Positions 1 to 64,000 of a stretch of DNA of 64,000 bases are shown in pieces. Positions within the stretch are counted from its first letter, which is position 1. Each line of letters opens with the position of its first letter. The notes beneath the pieces are model-generated. The model made no database searches, was not told where the DNA came from, and saw nothing but the letters and a program-made list of their open reading frames with translations. Origin of the DNA: Limnohabitans sp. Jir61 (lineage in GTDB: Bacteria > Pseudomonadota > Gammaproteobacteria > Burkholderiales > Burkholderiaceae_C); assembly GCF_003063545.1 (NCBI RefSeq), contig NZ_NESD01000004.1, positions 124,001 to 188,000 of the forward strand, written 5' to 3'. A program made the position numbers and the translations under genes.

Positions 1-1
1 C

Positions 2-1258
2 ACTGGCGATGGCCCAGATGCATGGCGTGTGTTGCCCGGCGGCTTGGCCCGCATCGCAGCGCCCAATGCGCCCATTGCCTCCATGCAGCGCGGTGGCAGC
101 AGCGCCGATGTGTGGGTGCAAACCCATGCCGACATTGACCGCAGCAGCTTGCTACCCAAATACAACGCGACCTCAGGCTTTAAACACCGCGAGCGCATGG
201 TGACCAGCCGCGCTGCTGAAAACTTGTATTGGCTCGGCCGGTACACCGAGCGCAGCGAGAACATGGTGCGCTTGGTGCGACTGTGCATTGAAGCCTTGAA
301 CGGCGAAGACCCTGCCTCACGCAGCTTGTGGGCATGGCTGCAGTTACTTACCCAACGCCAAGGCCTCGTGCCTGCGGGTGTGCCGTCAGCCCATGCGGCT
401 ACAGAAGACCGCCACACCAGCACACCCAGCATGGGTGCACGCCGCCGCGTGTTTGAACGCACACTCATTGCCTGCCTTGACCAAGACGACCATAGCACCA
501 GCGTGGGCTACAACTTGCGTGCCTTGCATCAAGCAGCCTCATCGCTGCGCGAGCGTTTGTCACCCGAGCACTGGAACGCCATCGTGCATTGTGTGAATCA
601 GTTCAGCGCTGACTGCGCACTAGCCGGTTCACCCCATGCCTTCTCTGCGGTGCAAGCCATGCAAGCACTGGATGCAGCCAGCTCGGCACTAGCCGCCATC
701 ACTGGTGCACAAACCGACCGCATGACACGCGACGACGGTTGGCAGCTCCTGAGCATTGGCCGCCATGTGGAACGCCTTGGGTTTTTGTCGGCAGCGCTCG
801 ACTTGGCGGTGGAAGTGGGCGCGTTTGAAGGTGCGCCTGACGAAGCGCACAGCGCAGACGAAAACAGCTCACACTATGCGGCGCTGTTGTCGCTGTTTGA
901 CAGCACCATCACCTTTCAAGCGCAGTACCAACAAAGCCGTGAACTGCCCCCGCTCATTGAGCTTTTGGTGCAAGACAACGACAACCCACGCTCGCTGGCT
1001 TGGGTGGCGCGTGCACTGCGCGGGCGTTTGTCGAAGTTGGCCAAAACGCCAATGGGCGAACCCGATGCACTGGCCCGCTTGGTACCCACTTTGAAAAACA
1101 CCGATTTAGAACAGCTCTGCGCCTCCAACGACGCAGGCCACCACCCCAACCTGCGTGCTTGCCTGACCGAGTGCATGCAAGCCGCTTGGCAAGTGTCGGA
1201 CGCCATCACAGCGCACTACTTCAGCCACACCGACGACGCCGACAGCGTGGGCGCCTAA
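2..1258 (+). CDS. Circularly permuted ATP-grasp / alpha-E fusion protein, 5' end missing
   Basis: The reading frame is open from the first bases, so the start lies outside the window. The first ~40 residues (VLPGGLARIA, then QRGGSSADVWV) are the typical end of a circularly permuted type 2 ATP-grasp domain. From about base 200 (SRAAENLYWLGRYTERSENM) the protein continues as an alpha-E (DUF403) helical domain to the stop. This two-domain fusion is common in Burkholderiales. The family is linked by genome context to peptide-ligase-like chemistry and to transglutaminase-like partners, but the exact reaction is unknown. The transglutaminase-like gene starts 2 bp after its stop, so the two are almost certainly one operon. 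Confidence 0.85.
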   Translation, partial: TGDGPDAWRVLPGGLARIAAPNAPIASMQRGGSSADVWVQTHADIDRSSLLPKYNATSGFKHRERMVTSRAAENLYWLGRYTERSENMVRLVRLCIEALNGEDPASRSLWAWLQLLTQRQGLVPAGVPSAHAATEDRHTSTPSMGARRRVFERTLIACLDQDDHSTSVGYNLRALHQAASSLRERLSPEHWNAIVHCVNQFSADCALAGSPHAFSAVQAMQALDAASSALAAITGAQTDRMTRDDGWQLLSIGRHVERLGFLSAALDLAVEVGAFEGAPDEAHSADENSSHYAALLSLFDSTITFQAQYQQSRELPPLIELLVQDNDNPRSLAWVARALRGRLSKLAKTPMGEPDALARLVPTLKNTDLEQLCASNDAGHHPNLRACLTECMQAAWQVSDAITAHYFSHTDDADSVGA

Positions 1259-1260
1259 GC

Positions 1261-2226
1261 ATGCTGCTGTACATCACCCACACCACGACCTACCACTATG
1301 TGCCGCAGGTCAACACCGCGCAGCACATGGCGCACTTGCTGCCGCGCAGCGATGCTGCACAAACTGTGCAACATGCCGAGCTGCACATCACGCCCACACC
1401 AGCGGCCACCAGCACGCATGTGGATGTGTTTGGCAACAACCGTACTTTCTTCTCGTTGCCCATGGTGCACGACACACTCAGCATCACGGCCAAGAGCACG
1501 GTCGATACCCACTTCATTCCCTACCCACCCGAACAAGCCTTGACCACGCCTGCGTGGGAAAACGTGCGTGCACACTTTGTGTACCACTCGGGCGCCGCGT
1601 GGGACGCGGCTACCGAATACGTGTTTGCCTCGCCATACGTGCAGCCGCACCCAGACTTTGCTGAATACGCACGCGCCAGCTTTGTGCCCGCCCGCCCAGT
1701 ATTGGCAGCCGCATGCGATTTGATGACGCGCATTCACCAAGAGTTCACCTACGAGACGGCCAGCACAGACATCAACACGCCTGCGCTTGAAGCCCTTAAA
1801 AGTCGCAAAGGCGTGTGTCAAGACTTTGCGCACATTCTCATCGGCTGCTTGCGCACACAGGGTTTGGCCGCGCGTTATGTGAGCGGCTATTTGGTGACCG
1901 AAGTTGCAGAAGGTCAAACCCGTTTGATAGGTAGCGATGCCTCACATGCATGGGTGTCGGTTTATGTGCCCAACGACTTAGACGATGCGGCCGAGACCGC
2001 CAAGACAGGCTCACTTGCCACCCACGGCCAGTGGTTTGACCTTGACCCGACTAACAACCGCTGGGGCTTAAGCTCCCCCGGCATCGACTACGTGACCTTG
2101 GCCATTGGCCGCGACTACGCAGATGTGTCACCCGTGCGTGGTGTGATTCATGGCGGGGCTAGCCACACGTTGGAAGTGGCCGTCACAGTTCAGCCGGCTT
2201 CTGAGTTGGGGGCAGCGTCTGTATAA
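1261..2226 (+). CDS. Transglutaminase-like cysteine protease family protein
   Basis: A 321-aa protein with the bacterial transglutaminase-like N-terminal beta region (about residues 1-90) and a transglutaminase core. The catalytic triad is visible: Cys in SRKGVCQDFAH, His in SDASHAWVSVY, Asp in WFDLDPTNN. No signal peptide is seen. It follows the ATP-grasp/alpha-E gene by 2 bp. This trio of domains recurs across proteobacteria and is thought to make or trim a peptide or amide product that has not been identified. The ATG at 1261 gives the standard family N-terminus (LLYITHTTTYHY). Confidence 0.88.
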   Translation: MLLYITHTTTYHYVPQVNTAQHMAHLLPRSDAAQTVQHAELHITPTPAATSTHVDVFGNNRTFFSLPMVHDTLSITAKSTVDTHFIPYPPEQALTTPAWENVRAHFVYHSGAAWDAATEYVFASPYVQPHPDFAEYARASFVPARPVLAAACDLMTRIHQEFTYETASTDINTPALEALKSRKGVCQDFAHILIGCLRTQGLAARYVSGYLVTEVAEGQTRLIGSDASHAWVSVYVPNDLDDAAETAKTGSLATHGQWFDLDPTNNRWGLSSPGIDYVTLAIGRDYADVSPVRGVIHGGASHTLEVAVTVQPASELGAASV

Positions 2227-2289
2227 ACGTAAACGCAAAATCAAAATTAAGCGCTCTTAAAATTGCAGGATTCAAACAAGGAATCCAAC

Positions 2290-2745
2290 ATGAGCGTTTA
2301 CGACAAACTTCAAGCCCTGAACATCACCCTGCCCCCCGTTGCTACGCCCGCTGCGGTTTATCTGCCGTTTGTGCAAACAGGCAACTTGGTGTTTTTGAGT
2401 GGCCATATTGCCAAAAAAGACGGCAAAGTGTGGACAGGCCAATTGGGCAAGACCATGCAAACCGCCGAAGGCGCACAAGCGGCACGCTCAGTCGCTATTG
2501 ATTTGTTGGGTACCTTGCACGCCGCTGTGGGCGACCTGAACAAAGTCAAGCGCATCGTCAAAGTAATGAGCTTGGTCAATTCGAGCCCTGACTACACCGA
2601 GCACCACTTGGTGACCAACGGTTGCAGCGAACTCATTGGCCAAGTGTTTGGCGACAAAGGTACGCATGCACGTAGCGCGTTTGGCGTGGCTCAAATACCG
2701 TTGGGTGCTTGCGTGGAAATTGAGTTGATTGCTGAGTTAGCTTGA
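2290..2745 (+). CDS. RidA/YjgF family protein (enamine/imine deaminase-like)
   Basis: A 151-aa RidA-superfamily protein (FVQTGNLVFLSGHIAKKDGK near the N-terminus, GVAQIPLGACVEIE near the C-terminus with the conserved Arg/Pro region). Classic RidA is ~130 aa; this length fits the longer YjgF subgroup, so deaminase activity toward 2-aminoacrylate is possible but not certain. I chose the ATG at 2290 because AAGGA sits at 2278-2282, seven bases upstream; an in-frame TTG at 2263 lacks such a site. The next gene starts 4 bp after the stop. Confidence 0.85.
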   Translation: MSVYDKLQALNITLPPVATPAAVYLPFVQTGNLVFLSGHIAKKDGKVWTGQLGKTMQTAEGAQAARSVAIDLLGTLHAAVGDLNKVKRIVKVMSLVNSSPDYTEHHLVTNGCSELIGQVFGDKGTHARSAFGVAQIPLGACVEIELIAELA

Positions 2746-2749
2746 ACGC

Positions 2750-3430
2750 ATGTCACACCACCCTTTTTCTATTCACGCGCTGTTCAACGCTATAAAAACG
2801 CGACCACGTCTATTAATCAGCATCGTGGTTGGTTTACTGAGCATCGCAGCCATTCCCCAAACGTGGAACTGGCCAAGCGTGACGCAATGGACCATGGGAT
2901 GGAACGTGGGGGCTTTGCTGTATCTGGCACTCGCAGTTCATATGATGTTTGGCAGCTCACACGAACGCATGTGCAACCGTGCGGTACGAGAAGACGATGG
3001 CAGATTGGTCTTACTTGCAATGGTGGTGTTCTCTGCCATCACGTGTTTAGGGGCTATCGTGGCTGAACTCGCAATTGCCAAAACCACGCAAGGGTCAATT
3101 CGCTATGAGCATATCGCGTTGGCTGCACTGACCATTGTTTCCTCATGGACATTCACGCAAGTCATGTTTGCATTGCACTACGCGCATGACTACTACTTGG
3201 CCGAGTCGTTCAACAAAACAGGTGGTCTGCACTTTCCTGGCGATCATGCGCCGGACTACGGCGATTTTTTGTATGCCGCTTGCGTCATCGGCACGTCAGG
3301 GCAACCTGCCGATGTGAGCTTTACGAGCCGTACGCAACGCCGCGTGGGCTTGGTACACAGTGTGTTGTCTTTCTTTTTCAACACCATGGTCATTGCATTG
3401 ACCATCAACATTGCATCGGGCCTTTTTTAA
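2750..3430 (+). CDS. DUF1345 family integral membrane protein
   Basis: A 226-aa hydrophobic protein with about five membrane segments and the DUF1345 features: the motif FALHYAHDYY, the GDHAPDYGDFLYAA stretch and the TSRTQRRV loop. The function of the family is unknown; members are inner-membrane proteins. It starts 4 bp after the RidA-family gene, so the two may be co-transcribed. It ends 2 bp before the end of a convergent gene. Confidence 0.8.
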   Translation: MSHHPFSIHALFNAIKTRPRLLISIVVGLLSIAAIPQTWNWPSVTQWTMGWNVGALLYLALAVHMMFGSSHERMCNRAVREDDGRLVLLAMVVFSAITCLGAIVAELAIAKTTQGSIRYEHIALAALTIVSSWTFTQVMFALHYAHDYYLAESFNKTGGLHFPGDHAPDYGDFLYAACVIGTSGQPADVSFTSRTQRRVGLVHSVLSFFFNTMVIALTINIASGLF

Positions 3431-3432
3431 GC

Positions 3433-4067
3433 CTATTTCAAATGCGCCGTACAGGCTTTGAACTGCGCCAAGGGAGTAATGTCATCTTTACCAGGTGGCG
3501 CAAATTTAGACAAATCGATCACAACAGACGGCTGCTTAGTTACTAAAGGGAACAATAAATTGAGAGATTTTTTGTCATCGCTGATCCAAGTTTGTAGCTC
3601 GCGCTTCTTGGTGTCTTTGTATTCAGCACAGACATACCCTTTTTTGCATTTTTGCTTATGTTCTGAGTAGCGGCGGACACTCGCGTCTTCAATACCAAGC
3701 TCAATGCGAGGCAGATCAAATGGTTTGATCTCTTTACCTGTGGGGCTCATTTGATGGTTTTGGCCAATCACAGACAGCACCATCTCTTTGCCTTTTTCAC
3801 GTTTGGCTACAACTGAACCTGTGAATGCAAATTGCGTGTGCTTTTTATTGAACTTGCTGGTGTAAATATGCATCAGCGTGAGTTTGCAACTCGGTTCTTT
3901 GGGATTCTTTTTACCTTCCTTGAATTCCATACGCGAGATTGCCCCGCCCGCATCAACCGCAGCATGACGGTTATGTTGAGCCAACGCGTGACCAGAATTC
4001 CAAGCCAACACAATCACGCAGCACCATGCAAGGCCAAAATGGCCCAGCATTTTTTTAGACGCCATCA

Positions 4068-4068
<1 letters not shown>
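3433..4068 (-). CDS. Unknown secreted protein, 211 aa
   Basis: I do not recognise this family. The N-terminus has a charged start (MMASKK) and a hydrophobic stretch ending ALA-Q, a good Sec signal peptide cleaved near residue 30. The mature part is basic and rich in Lys/Thr with five or so cysteines (SCKL, QKCKKGYVC, KACTAHLK), suggesting disulfides in the periplasm. Its ATG overlaps the stop of the mreB gene by one base, so it is translationally coupled to it. A second Met one codon later is an alternative start. A role connected with the cell envelope is only an inference from that coupling. Confidence 0.65.
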
Positions 4069-5171
<1,103 letters not shown>

Positions 5172-5235
5172 CTATACGCCTGAGAGCGTATAAACCCTTG
5201 ATTTACAAAGAGAATTAACCAATTAGTGCGCAAAT

Positions 5236-5263
5236 AAAAAGAGCGCCAAGATGGCGCTCTTTA
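5236..5263 (-). terminator. Rho-independent terminator after the 63-aa gene
   Basis: On the minus strand an AAAGAGCGCC / GGCGCTCTTT stem with a short loop is followed by TTTTTATTTG. It lies directly after the stop of the small gene at 5278. Confidence 0.85.
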
Positions 5264-5277
5264 AAAGTAGGTAGGGA

Positions 5278-5469
5278 TTAGGCTTTAACAGCGCGAAACC
5301 CTGAGTACATACGGGAAGCAGGACGGCTTCTCTGTTCGGCTTCTTGTGCAAGCTGTGCACGAATTCGATCGAATGTAGCCTTGATACCGGTCTTCTCGCA
5401 TGACACGATTTTGAAGCGGCGCTCCACGGCAACATTTGGCGATTCGGTCTGAACAACTGATTTATCCAA
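5278..5469 (-). CDS. Small basic protein of unknown function, 63 aa
   Basis: No family recognised. It is basic with a helical middle (ATFDRIRAQLAQEAEQRSR) and a C-terminal SRMYSGFRAVKA. The start is TTG at 5469, supported by a strong AGGAG site at 5476-5480, six bases upstream. It stands alone between a terminator of its own (5236-5263) and the terminator of the gene upstream (5611-5636), so it is a monocistronic unit with its own promoter in 5482-5600. The strong ribosome site and private terminator make it a real gene. It does not match ribosomal protein S21 despite similar size. Confidence 0.6.
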   Translation of the reverse strand: MDKSVVQTESPNVAVERRFKIVSCEKTGIKATFDRIRAQLAQEAEQRSRPASRMYSGFRAVKA

Positions 5470-5610
5470 TTTAGGCTCCTGAGAACTTAGTCAGAAATCA
5501 ACGCCTCAGTGTTTCATTTGGTGGACAGCATTTTGTAATTATTTACATATCAAAACGAAATTTTCATCTAAGTCATTGTTTTATATGGAATAAATATTTT
5601 GATGCAGCGT

Positions 5611-5636
5611 AAAAAAACCACCCGAAGGTGGTTTTT
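5611..5636 (-). terminator. Rho-independent terminator with TTCG tetraloop
   Basis: Minus strand: ACCACC, loop TTCG, GGTGGT, then a run of seven T. It follows the stop of the periplasmic binding protein gene at 5655. Confidence 0.9.
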
Positions 5637-5654
5637 CGCGCCGAATGATCGCTA

Positions 5655-6797
5655 TCAGCGAACAACAGCAATTGGATCGCGTTTGCCGGCCTTATAGGTG
5701 TAGATGGTTAAAGCGCCGTTTTTAATGTCGCCTTTGGCGTCAAATGAGATCATGCCAGTCACGCCCTTGTACCCCGAAGTCTTGGCCAACTCAGGCAAGT
5801 ACTTGGCTGGATCACTGGACTTGGCGCGTTGCATGGCATCCACCATCACATTGACAGCATCGTAAACATAGGGGGAATAGAGTTTCACATCGTCGTTGAA
5901 ACGTTTCTTGAACTTCACACCAAAGTCATCCATGCCCTTTTTCAGGGTCCCATCGACGCCACCCGCCTCAGCACAAACGACTTGTCCATCCGCCATTGCA
6001 TCGCCGGCCAATTTGGCTAACTCCGTGGTGCAAATGCCATCGCCACCCATGAACTTAGCTTGAATACCCAATGACTTCATTTGCTTGAGCATGGGGCCGC
6101 CAACAGCGTCCATGCCGCCAAAGAAGATGATGTCTGGCTTCTTGCCTTTGAGAGTAGTCAAGATTGGCATGAAGTCCGTGGCCTTGTCGGTGGTGAACTC
6201 ATGGCCCACCACATTACCACCTGCGGCTTTAACTGCTTTCTCAAATTCTTCAGCTACGCCTTGGCCGTAGGCTGTGCGGTCGTCAATGACTGCGATCGAT
6301 TTACCTTTGAGATCTTTCACCGCGTAACGCCCTAATGTGCCGCCTAAATGCACATCGTCAGCCACCAGACGGAAGGCTGTCTTAAATCCTTGACGGGTGT
6401 ACTTCGGATTGGTAGCAGAAGGGGAAATTTGTGGAATGCCCGCATCGCTGTAGATCTTAGAAGCAGGGATGGTCGTACCTGAGTTCAAGTGACCAATCAC
6501 GCCACTGACTTTGGCATCCACCAGCTTTTGTGCGGCGGCTGTACCTTGTTTGGGGTCTGACGCGTCATCTTCAGCCACGAGTTCAAACTTGACTTTTTTG
6601 CCGTTGATGCTCACGCCTTTGGCATTGAGATCCTCAACAGCCAAACGTGCGCCGTATTCGTTGTCTTTACCCAAGTGAGCAATCGGCCCACTGGTTGGGC
6701 CCACATGACCGATCTTGATCACTTGCTCTTGAGCTATCGCTAAGCTACTCAAAGCGGCGAAGGTCGCAATAGCGGTTAATTTGAAAGAGAAATGCAT
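5655..6797 (-). CDS. Branched-chain amino acid ABC transporter substrate-binding protein (LivJ/LivK type)
   Basis: A 380-aa type I periplasmic binding protein. A signal peptide (MHFSFKLTAIATFAALSS, cleavage after AIA) precedes the LivK-family fold, with IGHVGPTSGPIAHLGKDNEYGA near the mature N-terminus kept within family pattern and ISPSATNPKYT in the ligand pocket region. It would capture leucine, isoleucine, valine or a related amino acid for an ABC permease; no permease or ATPase genes lie nearby, so the partners are elsewhere. The start at 6797 has AGGAG seven bases upstream (6805-6809). A clean terminator follows. Confidence 0.88.
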   Translation of the reverse strand: MHFSFKLTAIATFAALSSLAIAQEQVIKIGHVGPTSGPIAHLGKDNEYGARLAVEDLNAKGVSINGKKVKFELVAEDDASDPKQGTAAAQKLVDAKVSGVIGHLNSGTTIPASKIYSDAGIPQISPSATNPKYTRQGFKTAFRLVADDVHLGGTLGRYAVKDLKGKSIAVIDDRTAYGQGVAEEFEKAVKAAGGNVVGHEFTTDKATDFMPILTTLKGKKPDIIFFGGMDAVGGPMLKQMKSLGIQAKFMGGDGICTTELAKLAGDAMADGQVVCAEAGGVDGTLKKGMDDFGVKFKKRFNDDVKLYSPYVYDAVNVMVDAMQRAKSSDPAKYLPELAKTSGYKGVTGMISFDAKGDIKNGALTIYTYKAGKRDPIAVVR

Positions 6798-6836
6798 GCA
6801 AGAACTCCTAAATGCTAAAAGAAAGGACACAAAAAA

Positions 6837-7283
6837 TCAGGCTGAAGTTTCCTTCAATTTGAGATCATGACGCGTGATGGAATACCCGCGATCGGCATAG
6901 TGCTTCCAGCGTTGGCGCGCCTGCTGGCGGTCTTCGTCATCAAGTGTTACTACCTCAATGGTGCGCTCAAAACGCTCATAGCCGGGCGCGACTTCTGCAC
7001 CCAAATTCAACAGCACTTGATGGTGCGGCAACTCTGGCCCACCATCAAGCTTGGCAGCCAACACCACAGGTGATGCCATCAATTGCTCTGCTGGGCTACC
7101 TGCGCGGCAATGCGCAACAAACTCGAGTGGCGAAAACGTCCACAGCATCGTGTCTAAGGCCTGCAACGAGGCCGGTGCACCCGTCACCACCACGCGTGCA
7201 CCACTGGACACGGCCTTACGCAGCAAGCGGCAGGCGTAGGCCAGTTTGTCGGGCGCGTTGAAGTGAAAGGCTATCTCTGTCAT
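6837..7283 (-). CDS. holC: DNA polymerase III subunit chi
   Basis: A 148-aa protein of the HolC family. Key features are the N-terminal IAFHFNAPDKLAYACRLLRK, then VVVTG, the LDTMLWTFSPLEFVAHC block and a C-terminal RWKHYADRGYSITRHD. Chi links the clamp loader (with psi) to single-stranded DNA-binding protein at the fork. It lies 8 bp downstream of pepA in the same direction; pepA-holC is a widely conserved pair in gamma- and betaproteobacteria, which strengthens the call. Confidence 0.93.
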   Translation of the reverse strand: MTEIAFHFNAPDKLAYACRLLRKAVSSGARVVVTGAPASLQALDTMLWTFSPLEFVAHCRAGSPAEQLMASPVVLAAKLDGGPELPHHQVLLNLGAEVAPGYERFERTIEVVTLDDEDRQQARQRWKHYADRGYSITRHDLKLKETSA

Positions 7284-7291
7284 TGACGGAC

Positions 7292-8785
7292 TCAGGCTTT
7301 AGCCGTGGATTTTTTGACTGCAGTCTTTGGCTTGGTCGCCGGTTTGGCGGTGCCCAACAAATATTGGAGCAACAAGCCCACTGGGCGCCCGGTGGCACCT
7401 TTGGCACCGCCGCTCTTCCATGCGGAACCCGCGATGTCCAAATGCGCCCATGGATAGTCTTTGGCAAAACGCTGCAAGAACTTGGCGGCTGTGATGGACC
7501 CACCATCGCGCCCTGCCACGTTGGCCACATCGGCAAAGTTGGACTTGAGCCCTTCGGCGTACTCCTCATCCAAAGGCAAGCGCCAACAAGGATCGAGCGC
7601 GGCTTCGCCTGCGGCGAACAAGGCATTGGCCAAGTCGTCTGATGGAGAGAACAAACCGCTGCGCACATGGCCCAGCGAAATCACGCAAGCGCCAGTGAGT
7701 GTGGCAATGTCAATCACCGCGCGAGGCTTGAATCGGGTGGCGTAAGTCAAGGCGTCGCACAAAATCAAGCGGCCTTCTGCGTCGGTATTGAGCACCTCAA
7801 TGGTTTGGCCGCTCATACTAGTGATCACGTCACCGGGTTTGAGGGCTGTACCGTCCGGCATGTTTTCACAAGTGGGAATCAGGCCCACTACGTTGATGGC
7901 TGGCTTCAAGTGCGCCAGCGCCTCAAACGTGCCCAGCACGCTGGCAGCGCCACACATGTCGAACTTCATCTCATCCATGCCGGATCCGGGCTTAAGCGAG
8001 ATACCGCCTGTATCAAACGTGATGCCCTTGCCCACCAAGACGGTCGGTGCTTCAGATTTGGCTGCGCCGGTGTACTGCAACACAATGAAACGCAAAGGCT
8101 CGACAGAGCCACGCGCCACTGCAGCAAACGAGCCCATGCCAAGCTTTTCGATTTCTTTGGGGCCCAACACCTGGCAATGAATGCCAGCCTTTTTGCCCAA
8201 CTCTTTGGCCACACCCGCCAAGTGCGTGGGCGTGGCGTGGTTGGCAGGACGGTTGCCCCACTCTTTGGCCAAGGCCACACCGGCCACTTGAGCACGGGCT
8301 AAGTCAAACTCGTGTTTGGCTGCCTTGGTTTTCTCGTCGGTGGGCAAAGCCAGCACCACACGCTTTAAGCCAGAGGCTTTGGCCGAAGGCTTGGTGGCGG
8401 TGTACACATAGCTGGTGTCTGCCACAGCTTGGGCTGCAGCTTGCAAGCGGTGATCGCTGGCCTCAGCCAAACAAACCGTGATGTGCGCGGGCTTGACGGC
8501 TTTGAGCGAGGCCACTGCGGCCGTGACGGCCTGGCGCACCACGCGCGCACTGCCATCTCCACTCGACACCAGCACCAAACGCGGTGCGGTCACGCCTTGT
8601 GGGCGCCACACACTCAACAGTTTGGCTGGTGATTCATCTAAATCACCGCTTTTGCGTGCTTCAGAAATAAGTTGCGCCAAAACACTTTTGGTGGGCTTGT
8701 CCTTGGCAGATACCAAGATAATCAGCGCATCGGTTTTATGCGTGGCTGCTGCGTGTAAATCTAGGGTCTTGAGCTCGAAGTTCAT
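7292..8785 (-). CDS. pepA: Leucyl aminopeptidase (M17 family)
   Basis: A 497-aa cytosolic aminopeptidase. The M17 signature NTDAEGRL is at about residue 333, and the metal/active-site segment ITFDTGGISLKPG lies near residue 260, followed by DMCGAASV. It removes N-terminal residues from peptides with two metal ions; in some bacteria PepA also binds DNA. The C-terminus carries a short Lys/Ala-rich tail (about the last 25 residues) beyond the usual domain end. It is divergent from lptF with only 24 bp between the starts, so the promoters must overlap the genes. Confidence 0.95.
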   Translation of the reverse strand: MNFELKTLDLHAAATHKTDALIILVSAKDKPTKSVLAQLISEARKSGDLDESPAKLLSVWRPQGVTAPRLVLVSSGDGSARVVRQAVTAAVASLKAVKPAHITVCLAEASDHRLQAAAQAVADTSYVYTATKPSAKASGLKRVVLALPTDEKTKAAKHEFDLARAQVAGVALAKEWGNRPANHATPTHLAGVAKELGKKAGIHCQVLGPKEIEKLGMGSFAAVARGSVEPLRFIVLQYTGAAKSEAPTVLVGKGITFDTGGISLKPGSGMDEMKFDMCGAASVLGTFEALAHLKPAINVVGLIPTCENMPDGTALKPGDVITSMSGQTIEVLNTDAEGRLILCDALTYATRFKPRAVIDIATLTGACVISLGHVRSGLFSPSDDLANALFAAGEAALDPCWRLPLDEEYAEGLKSNFADVANVAGRDGGSITAAKFLQRFAKDYPWAHLDIAGSAWKSGGAKGATGRPVGLLLQYLLGTAKPATKPKTAVKKSTAKA

Positions 8786-8809
8786 AATTGCGGTTTTCCT
8801 CTGTCGCTG

Positions 8810-9907
8810 ATGTTATTCCATTCCTCCATTCGTAAAGAGCTAGCGCGCAGTTTTGGCGCCACCTTGATCGTCTTGGTCACCATCGTGATGACCATGATGC
8901 TCATCCGCACGCTCGGCCAAGCCTCCAGCGGCAGTGTCAACCCAACCGAAATCAGCTTGATCATGGGTTACACCATGCTGGGGCACTTGCCCACTGTGCT
9001 GACCATGAGCTTATTCATCGCCACAGTCGGCACCTTGTCACGCATGTACCTTGAAAGCGAAATGGTCATTTGGCTGGTCAGCGGTCGAGGTTTGCGCTCG
9101 CTGCTCACCCCCATCATTCGTTTTGCTTGGCCTATGCTGATTGCTGTCAGTGTTTTAGTCCTAGTGGTTTGGCCTTGGTCCAACCAACAAATCAATGATT
9201 TGAAAGAACGTTTTGAGCAGCGGGGCGACTTAGAACGTGTCTCGCCGGGGCAGTTTCAAGAATCTGCCAATGGCCTGCGCGTTTTTTTTGTGGACAAAGA
9301 AAGCGTCGAAAACAAACAAGGCAAAAACGTTTTCATTTCTTCAAATGAGCGCGGCAAACAAGCAATGACCTCGTCACGCCAAGGTCACGTCGAAACCATC
9401 GGCGAAGACCGTTTTCTAGTTTTGGACATTGGCCAACGCGTTGAACAAACCAATGGTGAGACAGAAATCAAAGTCAGCGATTTCAAGGTCTACGGCACGC
9501 GTATCAGCCAAGACGTCAAGGCCGCAGCCGTCCAACCCACTAAAACCATCCACTCATTGCAACTCTTGCTGCTGCCCACGCCTAGCAATTTAGGTGAGCT
9601 AGCTTGGCGCATCGGCTTGGCCTTGGCTGCCTTCAATTTATTGATCATCGCCACAGCGATCACCAGCGCCAATCACCGCGTGGGCCGAGGCGGCAACTTG
9701 GCGTTGGCTTTGTTCATTTTTGTGGTTTATTACAACTTCATCAACCTCGGTCAAAGCTGGATCAGCGCTGGCAAAGTGCAGTTCATTCCCTATCTGATTG
9801 CCCTGCACGGCGGCGTTTTCGCATTAGCAATGAGCTGGTTGGCTGTGCGCCACAACAACTGGAACTGGCGTCAGCTATTACCCGCGCGCAAGGAAGCTTC
9901 TGTATGA
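8810..9907 (+). CDS. lptF: LPS export ABC transporter permease LptF
   Basis: A 365-aa LptF/YjgP permease: N-terminal membrane segments, a central periplasmic beta-jellyroll domain (about residues 130-265) and three C-terminal membrane segments. With LptG and the ATPase LptB it extracts lipopolysaccharide from the inner membrane and passes it to LptC. The stop overlaps the lptG start as ATGA, giving translational coupling. It is divergent from pepA, as in many proteobacteria. Confidence 0.94.
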   Translation: MLFHSSIRKELARSFGATLIVLVTIVMTMMLIRTLGQASSGSVNPTEISLIMGYTMLGHLPTVLTMSLFIATVGTLSRMYLESEMVIWLVSGRGLRSLLTPIIRFAWPMLIAVSVLVLVVWPWSNQQINDLKERFEQRGDLERVSPGQFQESANGLRVFFVDKESVENKQGKNVFISSNERGKQAMTSSRQGHVETIGEDRFLVLDIGQRVEQTNGETEIKVSDFKVYGTRISQDVKAAAVQPTKTIHSLQLLLLPTPSNLGELAWRIGLALAAFNLLIIATAITSANHRVGRGGNLALALFIFVVYYNFINLGQSWISAGKVQFIPYLIALHGGVFALAMSWLAVRHNNWNWRQLLPARKEASV

Positions 9908-11004
9908 AAACCCTGCGTCGTTTGATTTATGGCGAAGTGCTCATCGCTGTTGCTTTTGTCACGGTTGCGTTTTTAGCGCTTTTCTTTTTCTTCGACTTTG
10001 TAGACGAGCTACAAAACGTAGGGAAAAACGGTGGTATCTACCAAGTGAGCCATGCATTTACTTATGTGCTGTTGCTGGTTCCGAGCCATATGTACGAGTT
10101 GCTACCCATCTCCGTGTTGATCGGCACTATTTTCGTGATGGCGCGTTTGGCGCAAAGCTCTGAATTCACCATTCTGCGAACCAGCGGTCTTGGACCCACC
10201 TTAGCGCTGCGTAACCTCATGGGCTTGGGTCTCGCATTTGTGTTGTTGACCTTCGCCGTGGGCGACTACCTCTCACCGTTTTGTGATCGATATGCCCAAC
10301 TGCTCAAGTCGCGCTATCTCGGTCAAATCACGGTCGGTCAAACGGGGGCATGGTTGCGCGAGCGCCAAGAAGACCGAAGTTTCGCGGTGAACGTCACTAC
10401 GCTCACACCCGAGGGAAACCCCAAAGGCATACGAATTTTTGAATTCAACAAAGCAGGGCAATGGGTGTCACTCACCAAAGCACAGGTCGGCCTGATTGCC
10501 AATGAGGAAGCCTGGGATTTGAAAGAGGTTGAACGCAACCAACTCGCCCAAGTCAATGGTCAATCGACCTTGGCTCGCAAATACATCGACAGTGAACGCT
10601 GGGCCACTGGCATCACCTCTGAAATGATTTCTGTCGCTCTGCTCAAACCAGAGCGCATGGGCACCTTGGACTTATTCCAATACATCCGCCATCTCAGTGA
10701 AAACGGGCAAACCACCCAGCGCTTTGAAATCGAGTTCTGGAAAAAAGTGTTCTACCCCCTGAGCTGTTTGGTGATGGTGGTCTTGGCCCTGCCATTTGCG
10801 TATTTGCATTTCCGCAGTGGCAACATTGCCAGCCATGTGTTTGGTGGTGTATTGGCCGGCATCAGCTTCTTCTTACTGAACAACGTGTTCAGCTACGTTG
10901 GCAACATCAACAGCTGGTCCCCGTGGTTTGCCGCGGCCGCGCCCGGCATGCTCTACTCACTCGCCTCTCTGGCCGCCTTTGGCTGGCTGGTGCTGCGTCA
11001 ATAA
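9904..11004 (+). CDS. lptG: LPS export ABC transporter permease LptG
   Basis: A 366-aa LptG/YjgQ permease with the same layout as LptF (N-terminal segment LIYGEVLIAVAFVTVAFLA, periplasmic domain, three C-terminal segments ending LASLAAFGWLVLRQ). It is the obligate partner of LptF in the LptB2FG complex. The ATG at 9904 overlaps the lptF stop by four bases. The next gene starts 6 bp downstream. Confidence 0.94.
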   Translation: MKTLRRLIYGEVLIAVAFVTVAFLALFFFFDFVDELQNVGKNGGIYQVSHAFTYVLLLVPSHMYELLPISVLIGTIFVMARLAQSSEFTILRTSGLGPTLALRNLMGLGLAFVLLTFAVGDYLSPFCDRYAQLLKSRYLGQITVGQTGAWLRERQEDRSFAVNVTTLTPEGNPKGIRIFEFNKAGQWVSLTKAQVGLIANEEAWDLKEVERNQLAQVNGQSTLARKYIDSERWATGITSEMISVALLKPERMGTLDLFQYIRHLSENGQTTQRFEIEFWKKVFYPLSCLVMVVLALPFAYLHFRSGNIASHVFGGVLAGISFFLLNNVFSYVGNINSWSPWFAAAAPGMLYSLASLAAFGWLVLRQ

Positions 11005-11010
11005 GGTTTT

Positions 11011-11385
11011 ATGCACGCCATCATTTTGTTTGCCCATGGCTCTCGCGACCCACTGTGGCACAAGCCCATTCAAGCGGTGGCTGAACGCATTGCACAGCGT
11101 TCGCCCGGCACGGTGGTGCGTTGCGCCTATCTTGAGTTGACCGAGCCCGACTTGCCTCATGTGGCCAACACCTTGGTCGCCGAGGGCGCGACCAGCCTGT
11201 GTGTGGTGCCCATGTTCTTAGGCGTGGGCCGCCATGCGCGCGAAGACTTGCCAGAACTCATCACTGCGTTGAAGGCCACACACCCATCGGTTGACGTAAG
11301 CTGCCAACCCGCTGTGGGCGAGCAAAGCAGCTTGCTCGATTTACTCGCGGACATCGCGTTGGGCCGCGCCAATAATGTGACGTAA
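11011..11385 (+). CDS. CbiX/SirB-like chelatase domain protein
   Basis: A 124-aa single-domain CbiX protein. It opens with the family hallmark ILFAHGSRDPLW, whose His is the metal-binding/catalytic residue in sirohydrochlorin ferro- or cobaltochelatases, and contains VVPMFLGVGRHAREDLP with the second His. The short length matches CbiX-S, which acts as a dimer. A cysB-like sulfur regulator follows, which fits a role in sirohaem for sulfite reduction, but the metal is not shown by the sequence. Confidence 0.8.
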   Translation: MHAIILFAHGSRDPLWHKPIQAVAERIAQRSPGTVVRCAYLELTEPDLPHVANTLVAEGATSLCVVPMFLGVGRHAREDLPELITALKATHPSVDVSCQPAVGEQSSLLDLLADIALGRANNVT

Positions 11386-11485
11386 ACAAGCCCAATCGAG
11401 CGCAAAGCCTGTGAATGCAAGGGTATAAAGAAAGCAATAGTTAGATGCTCAAGGCATAATGATTGGCAAATTACCAAGCCATGTC

Positions 11486-12427
11486 ATGAACCTACATCAA
11501 TTCCGTTTCGTCCAAGAAGCCGTCCGCCGCAACCTCAACCTCACCGAGGTGGCGAAGTCGCTCCACACCTCCCAGCCCGGCGTCTCTAAAGCCATCATTG
11601 AGCTGGAAGAAGAGTTGGGCATCGAGATCTTCTCTCGCCACGGCAAGCGTCTCAAGCGCGTGACTGAGCCCGGCCAGCATGTGCTGCGCAGCATCGAAGT
11701 CATCTTGCGCGAAGTGGGCAACCTCAAACGCATTGGCGAACAATTCAGCGCCGAAGACAGCGGCACTTTGTCCATCGCCACCACCCACACCCAAGCCCGT
11801 TATGTGCTGCCCGTGCCCGTGGCCAAGCTGCGCGAGGCCTACCCCAATGTGAACATCAGCCTGCACCAAGGCGCACCAGCCCAAGTGGCTCAAATGGTGA
11901 TGGACGAAGTGGCCGAGATTGGCATCGCTACCGAATCGCTGTCTGAATACCCCGAACTGGTGACCCTGCCCTGCTACGAATGGGAACACATGTTGGTCAT
12001 CCCCAAGTCGCACCCGCTCGCAGGCAAAGTGCGCATCACGCTCGAAGACTTGGCCGCTGAACCCATCATCACCTACCACCCATCATTTACTGGCCGCACC
12101 CGCATTGACAAAGCGTTTGCTGCGAAGAACCTCACACCACGCATTGCGCTTGAAGCGATTGACTCTGACGTGATCAAGACCTATGTGCGCTTGGGGTTAG
12201 GCGTGGGCATCGTGGCCGAGATGGCAGTGAAAGATGGCTTGGACGACGACCTAGTCGCACGCCCAGCCTCTCAACTGTTTGGCAAAAATGTGGCGCGTAT
12301 TGCGTTCAAACGCAGCGCCTACATTCGCCACTTTGTGTATGACTTTGCAGCACTCTTGAGCGACCGCCTCGACCGCAACCTGATCATGAAGGCCCTCGAT
12401 GGCCATCCGACTGATTTCAATATGTGA
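11486..12427 (+). CDS. LysR-type regulator, CysB/Cbl-like
   Basis: A 313-aa LysR regulator. The helix-turn-helix covers about residues 1-60 (LTEVAKSLHTSQPGVSKAI) and has the CysB-type NLNLTEVAKSLHTSQPG pattern rather than the generic LysR one; the effector domain retains THTQARYVLP, a CysB/Cbl ligand-pocket motif. CysB-type proteins activate sulfate or alkanesulfonate assimilation and sense O-acetylserine or APS. The start at 11486 gives the standard N-terminus MNLHQFRFVQEAV. The downstream aminotransferase overlaps or abuts it. Confidence 0.88.
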   Translation: MNLHQFRFVQEAVRRNLNLTEVAKSLHTSQPGVSKAIIELEEELGIEIFSRHGKRLKRVTEPGQHVLRSIEVILREVGNLKRIGEQFSAEDSGTLSIATTHTQARYVLPVPVAKLREAYPNVNISLHQGAPAQVAQMVMDEVAEIGIATESLSEYPELVTLPCYEWEHMLVIPKSHPLAGKVRITLEDLAAEPIITYHPSFTGRTRIDKAFAAKNLTPRIALEAIDSDVIKTYVRLGLGVGIVAEMAVKDGLDDDLVARPASQLFGKNVARIAFKRSAYIRHFVYDFAALLSDRLDRNLIMKALDGHPTDFNM

Positions 12428-12435
12428 GCCCCGTG

Positions 12436-13599
12436 ATGACTACACCACACCTCGACACCAAGTTCCCCAAAATCGGCACCACCATCTTCACGGTCATGTC
12501 GGCTTTGGCCACCGAGAAGAACGCCGTCAACCTCGGCCAAGGCTTCCCCGACTTTGACTGCGACCCAAAACTCGTGGCCTGCGTGAACGACGCCATGACC
12601 CACGGCCTCAACCAATACCCGCCCATGACCGGCGTGCCTGCGCTTCGCGAAGCTGTGGCCGACAAGATTGAGTCGCTGTATCAGCACCGCTACGACCCCA
12701 CCAGCGAAATCACCATCACAGCGGGCGCGACGCAAGCCATCCTCAGCATCATCTTGGCCGTGGTGCGTGCAGGTGATGAGGTGATCGTGCTCGAACCCTG
12801 CTACGACAGCTACATCCCCAACATCGACATGGCGGGCGGCGTGGCCGTGCGCGTGCCGCTCACCCCCGGCACCTTCCGACCTGACTTCGACAAAATCGCC
12901 GCGGCCATCACACCCAAGACCCGCGCCATCATCGTCAACAGCCCGCACAACCCCAGCGCCATGGTGTGGACCCGCGAGGAAATGCTCAAGCTTCAAGAGC
13001 TGCTCGCCCACACCAACATCGTGCTCATCAGTGACGAGGTCTACGAACACATGGTCTACGCCCCGCTGAAGCACCTCAGTGCGTCTAGCTTTCCCGGCTT
13101 GGCTGATCGCGCGTTCATCGTGTCGAGCTTTGGCAAAACCTTTCACGTCACCGGCTGGAAAATTGGCTACGTCGCAGCACCTGCGTCCTACAGCGCCGAG
13201 TTCCGCAAGGTGCATCAGTTCAACGTGTTTACAGTCAACACACCTGTGCAACATGGCTTGGCTGTCTTCCTCAAAGACCCACAACCTTATTTACAACTAC
13301 CCGCTTTCTACGCCGCCAAGCGCGATCTGTTTCGCCAAGGCTTGAGCCAAACCAAGTTTGAGCTGCTGCCGTCTGAAGGCAGCTACTTTCAATGCGTGCG
13401 CATCGACAAATTAGGCGTGCCCGAGAAAGACCTGAGCGAAGCCGACTTCTGCAAATGGCTCACTACTGAAATTGGTGTGGCCGCCATTCCTCTGTCGGCC
13501 TTTTATGCAGATGGTTTTGACCAACGCGTGGTGCGTTTTTGCTTTGCCAAAAAAGACGAAACCTTGAAGCTTGCGCTTGGCCGATTGGCTCGTTTGTGA
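12436..13599 (+). CDS. PLP-dependent aminotransferase, YbdL/methionine aminotransferase-like
   Basis: A 387-aa fold-type I aminotransferase (class I/II). Features are NLGQGFPDFDC, ITAGATQAI (phosphate-binding loop), NSPHNPSA, ISDEVYEHMVY (Asp contacting the pyridine nitrogen) and SFGKTFHVTGWK with the Schiff-base lysine near residue 234. Closest by pattern is E. coli YbdL, which prefers methionine, phenylalanine and histidine. The CysB-like gene just upstream supports a link to methionine/sulfur metabolism. A GTG at 12424 overlapping the upstream stop is an alternative start. Confidence 0.85.
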   Translation: MTTPHLDTKFPKIGTTIFTVMSALATEKNAVNLGQGFPDFDCDPKLVACVNDAMTHGLNQYPPMTGVPALREAVADKIESLYQHRYDPTSEITITAGATQAILSIILAVVRAGDEVIVLEPCYDSYIPNIDMAGGVAVRVPLTPGTFRPDFDKIAAAITPKTRAIIVNSPHNPSAMVWTREEMLKLQELLAHTNIVLISDEVYEHMVYAPLKHLSASSFPGLADRAFIVSSFGKTFHVTGWKIGYVAAPASYSAEFRKVHQFNVFTVNTPVQHGLAVFLKDPQPYLQLPAFYAAKRDLFRQGLSQTKFELLPSEGSYFQCVRIDKLGVPEKDLSEADFCKWLTTEIGVAAIPLSAFYADGFDQRVVRFCFAKKDETLKLALGRLARL

Positions 13600-13609
13600 T
13601 GATGCACCT

Positions 13610-14236
13610 ATGAAAGTCATCGTCGTTGCCAACCCCAAAGGGGGCGCTGGCAAATCCACCTTGTCCACCAATATCGCGGGCTACTTTGCGAGCCAAGGCC
13701 ACCGCGTCATGCTGGGCGATGCCGACACTCAGCAGTCCTCCAAACTCTGGCTGCAACAGCGCCCCGAAGTTCTTCCCCAAATTTCGACTTGGGAATATGA
13801 GGCCGACCTTGTGCTCACAGCCAAACCTCCCGCAGGCACCACCCATGTGGTGATCGACACGCCTGGCGGCATTCATGGCTGGCGGCTTAAGGAAGTGATT
13901 CGTCGCGCAGACAAAGTCATCGTCCCTGTCATGCCAAGCATGTTTGACATGCACGCCACGCAAGACTTTTTAAAGCAACTGGTAGAGATCACCAAAGACA
14001 TCCCCACTGATGTGCGTGTGATTGGTAACCGCGTGGATGCGCGCACCATCTCGGCATCGAATCTGCGCAAATTTGTAGAGTCACTCGACGTGCAAGTGCT
14101 CAGCTATTTGCGCGACACGCAGTACTACCTTCACATGGCTGCACACGGTTTGTCGTTGTTTGATATCACGCCGTCCAAAGTACAAAAAGATTTGGAGCAG
14201 TGGCAGCCGATTTGTCAGTGGCTAGATCAAGACTGA
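13610..14236 (+). CDS. ParA-family ATPase without a ParB partner
   Basis: A 208-aa P-loop ATPase of the ParA/MinD group. The deviant Walker A KGGAGKST (residues 10-17) carries the signature lysine, DADTQQSS is the switch I region, and VVIDTPGG is Walker B. Such short ParA proteins position plasmids, chromosomal loci or protein complexes by ATP-driven gradients on the nucleoid. No parB-like gene or obvious cargo is adjacent; the neighbours are an aminotransferase (10 bp upstream) and hrpA (convergent, 1 bp away). Confidence 0.85.
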   Translation: MKVIVVANPKGGAGKSTLSTNIAGYFASQGHRVMLGDADTQQSSKLWLQQRPEVLPQISTWEYEADLVLTAKPPAGTTHVVIDTPGGIHGWRLKEVIRRADKVIVPVMPSMFDMHATQDFLKQLVEITKDIPTDVRVIGNRVDARTISASNLRKFVESLDVQVLSYLRDTQYYLHMAAHGLSLFDITPSKVQKDLEQWQPICQWLDQD

Positions 14237-14237
14237 A

Positions 14238-17200
14238 TCAATAACTCAACTGCTGCCAAGCCTTATCCAACCGCTTCACACTTACCGGCTGCGGTGTGCG
14301 CAGCTCTTGCGCGAAGAAGCTCACGCGCAGCTCTTCCAGTAGCCACCTGAACTCTTGCATGCGTGCATCTGTCACGCCTTTGCGCTCGGCCACCAAGCGC
14401 CAATACTTTTGATCCAGCGGTTTAAGTTCAGCCAGTTTGGTGGCGTCACGTGCAGCATCGGCGCGCAGTTTGTCTAGGCGCAGCACCACGGCTTTGAGGT
14501 AACGCGCAAAGTGCTGCAGCTGAGTGTAGGGCGTGTCGGCGATGAAGCGTTTTCCCACCAAGCGCTGCAACTGTTGCGCGGCGTCGGCCACGCTGTCGGG
14601 GCTGATTTTGGTGTCTTTCACTTTGCGGCTGGCCGCTGCAAACTCGGTCAGAACGTTGCTAGCCAAGCGGGCTATCTCGTTGGCAATCAGCGTCAGTCGG
14701 CCACGGCCTTCATCTAGGCGGCGTTTGAAGTCGACCTCGCTCGTAGGCAATGGGTCGAGCAAGAAAGCGCGGTCCAAAGCCACATCCAATATTTGCTGTT
14801 TGAGTTCGTCCGCCGTGCCCAAACTCATGTACGCCACCGACATTTTTTGCAAGTCGGGCAAGTTCTTCTCAAGGTACTTGAGCGCGTCTTTGATTTGAAT
14901 GGCAAACAAACGACGCAAGCCCGCACGGTGCTTGGTGGCCGCTACTTCGGGCTCGTCAAACACTTCAATGCACACGGCATCGCCCATATCCACCAATGCC
15001 GGAAAACCAATGAGGGTTTGTTTGCCTTTGGTGATTTCCATCAGCTCAGGTAGCTCACCAAAAGTCCAGCTGGTGTAACGCTGCTCCGCAGGCGCGGACG
15101 CGGCAGCACTACCAGAAGGCGTCGAGCGATGAGGGGCAGCGGGTGACGATTTCTGATAGGCATGAGGAGCCCGCTGCCCCGCATCGTTCGACGCCGCAGC
15201 ATCGTCAACGCCAGCTCCCACACTCAGAGTGCCCACACCTTTCAAAGCCGCCAAAGCCTGAAACGCCCCCCGAGCCTGACTCCCCAACTCAGCCTTCAAA
15301 GCCCCCAAGTTGCGCCCATGCCCCAACTGCCGCCCATGCTCATCCACCACGCGGAAGTTCATGAACAGGTGCGGCGGCAACATATCGACTTTGAAATCTG
15401 CACGCTTCACATCCACTTGGGTGGCGTCGCGCACCAGCTTGAGCAAAGCATCCACCAAAGGACCAGAGCCAAACACCGTGTCAGCAGACAAAGCCTCGGT
15501 CAACCGTGCCGCGCTCTCAGGCAACGGCACGAGACGCGAGCGAGGCCGCTGGTGCAAGGTTTTAAGCAAGGCATGAATTTTTTGGTTCAGCATGCCCGGC
15601 ACCAACCACTCGGCGCGTTCTTCGCTGACTTGGTTCAACACAAACAAGGGCACGGTCACAGTCAAGCCGTCTTTGGCGTCGCCGGGTTCGTGCAGGTAGT
15701 CGGCCGTGCAGTCCACACCGCCCATGCGCAATGTTTTGGGGAATGCTTGCGTGGTGATGCCTGCTGCTTGGTGGCGCATCAGCTCTTCGCGGCTCAGGCA
15801 CAACAACTTAGGCTGACGTTTGACTTCTTCGCGATACCAATGCTCCAGCGTGACCAAGCTGCACACATCGGCGGGCAGCTGCTGGTCGTAAAAGGCGTAG
15901 ATGAGTGCATCGTCCACCAGCACGTCTTGACGACGCGATTTGTGTTCTAGCTCTTCCACTTGTGCGATGAGCTTTTGGTTGGCCGCGAGAAACGGCAGCT
16001 TGGTGTCTAGCTCGCCCGCCACCAACCCTTCGCGAATAAAGATTTCGCGCGCGCCTACCATGTCCACTTTGCTATAGCTCACACGGCGGCCGTTGTAGAC
16101 CACCAAACCGTACAGCGTGGCGCGTTCTAGCGCTTTGACCTCACCCGCTTTCTTTTCCCAATGCGGGTCGAGCAATTGTTTTTTCAGCAGATGGCCGCCC
16201 ACCTGCTCTAGCCACTGTGGCTCCATCGCAGCAATGCCTCGGCCAAACAAGCGCGTGGTTTCCACCAGCTCGGCCACCACAATCCAGCGGCCCGGCTTCT
16301 TGCGCAAGTGCGCGCCGGGGTGACGGTAAAACTTGATGCCCCGTGCACCCAAATACGCCTCATCGTCTTCGAGCTTGCAACCCACGTTGCCCAGCAAACC
16401 CGCCAACATCGACAAGTGCAATTGCTCGTAGCTGGCGGGCAAGGTGTTGATGCGCCATTTGTGCTCGGTCACCACCGTCAACAGCTGGGTGTGCGTGTCG
16501 CGCCACTCGCGCACGCGGCGCACGTTGATGAAGTTTTGGCGCAGCAAGGCTTCGTATTGGCGGTTGCTCAGCTTGTGCTCAGTGGGCACGCCGGTCGTTC
16601 CCACCTTCACCGCGCCTTGCTTGCTTTGCGGCTGCTTGACCGCAATTTGCTGCTTCATGCTGGCGGGCAAATGAGGCTTACCACCGCGCGAGTTTTCGAG
16701 CCACTTCCACAGGTTGAGGTAGCCACTGAACTCGCTGCGGTCGTCGTCAAACTTGGCATGAGCTTGGTCAGCCGCTGCTTGCGCTTCCATCGGTCGGTCA
16801 CGCACATCTTGCACGCTCAGGGCCGAGGCAATGATGAGCACTTCATCCAAAGCGTTGCGTTCACGTGCTTCCAAAATCATGCGGCCCACTCGGGGGTCGA
16901 GTGGCAGTTTGGCCAGTTCACGGCCCACGTTCGTCAGCTCGTTGTCGTCATCCACTGCGCCGAGTTCGCTCAGCAATTGGTAGCCATCGGCAATTGCTTT
17001 GGGGCGCGGCGCTTCGAGAAACGGAAACTGCTCCACGTTACCGAGGTGCAGCGACTTCATGCGCAAAATCACGCCAGCGAGCGAGCTGCGCAAAATTTCG
17101 GGGTCGGTGAATTTCGTTCGACCGTTGAAATCCACCTCGTCATACAAGCGGATGCAAATGCCGTTGGCCACACGGCCACAACGGCCTGCACGTTGGTTGG

Positions 17201-18278
17201 ATGCGGCTTGGCTGATGGGCTCGACCATCAACTGTTCCACCTTGCTGCGCCAGCTGTAGCGCTTGACGCGCGCCGTGCCTGCATCAATTACATAGCGAAT
17301 GCCGGGTACGGTGAGTGAGGTTTCGGCCACGTTGGTGGCCAGCACGATGCGGCGGCCACCATGCGTATCGAACACGCGGTCTTGCTCGGCAGTTGAAAGC
17401 CGCGCAAACAACGGCAGCACCTCAGCGCTGCGCATGACGGGGCTGTGGCTCAGGTGGGCACGCAAGTGGTCGGCTGCTTCGCGAATTTCACGCTCACCCG
17501 GCAAGAACACCAAGATGTCGCCCTGCTGCGATGGGTTGCTCCACAACTCGTCCACGCCGTCGGCAATGGCGTTGTTCAGGTCGTAGTCACGCTTTTCTTC
17601 AAACGGGCGGTAGCGCATCTCTACGGGAAAGGTACGGCCCGACACCATCAACACAGGCGCAGGGCCCTTGGCGGATGCAAAGTGCTGCGCAAAGCGGTCA
17701 GCATCAATCGTGGCCGAGGTCACGATGATCTTTAGGTCAGGCCTGCGCGGCAAGATTTCGCGCAAGTAGCCAAGAAGAAAGTCAATGTTCAGGCTGCGCT
17801 CGTGGGCCTCGTCAATGATGATGGTGTCGTAGGCTTTGAGAAGTGGGTCGTTTTGCGTTTCGGCCAACAAAATACCGTCGGTCATCAGCTTGACGGAAGC
17901 GTCTTTGCTCAGCCGGTCTTGGAAGCGCACCTTGAAACCCACCACATCGCCAAGCGGTGTTTTGAGCTCTTCAGCAATGCGCTTGGCCACCGAGCTGGCG
18001 GCAATGCGGCGTGGCTGGGTGTGGCCGATGATTTGTTTGCGTTGTCCAGGCTTGGGGTTGGGCCCCAGCTCGCGCCCTTGTCCTCTGCCCAGAGCCAGCG
18101 CCATTTTGGGCAACTGCGTGGTTTTGCCTGAGCCTGTTTCGCCACACACGATGACCACTTGATGGACATCGATGGCAGCCATGATTTCCTCGCGCCTGCC
18201 CGATACGGGCAACGATTCTGGAAATTCAATCTGGAAGGGAACGGACGTAGACAAATCAGGCACTAACTTGATAGACAA
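14238..18278 (-). CDS. hrpA: ATP-dependent DEAH-box RNA helicase HrpA
   Basis: A 1346-aa DEAH/RHA helicase. Walker A GETGSGKTT is at residues 46-54 and DEAH at 156-159, followed by the SAT motif, QRAGRCGR motif VI, the HA2/OB region and the long C-terminal DUF3418 domain typical of bacterial HrpA. HrpA unwinds RNA and is involved in rescue of stalled ribosomes and mRNA processing. The start is uncertain: TTG at 18278 has GGGG about ten bases upstream; a GTG at 18263 is the alternative. A low-complexity Pro/Ala/Ser insert around base 15100-15250 separates the helicase and C-terminal parts. Confidence 0.93.
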   Translation of the reverse strand: MSIKLVPDLSTSVPFQIEFPESLPVSGRREEIMAAIDVHQVVIVCGETGSGKTTQLPKMALALGRGQGRELGPNPKPGQRKQIIGHTQPRRIAASSVAKRIAEELKTPLGDVVGFKVRFQDRLSKDASVKLMTDGILLAETQNDPLLKAYDTIIIDEAHERSLNIDFLLGYLREILPRRPDLKIIVTSATIDADRFAQHFASAKGPAPVLMVSGRTFPVEMRYRPFEEKRDYDLNNAIADGVDELWSNPSQQGDILVFLPGEREIREAADHLRAHLSHSPVMRSAEVLPLFARLSTAEQDRVFDTHGGRRIVLATNVAETSLTVPGIRYVIDAGTARVKRYSWRSKVEQLMVEPISQAASNQRAGRCGRVANGICIRLYDEVDFNGRTKFTDPEILRSSLAGVILRMKSLHLGNVEQFPFLEAPRPKAIADGYQLLSELGAVDDDNELTNVGRELAKLPLDPRVGRMILEARERNALDEVLIIASALSVQDVRDRPMEAQAAADQAHAKFDDDRSEFSGYLNLWKWLENSRGGKPHLPASMKQQIAVKQPQSKQGAVKVGTTGVPTEHKLSNRQYEALLRQNFINVRRVREWRDTHTQLLTVVTEHKWRINTLPASYEQLHLSMLAGLLGNVGCKLEDDEAYLGARGIKFYRHPGAHLRKKPGRWIVVAELVETTRLFGRGIAAMEPQWLEQVGGHLLKKQLLDPHWEKKAGEVKALERATLYGLVVYNGRRVSYSKVDMVGAREIFIREGLVAGELDTKLPFLAANQKLIAQVEELEHKSRRQDVLVDDALIYAFYDQQLPADVCSLVTLEHWYREEVKRQPKLLCLSREELMRHQAAGITTQAFPKTLRMGGVDCTADYLHEPGDAKDGLTVTVPLFVLNQVSEERAEWLVPGMLNQKIHALLKTLHQRPRSRLVPLPESAARLTEALSADTVFGSGPLVDALLKLVRDATQVDVKRADFKVDMLPPHLFMNFRVVDEHGRQLGHGRNLGALKAELGSQARGAFQALAALKGVGTLSVGAGVDDAAASNDAGQRAPHAYQKSSPAAPHRSTPSGSAAASAPAEQRYTSWTFGELPELMEITKGKQTLIGFPALVDMGDAVCIEVFDEPEVAATKHRAGLRRLFAIQIKDALKYLEKNLPDLQKMSVAYMSLGTADELKQQILDVALDRAFLLDPLPTSEVDFKRRLDEGRGRLTLIANEIARLASNVLTEFAAASRKVKDTKISPDSVADAAQQLQRLVGKRFIADTPYTQLQHFARYLKAVVLRLDKLRADAARDATKLAELKPLDQKYWRLVAERKGVTDARMQEFRWLLEELRVSFFAQELRTPQPVSVKRLDKAWQQLSY

Positions 18279-18346
18279 TCCGCAATTATCCCCGTCCGGC
18301 TCACACCGAGAACGTTCAACCTTTTACCCGCCACAAACCAGCCCAC

Positions 18347-19693
18347 ATGTCCGCCGTTTTTGACTTCACCTTTGTGCCTTGGTTCCGCTCGGTCGCGCCC
18401 TACATTCACATGCACCGCGGCAAGACCTTTGTCGTCGGTATCGCAGGCGAGGCCATTGAAGCAGGCAAGCTACCCAACTTGGCGCAAGATTTGGCGCTGA
18501 TCCAAAGCATGGGCGTGCGGATTGTGTTGGTCCACGGCTTTCGTCCACAGGTAAACGAGCAACTGGCAGCAAAAGGCCATGTGCCTCAGTATTCACACGG
18601 CATGCGTATCACTGACGGTGTGGCCCTTGACTGCGCACAAGAAGCCGCAGGTCAACTGCGCTACGAGATTGAAGCCGCCTTCAGCCAAGCCCTGCCCAAC
18701 ACACCCATGGCCGGCGCCACAGTGCGTGTGATTTCTGGCAACTTCATCACGGCACGCCCCGTGGGCATCTTGGACGGAGTCGACTTTCAGCACTCAGGCT
18801 TGGTGCGTAAGGTGGACGTGGCCGGGATCACCCAAACACTTGCAGCGGGTTCAATGGTGTTGCTCTCTCCCTTTGGCTTCTCGCCCACCGGCGAAGCGTT
18901 TAACTTAACCATGGAAGAAGTAGCCACATCAGTTGCCACTGCCTTGCAAGCTGATAAGTTGATTTTTGTTACCGAAACACCGGGCATTCGTATCAACCCT
19001 GCAGAGCCTGCCAGTGAAGATAACCCCATCGACACCGAGCTACCCTTGGACGCTGCCAAAAAGCTGCTGGCGACCCTGCCCCACACGACCAACCCATCCG
19101 ACATTGCGTTTTACTTGCAGCATTGCGTGAAGGCTTGCGAGACGGGCGTGGAGCGTAGCCATATTTTGCCGTTCGCTGTGGACGGCTCGTTACTGCTAGA
19201 GGTGTACATGCATGACGGCATTGGCACCATGGTGGTGGACGAGAAGCTGGAAGAACTGCGCGAAGCAACGCACGAAGATGTGGGCGGCATCTTGCAACTG
19301 ATTGAGCCGTTTGAGAACGACGGCACGCTGGTAAAGCGTGACCGCAACGAGATTGAACGCGATGTGGGCCAATACACCGTCATCGACCATGACGGCGTGA
19401 TATTTGCCTGTGCGGCGCTCTACCCCTACCCCGAAGCACAAACGGGCGAGATGGCAGCGCTTACCGTGTCACCCCAATCACAAGGCCAAGGCGACGGCGA
19501 GAAGGTCTTGAAGCGCATCGAGCACCGCGCACGCAACAAAGGCCTCAAGAGCATTTTTGTGCTGACCACACGCACCAAGCACTGGTTCTTGAAACGCGGC
19601 TTTGTGCAGGTCGACCCAGACTGGCTGCCCGAAGCCCGCAAGCGCAAATACAACACCGATCGCAAGAGCTTGGTTTTGGTAAAGAAGCTGTAA
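18347..19693 (+). CDS. argA: N-acetylglutamate synthase
   Basis: A 448-aa ArgA with an N-terminal amino acid kinase domain (VLVHGFRPQVNEQL; about residues 20-290) and a C-terminal GNAT acetyltransferase domain (from about 295; LTVSPQSQGQGDGEKVL is the acetyl-CoA loop). It makes N-acetylglutamate from glutamate and acetyl-CoA, the first step of arginine synthesis, and the kinase domain usually carries arginine feedback. Length matches E. coli ArgA (443 aa). It is divergent from hrpA and followed by a strong terminator. Arginine supply also feeds ornithine lipid synthesis, though the genes are not linked in an operon. Confidence 0.93.
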   Translation: MSAVFDFTFVPWFRSVAPYIHMHRGKTFVVGIAGEAIEAGKLPNLAQDLALIQSMGVRIVLVHGFRPQVNEQLAAKGHVPQYSHGMRITDGVALDCAQEAAGQLRYEIEAAFSQALPNTPMAGATVRVISGNFITARPVGILDGVDFQHSGLVRKVDVAGITQTLAAGSMVLLSPFGFSPTGEAFNLTMEEVATSVATALQADKLIFVTETPGIRINPAEPASEDNPIDTELPLDAAKKLLATLPHTTNPSDIAFYLQHCVKACETGVERSHILPFAVDGSLLLEVYMHDGIGTMVVDEKLEELREATHEDVGGILQLIEPFENDGTLVKRDRNEIERDVGQYTVIDHDGVIFACAALYPYPEAQTGEMAALTVSPQSQGQGDGEKVLKRIEHRARNKGLKSIFVLTTRTKHWFLKRGFVQVDPDWLPEARKRKYNTDRKSLVLVKKL

Positions 19694-19697
19694 TGAC

Positions 19698-19727
19698 AAA
19701 CGGGGCTGAAAAGCCCCGTTTCTTTTT
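19698..19727 (+). terminator. Rho-independent terminator between argA and dsbB
   Basis: AAACGGGGCT, loop GAA, AGCCCCGTTT, then CTTTTT on the plus strand. It ends argA and, read the other way, sits just after the dsbB stop, so it may serve both convergent genes. Confidence 0.9.
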
Positions 19728-20313
19728 AAGCGCCTAGAAAGCGATCGTCTTTTTTGGCTTCTGGCACTGCATCAGCGGTTGGCTCATCATCCAAATCGAC
19801 ATCGTCCGACACGGGCTTTTGCAACACACGCACCACCGTCGCCAAAGCCAACAAACCCAAGCCGACAAACGCCACAAACGACCAATTGGCAATCGACCCG
19901 CCTAAGAAAGTCCAGTCCACTTTTGAGCAATCGCCACCACCTTTGAAAATCATGGGAATGGCGCGTTGCAGCGGGAAGGTTTCAATCATGCCGTAAAAGT
20001 CGCGGCCACACGACACCACTTCAGGCGGGTACCACTGCAGCCATGTTTGGCGAGCCGCCACATACGCACCACCACCGGCCAACAACACCAGCCAGCTGCC
20101 TGCAATCAGCGCGGTTTTACGACCAGGCAACCCAGCACCCATCACCGCCACCAACGCCATCAGCACCATGGCGTAGCGCTGCACAATGCACATGGGGCAA
20201 GGAACCAAGCCCACCACATGCTGCAAATACATGCCAAACGACAACAGGCCAGCACACATCAGCAAGATGAACAGCCAAATACGGCGGGGATGATCCAAAA
20301 GATTTACAAGCAC
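19726..20313 (-). CDS. dsbB: Disulfide bond formation protein B
   Basis: A 195-aa, four-helix inner-membrane quinone reductase. The first redox pair is C39-P-M-C42 and the second is C102/C129 in the second periplasmic loop, as in DsbB. It re-oxidises DsbA using ubiquinone. The start chosen is GTG at 20313, with GGAGA seven bases upstream; the frame is open further up but the extra residues do not resemble the family. The C-terminus has an unusual acidic tail (SDDVDLDDEPTADAVPEAK) beyond the last helix. Confidence 0.92.
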   Translation of the reverse strand: MLVNLLDHPRRIWLFILLMCAGLLSFGMYLQHVVGLVPCPMCIVQRYAMVLMALVAVMGAGLPGRKTALIAGSWLVLLAGGGAYVAARQTWLQWYPPEVVSCGRDFYGMIETFPLQRAIPMIFKGGGDCSKVDWTFLGGSIANWSFVAFVGLGLLALATVVRVLQKPVSDDVDLDDEPTADAVPEAKKDDRFLGA

Positions 20314-20399
20314 AAAATGTCTCCAAAGGGGCTGAGTTCGATTGTCGCTGTGAAACAATGACGACATTGGCCTAAAAGCCAAAAAACCAGAGACAAGCC

Positions 20400-22592
20400 A
20401 TGACTTTACGTACACCACCGCTCGCAGACACGCCTCGTTTACACAACTTCGTCACCCAGCTCGATGCCTTGCTCAAAGGCACCAGCGACGAAGCCGCCAT
20501 TTTGGCGAGTGGCAAACCGCTTCTGGCCGAACTGGTGGCACAAGACGATTGGCTGCCTGAAGAATACGCCCAGCCCAACCCCGAGCGTTACCAACAGTTC
20601 TTGCTCTATGCCGACCCCGATGACCGTTTTTCGGTAGTGAGCTTTGTATGGGGCCCAGGCCAAGCCACCCCGATTCACGACCACACCGTGTGGGGCATGA
20701 TTGGCATGCTGCGCGGTGCTGAGCTGTGCCAGCACTTTGCTAAAACGCCACAAGGTCAGTGGCAGCCAAACGGAGAACAAAGCCGACTTGAAGCAGGCGA
20801 CGTAGAGGCCGTGTCGCCGACCATTGGTGATGTGCACCGCGTATGGAACGCGTATAGCGACCAAGTCTCCATTAGCGTGCATGTGTACGGTGCGAACATT
20901 GGCAAGGTCAGCCGTCATGTGTTCCATGAAGATGGCACGGTGAAAGATTTCATTTCTGGCTACAGCAATGCCAAGGTGGAAGCCCCACTTGAATTCCCCC
21001 TCGCCGCTTACGCCCGCATTCGCGAAACCCTCTTGCAACGCCAAGAAATCGCCATCCTCGACGTGCGTGAAGAAGACCCCTTCGCCCAGTGCCATCCGCT
21101 GTTTGCAGCCAACTTGCCATTGGGCCGCATTGAAGCCGATGCATGGACACGCATCCCTCGCCTCGACACCTTCATCGTGGTGTACGGCACATCATTCAAT
21201 GGCGATAACCTCGCCCTGCCCGCTGCCCGCACCCTCAAGCGTATGGGCTACACCAACGTGCATTTGCTCGCTGGTGGCCTTCAAGGTTGGCAAGACGCGG
21301 GCGGCGAAGTGTTTCGCGATGTCAACGTGCCCAGCAAATCATTTGGTGAGTTGGTCGAGTCCAAGCGTCACACGCCCTCGCTGTCAGCACAAGAAGTCAA
21401 AGCTCTCATCGACTCAAAAGCAGATGTGGTCGTGATGGATGCACGCCGTTTTGACGAATACCAAACCATGAGCATTCCCAGCGGCATCAGCGTGCCAGGC
21501 GCAGAACTGGTGTTGCGCGCACGTGCATTGGCACCGAGTGCCACCACACGCATCATCGTCAACTGCGCAGGCCGTACACGCAGCATCATTGGTACGCAGT
21601 CACTCATCAACTCCGGCATCCCCAACCCTGTGAGCGCCTTGCGCAATGGCACGATTGGCTGGACTCTTGCAGGTCAAGAACTGATCAAAGGTGCGAAAGA
21701 ACATTTTCCAGAAGTGGACGATGCCACCCGCACCAAAGCCGCCGCCAGCGCGTTTGCCGTTGCCACGCGCGCCGGTGTGAAGCGCGTACGCATGGATGAG
21801 CTCAACACTTGGCTGGCCGACAACACACGCACCACCTATTTCTTTGATGTGCGTACCCCTCAAGAATATGCAGCAGGCCATGTGGCCGGTGCACGCAGCG
21901 CTCCCGGCGGCCAGCTGGTGCAAGAGACAGACCACCAAGCCGCCGTGCGCGGCGCGCGCTTGGTGCTGTGCGACACAGATGGCACACGCGCCAACATGAG
22001 TGCCTCATGGCTGGCCCAAATGGGCTGGGAGGTTTATGTGGTAGCAGGCCTCACCGCTGAAGACTTCAAACACACAGACGTGCCGCCTTTGCGCTTGCCC
22101 GAACCGCAAGGCAAAGTGCCCGCCGTTGATGTGGGCAAAGTCAAAGCTTGGCTGGCCGACCGCAACAGTCACACCGTGGTGCTCGACTTCAGCACCAGCG
22201 CGCAATACATACAAGGCCACATCCACAGTGCATGGTGGGTGCTGCGCACGCAGCTCAAAGACTCGCTCACTGCCGCGCACAAAGGCCACCGCTATGTACT
22301 CACCTGCCAAAACGGCGGCGTGTCTCGCTTTGCTGTGCCCGAAGTGCAAGCTGCCGTCAAAGCAGGCATCGAGGTGGTTTGGCTAGAAGGCGGCAACGCC
22401 GCTTGGCTGGCCGCAGGTGGCAAGCTGCAAACTGGCGACCACCAAATGGCGGTGGAACGCGTGGACCGTTATCGCCGCCCCTATGAAGGCACTAACAACC
22501 CCGTAGAAGCCATGCAAGGCTACCTCGACTGGGAATTTGGTTTGGTCGAACAGCTCGCACGCGATGGCACACACCACTTCAAGGTGATTTAA
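20400..22592 (+). CDS. Gln-type thiol dioxygenase fused to four rhodanese domains
   Basis: A 730-aa protein. Residues ~1-195 form a cupin thiol dioxygenase: iron ligands H93 and H95 (PIHDHTVWG) and H146 (VHRVWN), the Ser-His-Tyr triad S159/H161/Y163, and RYQQ (63-66), the Gln-type signature of 3-mercaptopropionate-dioxygenase-like enzymes rather than Arg-type cysteine dioxygenase. Four rhodanese domains follow: ~205-300 (no loop cysteine, VYGTSFNGD), ~325-425 (C389, NCAGRTR), ~462-552 (C524, LCDTDGTR) and ~575-672 (C636, TCQNGGVSR). It would oxidise a thiol to a sulfinate and move sulfane sulfur in the same polypeptide. It is divergent from dsbB, 86 bp apart. Substrate is inferred, not shown. 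Confidence 0.9.
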
Positions 22593-22647
22593 AAATTGCT
22601 ACAGTCTTGTTTTAGTTATTAACCCTCATTTCAGAGAAGCTCAACAC

Positions 22648-22920
22648 ATGTCACGCACCGTTCAATGCATCAAACTCGGCACCGAAGCAGAGGGCCTCGA
22701 TTTGCCACCGTACCCAGGCGAGTTGGGCAAGCGCATTTGGGAAAGCGTCAGCAAGCAAGCCTGGGCTGATTGGATCAAGCAACAAACCATGCTGGTCAAC
22801 GAAAACCGTTTGAACTTGGCTGACCTCCGCGCCCGTGAATACCTCAAGCGTCAAATGGAAAAACATTTCTTTGGTGACGGTGCTGACGCCGTGCAAGGCT
22901 ACGTACCTCCCAATGCATAA
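22648..22920 (+). CDS. Probable Fe(2+)-trafficking protein (YggX family)
   Basis: A 90-aa protein of the YggX family: it opens with [16 protein letters not shown] (the conserved Cys) and ends with a helical EKHFFGDG region. YggX protects iron-sulfur proteins from oxidative damage and is thought to handle Fe(II). Size equals the family norm (~90 aa). It lies 55 bp after the dioxygenase-rhodanese gene and 6 bp before the MnmC-like gene. Confidence 0.93.
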
Positions 22921-22926
22921 ACCTGC

Positions 22927-24504
22927 GTGACGGGACAGCACGCATGGCACGGCTACAGCAGCTGGTGCCACACCCAAGCCAGCTTTGACGAGCTGGCTTT
23001 TCTTCGTCTGTGGCACGACTGGGCGGATGATGATGCACGCCCTACCCACTTACAAGTGGTGGCGCATACAACGCAGCCGTTGCAAGTAGAAGCGCTGCTG
23101 AGCGCCGCGGCCTCACACCCCGAACTCATTCCTCATGCCCAACAACTGGCTGAGCAATGCTGGGGCTTGTTACCCGGCATGCACCGATTGCGGTTTGCTT
23201 TACATGGCGACTACCGTGTAGTCCTCACCCTATGCGTTGGCGAACCTATTGATTGGCCCGAGTTTGCCGATGTGATGCGTGCGCACCCAACCGGTCCGTG
23301 CGTCACACCGATGGATGCACCTGGTTTGGATGAGCGCACCGTGACCATCATTGGTTCAGGCATTGCAGGCGCAGGTACGGCACGTGCACTCGCAGAACGC
23401 GGCTGGCAAGTGACGGTACTCGAAGCCGGAAACGAACCCGCATCGGGTGCATCAGGCTTGCCTGTGGGTGTGGTCGCGCCGCACACCTCGCACGACGACA
23501 GTGGCGTGTCGCGCCTCTCTCGCGCAGGCTTGCGCTTCATGGAGCAAACGATGCGCTTGTTGCTGACCGAAGGGTTGGACTGGGGCTGCACAGGCGTGCG
23601 CGAGCGCCGTCTGCCTGGCAAAACACGGCGAGGTGGCGTACCACTGAGTTGGCTGAACGAACTCACCCACACCGCGTACGACTGGACACGCAAAGCACCA
23701 CCGCCTGCACCAGATGACGCCTATTGGCACCCACGCGGCGCATGGCTACGACCGGTGCAGTTGATACGTGCCTTACTCAACCACCCCAATATTCGTTGGC
23801 AAGGTCATGCGAAGATTGATACGCTGAAATGCATCACACACGCTGAAAAAGCAAGCGCTTCAACATGGCAAGCACTTCAAAACGGTAAGGTACTGGCTGA
23901 ATCATCGCGCATGGTCTTGGCCGCTGGCCCTGGCTCTGCGGCACTCATCGCCACCGCCACAGAAGACGGCAGCGCCCCGCGCATCAACCCACTGCGCGGG
24001 CAAATTTCTTGGGGCTTGATGGCCGATGTGCCTAAGGGCGCACACATGCCCGCCACACCGGTGAACGGCAATGGCAGCTTTGTACACAACATCACATCAC
24101 CCGACGGTCCTGCTTGGTACACAGGAGCAACCTATGACCGCATCAATGGTGATGCCCGTTTGCTCGATGTCGACCATGCCGAAAACTTAGAACGCTTGAA
24201 AGCATTAGAGCCAGAAACAGCGAGCGCACTTGCGCCCTTGTTTGCCACTGTGGGCACAGACGCACCACGCGTGCACGGCTGGGCCGGTGTGCGCTGCGGC
24301 GTGCACGACCGCTTGCCCATGACGGGCCGCGTGCCCAACGCACCCGAAGGCTTGTACATGAATGCAGCCATGGGCTCTCGTGGTTTGACGTTGGGTCTGT
24401 TGTGCGGTGAATTGCTGGCCGCACAATGGCATGGCGAGCCGCTGCCCATCGAAGCACGATTGGCTAAATTTTTAGATGCCACGCGGTTCAAGCCAAAAGC
24501 TTGA
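22927..24504 (+). CDS. mnmC: MnmC-type FAD oxidoreductase with decayed methyltransferase half
   Basis: A 525-aa protein. From about residue 137 it is the FAD/DAO domain of MnmC (IIGSGIAGAGTARALAERGW for dinucleotide binding; GWAGVRCGVHDRLPM near the C-terminus), which removes the carboxymethyl group from cmnm5(s2)U34 of tRNA. Residues ~1-106 still resemble the middle of the MnmC methyltransferase domain (LIPHAQQLAEQCWGLLPGMHRL, VVLTLCVGE), but the SAM-binding glycine loop is replaced by WCHTQASFDELAF and the catalytic DGFxP part is missing. So the methyl-transfer step is probably lost here. The start is GTG at 22927, 6 bp after the yggX stop. Confidence 0.85.
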   Translation: MTGQHAWHGYSSWCHTQASFDELAFLRLWHDWADDDARPTHLQVVAHTTQPLQVEALLSAAASHPELIPHAQQLAEQCWGLLPGMHRLRFALHGDYRVVLTLCVGEPIDWPEFADVMRAHPTGPCVTPMDAPGLDERTVTIIGSGIAGAGTARALAERGWQVTVLEAGNEPASGASGLPVGVVAPHTSHDDSGVSRLSRAGLRFMEQTMRLLLTEGLDWGCTGVRERRLPGKTRRGGVPLSWLNELTHTAYDWTRKAPPPAPDDAYWHPRGAWLRPVQLIRALLNHPNIRWQGHAKIDTLKCITHAEKASASTWQALQNGKVLAESSRMVLAAGPGSAALIATATEDGSAPRINPLRGQISWGLMADVPKGAHMPATPVNGNGSFVHNITSPDGPAWYTGATYDRINGDARLLDVDHAENLERLKALEPETASALAPLFATVGTDAPRVHGWAGVRCGVHDRLPMTGRVPNAPEGLYMNAAMGSRGLTLGLLCGELLAAQWHGEPLPIEARLAKFLDATRFKPKA

Positions 24505-24553
24505 ACTGACGCATTGCACACACACAACGACGCACCCAAAGCGCACCAGAGAC

Positions 24554-25930
24554 ATGACTCAAACTTCACACAACGCACTGGCAACAGAGGATGTAACTAC
24601 ACAAGTAGCACCTAATGCTGTGAGCATGACAGAAGCCTTTTGGTTTTGGCTCAAGCTCGGCTTCATCAGCTTTGGCGGGCCTGCGGGGCAAATTGCCATC
24701 CTGCATCAAGAGCTGGTGGAGCGCCGCCGTTGGTTGTCTGAGCAACGCTTCTTGCACGCGCTCAACTACTGCATGGTGTTGCCAGGTCCTGAAGCACAAC
24801 AGTTAGTGACCTACATCGGTTGGCTCATGCACAAGCGCTGGGGCGGTGTGGTGGCGGGTGCACTGTTTGTGTTGCCATCTCTGGCCATCCTCATTGCACT
24901 GTCGTGGATGTACATCGCATTTGGTGATGTACCGTGGATTGCTGGCTTGTTCTTTGGCATCAAGCCTGCCGTCACGGCCATCGTGGTGCAAGCGGCACAT
25001 CGCATTGGTTCACGTGCATTGAAGAACAACGTTTTGTGGGCCATCGCCGCGGCATCGTTTGTGGCCATCTTTGCACTCGATGTGCCCTTCCCGCTCATCG
25101 TGGGTGTGGCGGCTGCCGTGGGTTATGTGGGTGGCCGCGTGTCGCCTCACACCTTTCAAACCGGTGGTGGGCATGGTGCTTCCAACGCTTCGTATGGCCC
25201 TGCATTAATTGACGACCACACGCCCACACCTGCACACGCACACTTCAGTTACGCAGGCTTAGCGCAGGTGTTGTTGGCCGGTGCCGTGTTGTGGGCTGTG
25301 CCCATGGGCGTGTTGTGTGTGGTGTTTGGCTGGGATCACAGCTTCACACATATGGGTTGGTTCTTCACCAAAGCGGCCTTGCTCACCTTCGGTGGCGCGT
25401 ATGCCGTGCTGCCCTATGTGTACCAAGGTGCAGTCAGCCAGTTTGGCTGGGTCACACCCACGCAAATGATGGACGGTTTGGCTTTGGGCGAAACCACGCC
25501 TGGTCCACTCATCATGGTGGTGGCGTTTGTGGCGTTCATTGGTGGCTATGTCAAAGCGCTTTTGGGCACAGAGAGTTTGTTCGCTGCAGGCGCACTGGCC
25601 GCGTGCCTTGTGACGTGGTTCACGTTCTTACCCTCGTTCATTTTCATCTTGGCAGGCGGCCCCTTGGTCGAGAGCACACACCGCAACCTCAAATTCACAG
25701 CCCCACTCACCGCCATCACAGCAGCCGTGGTGGGCGTGGTGCTCAACCTCGCCTTGTTCTTTGGTTATCACCTGTTGTGGCCCGAGGGTTTTGCAGGCGC
25801 GTTTGATGTGCGTTCGGCACTCATTGCAACAGGTGCAACACTGATGCTTTTCAAATTCAAACGCAGTGTGATGGAAGTCATTGGCTTGTGCGCTTTGGTG
25901 GGCCTGACTGTCAAACTCATTCCTCTTTAA
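24554..25930 (+). CDS. chrA: Chromate transporter, long-chain CHR family
   Basis: A 458-aa ChrA-type membrane protein made of two homologous halves: WFWLKLGFISFGGPAGQIA with PGPEAQQL in the first, and WFFTKAALLTFGGAYAVLPYV with GETTPGPLIMV in the second. These FGG and PGP motifs define the family, which exports chromate by proton or sulfate antiport. About ten membrane helices. The ATG at 24554 is chosen; upstream in-frame codons lack family similarity. The LRR-kinase gene begins 2 bp after the stop. Confidence 0.9.
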   Translation: MTQTSHNALATEDVTTQVAPNAVSMTEAFWFWLKLGFISFGGPAGQIAILHQELVERRRWLSEQRFLHALNYCMVLPGPEAQQLVTYIGWLMHKRWGGVVAGALFVLPSLAILIALSWMYIAFGDVPWIAGLFFGIKPAVTAIVVQAAHRIGSRALKNNVLWAIAAASFVAIFALDVPFPLIVGVAAAVGYVGGRVSPHTFQTGGGHGASNASYGPALIDDHTPTPAHAHFSYAGLAQVLLAGAVLWAVPMGVLCVVFGWDHSFTHMGWFFTKAALLTFGGAYAVLPYVYQGAVSQFGWVTPTQMMDGLALGETTPGPLIMVVAFVAFIGGYVKALLGTESLFAAGALAACLVTWFTFLPSFIFILAGGPLVESTHRNLKFTAPLTAITAAVVGVVLNLALFFGYHLLWPEGFAGAFDVRSALIATGATLMLFKFKRSVMEVIGLCALVGLTVKLIPL

Positions 25931-25932
25931 AA

Positions 25933-27258
25933 ATGCACACCCTTGAACAACTGCGAAGCGGCGAACTGGCAGGCATTACACGCTTACAACTGCGCTGTGG
26001 CTTGACCGAATTTCCACGCGAAATTTTTGACCTTGCCGACTCGTTAGAAATCTTAGATTTATCGGGCAACCAACTCAGCGCCCTGCCCGATGACTTGCCA
26101 CGTTTACACAAGCTGCGCGTGATTTTTTGTTCGGACAACCCGTTCACTGAATTGCCTGAAGTTTTGGGCCAATGCCAACAGCTGAGCATGGTGGGTTTCA
26201 AAGCCAACCGCATCACGCATGTGTCGCCTAGGGCTTTGCCACCGCTGTTGCGCTGGCTCATCTTGACCGACAACGCACTCACATCACTGCCCACTGAAAT
26301 TGGGCAATGCACCCACATGCAAAAGCTCATGCTGGCTGGCAATCAGCTGCGCAGCTTGCCACCTGAACTGGCCCACTGCACTCGACTAGAGCTGCTGCGC
26401 ATTTCGGCTAACCAACTCACCGAGTTGCCCCAGTGGCTGCTGCACATGCCACGCCTCACTTGGCTGGCGTTTGCGGGCAACCCATTTACACACGACCTCG
26501 AGGCACAGGCCTTGGCCAACGCACCGACGCCACGCTTGGCATGGCAACGCTTGCAACTACAGCATCAACTTGGCGAAGGCGCATCGGGCGTGATTCGCCA
26601 AGCCGTGCTGCATACAGACTCAGGCGAGCAAGCGGTGGCTGTCAAACTATTCAAAGGAGCCGTCACCAGCGACGGCTTGCCCGACTGCGAAATGGCAGCT
26701 TGTATGCATGCGGGTGCGCATCCACATTTGGTGTCGGCCCTCGCACGTGTGAGCGATCATCCCGACAACCAACAAGCTTTGGTCATGCCCTTGATTGCGC
26801 CAGAGTTTGCCAACCTCGCCAGCCCCCCAAGCCTAGAGAGTTGCACACGCGATGTGTACGCACAAGACAAACGCTTTGACTGGCCCACGACGCTGCGCAT
26901 CGCGCGTGGCATGGCATCGGCCACTTGGCACTTGCATGCACGCGGCATCTTGCATGGTGACTTGTATGCGCACAACATCTTGCACACGGCTGAGGGAGAT
27001 GCACTGCTGAGCGACTTTGGTGCAGCCGCATTTTTCGATGTGAACAACACTGCACAGGCAAAAGGTTTAGAACAACTCGAAGTGCGTGCATTGGGTTGCT
27101 TGCTAGAGGAATTGGCGACCCAATGTGATGCCACAGCGCACGAAGCACATCTCCACCACGCCTTGACCCAACTCGCACAAGCGTGCATGGGTGATGAGCC
27201 AGCTCAGCGCCCTCGCTTGGCGCAAGTGTGGGACGCACTAAAGGCGCTTCAAGCTTAA
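25933..27258 (+). CDS. Leucine-rich-repeat protein fused to a eukaryotic-like protein kinase
   Basis: A 441-aa two-part protein. Residues ~15-185 hold about seven leucine-rich repeats (for example LEILDLSGNQLSALPDDL). Residues ~205-440 form a compact Hanks-type kinase: glycine loop GEGASG (214-219), AVK lysine K238, a helix-C glutamate near 253, catalytic loop HGDLYAHN with D343 and N348, and DFG at 361-363. All catalytic residues are present, so activity on Ser/Thr is expected. There is no signal peptide or membrane helix, so it should be cytosolic. Bacterial LRR-kinase fusions of this size exist, but their targets are unknown. It follows chrA by 2 bp. Confidence 0.88.
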   Translation: MHTLEQLRSGELAGITRLQLRCGLTEFPREIFDLADSLEILDLSGNQLSALPDDLPRLHKLRVIFCSDNPFTELPEVLGQCQQLSMVGFKANRITHVSPRALPPLLRWLILTDNALTSLPTEIGQCTHMQKLMLAGNQLRSLPPELAHCTRLELLRISANQLTELPQWLLHMPRLTWLAFAGNPFTHDLEAQALANAPTPRLAWQRLQLQHQLGEGASGVIRQAVLHTDSGEQAVAVKLFKGAVTSDGLPDCEMAACMHAGAHPHLVSALARVSDHPDNQQALVMPLIAPEFANLASPPSLESCTRDVYAQDKRFDWPTTLRIARGMASATWHLHARGILHGDLYAHNILHTAEGDALLSDFGAAAFFDVNNTAQAKGLEQLEVRALGCLLEELATQCDATAHEAHLHHALTQLAQACMGDEPAQRPRLAQVWDALKALQA

Positions 27259-27276
27259 GTGCTTCAAATCAGCGCA

Positions 27277-28032
27277 TCAATCGTGCTTGTGCGAGGCACG
27301 CCAGCCTAAACGCATGTCCAAGGCCTCGGACTTGCGCACCACAGGGTCATAGTCCATGTCCCCAAAGTCAGCAGCATCTATGTGCAAGTAGTTGGCTGAC
27401 TTCTCGCCCACCACTGGCCAATCAGGCTGAGGGCTTTTGGCCGTTGCCACCAGTTGCATCTGCACAGTGGATGCACCTGCGACATGGCGTGTCAATCGCT
27501 GCGGCAATTCAAGCGCTGGCAACCAAACCACGTTCAACTGTTCTTTGCCAACGCGTCCACGCAAATGCCATTGGGCTTCACGCCCCCTACCCTGCTTGGA
27601 CACCAACTTGAGTTGCGCCAGTTCTGCCGGATCCACAAAGCGAGAGAGCGCGGCCCAATCGGCATTCACCTGCAACGTGGCCAACTCGCCAGTGCTGTAG
27701 CCGACCACACGCGCATCATCATGAAACACACGCTCAAAGCTGATGCGGTCGTGTGCATCCCGGTACCACACCTCGTCCATATTGCCTTTGAGCAAGGCCA
27801 CGCGCTCTGCATCTCTGTAGAAGTACCAGGTGTGACTTTGGGGCTTGTCGCGGCGCTGACCTGAAGATGCGCGCTCGATGGTCACCACATAGCGTGCTGC
27901 CATTGGCGCAGCTTCTGTCGATGCATTCACCACCAGAACAGCCCTAGCGGCAGCCTCGTGTGCAAATGCGGCGGTGGCAAGCAAACCCGCCGCAGCAAAC
28001 ACCAGCAAAAATTGAAATGGACGTGTTTTCAA
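27277..28032 (-). CDS. Unknown secreted protein downstream of alkaline phosphatase
   Basis: A 251-aa protein with a clear signal peptide (MKTRPFQFLLVFAAAG, cleavage after AFA). I do not recognise a named family. The mature part is beta-rich (TWYFYRDAERVALLKG; EVWYRDAHDRISFERVF) and ends in a His/Lys/Asp tail. It starts with TTG two bases after the phoA stop, so it is translated from the same mRNA and should be phosphate-controlled. It could be an envelope partner of the phosphatase; that is inference from position only. Confidence 0.65.
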   Translation of the reverse strand: MKTRPFQFLLVFAAAGLLATAAFAHEAAARAVLVVNASTEAAPMAARYVVTIERASSGQRRDKPQSHTWYFYRDAERVALLKGNMDEVWYRDAHDRISFERVFHDDARVVGYSTGELATLQVNADWAALSRFVDPAELAQLKLVSKQGRGREAQWHLRGRVGKEQLNVVWLPALELPQRLTRHVAGASTVQMQLVATAKSPQPDWPVVGEKSANYLHIDAADFGDMDYDPVVRKSEALDMRLGWRASHKHD

Positions 28033-28034
28033 GA

Positions 28035-29609
28035 TTACTTCAACGCTTCCATCATCACATGGAAGATCCAGTTTTGCTCCATCGAGCCCCGCACCAAATG
28101 GGCTTTGGGGCCACGTGCGTAAATTGCCACATCTTCACCTGCATGGGTTTCTGAGGCCAAAGGCACGACCGCCTCTTGCAAGAAGTTCACATCGGTGGTG
28201 TCCACATTCGTTAAGTCTGGGCGTCCACCTGCACGCACACCCGGTCCGTTGGCATAGCCCAAGGTGGTGAACGGGCGGCCATTCGTGTCCAAGCTGTTTT
28301 TCAAAGGCGCGCCGTCTTTGGCCGGCACTTCACGCACCAAGCCCAAGATGTTGTTGCCTCGACTGGGGTAACCCGCAATGGTGAAGGTGTGGCTGTGGTC
28401 AGCGGTGACGATGATGAGCGTGTCTTCCAAGGTGCCCGCAGCTTTCAACACATCCACCGTGCGCTGAATGGCATTCGAAAACTCAATGGTGTCCACCAAG
28501 GCACGGTGGGCATTGCCTGCGTGGTGAGCGTGGTCAATGCGGCCACCCTCAACGTGCAAGAAGAAGCCCTTGGGGTCTTTCATCAACACGCGCAGGGCTT
28601 TGTCGGTCATCTCAGTCAATGAGGGCTCGCCAGCTGGGTCATTGGCGCGGTCGGCTTCGTATTGCGCATGCGAGGGCTCGAACAAACCCAGCAAGTAGCT
28701 GTTGTTCGCGAGTTCAAACGCATCAAACTGTGCTTTGTTCCAAGCATAGGCTGCACGGCCATAAGGGCTGCGCGAAGTCACCCACTCTTGCGTCAAATCG
28801 CGGCCATCTAAACGACGACCTTTGTCTTTGGGATATTCGGGGTCCATCACCGAGTTGGGCATGAAGTATGTGCGGCCACCGCCCAAGGCCACCTTCATGC
28901 TTTTGCGCACTTGGGGCGACACCTCAATCATTTGACGGGCAATGTCTTTCACAGCGTGGTCTGCCCCTTGGCAAGGTGCCCCGGTGTTGATGTCGGTCTT
29001 GGGCAAGTTGGAATCAGCCTCCCAATCACGCATGGCGGTGTGGGCATACAAAGCCGCAGGTGTGGCGTGTGTGATGCGTGCTGTTGACACGATGCCCGTG
29101 GACTTGCCCATGTCAGCCGCATGCTCCAACACGCTCCGCACTTTTTTAGATTCAATCACCGCTGCATTGCATTCGCCACGGGACGTGGTGTGGTTGACCG
29201 ACAGCATGCCTTCACGTGCTTTGTAGCCCGTGGCAATGGCGGTCATCGTCGGCGCGGAGTCGGAGGTTTGTTGGTCCCACGAATAGGTTTTTGAAAACGC
29301 GGTGTAAGGGAAACGATCAAAGGACAAACGGTTTTCCTCGCCCGGTTTGTTCTTGAGTTGGCCTTCTAAGATGCGGGCGGCTGTGATGGTGCTGATACCC
29401 ATGCCGTCGCCCACAAACAAAATCACGTTTTTGGCACGGCGGTTGTTGTCGTGCAATGCCTTGCCCTGCTGAACAAAAGACTGCCCTGCATGGAACCAAT
29501 CCGCCACAGCTTCAGGCCCTTGCACCACCGGCGCGACCTGCGCGTGTGCAGAGACGTGGACAAGCAGGCTCACAGCCAGCGAAACAGCAGAAACGTAGAA
29601 GCGATTCAT
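28035..29609 (-). CDS. phoA: Alkaline phosphatase (PhoA family)
   Basis: A 524-aa periplasmic alkaline phosphatase with a signal peptide (MNRFYVSAVSLAVSLLV, cleavage after AHA). Zinc/magnesium and nucleophile motifs are intact: FVGDGMG, SDSAPTMTA (nucleophilic Ser), HVEGGRIDHAHH and TADHSHT. It frees phosphate from organic esters outside the cytoplasm. The start at 29609 has AAGGA about seven bases upstream. A Pho-box-like repeat lies 42 bp upstream (29651-29668), so it is expected to be PhoB-activated. Confidence 0.93.
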   Translation of the reverse strand: MNRFYVSAVSLAVSLLVHVSAHAQVAPVVQGPEAVADWFHAGQSFVQQGKALHDNNRRAKNVILFVGDGMGISTITAARILEGQLKNKPGEENRLSFDRFPYTAFSKTYSWDQQTSDSAPTMTAIATGYKAREGMLSVNHTTSRGECNAAVIESKKVRSVLEHAADMGKSTGIVSTARITHATPAALYAHTAMRDWEADSNLPKTDINTGAPCQGADHAVKDIARQMIEVSPQVRKSMKVALGGGRTYFMPNSVMDPEYPKDKGRRLDGRDLTQEWVTSRSPYGRAAYAWNKAQFDAFELANNSYLLGLFEPSHAQYEADRANDPAGEPSLTEMTDKALRVLMKDPKGFFLHVEGGRIDHAHHAGNAHRALVDTIEFSNAIQRTVDVLKAAGTLEDTLIIVTADHSHTFTIAGYPSRGNNILGLVREVPAKDGAPLKNSLDTNGRPFTTLGYANGPGVRAGGRPDLTNVDTTDVNFLQEAVVPLASETHAGEDVAIYARGPKAHLVRGSMEQNWIFHVMMEALK

Positions 29610-29650
29610 GGGGAGTCCTTTCACAAAGTGGCTGATTTTGCTGATCTTGA

Positions 29651-29668
29651 ATGACAAGGATGTGACAC
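29651..29668 (-). promoter_or_regulatory. Candidate Pho box for phoA
   Basis: On the minus strand two 7-mers, GTGTCAC (29662-29668) and TTGTCAT (29651-29657), are separated by four bases, giving the 11-bp period of PhoB sites (consensus CTGTCAT). The site ends 42 bp before the phoA start codon. Confidence 0.75.
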
Positions 29669-29702
29669 ATATTTGTCACGAAAAAACGATATTATTGTTT
29701 TT

Positions 29703-31208
29703 ATGAAACACGGCACACTCCTGGCAGCGATTGACCTGGGCTCCAACAGCTTTCGCCTTGAAATCGGTCGCTACGACCACGGGCAAATTCAACGCGTAGC
29801 CTACCTGAAAGAAACAGTTCGCCAAGGCAACGGCCTCGACGCCGATCGCAACCTCACCCCTGAAGCCATGCAGCGGGGCTGGGAATGCTTGGCTCGCTTT
29901 GCCGAACGTTTGGCAGGTTTCAAAAAGTCGCAAGTGCGTGTGGTCGCCACCCAAACCTTGCGCGAAGCCAAAAACCGTGATGCGTTCGTCAAGCGTGGCT
30001 GCGAAATTTTGGGTTTCCCCATCGAGGTGATTGCAGGCACCGAAGAGGCTCGTTTGATTTACCAAGGCGTGGCCCACCTTCTACCCAGCGACAACGACAA
30101 GCGTTTAGTCATCGACATTGGTGGCCGCTCCACCGAACTGGTGTTGGGCCAAGGCTTAGAGGCCACCGAAACTGCCTCGTTCCGCGTGGGCAGCGTGGCG
30201 TGGTCGATGAAGTACTTTCCCGCAGGCGAATTTTCAGAACAAACGTTTTATCGTGCAGAAATTGCTGCACAAGCGGTGTTGGAAGAAGCCATCACGGCAT
30301 ACCCTCGCACCCATTGGAAAAAAGCTTATGGCGCTTCAGGCACTGTGGGTGCCGTGGCGGAAATTTTGGCCTTTGCAGGTTTTCCTGAAGGCGAAATCAC
30401 CATGGACGGTTTGAACTGGCTGATGAAATGCCTCATCCGCTCGGGTAACGCAAGCCGTGTACAACTTGAGGGCTTGAAAGACGATCGCCGTGCAGTGATT
30501 GGTGGTGGCGTGAGCATTTTGCGTGCGCTGATGAGCTTGCTGAAAATCGACACCTTGCATGTTGCGCAAGGTGCGTTGCGCCACGGCGTGTTGTTTGAAA
30601 TGGTTGAACGTGAAGACCACAGCACCGACACGCGCGACCTGTCCGTGCAACGCTTGGCCGTGAAGTTTGCCGTCGATGCGCAGCAAGCCCATCGGGTAAG
30701 CGAAGTGGCGCTGCATTGGCTCGACGCCATGCACCCCGACACCAAAGAAGATGACACGCACCTCGCACGCCTGCGTCGTAAATTGAATTGGGCGGCGCAG
30801 CTACACGAAGTGGGCGTGGCCATTTCACACAGCGATTACCACAAGCATGGCGCCTATATTTTGGACAATGCTGACCTCGTAGGCTTCAGCATGCCCGAGC
30901 TGCACCGCTTAGGCTTGCTGGTACTGGGACAGCGCGGCAAGCTCAAGAAGCTTGAGATTGAATTAGAAGAAAACGACTTTGCCAAAATGCTCATGGCCTT
31001 GCGCCTGAGCTTGATTCTTTGCCACGCACGCAAAGATCCAGAGCATGAAGTGCTGGCACTGCGCTGCGATGAGCACAAGCAACGCATCACCCTCACCGCC
31101 AATGGGGCGTGGGTGAATGCATTTCCACAGTCCACCCATCTGCTCAAACTCGAAGCTGCATCATGGCAAAAATCGCCGTGGTCATTCGAATTCGTGACAA
31201 ATCCATGA
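29703..31208 (+). CDS. ppx: Exopolyphosphatase
   Basis: A 501-aa Ppx/GppA phosphatase: AAIDLGSNSFRLEIGR (phosphate 1 loop), VIDIGGRSTELVLG (phosphate 2) and the C-terminal HD-like helical domain (LRRKLNWAAQLHEVG). It cleaves terminal phosphate from polyphosphate; a GppA-type role on pppGpp is possible because the two cannot be split by motif alone. Neighbouring ppk1 supports Ppx. ATG 29703 gives the family start. It is divergent from phoA, and a Pho-box-like triple repeat overlaps its stop codon. Confidence 0.92.
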   Translation: MKHGTLLAAIDLGSNSFRLEIGRYDHGQIQRVAYLKETVRQGNGLDADRNLTPEAMQRGWECLARFAERLAGFKKSQVRVVATQTLREAKNRDAFVKRGCEILGFPIEVIAGTEEARLIYQGVAHLLPSDNDKRLVIDIGGRSTELVLGQGLEATETASFRVGSVAWSMKYFPAGEFSEQTFYRAEIAAQAVLEEAITAYPRTHWKKAYGASGTVGAVAEILAFAGFPEGEITMDGLNWLMKCLIRSGNASRVQLEGLKDDRRAVIGGGVSILRALMSLLKIDTLHVAQGALRHGVLFEMVEREDHSTDTRDLSVQRLAVKFAVDAQQAHRVSEVALHWLDAMHPDTKEDDTHLARLRRKLNWAAQLHEVGVAISHSDYHKHGAYILDNADLVGFSMPELHRLGLLVLGQRGKLKKLEIELEENDFAKMLMALRLSLILCHARKDPEHEVLALRCDEHKQRITLTANGAWVNAFPQSTHLLKLEAASWQKSPWSFEFVTNP

Positions 31209-31220
31209 CATATATGACAG
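31194..31220 (-). promoter_or_regulatory. Triple Pho-box-like repeat overlapping the ppx stop
   Basis: Minus-strand 7-mers CTGTCAT (31214-31220), ATGTCAT (31205-31211) and TTGTCAC (31194-31200), with gaps of two and four bases. The same 2/4 spacing occurs before ppk1 and pstS. Here the orientation points into ppx antisense, not toward the downstream histone-like gene; no clear -10 hexamer is seen on the minus strand. Confidence 0.6.
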
Positions 31221-31282
31221 TTGGTAATTTGATTTAAACAATATAAACTGTTTATTCATTTCAATAAAAAAGGAACCATCAA

Positions 31283-31765
31283 GTGAACGCAACTGCAAAA
31301 AAGACCACCACTCGTACCACCGCCAAAGCCCCTGCCACCAAACGCGCAGCCGCTAAAAAACCAGCTGTCAAAAAGCCAGCCGTCAAGAAAACCACCGCAG
31401 TCAAACCAGCCGCTAAAAAGCCAGTTGTAAAAAAAGCAGCAACCAAGTCTGTGAGAAAAACTGCAGTCAAAAAAGCTGCCGTGAAACCAGTGACCACCCA
31501 GGTGGCCAAGCCTGTCAAAGTTGCTAAGCCTGCGAAAGTGAAAAAGCCAAAGCTCGTGCGCGACAGCTTCACCATTCCTAAGGACGAATACGTCGTTATC
31601 GACGCACTCAAGGTTCGCGCTGGCAAGCTCGGTCAGTCGATCAAGAAAAGCGAATTGCTACGTGCAGGTGTCAAAGCCCTCGCTGCCATGAGCGATATTC
31701 AGTTCAAAGCTGCCTTGAGCAACGTACCGACCATCAAGACCGGTCGTCCCAAGAACTCGAAGTAA
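31283..31765 (+). CDS. Histone H1-like Lys/Ala-rich protein
   Basis: A 160-aa, very basic protein. Residues ~1-92 are a low-complexity Lys/Ala/Pro/Val tract of AAKKP- and VKK-type repeats like the tails of AlgP and bacterial H1-like proteins. Residues ~93-160 form a folded-looking domain (RDSFTIPKDEYVVIDALK, IKKSELLRAGVKALAAM). The start is GTG at 31283 with AGGA about nine bases upstream. It likely binds DNA or a polyanion; its place between ppx and sixA-ppk1 makes polyphosphate an attractive partner. The 3' end overlaps sixA (convergent) by 32 bp. Confidence 0.75.
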   Translation: MNATAKKTTTRTTAKAPATKRAAAKKPAVKKPAVKKTTAVKPAAKKPVVKKAATKSVRKTAVKKAAVKPVTTQVAKPVKVAKPAKVKKPKLVRDSFTIPKDEYVVIDALKVRAGKLGQSIKKSELLRAGVKALAAMSDIQFKAALSNVPTIKTGRPKNSK

Positions 31766-32234
31766 GTTCTGGATTCGCGACGGTCAGCAATACAGTTTGC
31801 ACTTGGCCGTCGCGTACTCGGGTGCGCAGCCACCACACGCTGCCCTTGCGCACAGGGCATGCGTCCTCTTTCATACCCAGCAGCTTGGCCACCAGCTGAC
31901 CCAAGTAAGGCTGATGTCCTACCAGCAATACGGATCCTTTCAATTGAGGTCCAGCCTCAGGATCCCACTTCAGCAATGTCAGCACATCTTCAACAGATGT
32001 CTCAGGCACCAGTTCATCGCGCAGTTTGAATTTGCGTGCTAAAGGCGCCACCGTTTGCTGAGTGCGAGCGGCCGGACTCACCAGCACACGCGCACCTTCA
32101 GGCAAATGGCGGTCTAACCAAGCGGCCATCCGAGCCGCCTGACGTTCACCCTTCTTGGTCAGCTCGCGTGATAAATCATCGCCACCTTCTGGTGCAACTT
32201 CGGCCTCCGCATGTCGCCACAAAATCAAATCCAT
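31734..32234 (-). CDS. sixA: Phosphohistidine phosphatase SixA
   Basis: A 166-aa histidine phosphatase superfamily protein with the RHG-type motif LILWRHAEAE at the N-terminus, VLVSPAARTQQT in the middle and VLLVGHQPYLGQL with the second catalytic His. SixA removes phosphate from phosphohistidine, known from the nitrogen PTS and ArcB. ATG 32234 has GAGG five bases upstream. It starts 7 bp after ppk1 in the same direction, so ppk1-sixA form an operon. Confidence 0.88.
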   Translation of the reverse strand: MDLILWRHAEAEVAPEGGDDLSRELTKKGERQAARMAAWLDRHLPEGARVLVSPAARTQQTVAPLARKFKLRDELVPETSVEDVLTLLKWDPEAGPQLKGSVLLVGHQPYLGQLVAKLLGMKEDACPVRKGSVWWLRTRVRDGQVQTVLLTVANPELTSSSWDDRS

Positions 32235-32241
32235 GTGAACC

Positions 32242-34371
32242 TCACATCTTGGCAGCGTGCAACGCCATGAGCGCAGCTTGTGCGCCATGCGCTTGCACAG
32301 GCGTTGTCAATGCGCGGGCTTTGGCCGATGTGCGCTTAGGCTTGGCTGGTTGCGCCCGGGTGTATTGGCCATTGGCATCCATCACCCACGCATCTAAGTC
32401 GTCTTGCAAATAGGCCACCAAGCACTCATCGATGATGCGCTGACGCAAAGCGGCATCTTCTATCGGCCACGCCAACTCAACTCGGCGCAGCATATTGCGA
32501 TTCATCCAGTCAGCACTCGACAAATACAAAGATTCGTCGTTGCCAGATCGGAAATAAAACACACGCGAGTGTTCTAAGAACCGGCCAATGATGGAGCGCA
32601 CGCGGATGTTGTCGGTCAAGCCCGCACGCTGCGCGGGCAACATGCAAGCACCGCGAATGATCAAATCAATCTGTACTCCCGCCTGCCCAGCTTGCACCAA
32701 CGCTTCCATGAGCTTCTCATCCGTGAGCGTGTTCATCTTCAAGATGATGCGACCTGCCACGCCTTGCTTGGCGGCAAGGGCTGTTTTTTCGACCTTGTCG
32801 ATCAGGCTACGCTGCAAGTGGAATGGCGCAATCATCATCTTGTTCAAGCGTGGAATCTTGCTTTGATTCGCCAACAAGTTAAACACATTGTCTGCGTCTT
32901 GCGTGATCTTGGGGTCGCAGGTGATGTGGCTCAAATCGGTATAGAGCTTGGCCGTGCGCGGGTTGTAGTTGCCCGTGGACAAATGCGCATAGCGGCGAAT
33001 GCTGCGCCCTTCCCTGCGTGATACCAGCAGCATCTTGGCGTGGGTCTTCAAACCCACCACCCCGTACACCACTTGGGCGCCAATGTATTCCAGCTTCTCA
33101 GCCCAGTTGATGTTGGCTTCCTCGTCAAAACGCGCTTTGAGCTCGACCACCACCGTTACCTCTTTGCCACGCTGCACCGCTTCACGCAGCAGCTCCATCA
33201 AGGACGAATCTGCACCCGTGCGATAAATGGTTTGCTTAATCGCCAACACATGTGGGTCGCGCACAGCTTCGCGCAAGAATGACAACACCCCATCAAAACT
33301 CTCATAGGGCTGGTGAATCAGTACATCGCCAGCTTGCAAGCGCTCGAAGATGGAACCGTTCGTCACCATCTGCTCAGGATAGCTGGCGGTGTAACGGGGG
33401 AACAACCACTTGGGGTTGTCCACCAAATCAATGAGTTGGTTCAAACGCACCAAGTTCACAGGGCCATGCACACGGTACAGGGCCGAGGTGGGCAACTCAA
33501 ACTGCTTCAGCAAAAACTCTGACAGATATTCAGAACAACCCGACGACACCTCTAGGCGAACGGCTTGTCCGTAGTTGCGATGTACCAAACCTTGGCGCAA
33601 GGCGGTACGCAAGTTCTTCACGTCTTCTTCGTCTACCGACAAGTCAGAGTGGCGCGTCACACGGAACTGCGAAAACTGCCCCACATCTCGACCTGGGAAC
33701 AAGTCTTTCAAATGCGCGCGAATCACACTGGAGATCGACACGAACAACTGGCGTTTGCCACAGAGCTTTTCGGGCAGCGCAATCAACCGCGGCAAGCTAC
33801 GTGGCACTTTGACAATCGCGATTTCGTTGTCGCGTCCAAATGCATCTTTGCCCGACATGCGAACAATGAAGTTAAGCGACTTGTTAGCCACTTGCGGGAA
33901 TGGATGAGCTGGGTCAAGCCCTACCGGCAAGAGCAAGGGGCGCACTTCGCGTTCAAAGAATGACTTGACCCATTGATGCTGGGCTAAGTTACGCTCGCTG
34001 TGCGACAAGATGCGCACACCTTCTTTGGCAAACGCCGGCATCAATACATCGTTGTAAAGCGCATATTGCTCTTCCACCAAGGCATGCGCCACTTTGCTCA
34101 ACGAGTCTTGTGCAAGCATGCCTGCTGCATCCAATGGCGCGAGTGGCTTGTCTAGGCTGGCGTACAAGGCTGCACGCACTTCAAAGAACTCATCCAAGTT
34201 GGATGACACGATGCACAGGTAGCGCAAACGCTCTAACAGCGGAACCTCGGGACGCTTGGCCCAATCCAGCACACGCGCGTTGAATGCCAAGAGGCTTTGG
34301 TCGCGATCCAGCCATTGCGTCTTTTGATTCTTCTGTGCGAGCTGTTCCTTCGCTTGTGTCCCTGTTGTCAT
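32242..34371 (-). CDS. ppk1: Polyphosphate kinase 1
   Basis: A 709-aa Ppk1: N-terminal helical domain (RDQSLLAFNARVLDWA), head domain, and C1/C2 phospholipase-D-like domains with the autophosphorylated His region (GLKTHAKMLLVSRREG) and ATP-contact residues (LSTGNYN). It makes polyphosphate from ATP at the membrane. A short basic tail ends the protein. The operon with sixA is preceded by a triple Pho-box-like repeat ending 43 bp before the ATG, so induction by PhoB is likely. Confidence 0.96.
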   Translation of the reverse strand: MTTGTQAKEQLAQKNQKTQWLDRDQSLLAFNARVLDWAKRPEVPLLERLRYLCIVSSNLDEFFEVRAALYASLDKPLAPLDAAGMLAQDSLSKVAHALVEEQYALYNDVLMPAFAKEGVRILSHSERNLAQHQWVKSFFEREVRPLLLPVGLDPAHPFPQVANKSLNFIVRMSGKDAFGRDNEIAIVKVPRSLPRLIALPEKLCGKRQLFVSISSVIRAHLKDLFPGRDVGQFSQFRVTRHSDLSVDEEDVKNLRTALRQGLVHRNYGQAVRLEVSSGCSEYLSEFLLKQFELPTSALYRVHGPVNLVRLNQLIDLVDNPKWLFPRYTASYPEQMVTNGSIFERLQAGDVLIHQPYESFDGVLSFLREAVRDPHVLAIKQTIYRTGADSSLMELLREAVQRGKEVTVVVELKARFDEEANINWAEKLEYIGAQVVYGVVGLKTHAKMLLVSRREGRSIRRYAHLSTGNYNPRTAKLYTDLSHITCDPKITQDADNVFNLLANQSKIPRLNKMMIAPFHLQRSLIDKVEKTALAAKQGVAGRIILKMNTLTDEKLMEALVQAGQAGVQIDLIIRGACMLPAQRAGLTDNIRVRSIIGRFLEHSRVFYFRSGNDESLYLSSADWMNRNMLRRVELAWPIEDAALRQRIIDECLVAYLQDDLDAWVMDANGQYTRAQPAKPKRTSAKARALTTPVQAHGAQAALMALHAAKM

Positions 34372-34414
34372 ATGCGATACCTATCTAATTGTGATGATAG
34401 TGTGTCAACTTTTC

Positions 34415-34441
34415 GTGACAAATACGTGACATTTATGACAA
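34415..34441 (-). promoter_or_regulatory. Candidate Pho box (triple) for ppk1-sixA
   Basis: Minus-strand 7-mers TTGTCAT (34435-34441), ATGTCAC (34426-34432) and TTGTCAC (34415-34421), with gaps of two and four bases. It is the best Pho-box match in the window after pstS. A TATCAT sequence about 15 bases further down could be the -10. Confidence 0.8.
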
Positions 34442-34453
34442 TCTTGCGATTCA

Positions 34454-34834
34454 TCAATGAATAGCGGCAAATTGCGCGGATGCAACAAACATATACGCCA
34501 TCCATATGATGTTTGACAAGGCCAACGTAGCCAAAGCAAAAAATGTGAACTGCATTCCCTTGGCATGCACATATCGCCCAATCACAACAGGGCATCCAAG
34601 CAAAGCAACCAAAATCAGTGGCACACCATTAAGTTCTAACGATGCCATGAGCAGCAAACACAGTGGCACATATTCCACAAAGTTAGCGTGTGCCTGAATG
34701 GCGCTTTCCAATTCATTTACACCGCCAGACCCAAAAGAGATTTGATGCAATTTTCGGAGTTGGATGACCTTTAACGAAAGTCTGATGAAGAATAAACTCA
34801 GCAAGCCCGAAAAAACAGCGGTAACGATCAACAT
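34454..34834 (-). CDS. MAPEG family membrane protein
   Basis: A 126-aa protein with four membrane helices and the MAPEG core (ELESAIQAHANFVEYVPLCL, where the Arg/His-Asn glutathione-binding pattern of the family is partly kept). Bacterial MAPEG proteins of this size are usually uncharacterised glutathione-transferase-like enzymes. The start at 34834 has GGGGG just upstream; the frame is open further up but lacks similarity. It lies 113 bp after psd and 82 bp before ppk1, which has its own promoter. Confidence 0.75.
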   Translation of the reverse strand: MLIVTAVFSGLLSLFFIRLSLKVIQLRKLHQISFGSGGVNELESAIQAHANFVEYVPLCLLLMASLELNGVPLILVALLGCPVVIGRYVHAKGMQFTFFALATLALSNIIWMAYMFVASAQFAAIH

Positions 34835-34947
34835 ATATCCCCCACAACAACTAAATAATTGCGAGTTGAACCAAAATTTGTGACCAAGTTGTGAATCAGC
34901 ACTACCCACGAATACTGCGCTGAAAAAAATCAACACACGTGAAAATT

Positions 34948-35826
34948 TCAATGCCTCTGAAGTAACGCTTCTCCCATCCGAATAATCTTGCCCGACTCAA
35001 TGGAGTTGGCTAATTCATAACCACGTGGCACAAACAACAAAATGGTGGAGCCATGCTCAAACCACCCCATCTCTTGACCTTTGACGTAATCAGCATCACA
35101 GGCAATTTCGTTGGGGCCTTTGTAACGTAAGTTCAGCATCACATCCACCGCATGGAAGCGCATGCTAGCCACCAGCACCGCGGCCACGGGCACGATCAAA
35201 AATGGAAAACCCTCTGGCGTTTGCATTTGCAAAACAGCGCGCTCGTTTTTACAAAACAACTCTTTCACTCGCGTCAAGGCAATGGGGTTGACGTTCCACG
35301 TATCACCCGAGATGTAGGTCACATGGCTCAGGTGTGCATCACAGGGAGCGTGAAAACGGTGGTACATGCTACTGGTCAAGCGCATGGTGACAAACGTACC
35401 GCCCTCTAGCAAGCTGGGCCAACTCTTAGTCAATTCAGACGAGCTCAAAAGGCTTTGTAAGGTGTATGGAAAGCCCTTGGCTTGGAAGACCATGCCATCA
35501 CGAATTTCACCGCACGCACCCACGATGCAGTCGCATGGTGAACTCAGTACATCTGGATTGGTGTCGATGGGACGCAAGCCAGGGCGAAGTTCTCGTGTGA
35601 AGCACTCATGCAAGCTGCCAAAGCTTTGCTGCTTGGATTCACTCAAATCCAAATCACTGAACCAACGCCATACGGCAATCGACCCCTTGACGATCCAGGG
35701 ATGACGCAACTGGCTCCACCATCCCATAAATCGCGTGAGCGTGATACGCGGAATACGGTTGGTCAATAAAAAGTTCAGGTCTTCTTGTAAGAGCCATGTT
35801 TGAAACTTGCTTCGAATCTTCATCAT
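34948..35826 (-). CDS. psd: Phosphatidylserine decarboxylase proenzyme
   Basis: A 292-aa Psd. The processing site appears as EHGST near the C-terminus, where the Ser becomes the pyruvoyl group of the small alpha chain; the common bacterial form is LGST, so the His before GST is a slight departure. The catalytic His motif MYHRFHAP is present, as is VGACGEIRDG. It makes phosphatidylethanolamine at the inner membrane. Start ATG 35826 (or 35823). It is divergent, 53 bp apart, from the class III aminotransferase. Confidence 0.9.
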   Translation of the reverse strand: MMKIRSKFQTWLLQEDLNFLLTNRIPRITLTRFMGWWSQLRHPWIVKGSIAVWRWFSDLDLSESKQQSFGSLHECFTRELRPGLRPIDTNPDVLSSPCDCIVGACGEIRDGMVFQAKGFPYTLQSLLSSSELTKSWPSLLEGGTFVTMRLTSSMYHRFHAPCDAHLSHVTYISGDTWNVNPIALTRVKELFCKNERAVLQMQTPEGFPFLIVPVAAVLVASMRFHAVDVMLNLRYKGPNEIACDADYVKGQEMGWFEHGSTILLFVPRGYELANSIESGKIIRMGEALLQRH

Positions 35827-35879
35827 CTTGTCACTTAATTTAAATACAAAGGAGCATCTCTTACACAAGGAAACAGACT

Positions 35880-37511
35880 GTGAACACCACTTGGATGAGT
35901 TTGGGCGCATTGGCTACGTTGGCGCCATCTGTCTATCGACGACTTCAACTTTCTCGCGCCAAACACCGCTCACTGGCAGGGCACTCACGCATGGCCAAAC
36001 GTTTGGCTCGCTTGTTACCCGGCTACCATTTTGATGAGCAAATGTTCTTTAAATGTGACAACGCACCTTTTGAGATACAAAATTCACGTCGTGACGCGTT
36101 TTTTAAAATTGCAGAAGTGCTTAAAGCACGTCACCCACTAAGCATTCAAGCCAGCGCAGCGGCAAGAGAAACCATCACGGACATGCAATTCATTGCTGCC
36201 TACCGTGTACCGTTCCAATTCAGCCCCTTGGTGCAAGAACACCTCAAGGTAGGTTCGTTCTTGCAGTCAGCTGCTGGCGTGCACGTGACCGACTTGGATG
36301 GCCAATCGTTCTACGACCTTACCGGCTCCTATGGCGTAAACGTGTTTGGCGCAGACTTTTACAAAAAAACAATGTCTGAAGGGATGGCCAAAACACAAAG
36401 CCTAGGGCCTACGCTAGGGGTCTATCACCCTTGCGTCGCAAGCAATGCTGAGCGACTAAAAAAGATTTCTGGGATGGACGAGGTGTCCTTCCACATGTCA
36501 GGCACTGAGGCTGTGATGCAAGCTGTACGCTTAGCGCGCTACCACACCAAACGTAAAAACTTGGTACGTTTTTGTGGCGCGTATCACGGTTGGTGGGAAG
36601 ACGTCCAACCAGGTCCAGGCAACCCCATGCCTCCACGCGAAACCTATACGCTGAGCGACATGAGCGAGCGCAGCCTAGAGGTGATTCGCACCCGCAAAGA
36701 CATTGCATGCGTGTTGGTCAACCCACTCCAAGCCCTGCACCCTAACGTCAACGCCCCCGGTGACACCACCCTGGTCGACAGCAGCCGCAAAGCCGCCTAT
36801 GACCGTGCGGCTTACACCGAGTGGCTACATAAATTACGCCAAGCCTGCACCGACAACGGTGTGGTGTTGATTTTTGATGAAGTGTTTTTAGGCTTCCGTT
36901 TGGCCCAAGGCGGTGCGCAAGAATATTTCGGCGTGAAAGCCGATCTGGTGACTTACGGCAAAACACTGGGGGGCGGTTTTCCAGTGGGTGTGGTGTGCGG
37001 GAAAAAAGAATGGATGCACCGCTTTCACGCAAACCGCCCTGCTGACATTTGCTTCGCTCGTGGCACCTTCAAAGAACACCCTGCCGTGATGGGTGCCATG
37101 TCGGCCTTCTTGGATCAACTGGATACCCCGGAGATCAAAGCGATGTACGAAGGTAACGATGAGCGCTGGAACGCACGCTGCAAGTTGTTCAACGACACAA
37201 TGAAAGCTAACGATCTGCCAGTTCAAGCTGCCAATATGTCAAGTGTTTGGACCGTGTTTTACACACAGCCAAGTCGCTACAACTGGATGCTGCAGTACTA
37301 CCTGCGGATTCAAGGTTTGGCATTGAGCTGGGTAGGCACAGGACGCATGATCTTCAGTTTGAACTACAGCGATGCCGACTTTGAAGCTGTCTTACAACGC
37401 TTTGTATTGGCTGCTACACAAATGAAGCACGACGGATGGTGGTGGCACGCACCCGAGCTCACCAACAAGAGCATCCGACGCAGCATCTTGAAGGAAACTT
37501 TCTTCCGTTAA
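35880..37511 (+). CDS. Class III PLP aminotransferase (glutamate-1-semialdehyde aminomutase-like) with N-terminal extension
   Basis: A 543-aa protein. The C-terminal ~430 residues are a GSAM-like class III aminotransferase: FHMSGTEAVMQAVRLAR (phosphate loop), CGAYHGWWE, IFDEVFLGFR (Asp to the pyridine nitrogen) and TYGKTLGGGFPVG (Schiff-base Lys). About 110 N-terminal residues (RLLPGYHFDEQMFFK and onward) are extra compared with true HemL and not recognised. So this is unlikely to be the haem-pathway enzyme; similar enzymes aminate polyketide or lipid precursors. GTG start with AAGGA eight bases upstream. The neighbours (psd, Mpo1-like, glycosyltransferase) suggest a lipid substrate. Confidence 0.8.
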   Translation: MNTTWMSLGALATLAPSVYRRLQLSRAKHRSLAGHSRMAKRLARLLPGYHFDEQMFFKCDNAPFEIQNSRRDAFFKIAEVLKARHPLSIQASAAARETITDMQFIAAYRVPFQFSPLVQEHLKVGSFLQSAAGVHVTDLDGQSFYDLTGSYGVNVFGADFYKKTMSEGMAKTQSLGPTLGVYHPCVASNAERLKKISGMDEVSFHMSGTEAVMQAVRLARYHTKRKNLVRFCGAYHGWWEDVQPGPGNPMPPRETYTLSDMSERSLEVIRTRKDIACVLVNPLQALHPNVNAPGDTTLVDSSRKAAYDRAAYTEWLHKLRQACTDNGVVLIFDEVFLGFRLAQGGAQEYFGVKADLVTYGKTLGGGFPVGVVCGKKEWMHRFHANRPADICFARGTFKEHPAVMGAMSAFLDQLDTPEIKAMYEGNDERWNARCKLFNDTMKANDLPVQAANMSSVWTVFYTQPSRYNWMLQYYLRIQGLALSWVGTGRMIFSLNYSDADFEAVLQRFVLAATQMKHDGWWWHAPELTNKSIRRSILKETFFR

Positions 37512-37518
37512 AGCAAAA

Positions 37519-37554
37519 AGCGTTCAGGCTTTCAAACCTGAACGCTCTTATTTG
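37519..37554. terminator. Bidirectional Rho-independent terminator
   Basis: AGCGTTCAGG and CCTGAACGCT form a 10-bp stem with an 8-base loop. On the plus strand CTTATTTG follows; on the minus strand TTTTTGCTTT follows. It separates the convergent aminotransferase and Mpo1-like genes. Confidence 0.85.
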
Positions 37555-37565
37555 TGGAGTTCTGT

Positions 37566-38180
37566 TTAGGCTGAGTGACCGGCCTTCAAGAACTCTTCGT
37601 CAAAACGCTGACCACGCAGCAGCTGAAGCGGTGCTTTGTGATACAGGTACACGTCATGGAATGGATCGGTCAAGATTTTGGTCATCCACACCAAGCCCGT
37701 TTGCACATCCTTGATGAAGCACAAGTGAACGGTACGAAAAATCAAACCACCTACCCCCAAAGCCAACCAAGAGTAGCCAACAGCCTCTGAAAACTCCACC
37801 CAAGTTTCATGCGTGGGGACTACGTCCAACATACCTGGGAAATAGTAGATCACCAAAGGCAACAACACCCACAGGCTCAACAACACCACTTTGCGACGCA
37901 AGTTATAGCCCACTTTGATTTCTTCTTTAAATTCATTACTGGCTTCGTTCACATGGTCGTAGCCCAAAGGTTCAAAAAAGAAATGACCGGATTGACGCGC
38001 CACCATCGACACCATCCATGCCAATAAGGCCGCCCATGCTGGGTTGACAAACAACAGCGCATAGGAAATCAAAAAGCAAATGGCACTGAGCAAATGCAAT
38101 GATTGATTGATACGGCAGTGGTGGTAGTAGCGATGGTCATCCCAACGTTGAATACGCAATGCTTCTAAAAAGTTTTTCAC
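37566..38180 (-). CDS. Mpo1-like / DUF962-like membrane protein
   Basis: A 204-aa protein with four or five membrane helices. Histidines RYYHHCRINQSLHLLS at the start and ARQSGHFFFEPLGYDH in the middle recall the Mpo1/DUF962 family, where such His residues bind iron in an oxygenase acting on 2-hydroxy fatty acids. The similarity is by eye only; a fatty-acid hydroxylase-like or unknown family is possible. GTG start at 38180 with GAGGA six bases upstream. It is divergent from the GT4 gene at 38322. Confidence 0.55.
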   Translation of the reverse strand: MKNFLEALRIQRWDDHRYYHHCRINQSLHLLSAICFLISYALLFVNPAWAALLAWMVSMVARQSGHFFFEPLGYDHVNEASNEFKEEIKVGYNLRRKVVLLSLWVLLPLVIYYFPGMLDVVPTHETWVEFSEAVGYSWLALGVGGLIFRTVHLCFIKDVQTGLVWMTKILTDPFHDVYLYHKAPLQLLRGQRFDEEFLKAGHSA

Positions 38181-38227
38181 GTTGTTTCCTCATGTGTTTC
38201 AAAACATTGCAATCATGAGTGCAGGAT

Positions 38228-38245
38228 GTTAAAAATTAGTGACAA
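38228..38245 (-). promoter_or_regulatory. Weak Pho-box-like repeat before the Mpo1-like gene
   Basis: Minus strand TTGTCAC (38239-38245), four bases, TTTTAAC (38228-38234). One half matches well, the other poorly. It faces the gene starting at 38180. Confidence 0.3.
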
Positions 38246-38289
38246 AACAAAAAAGAAACGCGCTTGAAATAAAACCATCAAAATTCAAT

Positions 38290-38307
38290 TTGTCATCAAG
38301 TTGTTAA
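38290..38307 (+). promoter_or_regulatory. Candidate Pho box for the GT4 glycosyltransferase
   Basis: TTGTCAT (38290-38296), spacer CAAG, TTGTTAA (38301-38307): 11-bp period. It ends only 14 bp before the ATG at 38322, so the mRNA leader would be very short or the true start lies further in. Confidence 0.55.
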
Positions 38308-38321
38308 ATTCAAGCGACACC

Positions 38322-39524
38322 ATGTCAACCATGGAAGCACTCAGCAACACAGACATCACCGTTGAACATTTTGAACCTGCGCACCAATCGCTAAGGATTG
38401 CGGTTGTGACAGAAACATGGCCTCCAGAAGTCAACGGAGTGGCCGTCACGCTGTCTAAACTTATTCATCATTTAGGCAATCGTCACCATTCGATTCAGCT
38501 CATTCGTCCGCGTCAAAACAAACAAGATGAGGGGCTTGAAGAAACAAACTGGACTGAGTTACTGTTGCGTGGCTTACCGATCCCAAGATATCCGCAACTC
38601 AAGCTAGGTCTACCTAGCAAAAAAGCACTCATCAAAGCATGGAGCACGCGGCGCCCCGATTTGGTACATATCGCTACCGAAGGACCACTGAGCTGGTCTG
38701 CCTTGCAAGCTGCACACGTGCTTCGCTTGCCAGTCACATCAGATTTCAGAACCAACTTTCACAGCTATTGCCAACACTATGGTGTGGGGTGGTTGACCAA
38801 ACCCATCGTGGCTTATTTGCGCAAGTTTCACAACCGCACAGCATTCACCATGGTGCCCACCACTGAGATGAAAAATCAGCTCGAAGGCATGGGCTTTAAA
38901 AACCTGAAAGTGGTGGCACGCGGTATCGACACACAACTCTTTCATCCCAATAAGCGCAGCGACGTCATGCGTCAAAGCTGGCACGTCAAACCCGAAACCA
39001 TGGTGCTGTTGTCGGTTGGGCGCTTAGCAGCCGAGAAGAACCTAGACCTGAGCATCCAAACTTACCAAGCACTCAAAGCTGCAGGTCGTGATGTAAAGAT
39101 GGTTTTTGCAGGTGATGGCCCTATGCGCGCTAGCACAGAAGTCAAATGCCCCGATGCATTGTTTGTCGGTATGTGTACACACGAACAACTGGCCACGCTC
39201 TACGCCAGTGCAGACCTTTTACTCTTTCCCAGTCTGACAGAAACCTTTGGCAACGTCACACTGGAGTCACTGGCATGTGCAACGCCTGTTCTGGCATTTG
39301 ATTGTGCAGCTGCAGGTGAATTCATCACGCATAACACCAATGGATGGCTGGCTCATTGCGATGATCGCCAAGGCTACATCCAATGCGCCTTAGAAATCAC
39401 GAAAAATTCATCAATTCTGAAGCAAGCACGCGAATACACCCGCAGCAGCATTGAACACTTAGGCTGGGACGAAATTGCCTGCCAAGTAGAAACCATCTTT
39501 CAACGTGCCATTGAACTGAACTGA
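38322..39524 (+). CDS. GT4-family glycosyltransferase, probable glycolipid synthase
   Basis: A 400-aa GT-B glycosyltransferase of family GT4. The N-terminal acceptor domain has TETWPPEVNGVAVTLSKL and HIATEGPLSWSALQAA; the C-terminal donor domain has LLSVGRLAAEKNLDL and SLTETFGNVTLESLACATPV (the E-x7-E motif). The N-terminal pattern is like that of diacylglycerol and phosphatidylinositol glycosyltransferases (NGV motif). With ugd, plcP and a second GT4 nearby, I infer that it transfers a sugar to diacylglycerol or to a first sugar on it. Start ATG 38322 or 38331 is unsettled; neither has a clear ribosome site. Confidence 0.78.
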   Translation: MSTMEALSNTDITVEHFEPAHQSLRIAVVTETWPPEVNGVAVTLSKLIHHLGNRHHSIQLIRPRQNKQDEGLEETNWTELLLRGLPIPRYPQLKLGLPSKKALIKAWSTRRPDLVHIATEGPLSWSALQAAHVLRLPVTSDFRTNFHSYCQHYGVGWLTKPIVAYLRKFHNRTAFTMVPTTEMKNQLEGMGFKNLKVVARGIDTQLFHPNKRSDVMRQSWHVKPETMVLLSVGRLAAEKNLDLSIQTYQALKAAGRDVKMVFAGDGPMRASTEVKCPDALFVGMCTHEQLATLYASADLLLFPSLTETFGNVTLESLACATPVLAFDCAAAGEFITHNTNGWLAHCDDRQGYIQCALEITKNSSILKQAREYTRSSIEHLGWDEIACQVETIFQRAIELN

Positions 39525-39531
39525 ACCGAAG

Positions 39532-39561
39532 TCAACAGAGCATCAACGGATGCTGTGTTGA
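39532..39561. terminator. Hairpin between convergent genes
   Basis: TCAACAGAGCATC pairs with GATGCTGTGTTGA around the loop AACG (one G-G mismatch). There is no T run, so this is a weak or Rho-assisted end between the glycosyltransferase and the LplT-like gene. Confidence 0.45.
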
Positions 39562-39563
39562 GA

Positions 39564-40799
39564 TCATCGAAATTGTCGCCACAGTAACAGGCACAAGGGT
39601 GCAATGCCTGCCACCAGCAACGTCGCCACCAACAGCATGATGAAGCCCAAGGGCACCCCAAAAGCCAATAAGGTGGTGTAGGCGGTCAGCATCAACAACA
39701 CGCACAAGTTTTCATTAAAACCTTGCACAGCAATGGATCGTCCTGCACTGAGCACTTGCATGCCACGGTGTTGAAGCAAGGCATTCATGGGCACAAGCAG
39801 CATGCCGCCCGACACGCCAATACACAGCAATAACAGCACTGCTACCCACAGGTCAGTGACCATCACGATCACTGGTAACAAAACCGCGAGTAGCAAACCC
39901 CAAGGTAACGCTTGACGGGCTGAATGCAGTTTGAAATTTCTGCCTGCGAAAAAAGCCCCTGCGATCACGCCTACTGCAACCAAAGCTTGAAGGTAAGCTC
40001 CAGTTTTCAATGTCATGCCAAGTGTTTGCTGGGCCCACACTAGAACAGCAAACTGCATCACTGCGCCTACCCCCCAATACAGAGTGGTGACATACAAAGA
40101 CACACCACCCAGTGGGTCTCGCCATAGTTTACGGTTCGATTTCCAAAATGTTGTGAACTTCATGGCGTGCAATGACAGGGGTGATAGCCGCACGTTTTGA
40201 CCCATGGGCTTTAACCCAAAGTTCAGCACTGCTGCCGTTACATAAACACCCACGATCGCAACCAATGCTGGGAGCGTCTCAGTCTGCACCCCAAAGGATG
40301 CAACCGATGACAAAACAAATGTCAGCTCTTTCAAAGTGCCAGCCTCGGTCAAGCCTGTCAAAGCACCGCCTAACGCAATGCCAAAAATTACCGAGAGCAC
40401 TACCGAGACCTCAAGCCATGCATTTGCACGAACTAACAACCTCGGTGGCACTGACTCTGTGACCAACCCATATTTAGAAGGCGCATACACCGATGCACCC
40501 AGACCAATCAGTGCAAAAGCAAAAACAGGATGCAAGCCAGACAACAAGACGAACACGCCCAAAATCTTGAGCGCATTCATATAGGCCATCAAACGGTTTT
40601 TTTGAAATGCATCGGCCACAGGCCCCACCACAGATGCCAGAACAACATATGCCAAGGTCAAAGAGAACTTCAACAGTGGTGCCCACCAACCAGGGTATCC
40701 CTGCTCTTTTAAAAAAAAGATTCCTAAAATGAGCAGTGCATTGTCCGCAAGTGCCGAAGCAAACTGAGCACCAATGAGGAAATAAAAACCCTTAGGCAT
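39564..40799 (-). CDS. lplT: Lysophospholipid transporter LplT-like (MFS)
   Basis: A 411-aa major facilitator protein with about eleven helices. The N-terminal FYFLIGAQFASALADNALLI, the loop PVADAFQKNRLMAYMN and IGLGASVYAPSKYGLV match LplT, which flips lysophospholipids inward across the inner membrane for re-acylation. It lacks the fused acyltransferase/ligase (Aas) seen in some homologues. It overlaps ugd by 8 bp in the same direction, so it is co-translated with it. Here it could recycle lysolipids during membrane remodelling (inference). Confidence 0.8.
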   Translation of the reverse strand: MPKGFYFLIGAQFASALADNALLILGIFFLKEQGYPGWWAPLLKFSLTLAYVVLASVVGPVADAFQKNRLMAYMNALKILGVFVLLSGLHPVFAFALIGLGASVYAPSKYGLVTESVPPRLLVRANAWLEVSVVLSVIFGIALGGALTGLTEAGTLKELTFVLSSVASFGVQTETLPALVAIVGVYVTAAVLNFGLKPMGQNVRLSPLSLHAMKFTTFWKSNRKLWRDPLGGVSLYVTTLYWGVGAVMQFAVLVWAQQTLGMTLKTGAYLQALVAVGVIAGAFFAGRNFKLHSARQALPWGLLLAVLLPVIVMVTDLWVAVLLLLCIGVSGGMLLVPMNALLQHRGMQVLSAGRSIAVQGFNENLCVLLMLTAYTTLLAFGVPLGFIMLLVATLLVAGIAPLCLLLWRQFR

Positions 40800-42213
40800 C
40801 CAGCGATAACACGTTTTCAGAAATCGGATCTACCGCGAGGTTGATCAGTTCGTTGCGACGGCCAATGCCTTGATAGGCGATGCCAAGGTCTGCCAAAGCA
40901 TCTGGGTTATACAAGTTACGACCATCCAAGATGTACGGCGTACGCATGCTGAGCTTCATGGCTTGGAAATCTGGGTTATGGAAATTCTTCCACTCTGTCA
41001 GGATCAACAAAGCATCGACGCCCTTCAACGCATCCATGTCATGGGCAACAAGCGTGAAATTCTTCAACAGTGCTTCTTGGCCTTCGAAATCGATCTTGAG
41101 TGCAGCCATGGCCTCGTGGCCTGCAACAGGGTCATAAGCTGTGACTTTGGCACCATGCTGCAGCAAGCTTTTGATCACCGCGCGGCTAGGTGCTTCACGC
41201 ATGTCATCGGTATTGGGTTTAAATGCCAAACCCCAAATCGCAATTTTTCGACCGGTGAGATCCTTACCTAAACGCGCGACCAAACGATCAACCAGCAACG
41301 TCTTTTGACGCTCATTGACTTGCTCAGTTGCTGCAACCACTTGCATTTCCTGGCCATGCGCCATGGCCGTACTGACCAAGGCTTGTGTGTCTTTTGGAAA
41401 GCAGCTACCACCGTACCCACAACCTGCATATAAAAAACTGTAACCAATGCGCTTGTCAGCACCTATGCCGCGACGAATTTGATCTACATCAGCACCTAAG
41501 GCATCCGCTAAGTTGGCAATTTCATTCATGAATGAAATACGTGTGGCCAACATAGCATTGGCTGCGTACTTGGTGAGTTCAGCACTGCGCACATCCATCC
41601 AAACTGTGCGCGAATGATGACGGTTAAAACTGGCATACAAGTCACCCATCATGCGCTGGCTTTTTTCATGATGAATACCAGCATCGACACCCACCACGAT
41701 TCGATCAGGGCGCATGAAGTCGTCAATCGCAGCGCCTTCTTTCAAGAACTCTGGGTTAGACACCACATCAAACATTTCTGTTGCCATGCCTCGTTGCATT
41801 AACTCGTGCTTGACAGCATCACGGACCCGATCAGCCGTGCCCACGGGAACAGTTGATTTGTTCACAATGAGTTTGAAATCTTTGAGGTTACGCCCAATCA
41901 TGGCAGCGACGGACAGAACATGACCCAAATCGGCCGAGCCATCTTCTTGTGCAGGAGTACCTACTGCGATGAACAAAATATCGCCGTGATCTATCGCATC
42001 TTGCGCATCGGAAGTGAAACGAATTCTGCCATCCAAGCGGTTGCGTGAGAGAAGTTCTTTCAAGCCCGGCTCATAGATAGGCACCTCACCCTCTTGCAAC
42101 ATCTTGACTTTGTTTTCGTCTTTGTCAAGACATACCACTTTGAAACCAAGATCAGACAAACAAGCGCCTGTGACCAAACCCACATAACCTGAACCGATGA
42201 CTGTGACTCGCAT
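40792..42213 (-). CDS. ugd: UDP-glucose 6-dehydrogenase
   Basis: A 473-aa UDP-glucose/GDP-mannose dehydrogenase: MRVTVIGSGYVGLVTGACL (NAD fold), VNKSTVPVGTA, the catalytic Cys in GYGGSCFPKDT, and the C-terminal WGLAFKPNTDDMREAPS domain. It oxidises UDP-glucose twice to UDP-glucuronate. AGGAGG lies seven bases before the ATG at 42213. It leads a two-gene unit with lplT. Close to two glycosyltransferases and plcP, the likely use of UDP-glucuronate is glucuronosyl-diacylglycerol, a phosphorus-free acidic lipid; exopolysaccharide use cannot be excluded. Confidence 0.93.
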   Translation of the reverse strand: MRVTVIGSGYVGLVTGACLSDLGFKVVCLDKDENKVKMLQEGEVPIYEPGLKELLSRNRLDGRIRFTSDAQDAIDHGDILFIAVGTPAQEDGSADLGHVLSVAAMIGRNLKDFKLIVNKSTVPVGTADRVRDAVKHELMQRGMATEMFDVVSNPEFLKEGAAIDDFMRPDRIVVGVDAGIHHEKSQRMMGDLYASFNRHHSRTVWMDVRSAELTKYAANAMLATRISFMNEIANLADALGADVDQIRRGIGADKRIGYSFLYAGCGYGGSCFPKDTQALVSTAMAHGQEMQVVAATEQVNERQKTLLVDRLVARLGKDLTGRKIAIWGLAFKPNTDDMREAPSRAVIKSLLQHGAKVTAYDPVAGHEAMAALKIDFEGQEALLKNFTLVAHDMDALKGVDALLILTEWKNFHNPDFQAMKLSMRTPYILDGRNLYNPDALADLGIAYQGIGRRNELINLAVDPISENVLSLDA

Positions 42214-42273
42214 AAATTTCCTCCTGAATGCGGTCATCGTTACAGAAGATGATGAAAGGAATAAGAAGAAAAA

Positions 42274-42291
42274 AAGTCAATTCAATGACGT
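42274..42291 (-). promoter_or_regulatory. Weak Pho-box-like repeat before ugd
   Basis: Minus strand ACGTCAT (42285-42291), spacer TGAA, TTGACTT (42274-42280). The second half resembles the degenerate second half before ppk2 (TTGAAAC). It ends 60 bp before ugd. Confidence 0.3.
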
Positions 42292-42297
42292 TCAGGC

Positions 42298-42321
42298 AAA
42301 AAAAATGACTCTAAGAGTCAT
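42298..42321 (-). terminator. Rho-independent terminator of the olsB-plcP operon
   Basis: Minus strand: ATGACTC, loop TTA, GAGTCAT, then a run of T. It lies just after the last gene (stop at 42342) and separates the operon from ugd. Confidence 0.85.
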
Positions 42322-42341
42322 CAGTATTTATAAAAATAAAT

Positions 42342-42725
42342 CTAAGTTGGTTGCCAATGTGCAAGACCCATGGTCAGTATCACGCGCAAATGCATGGCTA
42401 AATTTTCAAGCCCTTGAATTGTCGTTTCTTGTTCGGCAAACCTAACGATGAAAGACTCGTGACGGTGCGGAAATTCGATTGCAATGACATCAGGCACAAA
42501 ACCGACTGGGCATTGAATACGAATGGCCGGGTATCTTCCCTCGAACCGATTGCTGCAGTTGAATCGTATGTGACGCAGGCTAGAGAACTCTTTGAATGAT
42601 TCAATCAATTTCGGTAACAAATCATCCTTGACATCAAGGTAATCCATGAAGCGATGTGTATCTCGCATGTAGGCCTCAAAACTTGGATCACTGAGGCTAT
42701 TGGATAAAAAATGCAGCGCACTCAA
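42342..42725 (-). CDS. Unknown 127-aa protein at the end of the lipid-remodelling operon
   Basis: No family recognised. It is a soluble, mixed alpha/beta protein (NSLSDPSFEAYMRDTHRFMD; RYPAIRIQCPVGFVPDVIA). There is no signal peptide or membrane helix. The start is TTG at 42725, overlapping the glycosyltransferase stop as TTGA, so it is translationally coupled. An intrinsic terminator follows. Because it is the last of four overlapping genes with olsB, plcP and a glycosyltransferase, it probably has a helper role for lipid remodelling, but nothing in the sequence shows which. Confidence 0.6.
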   Translation of the reverse strand: MSALHFLSNSLSDPSFEAYMRDTHRFMDYLDVKDDLLPKLIESFKEFSSLRHIRFNCSNRFEGRYPAIRIQCPVGFVPDVIAIEFPHRHESFIVRFAEQETTIQGLENLAMHLRVILTMGLAHWQPT

Positions 42726-43789
42726 GGATGAACCTCTTCGCCTATTTGAATCGCACGCTCAATTGGCACCAAGTGTTGCTCGAACAATCGCGTTGATTCG
42801 TCCCAACTGAATGTCAACGCTTGTGCTCGTGCTTCTGAGCGAGAAATTTTCACTGCTTCCAGACTCGCATAAGCCAAGTCTTCATGGAGTACGCCCCCTT
42901 TGCGGTGATGCGGATACTCTGCATCTGGCCGCAAAACTTCAAGCGGACCATCTACTGGATAGGCAGCCACAGGTGTACCGCATGCCATCGCCTCGAGCAT
43001 CACCAAGCCAAAGGTTTCATTGCGACTCGGGAAAGTGAACACATCGGCACTCGCATAAACACGGGCTAATTCATCACGAGGCAACACCCCCAACCAGCGA
43101 ACATGGTGAAACTTGTCTCTTAGCTCATTTTCGAGTGGCCCAACACCACACACCACTTTGCTGCCGTGCCAGGGCATAGCTAAAAAGCTATCAATATTTT
43201 TTTCATAGGACACACGCCCAACATACAAAGCAATGGGGCGAGGCAAATCATCTAAATCCGGATGATTTGTGACAGTTTCAGCATAGCCAAACAAATGCAT
43301 GTCGACACCATGCGTCCAACTGCGTAAATTTTTAAAGCCCCAACCATCGAGCAAGCGCATCACACCTTGCGTCGGCACCATCACGCCAGCCGAAGGTTTG
43401 TGAAAGTGACGAAATATCGCATAGCCAATCCACAGTGGAATGTGCAAGGCCGCTTTGAGTACTTCAGGAAATCGCGTATGAAATGCCGTTGTGAACGGCA
43501 ATTCATATTTCAAACAATATTTGCGTGCAGCCCAGCCTAATGGCCCCTCGGTCGCCACATGAATCACATCAGGTTGAAACGCATCTAACTGTTTTGCCAA
43601 CTGCGAATAAGGCTTCACGGCCAAATCAATGCCTGCATAACCAGGACAAGGACGTGTTTTAAACAGGTCTGGATGAATCACTTCCACCAGATGACCTTTG
43701 GCATTGAGCTGATCCACCAGCTCAACCAAAGTGGTCACAACACCATTGATTTGAGGACGCCACGCGTCTGTGATCAGTGCAATTTTCAT
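42722..43789 (-). CDS. GT4-family glycosyltransferase, probable diacylglycerol glycosyltransferase
   Basis: A 355-aa GT4 enzyme: ITDAWRPQINGVVTTLVELV and HVATEGPLGWAARKYCL in the acceptor domain, ALYVGRVSYEKNIDSFL and SRNETFGLVMLEAMACGTPV in the donor domain. It overlaps plcP by ATGA. Linked plcP-agt pairs make glycolipids from phospholipid-derived diacylglycerol in phosphate-starved marine alphaproteobacteria; the same gene pairing supports that role here. Sugar donor is not evident: UDP-glucuronate from the neighbouring ugd, or UDP-glucose. Confidence 0.82.
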   Translation of the reverse strand: MKIALITDAWRPQINGVVTTLVELVDQLNAKGHLVEVIHPDLFKTRPCPGYAGIDLAVKPYSQLAKQLDAFQPDVIHVATEGPLGWAARKYCLKYELPFTTAFHTRFPEVLKAALHIPLWIGYAIFRHFHKPSAGVMVPTQGVMRLLDGWGFKNLRSWTHGVDMHLFGYAETVTNHPDLDDLPRPIALYVGRVSYEKNIDSFLAMPWHGSKVVCGVGPLENELRDKFHHVRWLGVLPRDELARVYASADVFTFPSRNETFGLVMLEAMACGTPVAAYPVDGPLEVLRPDAEYPHHRKGGVLHEDLAYASLEAVKISRSEARAQALTFSWDESTRLFEQHLVPIERAIQIGEEVHP

Positions 43790-44556
43790 GCTACTTTTGC
43801 CAGTTCTGGTTTTTCTACAACGATGGGGTCGGTTTGCCAGTACAGCAAAGACAACTCACCTTGTTCGTTTTCTACCAAGGCACTGCGACTCTCTACCCAA
43901 TCACCATCGTTGCAATACAACACGCCATTCACATCGCGAATTTCTGCTCGATGAATGTGGCCACACACCACACCTTGATAACCATGCTTCGCAGCTTCGT
44001 GCGCCACGGCATTCTCAAAGTCAGTGACGTAGTTCAGCGCTTTCTTTACCTTGTGCTTGAGGTAAGCAGACAAAGACCAATAAGGCAAACCCAAACGACC
44101 ACGCATGTTGTTTAGGTAGCGGTTGAGCTTGAGTGTGAACTCATACAAATAGTCACCCACATAGGCAAGCCATTTCGCTTGCTGCACTACGGCATCAAAA
44201 TAGTCGCCATGAATCACCCACAACTGACGACCATCCGCAGTTTTGTGAACAGCTTGATCTACCACTTCAATCCCCCCAAAATGGTGGTCTAAGAAGTGAC
44301 GCGCAAACTCATCGTGGTTGCCAGGCACATAAATCACACGTGTGCCTTTGCGTGCTTTACGCAACAATTTTTGAATCACATCGTTGTGCGCTTGCGGCCA
44401 ATACCAACGACGACGTAATTGCCAACCATCGATGATGTCGCCTACAAGGTACAAGTAGTCGCTGGTGTGCTCTTTCAAAAAGTCCAACAAAGCGTCAGCT
44501 TGACAGCCGGGAGTACCCAAATGCAGGTCAGAAATGAAGATGGCTCTGTAATGCAT
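43786..44556 (-). CDS. plcP: PlcP-like phospholipase C (metallophosphoesterase)
   Basis: A 256-aa calcineurin-fold phosphoesterase. Metal motifs are FISDLHLGT, VGDIIDGW, VPGNHDEFAR, WVIHGDYFD and CGHIHRAEI. By motif alone it also resembles LpxH-type UDP-diacylglucosamine hydrolases, but the RRRWYWPQ insertion and operon context match PlcP, the Mn-dependent intracellular enzyme that splits phosphatidylcholine/ethanolamine/glycerol to diacylglycerol. ATG 44556 overlaps the olsB stop by one base; its own stop overlaps the glycosyltransferase start. Role inferred: produce diacylglycerol for the glycosyltransferase while freeing phosphate. Confidence 0.8.
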   Translation of the reverse strand: MHYRAIFISDLHLGTPGCQADALLDFLKEHTSDYLYLVGDIIDGWQLRRRWYWPQAHNDVIQKLLRKARKGTRVIYVPGNHDEFARHFLDHHFGGIEVVDQAVHKTADGRQLWVIHGDYFDAVVQQAKWLAYVGDYLYEFTLKLNRYLNNMRGRLGLPYWSLSAYLKHKVKKALNYVTDFENAVAHEAAKHGYQGVVCGHIHRAEIRDVNGVLYCNDGDWVESRSALVENEQGELSLLYWQTDPIVVEKPELAKVA

Positions 44557-45404
44557 CAAGCACCCAAGAAGTGTTTGCGGTAACGCGGTGGCATGTCATT
44601 GATCTTCATCAGCATGGGCAGGTCAGCCGTGTTGAAGTCGGGATCCCATGCAGGAGCACCCAGCACTTTTGCGCCTAAGCGCAAATAACCTTTGATCAAT
44701 GCAGGCGGCTCAAACGCAGGGTTCACTTCCCACTGCTCCACGGGCAAAGCCAGACGCGGCGTGACTTGGTTTTCAATGCCAGCCAAATGTGTTTTCTTGA
44801 GTTGGTGCCAAATACTGGCCGCCACTTCACCACTGACAACACCTTGGTGCAGCATCGGGATACTGGCACAGCCGATCATCACATCCAGCTTGTTACGCAC
44901 CATGAACTCAGCCAGTGCGCCCCACAAGGCCATGATGACGCCGCCGTGGCGGTGCTCAGGGTGCACGCAGCTGCGACCCAACTCAACCATACGTTCGCGA
45001 TATTGGCGCAAACGGGTCAGATCAAATTCCAAGTCTGAATAGGTACTGCCAATGCGTTTGGCTTGAGCCGGTGTCAACACGCGATAGGTACCGATGACTT
45101 GCTCTGTCACATCGTCGCGAATGACCAAGTGCTCACAGAAGTCATCAAACAAATCGATGTCATGTCCTGGAATGCTGTCTTTCAAACGTGCCCCCATTTC
45201 AGTGGCAAACACGTCATAGCGTAGACGCTGTGCTTCCCGTACTTCGTCTTGGTGCTTGGCCCATTCAACGATCAGGGCTGGGCGACTTTCAGTTTTTTGC
45301 AAGGAGACAGAAACTTTTTGATTGTCAAGATCGTTTCGATGAAGCGACCCCCGAGGTACATCGATGAACGACAAAGGCATGGTTGGGTTTGGCAGTTCTT
45401 TCAT
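44556..45404 (-). CDS. olsB: Ornithine lipid synthesis N-acyltransferase OlsB-like
   Basis: A 282-aa GNAT-fold acyltransferase of the OlsB family: RLRYDVFATEMGARL, DFCEHLVIRDD, VELGRSCVHPEHR and GCASIPMLHQGV. OlsB joins a 3-hydroxyacyl chain from ACP to the alpha-amino group of ornithine, giving lyso-ornithine lipid. AAGGA lies six bases before the ATG. It is first in a four-gene overlapping operon and has a Pho-box-like repeat upstream (45472-45489). The partner OlsA is divergent. Some relatives use glutamine or lysine, so the amino acid is inferred. Confidence 0.87.
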   Translation of the reverse strand: MKELPNPTMPLSFIDVPRGSLHRNDLDNQKVSVSLQKTESRPALIVEWAKHQDEVREAQRLRYDVFATEMGARLKDSIPGHDIDLFDDFCEHLVIRDDVTEQVIGTYRVLTPAQAKRIGSTYSDLEFDLTRLRQYRERMVELGRSCVHPEHRHGGVIMALWGALAEFMVRNKLDVMIGCASIPMLHQGVVSGEVAASIWHQLKKTHLAGIENQVTPRLALPVEQWEVNPAFEPPALIKGYLRLGAKVLGAPAWDPDFNTADLPMLMKINDMPPRYRKHFLGA

Positions 45405-45471
45405 GGTCGGTCCTTAGTGAATCAATGCCGAGAATTCTTATCAATGCATGTGAATTAACCGCGAAGATTGC

Positions 45472-45489
45472 ATGAAATATTCGTGACAA
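45472..45489 (-). promoter_or_regulatory. Candidate Pho box for the olsB-plcP operon
   Basis: Minus strand TTGTCAC (45483-45489), spacer GAAT, ATTTCAT (45472-45478). It ends 67 bp before the olsB ATG. Confidence 0.6.
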
Positions 45490-45500
45490 ATTACGCAAAA

Positions 45501-45518
45501 CCTTCACCAATTTGTCAC
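45501..45518 (+). promoter_or_regulatory. Candidate Pho box for olsA
   Basis: Plus strand CCTTCAC (45501-45507), spacer CAAT, TTGTCAC (45512-45518). It ends 28 bp before the olsA ATG and sits 11 bp from the oppositely directed olsB site. Confidence 0.55.
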
Positions 45519-45546
45519 ACACCACCTCTATCCTTCTTAGCCAATC

Positions 45547-46290
45547 ATGCTGATCAAATACCTACGACTCGTACACGCCTTTGGCCGCGCCTTCTGGATT
45601 TTGTGGATCAAATTTCCTCGCTTGAGCCGCGAGCGAAAACTCGAAGAAATCAAAATGTGGTCTCGACACACATTAGAAATTCTTGGCATACGAGTGACTT
45701 ACGAAACATCCCTCACCCAAATCGAAACATCGCCCTCGCCTCTCATGTTGGTGGCAAATCATGTGTCATGGGTTGATGCGTTGATCATTCAATCCATTCA
45801 GCCCAGCATCTTTGTCGCGAAGTCAGAGGTGCGAAGTTGGCCTATCGTTGGCAGCATTGCCACAGGGTGCGGCGTGGTGTTTGTTGATCGTGGCTCACCT
45901 AGCTCGGCACGACGCATGGTGGATGATTTATCGAGTGCGCTACACAACGGCTACTGCGTTGCAGGTTTTCCTGAAGGCACCAGCAGCGAAGGCAGCACCG
46001 TCAGCTTGTTTCATGCCAACTTATTTGAAGCGGCCATCAATCATCACATTCAGGTACAACCATTAGCGATTCGTTACACCAACCCTCAAACTGGTGATTT
46101 ATGTTTGAAGGCTGCTTTCATTGGTGAAATTGGTTTCGTTCAATCATTGCACCAAGTGATGACATCAACGGGTATTCATGCCAAGGTGCACGCTGGTGAA
46201 TTGCTATCGCCGCTCGGCCATTCACGCAGGACCTTGGCGCATTTGTCTCATCGCAGCGTCAGCAGCCAGCTTGAACTGCTCAACGCATAA
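45547..46290 (+). CDS. olsA: 1-acyl-glycerol-3-phosphate acyltransferase-type enzyme, probable OlsA
   Basis: A 247-aa PlsC-family acyltransferase: catalytic NHVSWVD, substrate-binding FPEGTSS and FVDRGS. PlsC and OlsA share these motifs; divergence from olsB with paired Pho-box-like sites argues for OlsA, which adds the ester-linked fatty acid to lyso-ornithine lipid. The protein has a short N-terminal membrane segment. Its 3' end overlaps the convergent TRAP permease gene by 11 bp. Confidence 0.8.
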   Translation: MLIKYLRLVHAFGRAFWILWIKFPRLSRERKLEEIKMWSRHTLEILGIRVTYETSLTQIETSPSPLMLVANHVSWVDALIIQSIQPSIFVAKSEVRSWPIVGSIATGCGVVFVDRGSPSSARRMVDDLSSALHNGYCVAGFPEGTSSEGSTVSLFHANLFEAAINHHIQVQPLAIRYTNPQTGDLCLKAAFIGEIGFVQSLHQVMTSTGIHAKVHAGELLSPLGHSRRTLAHLSHRSVSSQLELLNA

Positions 46291-48082
46291 AAGACGCTAC
46301 CAAACTGGGCAAACCTGTGGCGAGTATTGGTAGCCACGAAATTAATAAGGTGCCCACAAAAATAGCGACCAAAGCTGGAGCAACCGAAGCTGCCACGGTG
46401 CGTATGGGTTGCTTGAACACGGCTGATGCAAAGTAAATGTTCATGCCTGCGGGAGGGCATAAAAATCCCATCTCCATATTCGCCAAAAAGATGATGCCAA
46501 AGTGCACAGGATCAATGCCATAGCTCGTGGCAAGTGGCAATAACAACGGCACCAACACAACAATGGCCGCATAGATTTCCATCAATGCACCAGCAGCAAA
46601 TAAGAACACGTTCAAGGCCAGCAAGAACACCCATTTATTTTGCGTGACGCTTTGCACCCATTCGGTCGCCAAGTCTGGGATGCCCGCATCAACCAAGTAG
46701 TTGGTCAATCCCAAAGCCATCCCCAAGATCAACATCACACCACCAATGATTTGGGCGCACTGTGACAAACACTCACCCAATTTTTTGGCATCTAATTCTC
46801 GATGCGCAAAGGCTTGGGTCGCAACAGCGTAAATGGCGGTAAGTGCTGCGCTTTCCGTTGGCGTGGCAAACCCACTGCCGAGCGACCCAATGGCCACTAC
46901 AGGTGCCAACAGCTCCCATTTGGCGTGCCACGCGGCATCACGCAGCGCCGTCTTGCTGAATGAGGGCTTTGCTTGCGGCACCTGCTCAGCTTTGTCATGG
47001 CGTAAATAGCCACCAAAGATCAATAAACACACCACCATGACCACAGCGGGGACCACCCCTGCCATGAACATGGTGTTGATGGGTACACGCGCAATGATGG
47101 CGTACATGATGAGTGGCACTGATGGGGCCAACAACACGCCCAAGGCACTGGCACTGGTCACCAAGCTGATGCCTTTACGGTCTGGATAGCCCACGCCTTG
47201 CAGCAAAGGCAATAGCAAACCGCCCAAGGCCAAAATCGTCACACCGCTGCCACCCGTGAATGCAGTAAAACAAGAGCACAGAACAGTTGCAGCGATCACA
47301 GTGCCAGTTTTGCCACCACCGAACAAGGCCACAAATACAGCACCCAAACGCTTCGCAGCGCCGGTGCCTGCAAAAATCAAACCAGCCAAGGTGAACAAGG
47401 GCAACGCAGGTAATGATGGGTTGACCGTGATTTGGTAATGCGACAAGGCAATCGAAGCCAGCGGCAAGCCTTCTTGCCAAAACAAGGCCAAAGCAAGACC
47501 ACCTAACACGGCAAATATGGGGGCACCAAAAGACAACAGCAATGCCAAAACCAAGACCCAAGGCAACAGCGGCAAAGCTTCACCATCAAATCTAAAGGCC
47601 AACCACATACCCAACATAGGAGCGGTCACAGCACACGCTAACTTGACGCCTATATGTTGTGCGCATCGCGCACCTAGCTTCATCGCTAAGCATGCAAAGC
47701 CAATCGGCATGGCAGCTTCAAACCACCACACAGGCATGCCGTAAGCCAGCATTTGTTCAGCAGACATTTCGCTGAGCACCAGTTGTCCACTCGCCCAGGT
47801 CAACACACCACACACTACTGCAGCGCCATACTGCCCCACAGCATAAAAGCGAGGCACCAAAACACCCAAGCTGGTGAGATGACCAAAACGCTCCGCTGCT
47901 ATGGCACCTGCCATAGCCATGAGCAAACCCAAATGCTGGACCACCACTGGGGCGTTTTCAATGCCTTTACCCATCATGGGACGTGACAAAATTTCGACCA
48001 ACGGAATCAAGGCCATGAAGACCAGTGCGAGCGAGGCCAACGATGTATCGGCCTGCATCAAGCCTTTGAGAAAACGCCCCAT
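46280..48082 (-). CDS. TRAP transporter fused QM permease (TPAT system)
   Basis: A 600-aa membrane protein joining the small (DctQ-like, about residues 1-160) and large (DctM-like, from about 165) TRAP permease subunits. The M part has the family blocks FTGGSGVTILALGGLLLPLL and LANMEMGFLCPPAGMNIYFA. It drives sodium- or proton-coupled uptake of whatever the binding protein delivers. ATG 48082 overlaps the stop of the binding-protein gene. A fused QM with a TatT-type partner is the layout of the TPAT systems first described in Treponema pallidum. Confidence 0.88.
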   Translation of the reverse strand: MGRFLKGLMQADTSLASLALVFMALIPLVEILSRPMMGKGIENAPVVVQHLGLLMAMAGAIAAERFGHLTSLGVLVPRFYAVGQYGAAVVCGVLTWASGQLVLSEMSAEQMLAYGMPVWWFEAAMPIGFACLAMKLGARCAQHIGVKLACAVTAPMLGMWLAFRFDGEALPLLPWVLVLALLLSFGAPIFAVLGGLALALFWQEGLPLASIALSHYQITVNPSLPALPLFTLAGLIFAGTGAAKRLGAVFVALFGGGKTGTVIAATVLCSCFTAFTGGSGVTILALGGLLLPLLQGVGYPDRKGISLVTSASALGVLLAPSVPLIMYAIIARVPINTMFMAGVVPAVVMVVCLLIFGGYLRHDKAEQVPQAKPSFSKTALRDAAWHAKWELLAPVVAIGSLGSGFATPTESAALTAIYAVATQAFAHRELDAKKLGECLSQCAQIIGGVMLILGMALGLTNYLVDAGIPDLATEWVQSVTQNKWVFLLALNVFLFAAGALMEIYAAIVVLVPLLLPLATSYGIDPVHFGIIFLANMEMGFLCPPAGMNIYFASAVFKQPIRTVAASVAPALVAIFVGTLLISWLPILATGLPSLVASFMR

Positions 48083-49104
48083 CACTTACCCTTACCTGTG
48101 CGATAAGCCTTGAGGTGACGGAACACCTCATCAAAGGTATCAGCGGGCACCAATGTGCCGCGAATACGTGGGTAGAGTTTGTCAGCCAAGTCGTTCCATG
48201 CGCGCATTTGTTCTGCGTTAGGCTTATTCACCACCAAACCGCGTTTTTTCATGGCCTCTACAGCCTCTTCAACTTCTTGGCGGGCTTTGATACGAATTTG
48301 TACGCCTGCTTTGTCGCTGGCTGCACGTACGGCAACTTGCGTTTCAGGTGTCATTTCGTCCCAAGACTTTTTGGTCACTACCAAAGCGCCAACAATGGGC
48401 GCCCAGTTGATTTCCAACATATTTGGCGACATGGTGTAAATCTGACTGGCCAAGGCAAAGTAAGGCGTAGATGGCACCACATTGATCATGCCGGTTTGCA
48501 CGGATGGCAGGATATCGCTGGTTTCTAGTGGCACAGGTGTATAGCCCATGCTCTTCATGATCTCTTGCTGGTCGGCTTCGCCTCCCCATGCAAAAAACTT
48601 CATCTTTTGATAGTCATCTGGTTTGAAGGCAGGCTCTTTGGAAAAGAAGCGCACCCAACCTGCATCGCCCCATGCCAAAACCACAAAACCTTTATCTAGG
48701 AATTTTTTCTCCATCGCAGGACGCATTTTTTCGCGAACGTAGTCCACCTCCTCCCACGACTTAAACAACAAGGGCATAGATTGCAATGCAGCAATAGAGG
48801 GCTCAATTTCACGCAAACCCACCACTGAAAGTAAAGCACCTTGCAATTGACCAATGCGCATCCGACGTGCCATCTCGGTCTCACCGCCTTGGCTGCCATC
48901 TGGATACACCACAAACTTCGATGCGCCTCCTTGTGCGGTGCGCCAAGCCTCACCAATCTCCATGAGTTGACGGTGATAAAGCGAGTTCTTTGGAGCCAAA
49001 GTGCCAAAGCGTAATTGTTTGTCCGCAGACCAAGACGCTGTCTGAGCACACAACAAACCCAGTCCCACGCACACTTGCAAACATGATTTCAAAAATTTAG
49101 ACAT
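48082..49104 (-). CDS. TRAP substrate-binding protein (TatP/DctP type)
   Basis: A 340-aa DctP-family periplasmic protein with a signal peptide (MSKFLKSCLQVCVGLGLLC, cleavage after SWSA). Mature features are LRFGTLAPKNSLYH, FVVYPDGSQGGETEMARRMRIG and FFAWGGEADQQEIMKSMGY. The usual organic-acid-binding Arg of classic DctP (in the R-Y-x-P block) is not obvious, in keeping with TPAT binding proteins, which have a more hydrophobic cavity. It lies between the TatT-type gene (9 bp upstream) and the permease. Confidence 0.85.
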   Translation of the reverse strand: MSKFLKSCLQVCVGLGLLCAQTASWSADKQLRFGTLAPKNSLYHRQLMEIGEAWRTAQGGASKFVVYPDGSQGGETEMARRMRIGQLQGALLSVVGLREIEPSIAALQSMPLLFKSWEEVDYVREKMRPAMEKKFLDKGFVVLAWGDAGWVRFFSKEPAFKPDDYQKMKFFAWGGEADQQEIMKSMGYTPVPLETSDILPSVQTGMINVVPSTPYFALASQIYTMSPNMLEINWAPIVGALVVTKKSWDEMTPETQVAVRAASDKAGVQIRIKARQEVEEAVEAMKKRGLVVNKPNAEQMRAWNDLADKLYPRIRGTLVPADTFDEVFRHLKAYRTGKGK

Positions 49105-49113
49105 TCAATGCTT

Positions 49114-49989
49114 TCAAAAAAGTTCATCTACGGATGAGAGCAACCACTGCGCACGCTCGCGCATCACTTCGTTTTGCAAACTGCGATGCTTTTGACTGAT
49201 GTCAATAGCTTGCTTGAGCAACAACTCAAACTGCTTTCGATCCTCTGCTGGCAAGGCCACACCTTCTGCCTTGGCCACAAATGGCCCTGCTTCGCGGCCA
49301 TCTCCAAGCGCAATCGCTTGATCGAAGTAGGCTTGCGCTTTTTGACGAGAACCACCCACTTTTGCACCCTCTAAGGTGCCCATCAGACTAGCCAAAGCAC
49401 CTTGACCGTAATCGGGTTGAACTTGCCATGCAAGTTCGGCCAAGCGCATAGACAACGGCAAGTCAGCGACTAAATCTGGGTCATCCTTGGACATGGATAT
49501 CCAACCGCCCAAGGATGCTGCCGCCCAATAAGCCAGTGGTACTTGATTAGCTTGAAGTTTGGGATGCTTCTTGCTATCGGCCTGCTTCAAAGCCTCGCTA
49601 AATCCGGGTGCGCTTTTTTCGAGAGACGTCATGGCGTGACGATGCGCGCGCGCATACAAGCGAGCAGCGCGTTCACGCATTTCAGCTGCAGCCTTTGGAT
49701 TTTTGCCATCTATCTTTTCTGCATCAAACGCCACGAAGGCATAGGCATATTGCACAAAACCTGCTGATACCGATTCAGCCAACTTCAGATGACCTGGCGT
49801 TTCTTTGAGTACCGACTCTGAAAATTTCAAATAAAAAGCACTGGCCTCACGTGCAAGTTGCAAATCATCTTCACTTGACATCCCCTGCCCTGACAAAGCC
49901 TGAGCCGTTTGATCGATCACAAATGGACGAACGGCGCAACCAGACAAGACAACCAGAAGTGCCAAACAGGAAACAAAACGATAAGTAAT
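49114..49989 (-). CDS. TRAP-associated TatT-type TPR lipoprotein, probable ATT start
   Basis: A 291-aa helical-repeat protein of the TatT family (TPR-like helices; DDLQLAREASAFYLKFSE, LARRYA-type repeats, YGQGALASLMGTLEGAK). TatT forms a trimer that binds TatP and has a hydrophobic pore. A lipoprotein signal is evident (RFVSCLALLVVLSGC) but the first usual start codon, TTG 49965, would leave only nine residues before the lipobox Cys. An ATT at 49987-49989 gives a complete signal and has AGAGGT six bases upstream, so I place the start there. First gene of the three-gene TPAT operon. Confidence 0.75.
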   Translation of the reverse strand: MTYRFVSCLALLVVLSGCAVRPFVIDQTAQALSGQGMSSEDDLQLAREASAFYLKFSESVLKETPGHLKLAESVSAGFVQYAYAFVAFDAEKIDGKNPKAAAEMRERAARLYARAHRHAMTSLEKSAPGFSEALKQADSKKHPKLQANQVPLAYWAAASLGGWISMSKDDPDLVADLPLSMRLAELAWQVQPDYGQGALASLMGTLEGAKVGGSRQKAQAYFDQAIALGDGREAGPFVAKAEGVALPAEDRKQFELLLKQAIDISQKHRSLQNEVMRERAQWLLSSVDELF

Positions 49990-50046
49990 AAGAACACCTC
50001 TTGAGAGTATCTAGTCCAAGGAATTCAAAAAATATAAGTGGGTAAT

Positions 50047-50064
50047 GTGAATATTCAGTGACAT
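50047..50064 (-). promoter_or_regulatory. Candidate Pho box for the TPAT operon
   Basis: Minus strand ATGTCAC (50058-50064), spacer TGAA, TATTCAC (50047-50053). It resembles the olsB site and ends 57 bp before the proposed tatT-like start. It abuts the plus-strand site for ppk2. Confidence 0.45.
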
Positions 50065-50082
50065 CCGTCATCAAGTTGAAAC
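50065..50082 (+). promoter_or_regulatory. Candidate Pho box for ppk2
   Basis: Plus strand CCGTCAT (50065-50071), spacer CAAG, TTGAAAC (50076-50082). The first half and spacer match the site at 38290. It ends 36 bp before the ppk2 ATG. Confidence 0.5.
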
Positions 50083-50118
50083 AGTCCAACACGATGATTC
50101 ATGCCAAAGGGAATGACC

Positions 50119-51000
50119 ATGACAGATCAACACAAACTCAACGAAGAGCAAATTCAACGCCTACGCGATGACATCCTAGATACGCTGGATGAAGAGTTAG
50201 AAATGTCGATTGACGAAGATGGTGACAACACCGATCGCGTCAAATACTTTCGTGAACTGCTGCGCTTGCAAGGCGAGTTGGTTAAGTTGCAAGACTGGGT
50301 GGTCGCTACCAAACAAAAAGTAGTGATCTTGTTTGAAGGTCGTGATGCGGCAGGCAAAGGTGGCGTGATCAAGCGCATCACACAACGCCTCAATCCACGC
50401 GTGTGCCGCGTTGCAGCCTTACCAGCACCGAATGACCGTGAACGCACACAATGGTATTTCCAGCGCTACGTAGCGCATTTGCCTGCAGCGGGTGAAATTG
50501 TGTTGTTTGACCGCAGTTGGTACAACCGCGCAGGTGTGGAACGCGTCATGGGGTTTTGTAATGACGACGAATACGAAGAATTTTTCCGCACCGTGCCCGA
50601 GTTTGAAAAAATGTTGGCGCGTAGCGGCATCACTCTGATCAAGTATTGGTTCTCGATCACAGATGATGAGCAACACGCCCGCTTCTTGGGTCGCATTCAC
50701 GATCCGCTCAAGCAATGGAAACTCAGCCCAATGGACTTAGAAAGCCGTCGTCGCTGGGAAGACTACACCGTGGCTAAAGAAACCATGATTGAGCGCACAC
50801 ACATTCCAGAAGCGCCTTGGTGGGTGGTGCAAGCAGTCGATAAAAAAAGTGCGCGCCTCAACTGTATTCATCACTTGCTGAACCATTTCGAATACCACGA
50901 GATTGAACACCCAGAAGTTCAACTACCCAAGCGGGTTCGCAATCCTGATTACATTCGCCACCCAGTGCCAGATGACATGATCGTGCCAGAACACTATTGA
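50119..51000 (+). CDS. ppk2: Polyphosphate kinase 2 (class I)
   Basis: A 293-aa PPK2: Walker A FEGRDAAGKGG, FDRSWYNRAGVERVMGF (Walker B/lid region) and the C-terminal HLLNHFEYHEIEHPEVQLP. It phosphorylates ADP or GDP with polyphosphate, turning stored polyphosphate into nucleoside triphosphates. Single-domain length fits class I. ATG 50119 is preferred because AAAGGG (50106-50111) lies seven bases upstream; ATG at 50101 lacks a site. Divergent from the TPAT operon, with dgkA downstream. Confidence 0.92.
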   Translation: MTDQHKLNEEQIQRLRDDILDTLDEELEMSIDEDGDNTDRVKYFRELLRLQGELVKLQDWVVATKQKVVILFEGRDAAGKGGVIKRITQRLNPRVCRVAALPAPNDRERTQWYFQRYVAHLPAAGEIVLFDRSWYNRAGVERVMGFCNDDEYEEFFRTVPEFEKMLARSGITLIKYWFSITDDEQHARFLGRIHDPLKQWKLSPMDLESRRRWEDYTVAKETMIERTHIPEAPWWVVQAVDKKSARLNCIHHLLNHFEYHEIEHPEVQLPKRVRNPDYIRHPVPDDMIVPEHY

Positions 51001-51007
51001 GATGGCT

Positions 51008-51025
51008 ATTTCATAACAACGTCAT
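51008..51025 (+). promoter_or_regulatory. Weak Pho-box-like repeat before dgkA
   Basis: ATTTCAT (51008-51014), four bases, ACGTCAT (51019-51025). Each half matches the consensus at five of seven positions; distance to the dgkA ATG is 24 bp. Confidence 0.3.
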
Positions 51026-51049
51026 AAACCATACTTATAGTTGTATGCG

Positions 51050-51445
51050 ATGAATGAAATTCATGAAAACCTACAAAAGCAAAGAACTGGACTCAACCGA
51101 GTTATTCATGCTTTTGGATACTCATTGCAGGGCTTGCAAGCAGCCATGCATGAAACTGCCTTCAAACAAGAGGCATACCTAGCGTTCGCTTTGATTCCGT
51201 TGTCGTTTTGTTTAGGCAACAACTGGATTGAGATTTCACTTCTTTCTGGATCGGTCATTTTTGTGTTGATTGTTGAACTCTTAAACACGGGCCTCGAGTC
51301 CGCCATCGATCGTGTTGGCCCACAGTGGCACGATCTTTCTAAACGTTGCAAAGATTTAGGCAGCGCAGCAGTCTTGCTGAGCATTTTGTTATGCATGGGA
51401 ATTTGGCTATCCGCGCTGATCATTAAGTTCTCACAACATATCTAA
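51050..51445 (+). CDS. dgkA: Diacylglycerol kinase
   Basis: A 131-aa, three-helix prokaryotic DAG kinase: RVIHAFGYSLQGLQAA, ETAFKQEAYLAF and the hallmark ELLNTGLESAIDRVG. It phosphorylates diacylglycerol to phosphatidic acid in the inner membrane. In a cell that forms diacylglycerol by PlcP this enzyme would return it to phospholipid synthesis when phosphate comes back. ATG 51050 is used; TTG 51041 is an alternative. It follows ppk2 by 49 bp. Confidence 0.93.
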   Translation: MNEIHENLQKQRTGLNRVIHAFGYSLQGLQAAMHETAFKQEAYLAFALIPLSFCLGNNWIEISLLSGSVIFVLIVELLNTGLESAIDRVGPQWHDLSKRCKDLGSAAVLLSILLCMGIWLSALIIKFSQHI

Positions 51446-51475
51446 CCCTGATATCTCGTGTGAAATATGTGTGTG

Positions 51476-51493
51476 CCGTCACACGCCAGTCAT
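51476..51493 (+). promoter_or_regulatory. Candidate Pho box for the CorA-like gene
   Basis: Plus strand CCGTCAC (51476-51482), spacer ACGC, CAGTCAT (51487-51493), both six of seven to the consensus. It ends 80 bp before the start codon at 51573. Confidence 0.6.
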
Positions 51494-51572
51494 AAAAATT
51501 TAATAAATTACAAAAAGGTAGTGCATCATTAATTTTTTAATATTCAACTAGCGTCGACAGTTTGGCCAATCC

Positions 51573-52877
51573 ATGTCTCTTAAAAATTTGATCGAAATGT
51601 TGAACAAGCAAAAATTAGTCGATGGCATGGTTCATAGTCAGCAAATGCACAAACACGATTTTGTAGAAACTCTTTTACAAAAACAGCACGACGCAGAATT
51701 GCACAACTTCATTGCCAAACAAAGCGCTACCGAATTAGGAAGCTATTTAGACGCCCTCCCCTTGGATGATGCCCTGAAGTTATGGAGCAAGATTCCAAAT
51801 GAAAGAGAAAACGACGTGCTGTGGGAGATCTCCGATGAACGTCGTATCGCGATCGCTGGCGAAAGGCAGCCAGACTTTGAATCGAGCAAGATTAACGTTT
51901 ATGAGCTGGTAGACGGGCGCTTAAAAAATATACCCATTGCAGGCCGTAAAGACTTAGAAGGTGCTAAACCAATTTGGGTGGACTTGATCAATTCGTCAAA
52001 AGCCGAACGTATTTTTGTAGGTTCGCATTTTGGTGTTGAACTACCTGATCCGATTGAAGCTACCGACCTAGAGGTCAGTGCACGTTTTCATGTCGAAGAA
52101 AACGACGACATTCATCTGCATTCAAACTTCCTGCTAGATCGCGAAGGCAAATCTAAAAGTATTCCAGTCGCATTTATTTTGCATGGCGGCATTTTGTTTT
52201 CTCTAAGAAATGAAGAACTATCGGTATTTAGGCATCAACGTCGTCGCGCATTGACACAGCCAGGTTATGTCACAGATTGCGTAGATCTCTTACTCGACCT
52301 TTATGGCGCTGATGTAGAAGTATCAGCTGATTCACTAGAAAACATCTACGCCAAATTAGGTGTTGTTGGCCGTCACGTCTTGAGTGAAGCCATCACTGAC
52401 CAAGAAGCTGCTGGCATCTTGGCAGACATTGCAGAAGAGGAAGATCAAAATGGTCGAATCCGAAGCAACATCTTGGATACTCAACGCGCCCTGAGTTTCT
52501 TGATGCGCGGGCGTTTGCTTACACAAGATCAAATATCAGATTCGAAGCAAATTCTTCGCAACATCGATTCTTTAAACAGCCACACAGCCTTCTTGTTCGA
52601 CAAGATCAATTTCTTGATGGATGCGACGATTGGTTTCATCAACATCAACCAAAACAAGCGCGTGAATCAACTCACCGTCTTCAGCGTGGTGTTCATGCCT
52701 ATCAATATTTTGGCGGGTGTGGGTGGCATGTCTGAGTTCTCCATGATGACCGAGGGAACGCCATGGCCAGTGGCCTATGGTGGATTTGTTGTTGGATCTG
52801 CATTCATTGGATTAATCACCTATGTGCTTTTAAAGCATGCAGAAAAAAAACGTCTCAGAAAAACTTTAAGTGCCTGA
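51573..52877 (+). CDS. MgtE_N-like / CorA-like divalent metal transport chimera
   Basis: A 434-aa protein. Residues ~25-100 form short alternating helices like the MgtE N superhelical domain (LHNFIAKQSATELGSYLDAL; LPLDDALKLWSKIP). Residues ~105-365 resemble the CorA cytoplasmic funnel with a long stalk helix. Two C-terminal helices (about 366-385 and 398-420) flank GGMSEFSMM (384-392) where CorA has the GMN selectivity motif. So the membrane part is CorA-like, but with GMS. It may move Mg2+ or another divalent ion. A Pho-box-like repeat is upstream; magnesium balance is tied to phosphate and polyphosphate. Confidence 0.75.
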   Translation: MSLKNLIEMLNKQKLVDGMVHSQQMHKHDFVETLLQKQHDAELHNFIAKQSATELGSYLDALPLDDALKLWSKIPNERENDVLWEISDERRIAIAGERQPDFESSKINVYELVDGRLKNIPIAGRKDLEGAKPIWVDLINSSKAERIFVGSHFGVELPDPIEATDLEVSARFHVEENDDIHLHSNFLLDREGKSKSIPVAFILHGGILFSLRNEELSVFRHQRRRALTQPGYVTDCVDLLLDLYGADVEVSADSLENIYAKLGVVGRHVLSEAITDQEAAGILADIAEEEDQNGRIRSNILDTQRALSFLMRGRLLTQDQISDSKQILRNIDSLNSHTAFLFDKINFLMDATIGFININQNKRVNQLTVFSVVFMPINILAGVGGMSEFSMMTEGTPWPVAYGGFVVGSAFIGLITYVLLKHAEKKRLRKTLSA

Positions 52878-52878
52878 T

Positions 52879-53103
52879 ATGAGCCACCATAAACACGAAA
52901 CAACGCAAATTAAATCCGACGGCTTGCGCTATAGCAGCAAGAAAAACGGTTCTCCCTTCGAGGGCACAGGAAGAACAGGTGAAATGATGAGTTGCATCAA
53001 ATGCAGCAAACACAAGCCAAGATCTACAGGGTCATTTCGACGCTTCTTAAATGCCAACCATTTTTTCTGTGGTGATTGCCGCGCCGTACCCGTGCAGAGT
53101 TAG
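52879..53103 (+). CDS. Small CxxC/CxxC protein, possible zinc ribbon
   Basis: A 74-aa hydrophilic protein with two cysteine pairs, SCIKCSKH and FFCGDCRA, spaced 23 residues apart, the layout of a zinc ribbon. The N-terminus is His/Lys rich (MSHHKHETTQ). No family recognised. It begins one base after the stop of the CorA-like gene, so it is probably in the same mRNA, and its last four bases overlap the end of the convergent phoR gene. Confidence 0.6.
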   Translation: MSHHKHETTQIKSDGLRYSSKKNGSPFEGTGRTGEMMSCIKCSKHKPRSTGSFRRFLNANHFFCGDCRAVPVQS

Positions 53104-54449
53104 TGGTTGGCGTGCCAACGATTGGCTGGGAAAATCAATCTAAAGCACGAGCCATGACCCAGCTCACTGGTAATGGAGAGGCTTCCACCATGACGTTGCA
53201 TCACATGTTTAACAATGGCTAGACCAAGACCCGTACCACCAGACTCACGCGAGCGACTTCTGTCGACCCGATAAAAACGTTCAGTCAAACGTGGCAAGTG
53301 TTCTGCGGCTATGCCTGCCCCCGTATCTCGCACATCGATCAATAAGCTGCCATCGATACCTTGATCAACCGATACGTTAATACTTCCACCCCCAGGCGTG
53401 TAACGAACTGCGTTGCTCACCAAGTTTGACAAGGCACTTTGCAATTCTCGCGATTCACCCATCAAAGTTGCCGCGCTAAGTGTGGGCTCTACCTTGAATT
53501 GAATGGCATGAGGATTCACGCCATGTGTGATGGTGTTTGACAAACCTTTTGCCTCTTGTTCGCAAGAGTCAATCAATTGCTTCAACGGCAACGTACTCAA
53601 AACGCTAGGGATAGGACTTCCCTCTAAACGAGACAACGTTAATAAGTCTTCAACCAAGCCTTGCATACGTTCAGCTTGCACAGCCATCAGGCCTAAATAG
53701 CGTTTTTTTTCTTCTTCATTCAAATCGAGAGTTTGCAGAGTCTCCACAAAACCGGACATGACCGTCAATGGCGTACGTATTTCATGGGAAACATTGGCCA
53801 CAAAATCACGGCGCATGGCTTCTGCTTGCTCAATCAATGTGACGTCACGCGTGAGCAAAAGTTGCTTACCCTCACCATAGCGATGGCGCTGCAACGAAAT
53901 ACGAACAGGTCGTTCAATGCGGTTTTTGTGGCCTGCAATCACCACAGGCTCAATCGGCTGCTCCACTGCCATGTATTCCGTAAATACAGGATCACGCAAC
54001 AAATTACCGACACGTTGCATCACATCTCGTTCTGGATGAATACCTAAATGCGATGCAGCAGTTTTGTTACACCATTCGATTTGCGATCGCGCATCTAACA
54101 TCACCACACCATTGGGTGAGGTTTGAATGGCCAACAAAAAATCTTTCAAGCGCTGCTCACTGGCTGCAATGGTCCGCTCACGCTCACGCAAAAGCTTGCG
54201 TGCACGATCTAAAACAATGCCCCACCAACCCGACATGTGAGGTGCCAAACCTAAATCACCGTGGCGCAACCATGAGCGCACACGGTAACCCCGCCAAGCA
54301 TCGACTAAGGCCCAAGCCAAGCCTGCCAATAGCGCACCACTCAACAAGTAAAGCGATGGAGGTTGCCTGTCGCTGATCACGGCCCACGAAAAACCAATCG
54401 CGGCGCCAAACGCTAGCAGAGAGAAAAAAGAAAGAAATCGACTAATCAC
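53100..54449 (-). CDS. phoR: Phosphate regulon sensor histidine kinase
   Basis: A 449-aa PhoR: two N-terminal membrane helices, a short linker, a PAS domain (SPNGVVMLDARSQIEWCN), HisKA with phospho-acceptor His in VANVSHEIRTPLTV, and HATPase with NLVSNAVRYTP, DTGAGIAAEHLP and GTGLGLAIVKH. It phosphorylates PhoB when phosphate is low, under control of PhoU and Pst. GTG start with AAGG five bases upstream, 16 bp after phoB. Last gene of the pst-pho run. Confidence 0.95.
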   Translation of the reverse strand: MISRFLSFFSLLAFGAAIGFSWAVISDRQPPSLYLLSGALLAGLAWALVDAWRGYRVRSWLRHGDLGLAPHMSGWWGIVLDRARKLLRERERTIAASEQRLKDFLLAIQTSPNGVVMLDARSQIEWCNKTAASHLGIHPERDVMQRVGNLLRDPVFTEYMAVEQPIEPVVIAGHKNRIERPVRISLQRHRYGEGKQLLLTRDVTLIEQAEAMRRDFVANVSHEIRTPLTVMSGFVETLQTLDLNEEEKKRYLGLMAVQAERMQGLVEDLLTLSRLEGSPIPSVLSTLPLKQLIDSCEQEAKGLSNTITHGVNPHAIQFKVEPTLSAATLMGESRELQSALSNLVSNAVRYTPGGGSINVSVDQGIDGSLLIDVRDTGAGIAAEHLPRLTERFYRVDRSRSRESGGTGLGLAIVKHVMQRHGGSLSITSELGHGSCFRLIFPANRWHANH

Positions 54450-54465
54450 ATGAACCTTACGTGAT

Positions 54466-55152
54466 TTAGGACTGGTGGGTGATTCTGTATCCTACGCCAC
54501 GAACAGTTTCTACCATGCTTCCCGCATCGCCCAAGGCCTCGCGCAGGCGTTTGACATGCACATCCACCGTGCGCTCTTCAATGAACACATGGTCACCCCA
54601 TACACGGTCAAGCAACTGGCTACGGCTGTGCACGCGTTCGGCGTGGTGCATCAAATAGTTGAGCAGCTTGAATTCTGTGGGGCCCAATTTGATGCCTTGG
54701 TCGTTGAAGCTCACACGGTGTGTTGAGCCATCCAGCTTCAAAGCACCGATGGTGACCACATCACTGGCTTGCTCAGGCGCACGGCGGCGCAGCACTGCGC
54801 GAATACGGGCTAACAACTCTTGCGTGGAGAAAGGTTTGGTGATGTAGTCATCCGCACCCGCATCCAAGCCAGCAATTTTGTCTGGCTCGTCGCCGCGAGC
54901 GGTGAGCATGAGAATCGGCGTGGTCTTGGTACGTGGATCCGCACGCCAACGACGTGCCAACTCAATGCCACTTTGACCAGGCAACATCCAATCCAACAAG
55001 ATCACATCAGGTAGCACTTCGTCGATGTGCTTTTGAGCTGCAACGCCATCGGATGCCAGCAAGGGCAGCATGCCGTTGTGTCGCAAATTGATCGCAATGA
55101 GTTCAGCAATCGCCGACTCATCTTCAACCACCAAGACGCGTGCAACTTTCAT
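54466..55152 (-). CDS. phoB: Phosphate regulon response regulator
   Basis: A 228-aa OmpR/PhoB-type regulator: receiver domain with the phospho-acceptor Asp in VILLDWMLPGQSG and LTARGDEPDKIAGLDAGADD, then a winged helix (RSQLLDRVWGDHVFIEERTV, HVKRLREAL). It binds Pho boxes; the many Pho-box-like repeats in the window are its probable targets. It lies between phoU and phoR in one run. Confidence 0.96.
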   Translation of the reverse strand: MKVARVLVVEDESAIAELIAINLRHNGMLPLLASDGVAAQKHIDEVLPDVILLDWMLPGQSGIELARRWRADPRTKTTPILMLTARGDEPDKIAGLDAGADDYITKPFSTQELLARIRAVLRRRAPEQASDVVTIGALKLDGSTHRVSFNDQGIKLGPTEFKLLNYLMHHAERVHSRSQLLDRVWGDHVFIEERTVDVHVKRLREALGDAGSMVETVRGVGYRITHQS

Positions 55153-55169
55153 TTTTGAAATACCTTCAA

Positions 55170-55871
55170 TTAGCCCATGGATGACTCAACATCCGCCAAG
55201 GGGGTGTGACGTACGTCTTCACCCTTGACGATGTAGATGACAAACTCAGCAATGTTTTTGGAATGATCACCAATGCGCTCGATGGCTTTGGCCACAAACA
55301 ACAAATCCAAGCTGGCCGAGATGGTGCGTGGGTCTTCCATCATGTATGTGATGAGCTTGCGCACAAAACCGTCGAACTCTTTGTCAATCGCATCGTCTTC
55401 ACGCAAAATGGTCACAGCCATGGGTACATCCAAACGCGCAAATGAATCAAGCGCTTTGCGCAACAAACCTGAGGCCATTTCAGCCGACACACGCAAATCT
55501 CCCGAAGGCAATGAGCGTGGTGCTGAGCTTTCGATGATGGACTTGACCATGCGGGCAATCTTGGCAGCCTCGTCACCCACACGCTCCAAGTTGGCTGTGG
55601 TTTTGGACATGGCCATGAGCAAGCGCAAGTCACGTGCTGTCGGTTGGCGACGACCAATGACGGAGGCGATTTCGCGGTCAATTTCAACTTCAAAGGAGTT
55701 GACTTTGTTTTCCGTGACGAGCACATCGTCAGCGGCTTCTGGGCTGAACTGAGACAAGGCATAGACTGCTTGGCGAATTTGTGATTCGACCAAACCGCCC
55801 AACTCCATCACGTGTGAGGAGATGTTGTTGAGATCGGAATCAAACTGTGAGGACAGGTGTTTATCTGGCAT
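55170..55871 (-). CDS. phoU: Phosphate signalling protein PhoU
   Basis: A 233-aa PhoU with two three-helix bundles; metal-cluster motifs are partly visible as EVEIDREIASVI and ERVGDEAAKIA / ERIGDHSKNIAEF. It links PstB to PhoR and keeps the regulon off when phosphate is plentiful. It is 12 bp after pstB. Confidence 0.95.
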   Translation of the reverse strand: MPDKHLSSQFDSDLNNISSHVMELGGLVESQIRQAVYALSQFSPEAADDVLVTENKVNSFEVEIDREIASVIGRRQPTARDLRLLMAMSKTTANLERVGDEAAKIARMVKSIIESSAPRSLPSGDLRVSAEMASGLLRKALDSFARLDVPMAVTILREDDAIDKEFDGFVRKLITYMMEDPRTISASLDLLFVAKAIERIGDHSKNIAEFVIYIVKGEDVRHTPLADVESSMG

Positions 55872-55883
55872 GGTGTTCTCCTA

Positions 55884-56660
55884 TTAGCCGAAACGGCCTG
55901 TGATGTAGTCTTCTGTGGCGGTTTGCTTGGGCTTGAAGAAGATTTGCTCTGTTTCGCCAAACTCCACCAATTCGCCCAAATACATGTAAGCGGTGTAGTC
56001 GCTACAACGTGCAGCTTGTTGCATGTTGTGGGTCACGATGGCGATGGTGTAGTCGGCCTTGAGCTCGTGCACCAACTCTTCCACCTTGCCTGTAGAGATA
56101 GGGTCCAACGCTGAGGTGGGTTCATCCAACAGCAACACAGAGGGCTTCACTGCCACGCTGCGTGCAATGCACAAACGTTGCTGCTGACCACCGGAGAGTG
56201 ACAAGCCGTTTTGGCCGAGTTTGTCTTTGACTTCGGTCCACAACGCTGCCTTGGTCAAGGCCCACTCCACCCGCTCATCCATCTCGGTGCGGCTGAGGTC
56301 TTCATACAGGCGAACGCCAAAAGCGATGTTGTCGTAAATCGTCATGGGGAACGGGGTGGGCTTTTGAAACACCATGCCGATGCGGGCGCGCAGCAAGTTC
56401 AAGTCTTGCTTGGGATCCAAAATGTTTTGGCCGTAGAAGTTGATTTCGCCCTCTGCACGCTGGCCTGGATACAAGCTGTACATGCGGTTCAAGGTGCGCA
56501 ACAAGGTGGACTTGCCACAACCCGATGGTCCGATGAACGCAGTGACCTTGCGCTCGGCAATGTCCATGGTGACGTTACGCAGGCCTTGGAACTTGCCGTA
56601 GAAGAAGTTCAGGTCACGAACTTCCAAGGCGTTTTTTGTTGCTGGTGTTGTTTCAGACAT
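55884..56660 (-). CDS. pstB: Phosphate ABC transporter ATP-binding protein
   Basis: A 258-aa ABC ATPase: Walker [13 protein letters not shown]-loop [14 protein letters not shown] (PstB type), signature LSGGQQQRL and Walker [13 protein letters not shown]. It powers phosphate import with PstA and PstC. Confidence 0.96.
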
Positions 56661-56680
56661 TTTTGAATTCCACTGTGAAA

Positions 56681-57535
56681 TTAGGAGCCGGCTTTATCGC
56701 GGAAGAACACACGAGCCAAGATGTTGAGCGCGAGCACGGTCAAAGTAATCAAGAGTGCACCAGCCCAAGCCAGACGCACCCAGTTTTCATAGGGGCTCAT
56801 GGCAAATTGGAAGATCACGACAGGCAAATTGGCCATGGGCGCGCCCATGTTGGTGCTGAAGAACTGGTTGTTCAAGGCGGTGAAGAGCAAAGGTGCGGTC
56901 TCACCACTGATACGGGCCACTGCCAACAACAAACCCGTCATCACACCACTCTTGGCCGCACGCAAGGTGATGAAGGTAGACACCTTCCAACGTGGGGCGC
57001 CAAGGGCAAAAGCTGCTTCGCGCAAGCTGCCAGGCACCAAGCGCAACATGTTTTCGGTGGTTCGCATGATCACGGGCACGGCAATGAGTGACAAAGCCAA
57101 GCTACCCGCGTAGCCAGAGAAGTTACCCACCGTGGCCACTGCGATGGCATACACAAACAAGCCCAGCACGATCGAAGGTGCGGACAACATGATGTCTGTT
57201 ACAAAGCGTGTGAGCTCGGCAGTTTTGCTTTCATCACCGTATTCGGTGAGGTAGATACCGGCCAAGATGCCCACGGGGGTAGACACCAACACGGTCAAGC
57301 CCACAATCATCAAGCTGCCCACGATCGCATTGCGCAAGCCACCGCCTTCGGTGCCTGGTGCAGGCGTGTCGTGGGTGAGCAAGTTGGCATCCAAGGCAGA
57401 CAAACCATTGGAGAACAAGACATACAAAATCCAGAGCAACACGGCCAAGCCGATGGCCATGGCAGACATAGAGAACGCCAAACCCAGCATGCTGGTGATG
57501 CGACGCTTGGTGTAGAGCTGTTGGTTCATTTCCAT
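56681..57535 (-). CDS. pstA: Phosphate ABC transporter permease PstA
   Basis: A 284-aa permease with six helices and the ABC contact loop ([19 protein letters not shown]). ATG 57535 has GAGG six bases upstream. It forms the membrane channel with PstC. Confidence 0.95.
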
Positions 57536-57545
57536 AGATAACCTC

Positions 57546-58538
57546 TTAGTTGCCTTTGGCTTTTTCGGCGCGCTGAATCATGTTCTTAGCCAAGGCCAAC
57601 ACCACAAAGGTGATGACGAACAGCAAGAAGCCCAGAGCAAACAAGGTGGAGAAATGCAAGGCCTCGGCCTCGCCAAATTCATTGGCTAGCACTGACGCAA
57701 TAGAGGTGCCGGGTGAGAACAACGAGGTGGGCATGCGGTTGGCATTGCCAATCACAAAGGTCACCGCCATGGTTTCACCCAAGGCGCGACCTAGACCCAG
57801 CATGATGCCGCCGATCACACCTTTTTGTGTGTAGGGCAACACCACTTGGCGCACCACTTCCCATGTGGTGCAACCCAAACCATACGCAGACTCACGCAAG
57901 ATGGCAGGCGTGATTTCAAACACATCACGCATCACCGCTGCCACAAATGGCAGCACCATGAAAGCCAGCACAACACCTGCCGCCAAAATGCCCATGCCAT
58001 TGGTCGCGCCACCAAACAAGAAACCTACCAAAGGCATGCCGCCTAACACTTGTTGCAAGGGCATTTGAACGTAGTCGGCAAACAAAGGCGCGAAAACAAA
58101 CAAACCAAACATGCCATAAATGATGGATGGCACAGCAGCCAACAATTCAATGGCTGTGCCCAGCGGGCGACGCAGCCACACAGGACAGGTCTCGGTCAAA
58201 AACACAGCCACGCCAAAGGCCAGTGGCACGGCGATTAGCAAAGCAATGCTGGCACTCGACACGGTACCCACGATGGCAATGGCAGCGCCAAAGTCTTCGT
58301 TGATGATGTCCCACTCGATGTGCCACAAAAAGTTAAAGCCAAAGCGTTGGAACGTTGGCCATGCATTCACAAACAACGAAAGAATGATGCCCAACAAGGC
58401 CACCAACACCAACAAAGAAAACGCTTGTGTGATGCGGTGGAAAAAGAAGTCTTGCACGCGCTGCTTCTTGGCAATGGCCACCATGTCGTTGCTGACGACT
58501 TGGCTGGTTTCATGCTGCGATAGATTGGTTGTGCTCAT
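57546..58538 (-). CDS. pstC: Phosphate ABC transporter permease PstC
   Basis: A 330-aa permease ([20 protein letters not shown] is the ATPase contact loop; [12 protein letters not shown] is a PstC block). Two starts are possible: ATG 58538 with AGGG seven bases upstream (used here) and ATG 58556 with AAGG seven bases upstream. It ends 10 bp before pstA. A hairpin separates it from pstS. Confidence 0.94.
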
Positions 58539-58580
58539 GACAGACCCTAAACTCATTGGAACACCTTGCTTTTTAAAACT

Positions 58581-58621
58581 AAAAATCCGTCGGCACGCTA
58601 CATAGGGCCGACGGAATTTTT
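58581..58621 (-). terminator. Hairpin/attenuator between pstS and pstC
   Basis: Minus strand: ATTCCGTCGGC and GCCGACGGAT form a long stem around a 12-base loop, followed by TTTTTAG. It lies 13 bp after the pstS stop. It would let pstS be made in excess over the permease genes, with read-through to pstC. Confidence 0.75.
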
Positions 58622-58633
58622 GATTCATTCAAA

Positions 58634-59665
58634 TTACTTTTGAATTTGTGTCCACACTTTGGCGCGGATTTGTGTGGTCAATGCATCAGGCAAGGCCACG
58701 TAGTCGAGGTCTTGCGCCATCTTTTTGCCATTCAAGAAAGCCCAGTCAAAGAACTTGATGGCTTCAGCTGCTGCCGCTTTGTCTGTGGGTTGCTTGTACA
58801 TCAAGATGAATGAAGCCGTGCTGATGGGCCAGCTGGTAGCACCTTTGGCATTGACCATGGATACGCCCATACCTGGAACGCTCATCCAATCAGCGCCTGC
58901 GGCTGCAGCAGCAAATGTCAAATCATCAGGTGCCACATACTTGCCATCGGCGTTTTGCAACTGCATGTAAGTCATGTTGTTCTTTTTAACGTAGGCGTAT
59001 TCCACGTAACCCAATGCGCCTTTGACGCGGTTCACGTTGGCAGCAACACCTTCGTTGCCCTTGCCACCCACAGAAGAAGCAGCGGGCCACTTGACAGCAG
59101 CGCCCTTGCCCACTTTGTCAGACCAGTCCTTGCTCACAGCAGTGAGGTAGTCGGTGAAGTTAAAGGTGGTGCCAGAACCATCAGCGCGGTGAACGATGGT
59201 GATTTCTTGCTCAGGCAATTTTTTGCCTGGGTTCAAAGCGGCGATTTTGGCGTCGTTCCACTTGGTGATCTTGCCCAAGAACATGTCGGCCAACACGGGG
59301 CCAGTGATGCGCAATTCGCCTGGCTTGAAGCCTTCCAAGTTCACCACAGGCACTGTGCCGCCGATGATGGCGGGAAACTGGACCAAGCCTTCTTTTTCGA
59401 GATCTTCACCAGACAGAGGCGCGTCAGTGGCACCGAACGTCACGGTCTTGGCCTTAATTTGACGAATACCACCAGATGAACCGATGGATTGGTAATTCAA
59501 GCCATTGCCGGTGGCAGCTTTGTAGCCCTCAGCCCACTTGGCGTACATAGGGAAAGGGAATGTCGCGCCGGCACCTGTGATGTCAGCCGCGAATGCAGAA
59601 CCCATCGCCAAAGTTGCCATAGCAGCAGCGGCCACAGATTTGATGAAAGTGCGCTTCGTGTTCAT
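58634..59665 (-). CDS. pstS: Phosphate-binding protein PstS
   Basis: A 343-aa periplasmic binding protein with a signal peptide (MNTKRTFIKSVAAAAMATLA, cleavage after AFA). Phosphate-binding motifs are ITGAGATFPFPMY, IGSSGGIRQI and HRADGSGTTFNFTDYL. First gene of the pst-pho run, with the Pho box 47 bp upstream. Confidence 0.96.
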   Translation of the reverse strand: MNTKRTFIKSVAAAAMATLAMGSAFAADITGAGATFPFPMYAKWAEGYKAATGNGLNYQSIGSSGGIRQIKAKTVTFGATDAPLSGEDLEKEGLVQFPAIIGGTVPVVNLEGFKPGELRITGPVLADMFLGKITKWNDAKIAALNPGKKLPEQEITIVHRADGSGTTFNFTDYLTAVSKDWSDKVGKGAAVKWPAASSVGGKGNEGVAANVNRVKGALGYVEYAYVKKNNMTYMQLQNADGKYVAPDDLTFAAAAAGADWMSVPGMGVSMVNAKGATSWPISTASFILMYKQPTDKAAAAEAIKFFDWAFLNGKKMAQDLDYVALPDALTTQIRAKVWTQIQK

Positions 59666-59712
59666 GAGATTCCTTCAATTGGTTAGAACAGATGTGACTT
59701 TATCTAGCCATT

Positions 59713-59739
59713 GTGACGGTACTGTGACACATATGACAG
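59713..59739 (-). promoter_or_regulatory. Candidate Pho box (triple) for pstS
   Basis: Minus strand CTGTCAT (59733-59739), GTGTCAC (59724-59730) and CCGTCAC (59713-59719), with gaps of two and four bases, as before ppk1. A TAGATA about nine bases on could be the -10. The same 106-bp gap holds the arsR promoter on the other strand. Confidence 0.8.
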
Positions 59740-59771
59740 TTTTATTTCAACGATTCAAGTATCATTGAAAT

Positions 59772-60113
59772 ATGAGCCAAAACAACCACTCTGAATCGCA
59801 AGTCGTCGAAGCCTTAGCCGCGCTGGCACAAAGCCAACGCTTACGTGCCTTCCGCGCCTTGGTGGTGGCCGGTGCCGAGGGTTTGACCCCCAGTACCCTC
59901 GCCGCCTTGTTGCAAATTGCGCCCAGCGCTTTGTCGTTTCACCTCAAAGCACTCAGCCACGCTGGTTTGGTGAGCGCCGAGGCCAGTGGCCGCAACTTGA
60001 TTTACCGAGCCGAGTTCGCTCGCATGAACGATTTGCTCACCTACCTGACCCAAGACTGCTGCCAAGGCCAATCGTGCGCAGTGGTGCCAGAAACCGTAAA
60101 AGCTTGCTGCTGA
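59772..60113 (+). CDS. arsR: ArsR-family arsenic repressor
   Basis: A 113-aa winged-helix repressor (LAQSQRLRAFRALVVAG, ALSFHLKALSHAGLVSAE). Thiols for As(III) are probably the C-terminal cysteines (QDCCQGQSC and KACC) rather than the CVC box in helix 3. It heads arsR-arsC-acr3 and is divergent from pstS. Confidence 0.88.
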   Translation: MSQNNHSESQVVEALAALAQSQRLRAFRALVVAGAEGLTPSTLAALLQIAPSALSFHLKALSHAGLVSAEASGRNLIYRAEFARMNDLLTYLTQDCCQGQSCAVVPETVKACC

Positions 60114-60137
60114 TTCATTGACCTCACGAGACTTCAC

Positions 60138-60650
60138 ATGACCACACTCAACGTTCTCTTTTTGTGCACACACAATTCAGCGCGCAGCATCTTGTCTGAA
60201 GCTTTGCTCAACCACATGGCTTCAGGCGCGAGCGGCACACGCTTCAAAGCTTTCTCTGCTGGCAGCAGCCCGCGCGAAAACCAACAACCCAACCCACTGG
60301 GACTGCAAGTGCTGAAAGCCGCTGGCATTGACACCTCGTACCTCAGCAGCAAAAGCTGGGACGAGTTTGCCAAGCCCGATGCACCGCACATGGACTTGGT
60401 CATCACCGTGTGCGACAACGCGGCGGGCGAGGTGTGCCCCTATTGGCCAGGCCAGCCCGCCACCGCGCATTGGGGCTATGCCGACCCATCTGCGATAGAG
60501 GGCAGTGATGAAGATCGACTAGAAGCTTTTCGCGCGACCTTGCACCTGATTCACAAGCGCTTGCAACTGTTGGTGGACTTGCCTGCAGACAAGCTGCAAA
60601 AAACCATGTTGCAACACACAGCCAAAGAGCTGAGCGGGAGCCACGCATGA
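60138..60650 (+). CDS. arsC: Arsenate reductase, low-molecular-weight phosphatase type
   Basis: A 170-aa enzyme with the P-loop FLCTHNSARS (the nucleophilic Cys) and VCDNAAGEVCPYWPG holding further redox cysteines; thioredoxin-type ArsC. It reduces arsenate to arsenite. It overlaps acr3 by four bases (ATGA). Confidence 0.92.
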   Translation: MTTLNVLFLCTHNSARSILSEALLNHMASGASGTRFKAFSAGSSPRENQQPNPLGLQVLKAAGIDTSYLSSKSWDEFAKPDAPHMDLVITVCDNAAGEVCPYWPGQPATAHWGYADPSAIEGSDEDRLEAFRATLHLIHKRLQLLVDLPADKLQKTMLQHTAKELSGSHA

Positions 60651-61666
60651 ACTTCTTTGAACGCTACCTGACCGCGTGGGTAGGCCTGTGCATCGTCGTG
60701 GGCATAGCGCTAGGCCAATGGCAGCCTGAACTGTTTCAAGCCATTGGCAGCATGGAATACGCACAAGTCAACTTGCCTGTGGGCTTGCTGATTTGGGTGA
60801 TGATCATTCCCATGCTGGTGAAAGTGGACTTTGGCGCGCTACACGAAGTGCGTCAGCACATCAAAGGCATTGGCATCACGTTGTTTGTGAACTGGTTGGT
60901 CAAGCCGTTTTCGATGGCATTGTTGGGCTGGTTTTTTATTCGCTATTTGTTTGCGCCGCTATTGCCTGCTGAGCAAATTGACAGCTACATCGCAGGCCTC
61001 ATTTTGCTAGCTGCTGCGCCCTGCACGGCGATGGTGTTTGTGTGGAGCCGCCTGACCAACGGCCACCCTTTGTTCACGCTCTCGCAAGTGGCGTTGAATG
61101 ACGCCATCATGATGGTGGCATTTGCGCCGCTGGTGGCGTTCTTACTCTGCCTCTCGGCCATCATCGTGCCTTGGGACACGCTCATCACCTCGGTGGTTTT
61201 GTACATCATCGTGCCCGTGGTGTTGGCGCAGTTGATTCGCAAAGCTTTGCTCGCTCAAGGCGAGGCTAAATTTGAAGCCGTCATGGCACGCATTGGCCCT
61301 TGGTCAATCACAGCGTTGCTCGCCACGCTGGTGTTGTTGTTCGCATTTCAAGGCGAAGCGATTTTGAAACAGCCTTTGGTCATTGCCCTGCTTGCCGTGC
61401 CTATCCTGATTCAGGTGTTGTTCAATTCTGCTTTGGCTTACTTGCTCAACCGTGCGTTGGGCGAGGCGCACAGCGTGGCCTGCCCTTCTGCCTTGATTGG
61501 TGCTTCCAACTTCTTTGAACTGGCGGTGGCTGCTGCCATCAGCCTCTTTGGCTTTGAGTCGGGAGCTGCACTGGCCACAGTCGTGGGCGTACTCATTGAA
61601 GTGCCGGTGATGCTGCTCGTGGTGAACGTGGTGAACCGCAGCAAAGGCTGGTACGAGCACAAATAA
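60647..61666 (+). CDS. acr3: Arsenite efflux permease ACR3
   Basis: A 339-aa, ten-helix BASS-superfamily transporter. The conserved Cys in AAPCTAMVFVWSRL and the LIGASNFFELAVA block identify ACR3. It exports the arsenite made by ArsC. Its start overlaps arsC. Confidence 0.93.
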   Translation: MNFFERYLTAWVGLCIVVGIALGQWQPELFQAIGSMEYAQVNLPVGLLIWVMIIPMLVKVDFGALHEVRQHIKGIGITLFVNWLVKPFSMALLGWFFIRYLFAPLLPAEQIDSYIAGLILLAAAPCTAMVFVWSRLTNGHPLFTLSQVALNDAIMMVAFAPLVAFLLCLSAIIVPWDTLITSVVLYIIVPVVLAQLIRKALLAQGEAKFEAVMARIGPWSITALLATLVLLFAFQGEAILKQPLVIALLAVPILIQVLFNSALAYLLNRALGEAHSVACPSALIGASNFFELAVAAAISLFGFESGAALATVVGVLIEVPVMLLVVNVVNRSKGWYEHK

Positions 61667-61717
61667 GCGCAATGACCATCGAAGTCCAAAGGTTGCCCTG
61701 AGTTTTTAGAATGAGAT

Positions 61718-62242
61718 ATGCGTCTTTTTCTGAATGCCCTTGGATTTCAAACCGCTTGGTGGGCCTGCATCGCAGGCTTAGGACATGGGCTGGAAATACC
61801 GGCCCTGCTCTATGGACTGACGCTGGCTGGCCTGCATACGGCATACGCCCCAAAACCATCGCAAGAAATCAAACTTGCAGCCGTGGCGTTAGCAATAGGC
61901 GTGGCCATTGACACCGTTTTGCAAGCCGCATCTGTCATTGACTTTTACGGCTGGTCACTGGCCTTCTTCAGCCCGTTTTGGCTTTGGTTGCTTTGGGTCT
62001 TGTTTGCGATGACCTTGAATGCATCGTTATCTTTCTTGCAAACAAAACCCTTGTGGCTCTCAGCATTGGCTGGGCTGGTGTTTGGGCCGCTGACCTACTA
62101 TGCTGGTGCGCAACTGGGTGCCGCCTACTTTGACGGCTCCTTCATTCACACCGCAGCACTCGCATTGGTTTGGATGATTGCACTGCCCTTCTTGGTCTAC
62201 ATGGCCCAACAACTCTTCACACACACCAAAGGTCAACCATGA
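61718..62242 (+). CDS. DUF2878 family membrane protein
   Basis: A 174-aa protein with about five helices (NALGFQTAWWACIAGLGHG; FFSPFWLWLLWVLFAMTLN; FGPLTYYAGAQLGA). The DUF2878 family has no known function, but members sit beside DUF3833, cyclopropane fatty acid synthase and photolyase genes in many proteobacteria. Its stop overlaps the next start. Confidence 0.75.
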   Translation: MRLFLNALGFQTAWWACIAGLGHGLEIPALLYGLTLAGLHTAYAPKPSQEIKLAAVALAIGVAIDTVLQAASVIDFYGWSLAFFSPFWLWLLWVLFAMTLNASLSFLQTKPLWLSALAGLVFGPLTYYAGAQLGAAYFDGSFIHTAALALVWMIALPFLVYMAQQLFTHTKGQP

Positions 62243-62787
62243 TGAACCGTCGAATGCTTTTACTCAGCGGCATGGCCAGCACGGCAATGGCTGCCAATTT
62301 GAGTGGCTGTGCCAGTCCAACCGTTGAGGACTATGCAGGCCAAAAACCCGCGCTCGACTTGCGCACCTACTTCAATGGTGTGGTCGATGCTTGGGGCATC
62401 TTCACTGACCGCAACGGCAAAGTGGTGAAGCGTTTTACTGTGGAGATGAAATGCCAATGGCAAAACGACCAAGGCATCTTGGACGAAGACTTTGTCTACT
62501 CTGACGGAACTAAAGAAAAGCGCATCTGGAAACTCACTGACAAAGGTAACGGTAACTATGTGGGCACTGCAGGCGATGTGGTGGGCACGGCTGAAGGTCA
62601 AACCAAAGGCAATGCATTCAACTGGCGATACACCCTCGCACTGCCCGTCGACGGCAGCATCCTCAATGTTCAGATGGATGACTGGATGTATCTGATGAAT
62701 GACCGCATGATGCTCAACAAAGCTCGCATGACCAAGCTGGGTGTGCATCTGGGCGATGTCACCTTGTCGTTCACGCGCAGAGCTTAA
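62239..62787 (+). CDS. DUF3833 family lipoprotein
   Basis: A 182-aa protein with a lipoprotein signal (MMNRRMLLLSGMAS, lipobox LSGC). The body matches DUF3833: LRTYFNGVVDAWGIFTDRNG and the MDDWMYLMNDRMMLNKARM block. Function unknown. It overlaps the DUF2878 gene by four bases (ATGA); this pair is conserved. Confidence 0.8.
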   Translation: MMNRRMLLLSGMASTAMAANLSGCASPTVEDYAGQKPALDLRTYFNGVVDAWGIFTDRNGKVVKRFTVEMKCQWQNDQGILDEDFVYSDGTKEKRIWKLTDKGNGNYVGTAGDVVGTAEGQTKGNAFNWRYTLALPVDGSILNVQMDDWMYLMNDRMMLNKARMTKLGVHLGDVTLSFTRRA

Positions 62788-62811
62788 ACGTCTTCACAAA
62801 CTTTGCGCACC

Positions 62812-62976
62812 ATGAGCAACACCAAAACATTCAAAGGCAACAAACAGAGCCTGCCTAGCAAACCCTGCAAAGCGTGTGGGCGGGACATGACGTGGCGCAA
62901 AGCTTGGGCGAAGAATTGGGATCAGGTCCTGTACTGTTCAGATGCGTGCCGCAAAAACAAAGCTGGGCTGGCATAA
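62812..62976 (+). CDS. DUF2256 small zinc-ribbon protein
   Basis: A 54-aa protein: SLPSKPCKACGRDMTWRK, then VLYCSDACRKNK. The two cysteine pairs and WRK motif define DUF2256, regularly found beside cryptochrome/photolyase genes, as here (4 bp upstream of one). A zinc-binding helper role is inferred. Confidence 0.85.
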   Translation: MSNTKTFKGNKQSLPSKPCKACGRDMTWRKAWAKNWDQVLYCSDACRKNKAGLA

Positions 62977-62980
62977 AACC

Positions 62981-64000
62981 ATGCCCACCCCCAAACGCCT
63001 CATACTCATCCTTGGCGACCAACTCAACGATGATGCAACAGGACTGAGCGATTTCAACGCCGAGCACGATACCCTATGGATGGCCGAGGTAACGGAAGAG
63101 TCCACACACATCCCATCATCGAAACAACGCACCACTGTTTTCTTAAGTGCCATGCGGCACTTTGCTGAGCAACTCAAAGCGCGCGGTTGGCCGCTGATTT
63201 ACAGCCAACTTGATGACCCGAACAACACAGGCACTTTGGCTGGTGAACTGAGCAAAGCCATTGCTCAAATACGACCTCAACAACTTGTCATGACAGCACC
63301 TGGGGACTGGCGAGTGTTGCAAAGTTTGCGCTCTGTGGCCAAGCAACATGATGTTCCGCTAGAGATTCGTGACGACACGCACTTTTTCAGTACTGTGCGC
63401 GACTTTGCAGATCATGCCAAAGACCGCAAGCAGTTGCGTTTGGAGTATTTCTACCGAGAGCTGCGCCAGAAAAATGGCATCTTGATGGAAGGCAAAAAAC
63501 CCATAGGCGGCCAATGGAACTTTGATGCTGACAACCGGGGTAGCTTTGGCAAACAAGGGCCCGGCATGTTGCCCCCACCCACACGCGTCGCACCCGATGC
63601 CATCACCCAAGACGTGATGCGTTTGGTCAACGACAAGCTGGCTCACCACCCCGGATCGATCGCGCAGTTTGGTTGGCCCGTCACGCGTGCACAAGCGCTG
63701 GTGGCCTTGGATGAATTCATCACACACCGCTTGCCCAGCTTTGGGCTTTACCAAGATGCGATGTGGGAAGGCGAAGTGTGGCTCTATCACTCGCAGCTTT
63801 CATGCGCTTTGAACTTGAAGCTGATCAACCCACGCGAGGTGTTGGCTGCGGCCGAGGCAGCGTTTCACAAGGGCCATGCCCCACTAGAAGCTGTCGAAGG
63901 TTTTGTGCGGCAAATCTTGGGTTGGCGTGAATACGTGCGTGGCATTTATTGGACGCACATGCCCGAGTACGCTGAGGGTAACGCCCAACAAGCGCACGAA
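62981..64000 (+). CDS. Cryptochrome/photolyase (FeS-BCP/PhrB type), 3' end missing
   Basis: The first 340 residues are present; the frame is open to the window end. ILILGDQLN, MAEVTEEST, KPIGGQWNFDADNR and EGFVRQILGWREYVRG are hallmarks of the iron-sulfur bacterial cryptochrome/(6-4) photolyase group, which binds FAD, a lumazine and a 4Fe-4S cluster. It would repair (6-4) photoproducts with blue light. The cluster cysteines and C-terminal FAD site lie mostly beyond the window. Confidence 0.9.
   Translation, partial: MPTPKRLILILGDQLNDDATGLSDFNAEHDTLWMAEVTEESTHIPSSKQRTTVFLSAMRHFAEQLKARGWPLIYSQLDDPNNTGTLAGELSKAIAQIRPQQLVMTAPGDWRVLQSLRSVAKQHDVPLEIRDDTHFFSTVRDFADHAKDRKQLRLEYFYRELRQKNGILMEGKKPIGGQWNFDADNRGSFGKQGPGMLPPPTRVAPDAITQDVMRLVNDKLAHHPGSIAQFGWPVTRAQALVALDEFITHRLPSFGLYQDAMWEGEVWLYHSQLSCALNLKLINPREVLAAAEAAFHKGHAPLEAVEGFVRQILGWREYVRGIYWTHMPEYAEGNAQQAHE

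Follow-up and report, generated by a model that had tools for sequence, protein, structure and literature searches.

The TPAT class owes its definition to crystal structures from an organism that resists easy manipulation. The Treponema pallidum system is made up of TatT (Tp0956), TatP(T) (Tp0957) and TatQM, and the available part of PMC5812351 describes the TatP relative as a lipoprotein and reports alanine at the arginine site of TatP homologues; the available portions of PMC5812351 and PMC10942540 name no ligand for TPATs as such, and no condition under which they act. The same portions describe a hydrophobic pore or cavity, both in the T. pallidum T-component and in BstC of Methylococcus capsulatus, a protein of the T-component superfamily that is reported to bind C-4 methylated sterols and whose partners include an ABC-type receptor (PMC10942540). 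In these portions the statement of the first-pass annotation that no ligand is established holds for TPATs proper, but sterols are reported for BstC of the wider superfamily. PlcP-based lipid remodelling in phosphate-starved bacteria is also published (PMC4796936, in the part available). In the open-access literature searched we found no paper that links a TRAP transporter either to phosphate starvation and ornithine lipid or to the Pho regulon and a Pho box, and no published case of a Pho-controlled TPAT.

The TPAT operon and its proteins

In the window, by which we mean the whole 64-kb stretch of DNA that was analysed, tatT, tatP and a fused tatQM form a single operon, which converges on olsA and diverges from ppk2; this observation of the first-pass annotation was borne out by gene order and Pfam domains (Table 1). 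The genes are tightly packed, with 9 bp between tatT and tatP, a 4 bp overlap of tatP and tatQM, and an 11 bp overlap of tatQM with the convergent olsA. The sequence displays the anatomy of a TPAT: a T-component gene in the operon, a DctP-type receptor lacking the TRAP arginine, and a fused QM permease, the same three-gene set as in T. pallidum. Compared with the T. pallidum system, inspection by eye shows no lipobox in the signal peptide of TatP (a lipoprotein receptor was not taken as essential to the TPAT class), the arginine site is occupied by Phe instead of Ala, and a Pho promoter precedes the operon, which has lipid-remodelling neighbours. With classical DctPQM TRAP transporters it shares the DctP, DctQ and DctM domains, but it has an extra T-component and Phe in place of the arginine. 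TatT and BstC belong to one superfamily; BstC, however, is part of a BstABC set without TRAP receptor or permease, whereas here the TRAP transporter is complete, the partners being DctP and DctQM, and no sterol gene was present among the scanned neighbours.

Table 1. Genes and promoter elements around the TPAT operon, in window coordinates.
Feature	Position	Strand	Support or remark
psd, phosphatidylserine decarboxylase family	34948..35910	-	PF02666; TIGR00163 above cut-off
AT3, class-III aminotransferase-like, marker of lipid block	35880..37511	+	PF00202
Mpo1-like protein of lipid block	37566..38180	-	PF06127 slightly below cut-off
GT4 glycosyltransferase of conserved lipid block	38301..39524	+	
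lplT, lysophospholipid transporter	39564..40799	-	NF008397 above cut-off
ugd, UDP-sugar dehydrogenase	40792..42237	-	TIGR03026 above cut-off
GT4 glycosyltransferase, agt-like	42722..43789	-	
plcP-like metallophosphoesterase	43786..44559	-	PF12850, PF00149
olsB-like N-acyltransferase	44556..45404	-	PF13444; top NCBIfam OlsB models, below cut-off
Half-site array facing olsB	45449..45488	-	11-bp spacing, third half-site degenerate
Strict Pho promoter of olsA	45503..45534	+	
olsA-like O-acyltransferase	45547..46290	+	PF01553; top NCBIfam OlsA models, below their cut-offs
tatQM, fused small and large TRAP permease	46280..48085	-	PF04290 DctQ, PF06808 DctM; TIGR00786 above cut-off
tatP, DctP-type receptor, F171 replacing TRAP arginine	48082..49104	-	PF03480 DctP, E 1e-36
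tatT, T-component lipoprotein	49114..49989	-	PF16811, E 5e-53; ORF called from TTG 49965
-10 element of tatT	50031..50036	-	TATATT, 10 nt past second half-site
Pho box facing tatT	50047..50064	-	ATGTCAC-TGAA-TATTCAC on tatT strand, 11-bp period
Second conserved element, facing ppk2	50065..50082	+	CCGTCAT-CAAG-TTGAAAC, single good half-site
ppk2	50101..51000	+	PF03976; TIGR03707 above cut-off
Strict Pho promoter of dgkA	51010..51041	+	
dgkA ORF	51041..51445	+	from TTG
Strict Pho promoter of corA	51478..51509	+	
corA	51573..52877	+	
phoR, phoB, phoU, pstB, pstA, pstC, pstS	53100..59665	-	named from sequence and gene order
Strict Pho promoter of pstS	59697..59728	-	

TatT matches PDB 3u64 (Tp0956) at E 9e-20. 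Its more likely start appears to be ATT at 49989 rather than TTG at 49965, as judged from the translation, which from ATT gains a normal lipoprotein signal peptide ending in LSGC, and from aligned starts, where one relative (L044/L048) has ATG at this position. The LSGC lipobox follows a short hydrophobic stretch (by eye and by pattern; in several relatives the simple pattern put the lipobox in the wrong place or did not find it), and Asp is absent at +2, so that the Lol +2 rule of E. coli, which governs outer-membrane placement of lipoproteins, predicts an outer-membrane location for TatT.

TatP matches the TatP(T) Tp0957 structures 3u65 and 4di3 (E 6e-18 and 2e-17). Its best PDB match, by the narrow margin of E 8.5e-19 against 6e-18, is 4n15, an ordinary DctP receptor, reportedly solved with a sugar acid, which has the arginine missing from TatP. 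This arginine, used by ordinary TRAP receptors for carboxylates, is Phe (F171) in TatP and Phe or Trp in 51/51 aligned TPAT receptors (50 distinct, L044 and L048 being identical), and it is kept by all 8 other DctPs of the genome. Its loss would argue only against a classical carboxylate ligand. AlphaFold models of TatT and TatP, built with 7 close sequences each, reached mean pLDDT of 59.6 and 41.7 and were too poor for a fold search.

The genes adjoining the TPAT include plcP-like, GT4, olsB-like and olsA-like genes, as in the PlcP/glycosyltransferase and OlsBA remodelling sets. The names olsA, olsB and agt follow homology, and that of plcP homology and position. The dgkA gene is listed from the TTG at which its Pho promoter ends, and therefore its true start is probably slightly downstream.

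Pho promoters in the window and across the clade

The Pho-box-like repeat noticed at 50047-50064 was confirmed, and it faces tatT with a -10 element exactly 10 nt downstream, which is the architecture of a PhoB-regulon promoter: half-sites spaced by 11 bp replace the -35, and the -10 is spaced from them as it is in pstS. A strict composite pattern of two half-sites 11 bp apart, followed by TA 10 nt on, which also fits pstS promoters, had 5 matches in the window against 0.02 expected, and the same number in the 2.63-Mb genome, all inside the island (olsA, tatT, dgkA, corA, pstS), with 2 matches when the pattern is reversed; no such promoter precedes the other 8 DctP genes of the genome. The tatT box is kept, and the strict pattern matched, in 12/12 near-relative loci, the window included (11 distinct, since L044 and L048 are an identical stretch). 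A matrix made from pstS promoters alone did not pick the tatT box in the window and placed its best site, at 6.8 bits and a shuffle p of 0.08, in the ppk2-facing element; it passes over the tatT box because the second half-site there is TTCAC and not GTCAC. In the near relatives as well, this matrix does little to set tatT apart from 15 controls (p 0.02), with 0/12 above their 95th percentile.

Further away in the same clade the promoter is found again. In 22 more distant loci the strict promoter precedes tatT in 12, and in 16 when one mismatch is allowed (at least 12 of 13; shuffle means at this threshold 0.07 and 0.01), while L058, L063, L064 and L067 have no tatT box. The pstS matrix distinguishes 20 tatT regions of other genera from 159 control starts (p 2e-6), and half-site pairs at spacing 11 occur in 12/23 tatT regions, both sets including the tatT-fragment locus L069. 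The promoter is of pstS type, as TA at offset 10 was present in 25/25 pstS promoters with a site (30 examined). Genome-wide, 12 other genomes, chosen for having a strict tatT promoter, gave 67 strict matches, the tatT site among them in 12/12, against 1 reversed. The box also recurs where ppk2 does not adjoin tatT. The phosphate control first suggested from this island thus has strong sequence support that is independent of the island.

None of 21 loci outside the clade has the strict promoter before tatT, the near-identical L088 and L089 scoring 12 of 13 and L080 having a perfect half-site pair without -10; eight outside rows that the clade tree labels as lacking the box had none when tested. 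The clade tree has long branches, its outgroup does not form one side of a branch, and it leaves out L038, L041 and L044 (near-duplicates), L069 and L070. Genes in the loci were called with a codon-position model, which serves AT-richer loci badly. Since the strict promoter was present in none of the loci outside the clade, Pho control of the whole family was rejected. As AT3, too, was present in only 3/21 TPAT genomes there, the idea that this locus gives a clue for all TPATs is not supported.

A recurrent lipid gene block

Across relatives, the main partner of the TPAT is a block of psd, AT3, Mpo1-like and glycosyltransferase genes, often with lplT, ugd and plcP. A T-component match was found in 25/299 genomes, of which 23 have complete TPATs (G053, with a weak T-like match and neither tatP nor tatQM, and G229, with a tatT fragment only, belong to the 25 and not to the 23). 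AT3, present in 93/299 genomes, occurs in 20/23 genomes with a complete TPAT versus 73/276 others (p 1e-8, kinship ignored), and in 13/15 versus 36/126 when counted by genus (p 2e-5, kinship again ignored); with G053 and G229 counted the figures are 22/25 and 71/274. The unrelated ACR3, used as control, was found in 12/25 TPAT genomes versus 30/55 (p 0.6). AT3 lies within about 12 kb of the TPAT in 10 of the 25 genomes with both (6/17 genera), and by tree labels it is present in 22/26 clade rows. Both co-occurrence and adjacency are thus non-random at the level of sequence. Moreover, of 26 AT3 regions examined outside the genus, 22 have a half-site pair, and in 18 of these TA stands at offset 10; only 5/26 AT3 regions score the full 12. 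The Mpo1-like gene has half-site pairs upstream in relatives.

The first-pass annotation had proposed a survey of such neighbourhoods for olsAB, plcP and pst, and the survey yielded a recurrent lipid link, but with the AT3 block as main partner, not olsAB or pst as such. With kinship ignored, plcP is present in 24/25 TPAT genomes versus 40/55 (p 0.016) and olsB in 23/25 versus 42/55 (p 0.13); both occur almost throughout the family and were set aside as weak discriminating signals. Linkage to pst or pho is not general outside the genus: it was seen in G251 only, where the contig that carries tatT has two pstS-like genes at a distance of about 10-11 kb, and in L104 and L110 pst is beside the AT3 block, not the TPAT. 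In L090 the TPAT adjoins a run of LGT-like/PSD genes. Loci unlinked to the block had no common neighbour, and outside the clade the neighbours are mixed, with housekeeping genes among them. As a separate observation, Pfam domains of 30 chosen flanking genes included CorA, ExoD, chloride channel, OPT transporter, GGDEF, folate and IMP enzymes, and others.

What the transporter may carry

Pho control and a lipid link appear well supported for one TPAT clade on sequence grounds. We hypothesise, at roughly even odds, that in Burkholderiales the TPAT of this clade joined the PhoB regulon and imports a hydrophobic membrane-derived compound under phosphate limitation. At low phosphate, PhoB would bind the box at 50047-50064 and turn on tatT-tatP-tatQM along with pst and the lipid-remodelling genes; TatT, as a predicted outer-membrane lipoprotein, would take up the compound, for which a fatty acid or lysolipid freed while phospholipids are replaced is the likeliest candidate, and pass it to TatP, and TatQM would carry it inward by an ion gradient, after which it could be re-used by acyltransferases and for phosphorus recovery. 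A more specific version, which we consider rather doubtful, would make the system an ion-driven retrograde lipid transporter, moving lysolipid or fatty acid from the outer membrane via a TatT pore to the cytoplasm, with phospholipids dismantled for phosphorus and their acyl chains going to ornithine lipids and glycolipids.

Pho control would also suit a transporter scavenging phosphorus, and the cargo could be a phosphorus-containing or head-group nutrient (a glycerophosphodiester, a phosphonate or an ethanolamine-type amine) taken up as P or N source instead of a hydrophobic lipid. Phospholipid-degrading Phaeobacter has a TRAP system for ethanolamine, EtoX, and a table of PMC10132767 has its receptor modestly up without phosphate, but the available part of that paper names no T-component for it. 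The hydrophobic pore or cavity of the T. pallidum T-component and BstC (PMC5812351, PMC10942540, in the parts available), the Phe or Trp in all 51 TPAT receptors (50 distinct), which favours an apolar ligand, and a genomic partner that is a lipid gene block make us regard such a nutrient as unlikely. We find it similarly improbable that the TPAT mainly moves a lipid or precursor between membranes (sterol-like, or a glyco- or aminolipid of the GT4/AT3 block), with cytoplasmic import not its main role. The sterol binding of BstC within a lipid-trafficking set (PMC10942540, in the part available), the AT3/GT4 block adjoining the TPAT in 10/25 genomes and the LGT-like/PSD run of L090 speak for it; the partners of BstC differ, however, as its ABC-type receptor (same source and part) is not a TRAP component. 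No TRAP permeases accompany BstC. BstA is RND-type, and TRAP permeases are importers.

An ordinary organic-acid transporter, with a Pho box for ppk2 only and lipid neighbours by chance, is very improbable and already largely refuted. It is true that tatT and ppk2 have one intergenic region in common, that the genome encodes 8 further DctP receptors of the ordinary kind and that in the window the best site of the pstS matrix is the ppk2-facing element. However, those 8 receptors have the arginine and lack the promoter, and linkage and co-occurrence with the lipid block are far from chance. A box serving ppk2 only was rejected, since box and -10 point to tatT, since L039, where ppk2 is not beside tatT, retains the tatT box while its ppk2-facing element is gone, and since the box recurs without adjoining ppk2.

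Here and in a group of relatives, a TPAT thus appears to be under phosphate-starvation control beside membrane-lipid remodelling genes. The Pho promoters that this clade has in free-living relatives tell when the system should be on, namely under phosphate limitation, and they point to the genes that would act with it, those of lipid remodelling, and to the class of ligand to seek. The ligand question can then be put to a direct test in harmless bacteria, and this part of the TPAT family would gain a clear physiological context.

Anatomy of the transporter operon

By its predicted anatomy, the Limnohabitans transporter is a TPAT, the TRAP transporter with a T-component (TatT) known from Treponema pallidum, and the three-gene set itself is of a known kind. 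As the first-pass annotation had claimed, tatT, tatP and the fused tatQM form one operon, convergent on olsA (11-bp overlap with tatQM) and divergent from ppk2, with a gap of 9 bp between tatT and tatP and an overlap of 4 bp between tatP and tatQM. TatT matched the T. pallidum T-component structure 3u64 (E 9e-20), and TatP matched TatP(T) (E 6e-18) and, slightly better, the ordinary DctP protein 4n15 (E 8.5e-19). Ordinary TRAP receptors use an arginine to bind carboxylates. This position is occupied by Phe171 in TatP and by Phe or Trp in 51/51 aligned TPAT receptors (50 distinct), and the arginine is kept in all 8 of the other DctP proteins of the genome. The start codon of tatT is probably a rare ATT, and in one relative (L044/L048, same stretch) an ATG is found.

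Features of the window around the transporter operon
Feature	Window coordinates	Strand	Remark
psd/AT3/Mpo1-like/GT4 block	34948-39524		Pho-box-like upstream sites; block also in L101-L120
Half-site array, olsB side of olsB/olsA intergenic region	45449-45488		four half-sites spaced 11 bp, third degenerate
tatQM, fused	46280-48085	minus	Pfam DctQ + DctM
tatP	48082-49104	minus	Pfam DctP
tatT	49114-49965, or to 49989	minus	Pfam TAtT (PF16811)
ATT codon, probable tatT start	49987-49989		
Pho box facing tatT	50047-50064		
Strict Pho promoter	51478-51509		precedes CorA-type magnesium transporter gene
ACR3 arsenite exporter and DUF3833 protein	60647-62787		just past pstS

A Pho-type promoter before tatT

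The upstream regions of pstS (30 used; a pstS match was present in 31 of the 44 genomes asked) carry the pattern TGTCAY-N5-TGTCAY. A TA lies 10 nt past the second half-site in 25/25 pstS regions with a half-site score of at least 9, the half-site letters and this offset having been fixed after inspection of both tatT and pstS promoters, and the offset having been applied to tatT before it was counted on pstS. Scored with a matrix of the 30 pstS sites, the tatT regions of other genera (n = 20) averaged 7.55, against 0.25 for 159 control starts of genes in those loci (p 2e-6). Among near relatives this matrix was weaker (p 0.02 for 12 tatT regions against 15 controls; 0/12 above the controls' 95th percentile), and its best site within the window is the element facing ppk2 rather than the tatT box, because the second half of the latter reads TTCAC. 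Across 23 regions from other genera, perfect pairs of the half-site [GT]TCA[CT] were spaced by 11 in 12 and by 22 in 6, no other spacing occurring in more than 2 (shuffles averaged 0.1 at spacing 11). The full pattern with its -10 is perfect in 12/12 near-relative tatT promoters (window counted, 11 distinct) and in 12/22 of the other clade members, 16 of these 22 scoring at least 12 of 13 and two (L052, L056) scoring 11; it is absent before tatT in the remaining four (L058, L063, L064, L067).

Genome-wide (2.63 Mb), the strict pattern has 5 matches, all in the window (olsA, tatT, dgkA, corA and pstS), against 2 for the reversed pattern, and it is absent at all 8 other DctP genes, the best of which scores 10. 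Twelve further genomes, picked for having a strict tatT site, gave 67 strict matches against 1 reversed, the tatT site being one of the matches in each of the 12. The controls for the pattern were shuffles, the reversed pattern and loci outside the clade; scripted shuffles preserved base composition only, and those of the window scan dinucleotides. The box could in principle serve the divergent ppk2, yet box and -10 face tatT, and a separate conserved element, with a single good half-site, faces ppk2. Moreover, in L039, where the divergent neighbour of tatT is dgkA instead of ppk2, the box facing tatT persists and the element facing ppk2 is lost. Judged from this predicted promoter, the TPAT is very probably under Pho control.

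The olsB-side array of half-sites is conserved among near relatives, and a second CorA-family cluster lies near the TPAT in L052, L053 and L056 (Pfam on L053 only).

One clade and its lipid gene neighbourhood

In the TatP tree (48 rows) the window's TPAT falls in one 27-row clade (SH-aLRT 100), of which 17 rows have the strict tatT promoter, 6 have one half-site mismatch and 4 have no box. The strict promoter is confined to this clade (0/21 rows outside), so the suggestion of a clue for the whole TPAT family was not borne out; two near-identical loci outside it that are linked to the AT3 block (L088, L089) reach 12 of 13. AT3, a class-III aminotransferase-like protein, is present in the genomes of 22/26 clade rows known vs 3/21 outside rows. 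TatT is patchy, in 25/299 genomes of the family, 35/300 of the order (29 over cut-off) and 11/398 of the phylum (8 over cut-off). In one genome (G229) tatT is present as an isolated fragment (L069 9783-10133) with a near-Pho box, probably a decayed TPAT; no tatP or tatQM match was found in the 20 kb of this locus.

The proposed recurrent link to lipid genes held in a survey of TPAT neighbourhoods, with a change of partner at a distance. Among nine near-relative loci (L038-L046), olsA, olsB and plcP adjoin the TPAT in 7, the other two (L045, L046) ending before that point. Beyond them, what recurs with the TPAT is a block comprising psd, AT3, Mpo1-like and GT4 glycosyltransferase genes, often accompanied by lplT, ugd, plcP, olsB or ppk2. 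Across 20 AT3 loci, from genomes with and without a TPAT, psd and AT3 occur together in 20 and Mpo1-like and GT4 in 19; L107 shows neither of the latter in the 2.9 kb between AT3 and the contig end. In 10/25 genomes with both, AT3 and the TPAT are at most about 12 kb apart (6/17 genera; 7/22 excluding the window's own genus), for an assumed chance rate of about 1 in 100, and an olsB-like gene is near the TPAT in 2/3 complete-TPAT family genomes without AT3 (L059, L063). A genome of another genus (G251; C96, L056) carries on one contig the AT3 block, lplT, ugd, TPAT, ppk2 and then two pstS-like genes, both within about 11 kb of tatT, so an island of this kind is not peculiar to the window's genus. 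Outside the clade, one TPAT shares its gene run with an LGT-like gene and a PSD gene (L090), another has a PAP2 phosphatase just downstream (L080), and others adjoin housekeeping genes.

AT3, chosen as marker after being noticed beside the TPAT, occurs in 93/299 family genomes, namely in 20/23 with a complete TPAT vs 73/276 others (p 1e-8) and, by genus, in 13/15 vs 36/126 (p 2e-5), p-values that treat genomes or genera as independent and ignore kinship. The independent part of the test is its presence in 13/16 family genomes whose complete TPAT is unlinked to AT3. The unrelated ACR3 control showed no link (12/25 TPAT genomes vs 30/55), and plcP (24/25 vs 40/55) and olsB (23/25 vs 42/55) are nearly ubiquitous and therefore carry little information. 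Of 26 AT3 promoter regions examined outside the window's genus, 22 carried a half-site pair; TA stood at offset 10 in 18 of these 22, and 5/26 attained the maximum score of 12. Of 26 Mpo1-like promoters, 23 carry two perfect half-sites spaced by 11, and none of these has TA at offset 10.

The AT3 protein, of 543 aa, carries a long extension at its N-terminus. The L090 run (8603-14883) consists of overlapping genes, those of the TPAT together with genes for a prolipoprotein diacylglyceryl transferase-like protein, phosphatidylserine decarboxylase and a 740-aa protein without Pfam match. In L049, L054 and L066 an immediate neighbour of tatT is an ExoD-family gene (one cluster; Pfam on L049, L066).

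Proposed role in lipid remodelling

Two studies describe a hydrophobic pore in T. pallidum TatT, with a linear hydrophobic molecule in its crystal (PMC5812351), and the binding of sterols by BstC, a T-superfamily protein of Methylococcus capsulatus (PMC10942540). The window's TatT has no Asp after its lipid cysteine, which points to the outer membrane. Our search of an open-access collection of papers found no report of a TPAT clade that is under Pho control and linked to lipid remodelling. We propose that at low phosphate PhoB would activate pst, the lipid genes and the TPAT jointly, and that phospholipids would be dismantled and replaced by ornithine lipids and glycolipids, the psd/AT3/Mpo1-like/GT4 block possibly making a phosphorus-free amino- or glycolipid. 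The TPAT would then recover from the outer membrane or periplasm the hydrophobic part that had been freed, for example a fatty acid or lysolipid. This full mechanism of hydrophobic import, with its ligand class, is our preferred proposal, which we consider evenly balanced; a role of the TPAT in lipid remodelling is likely.
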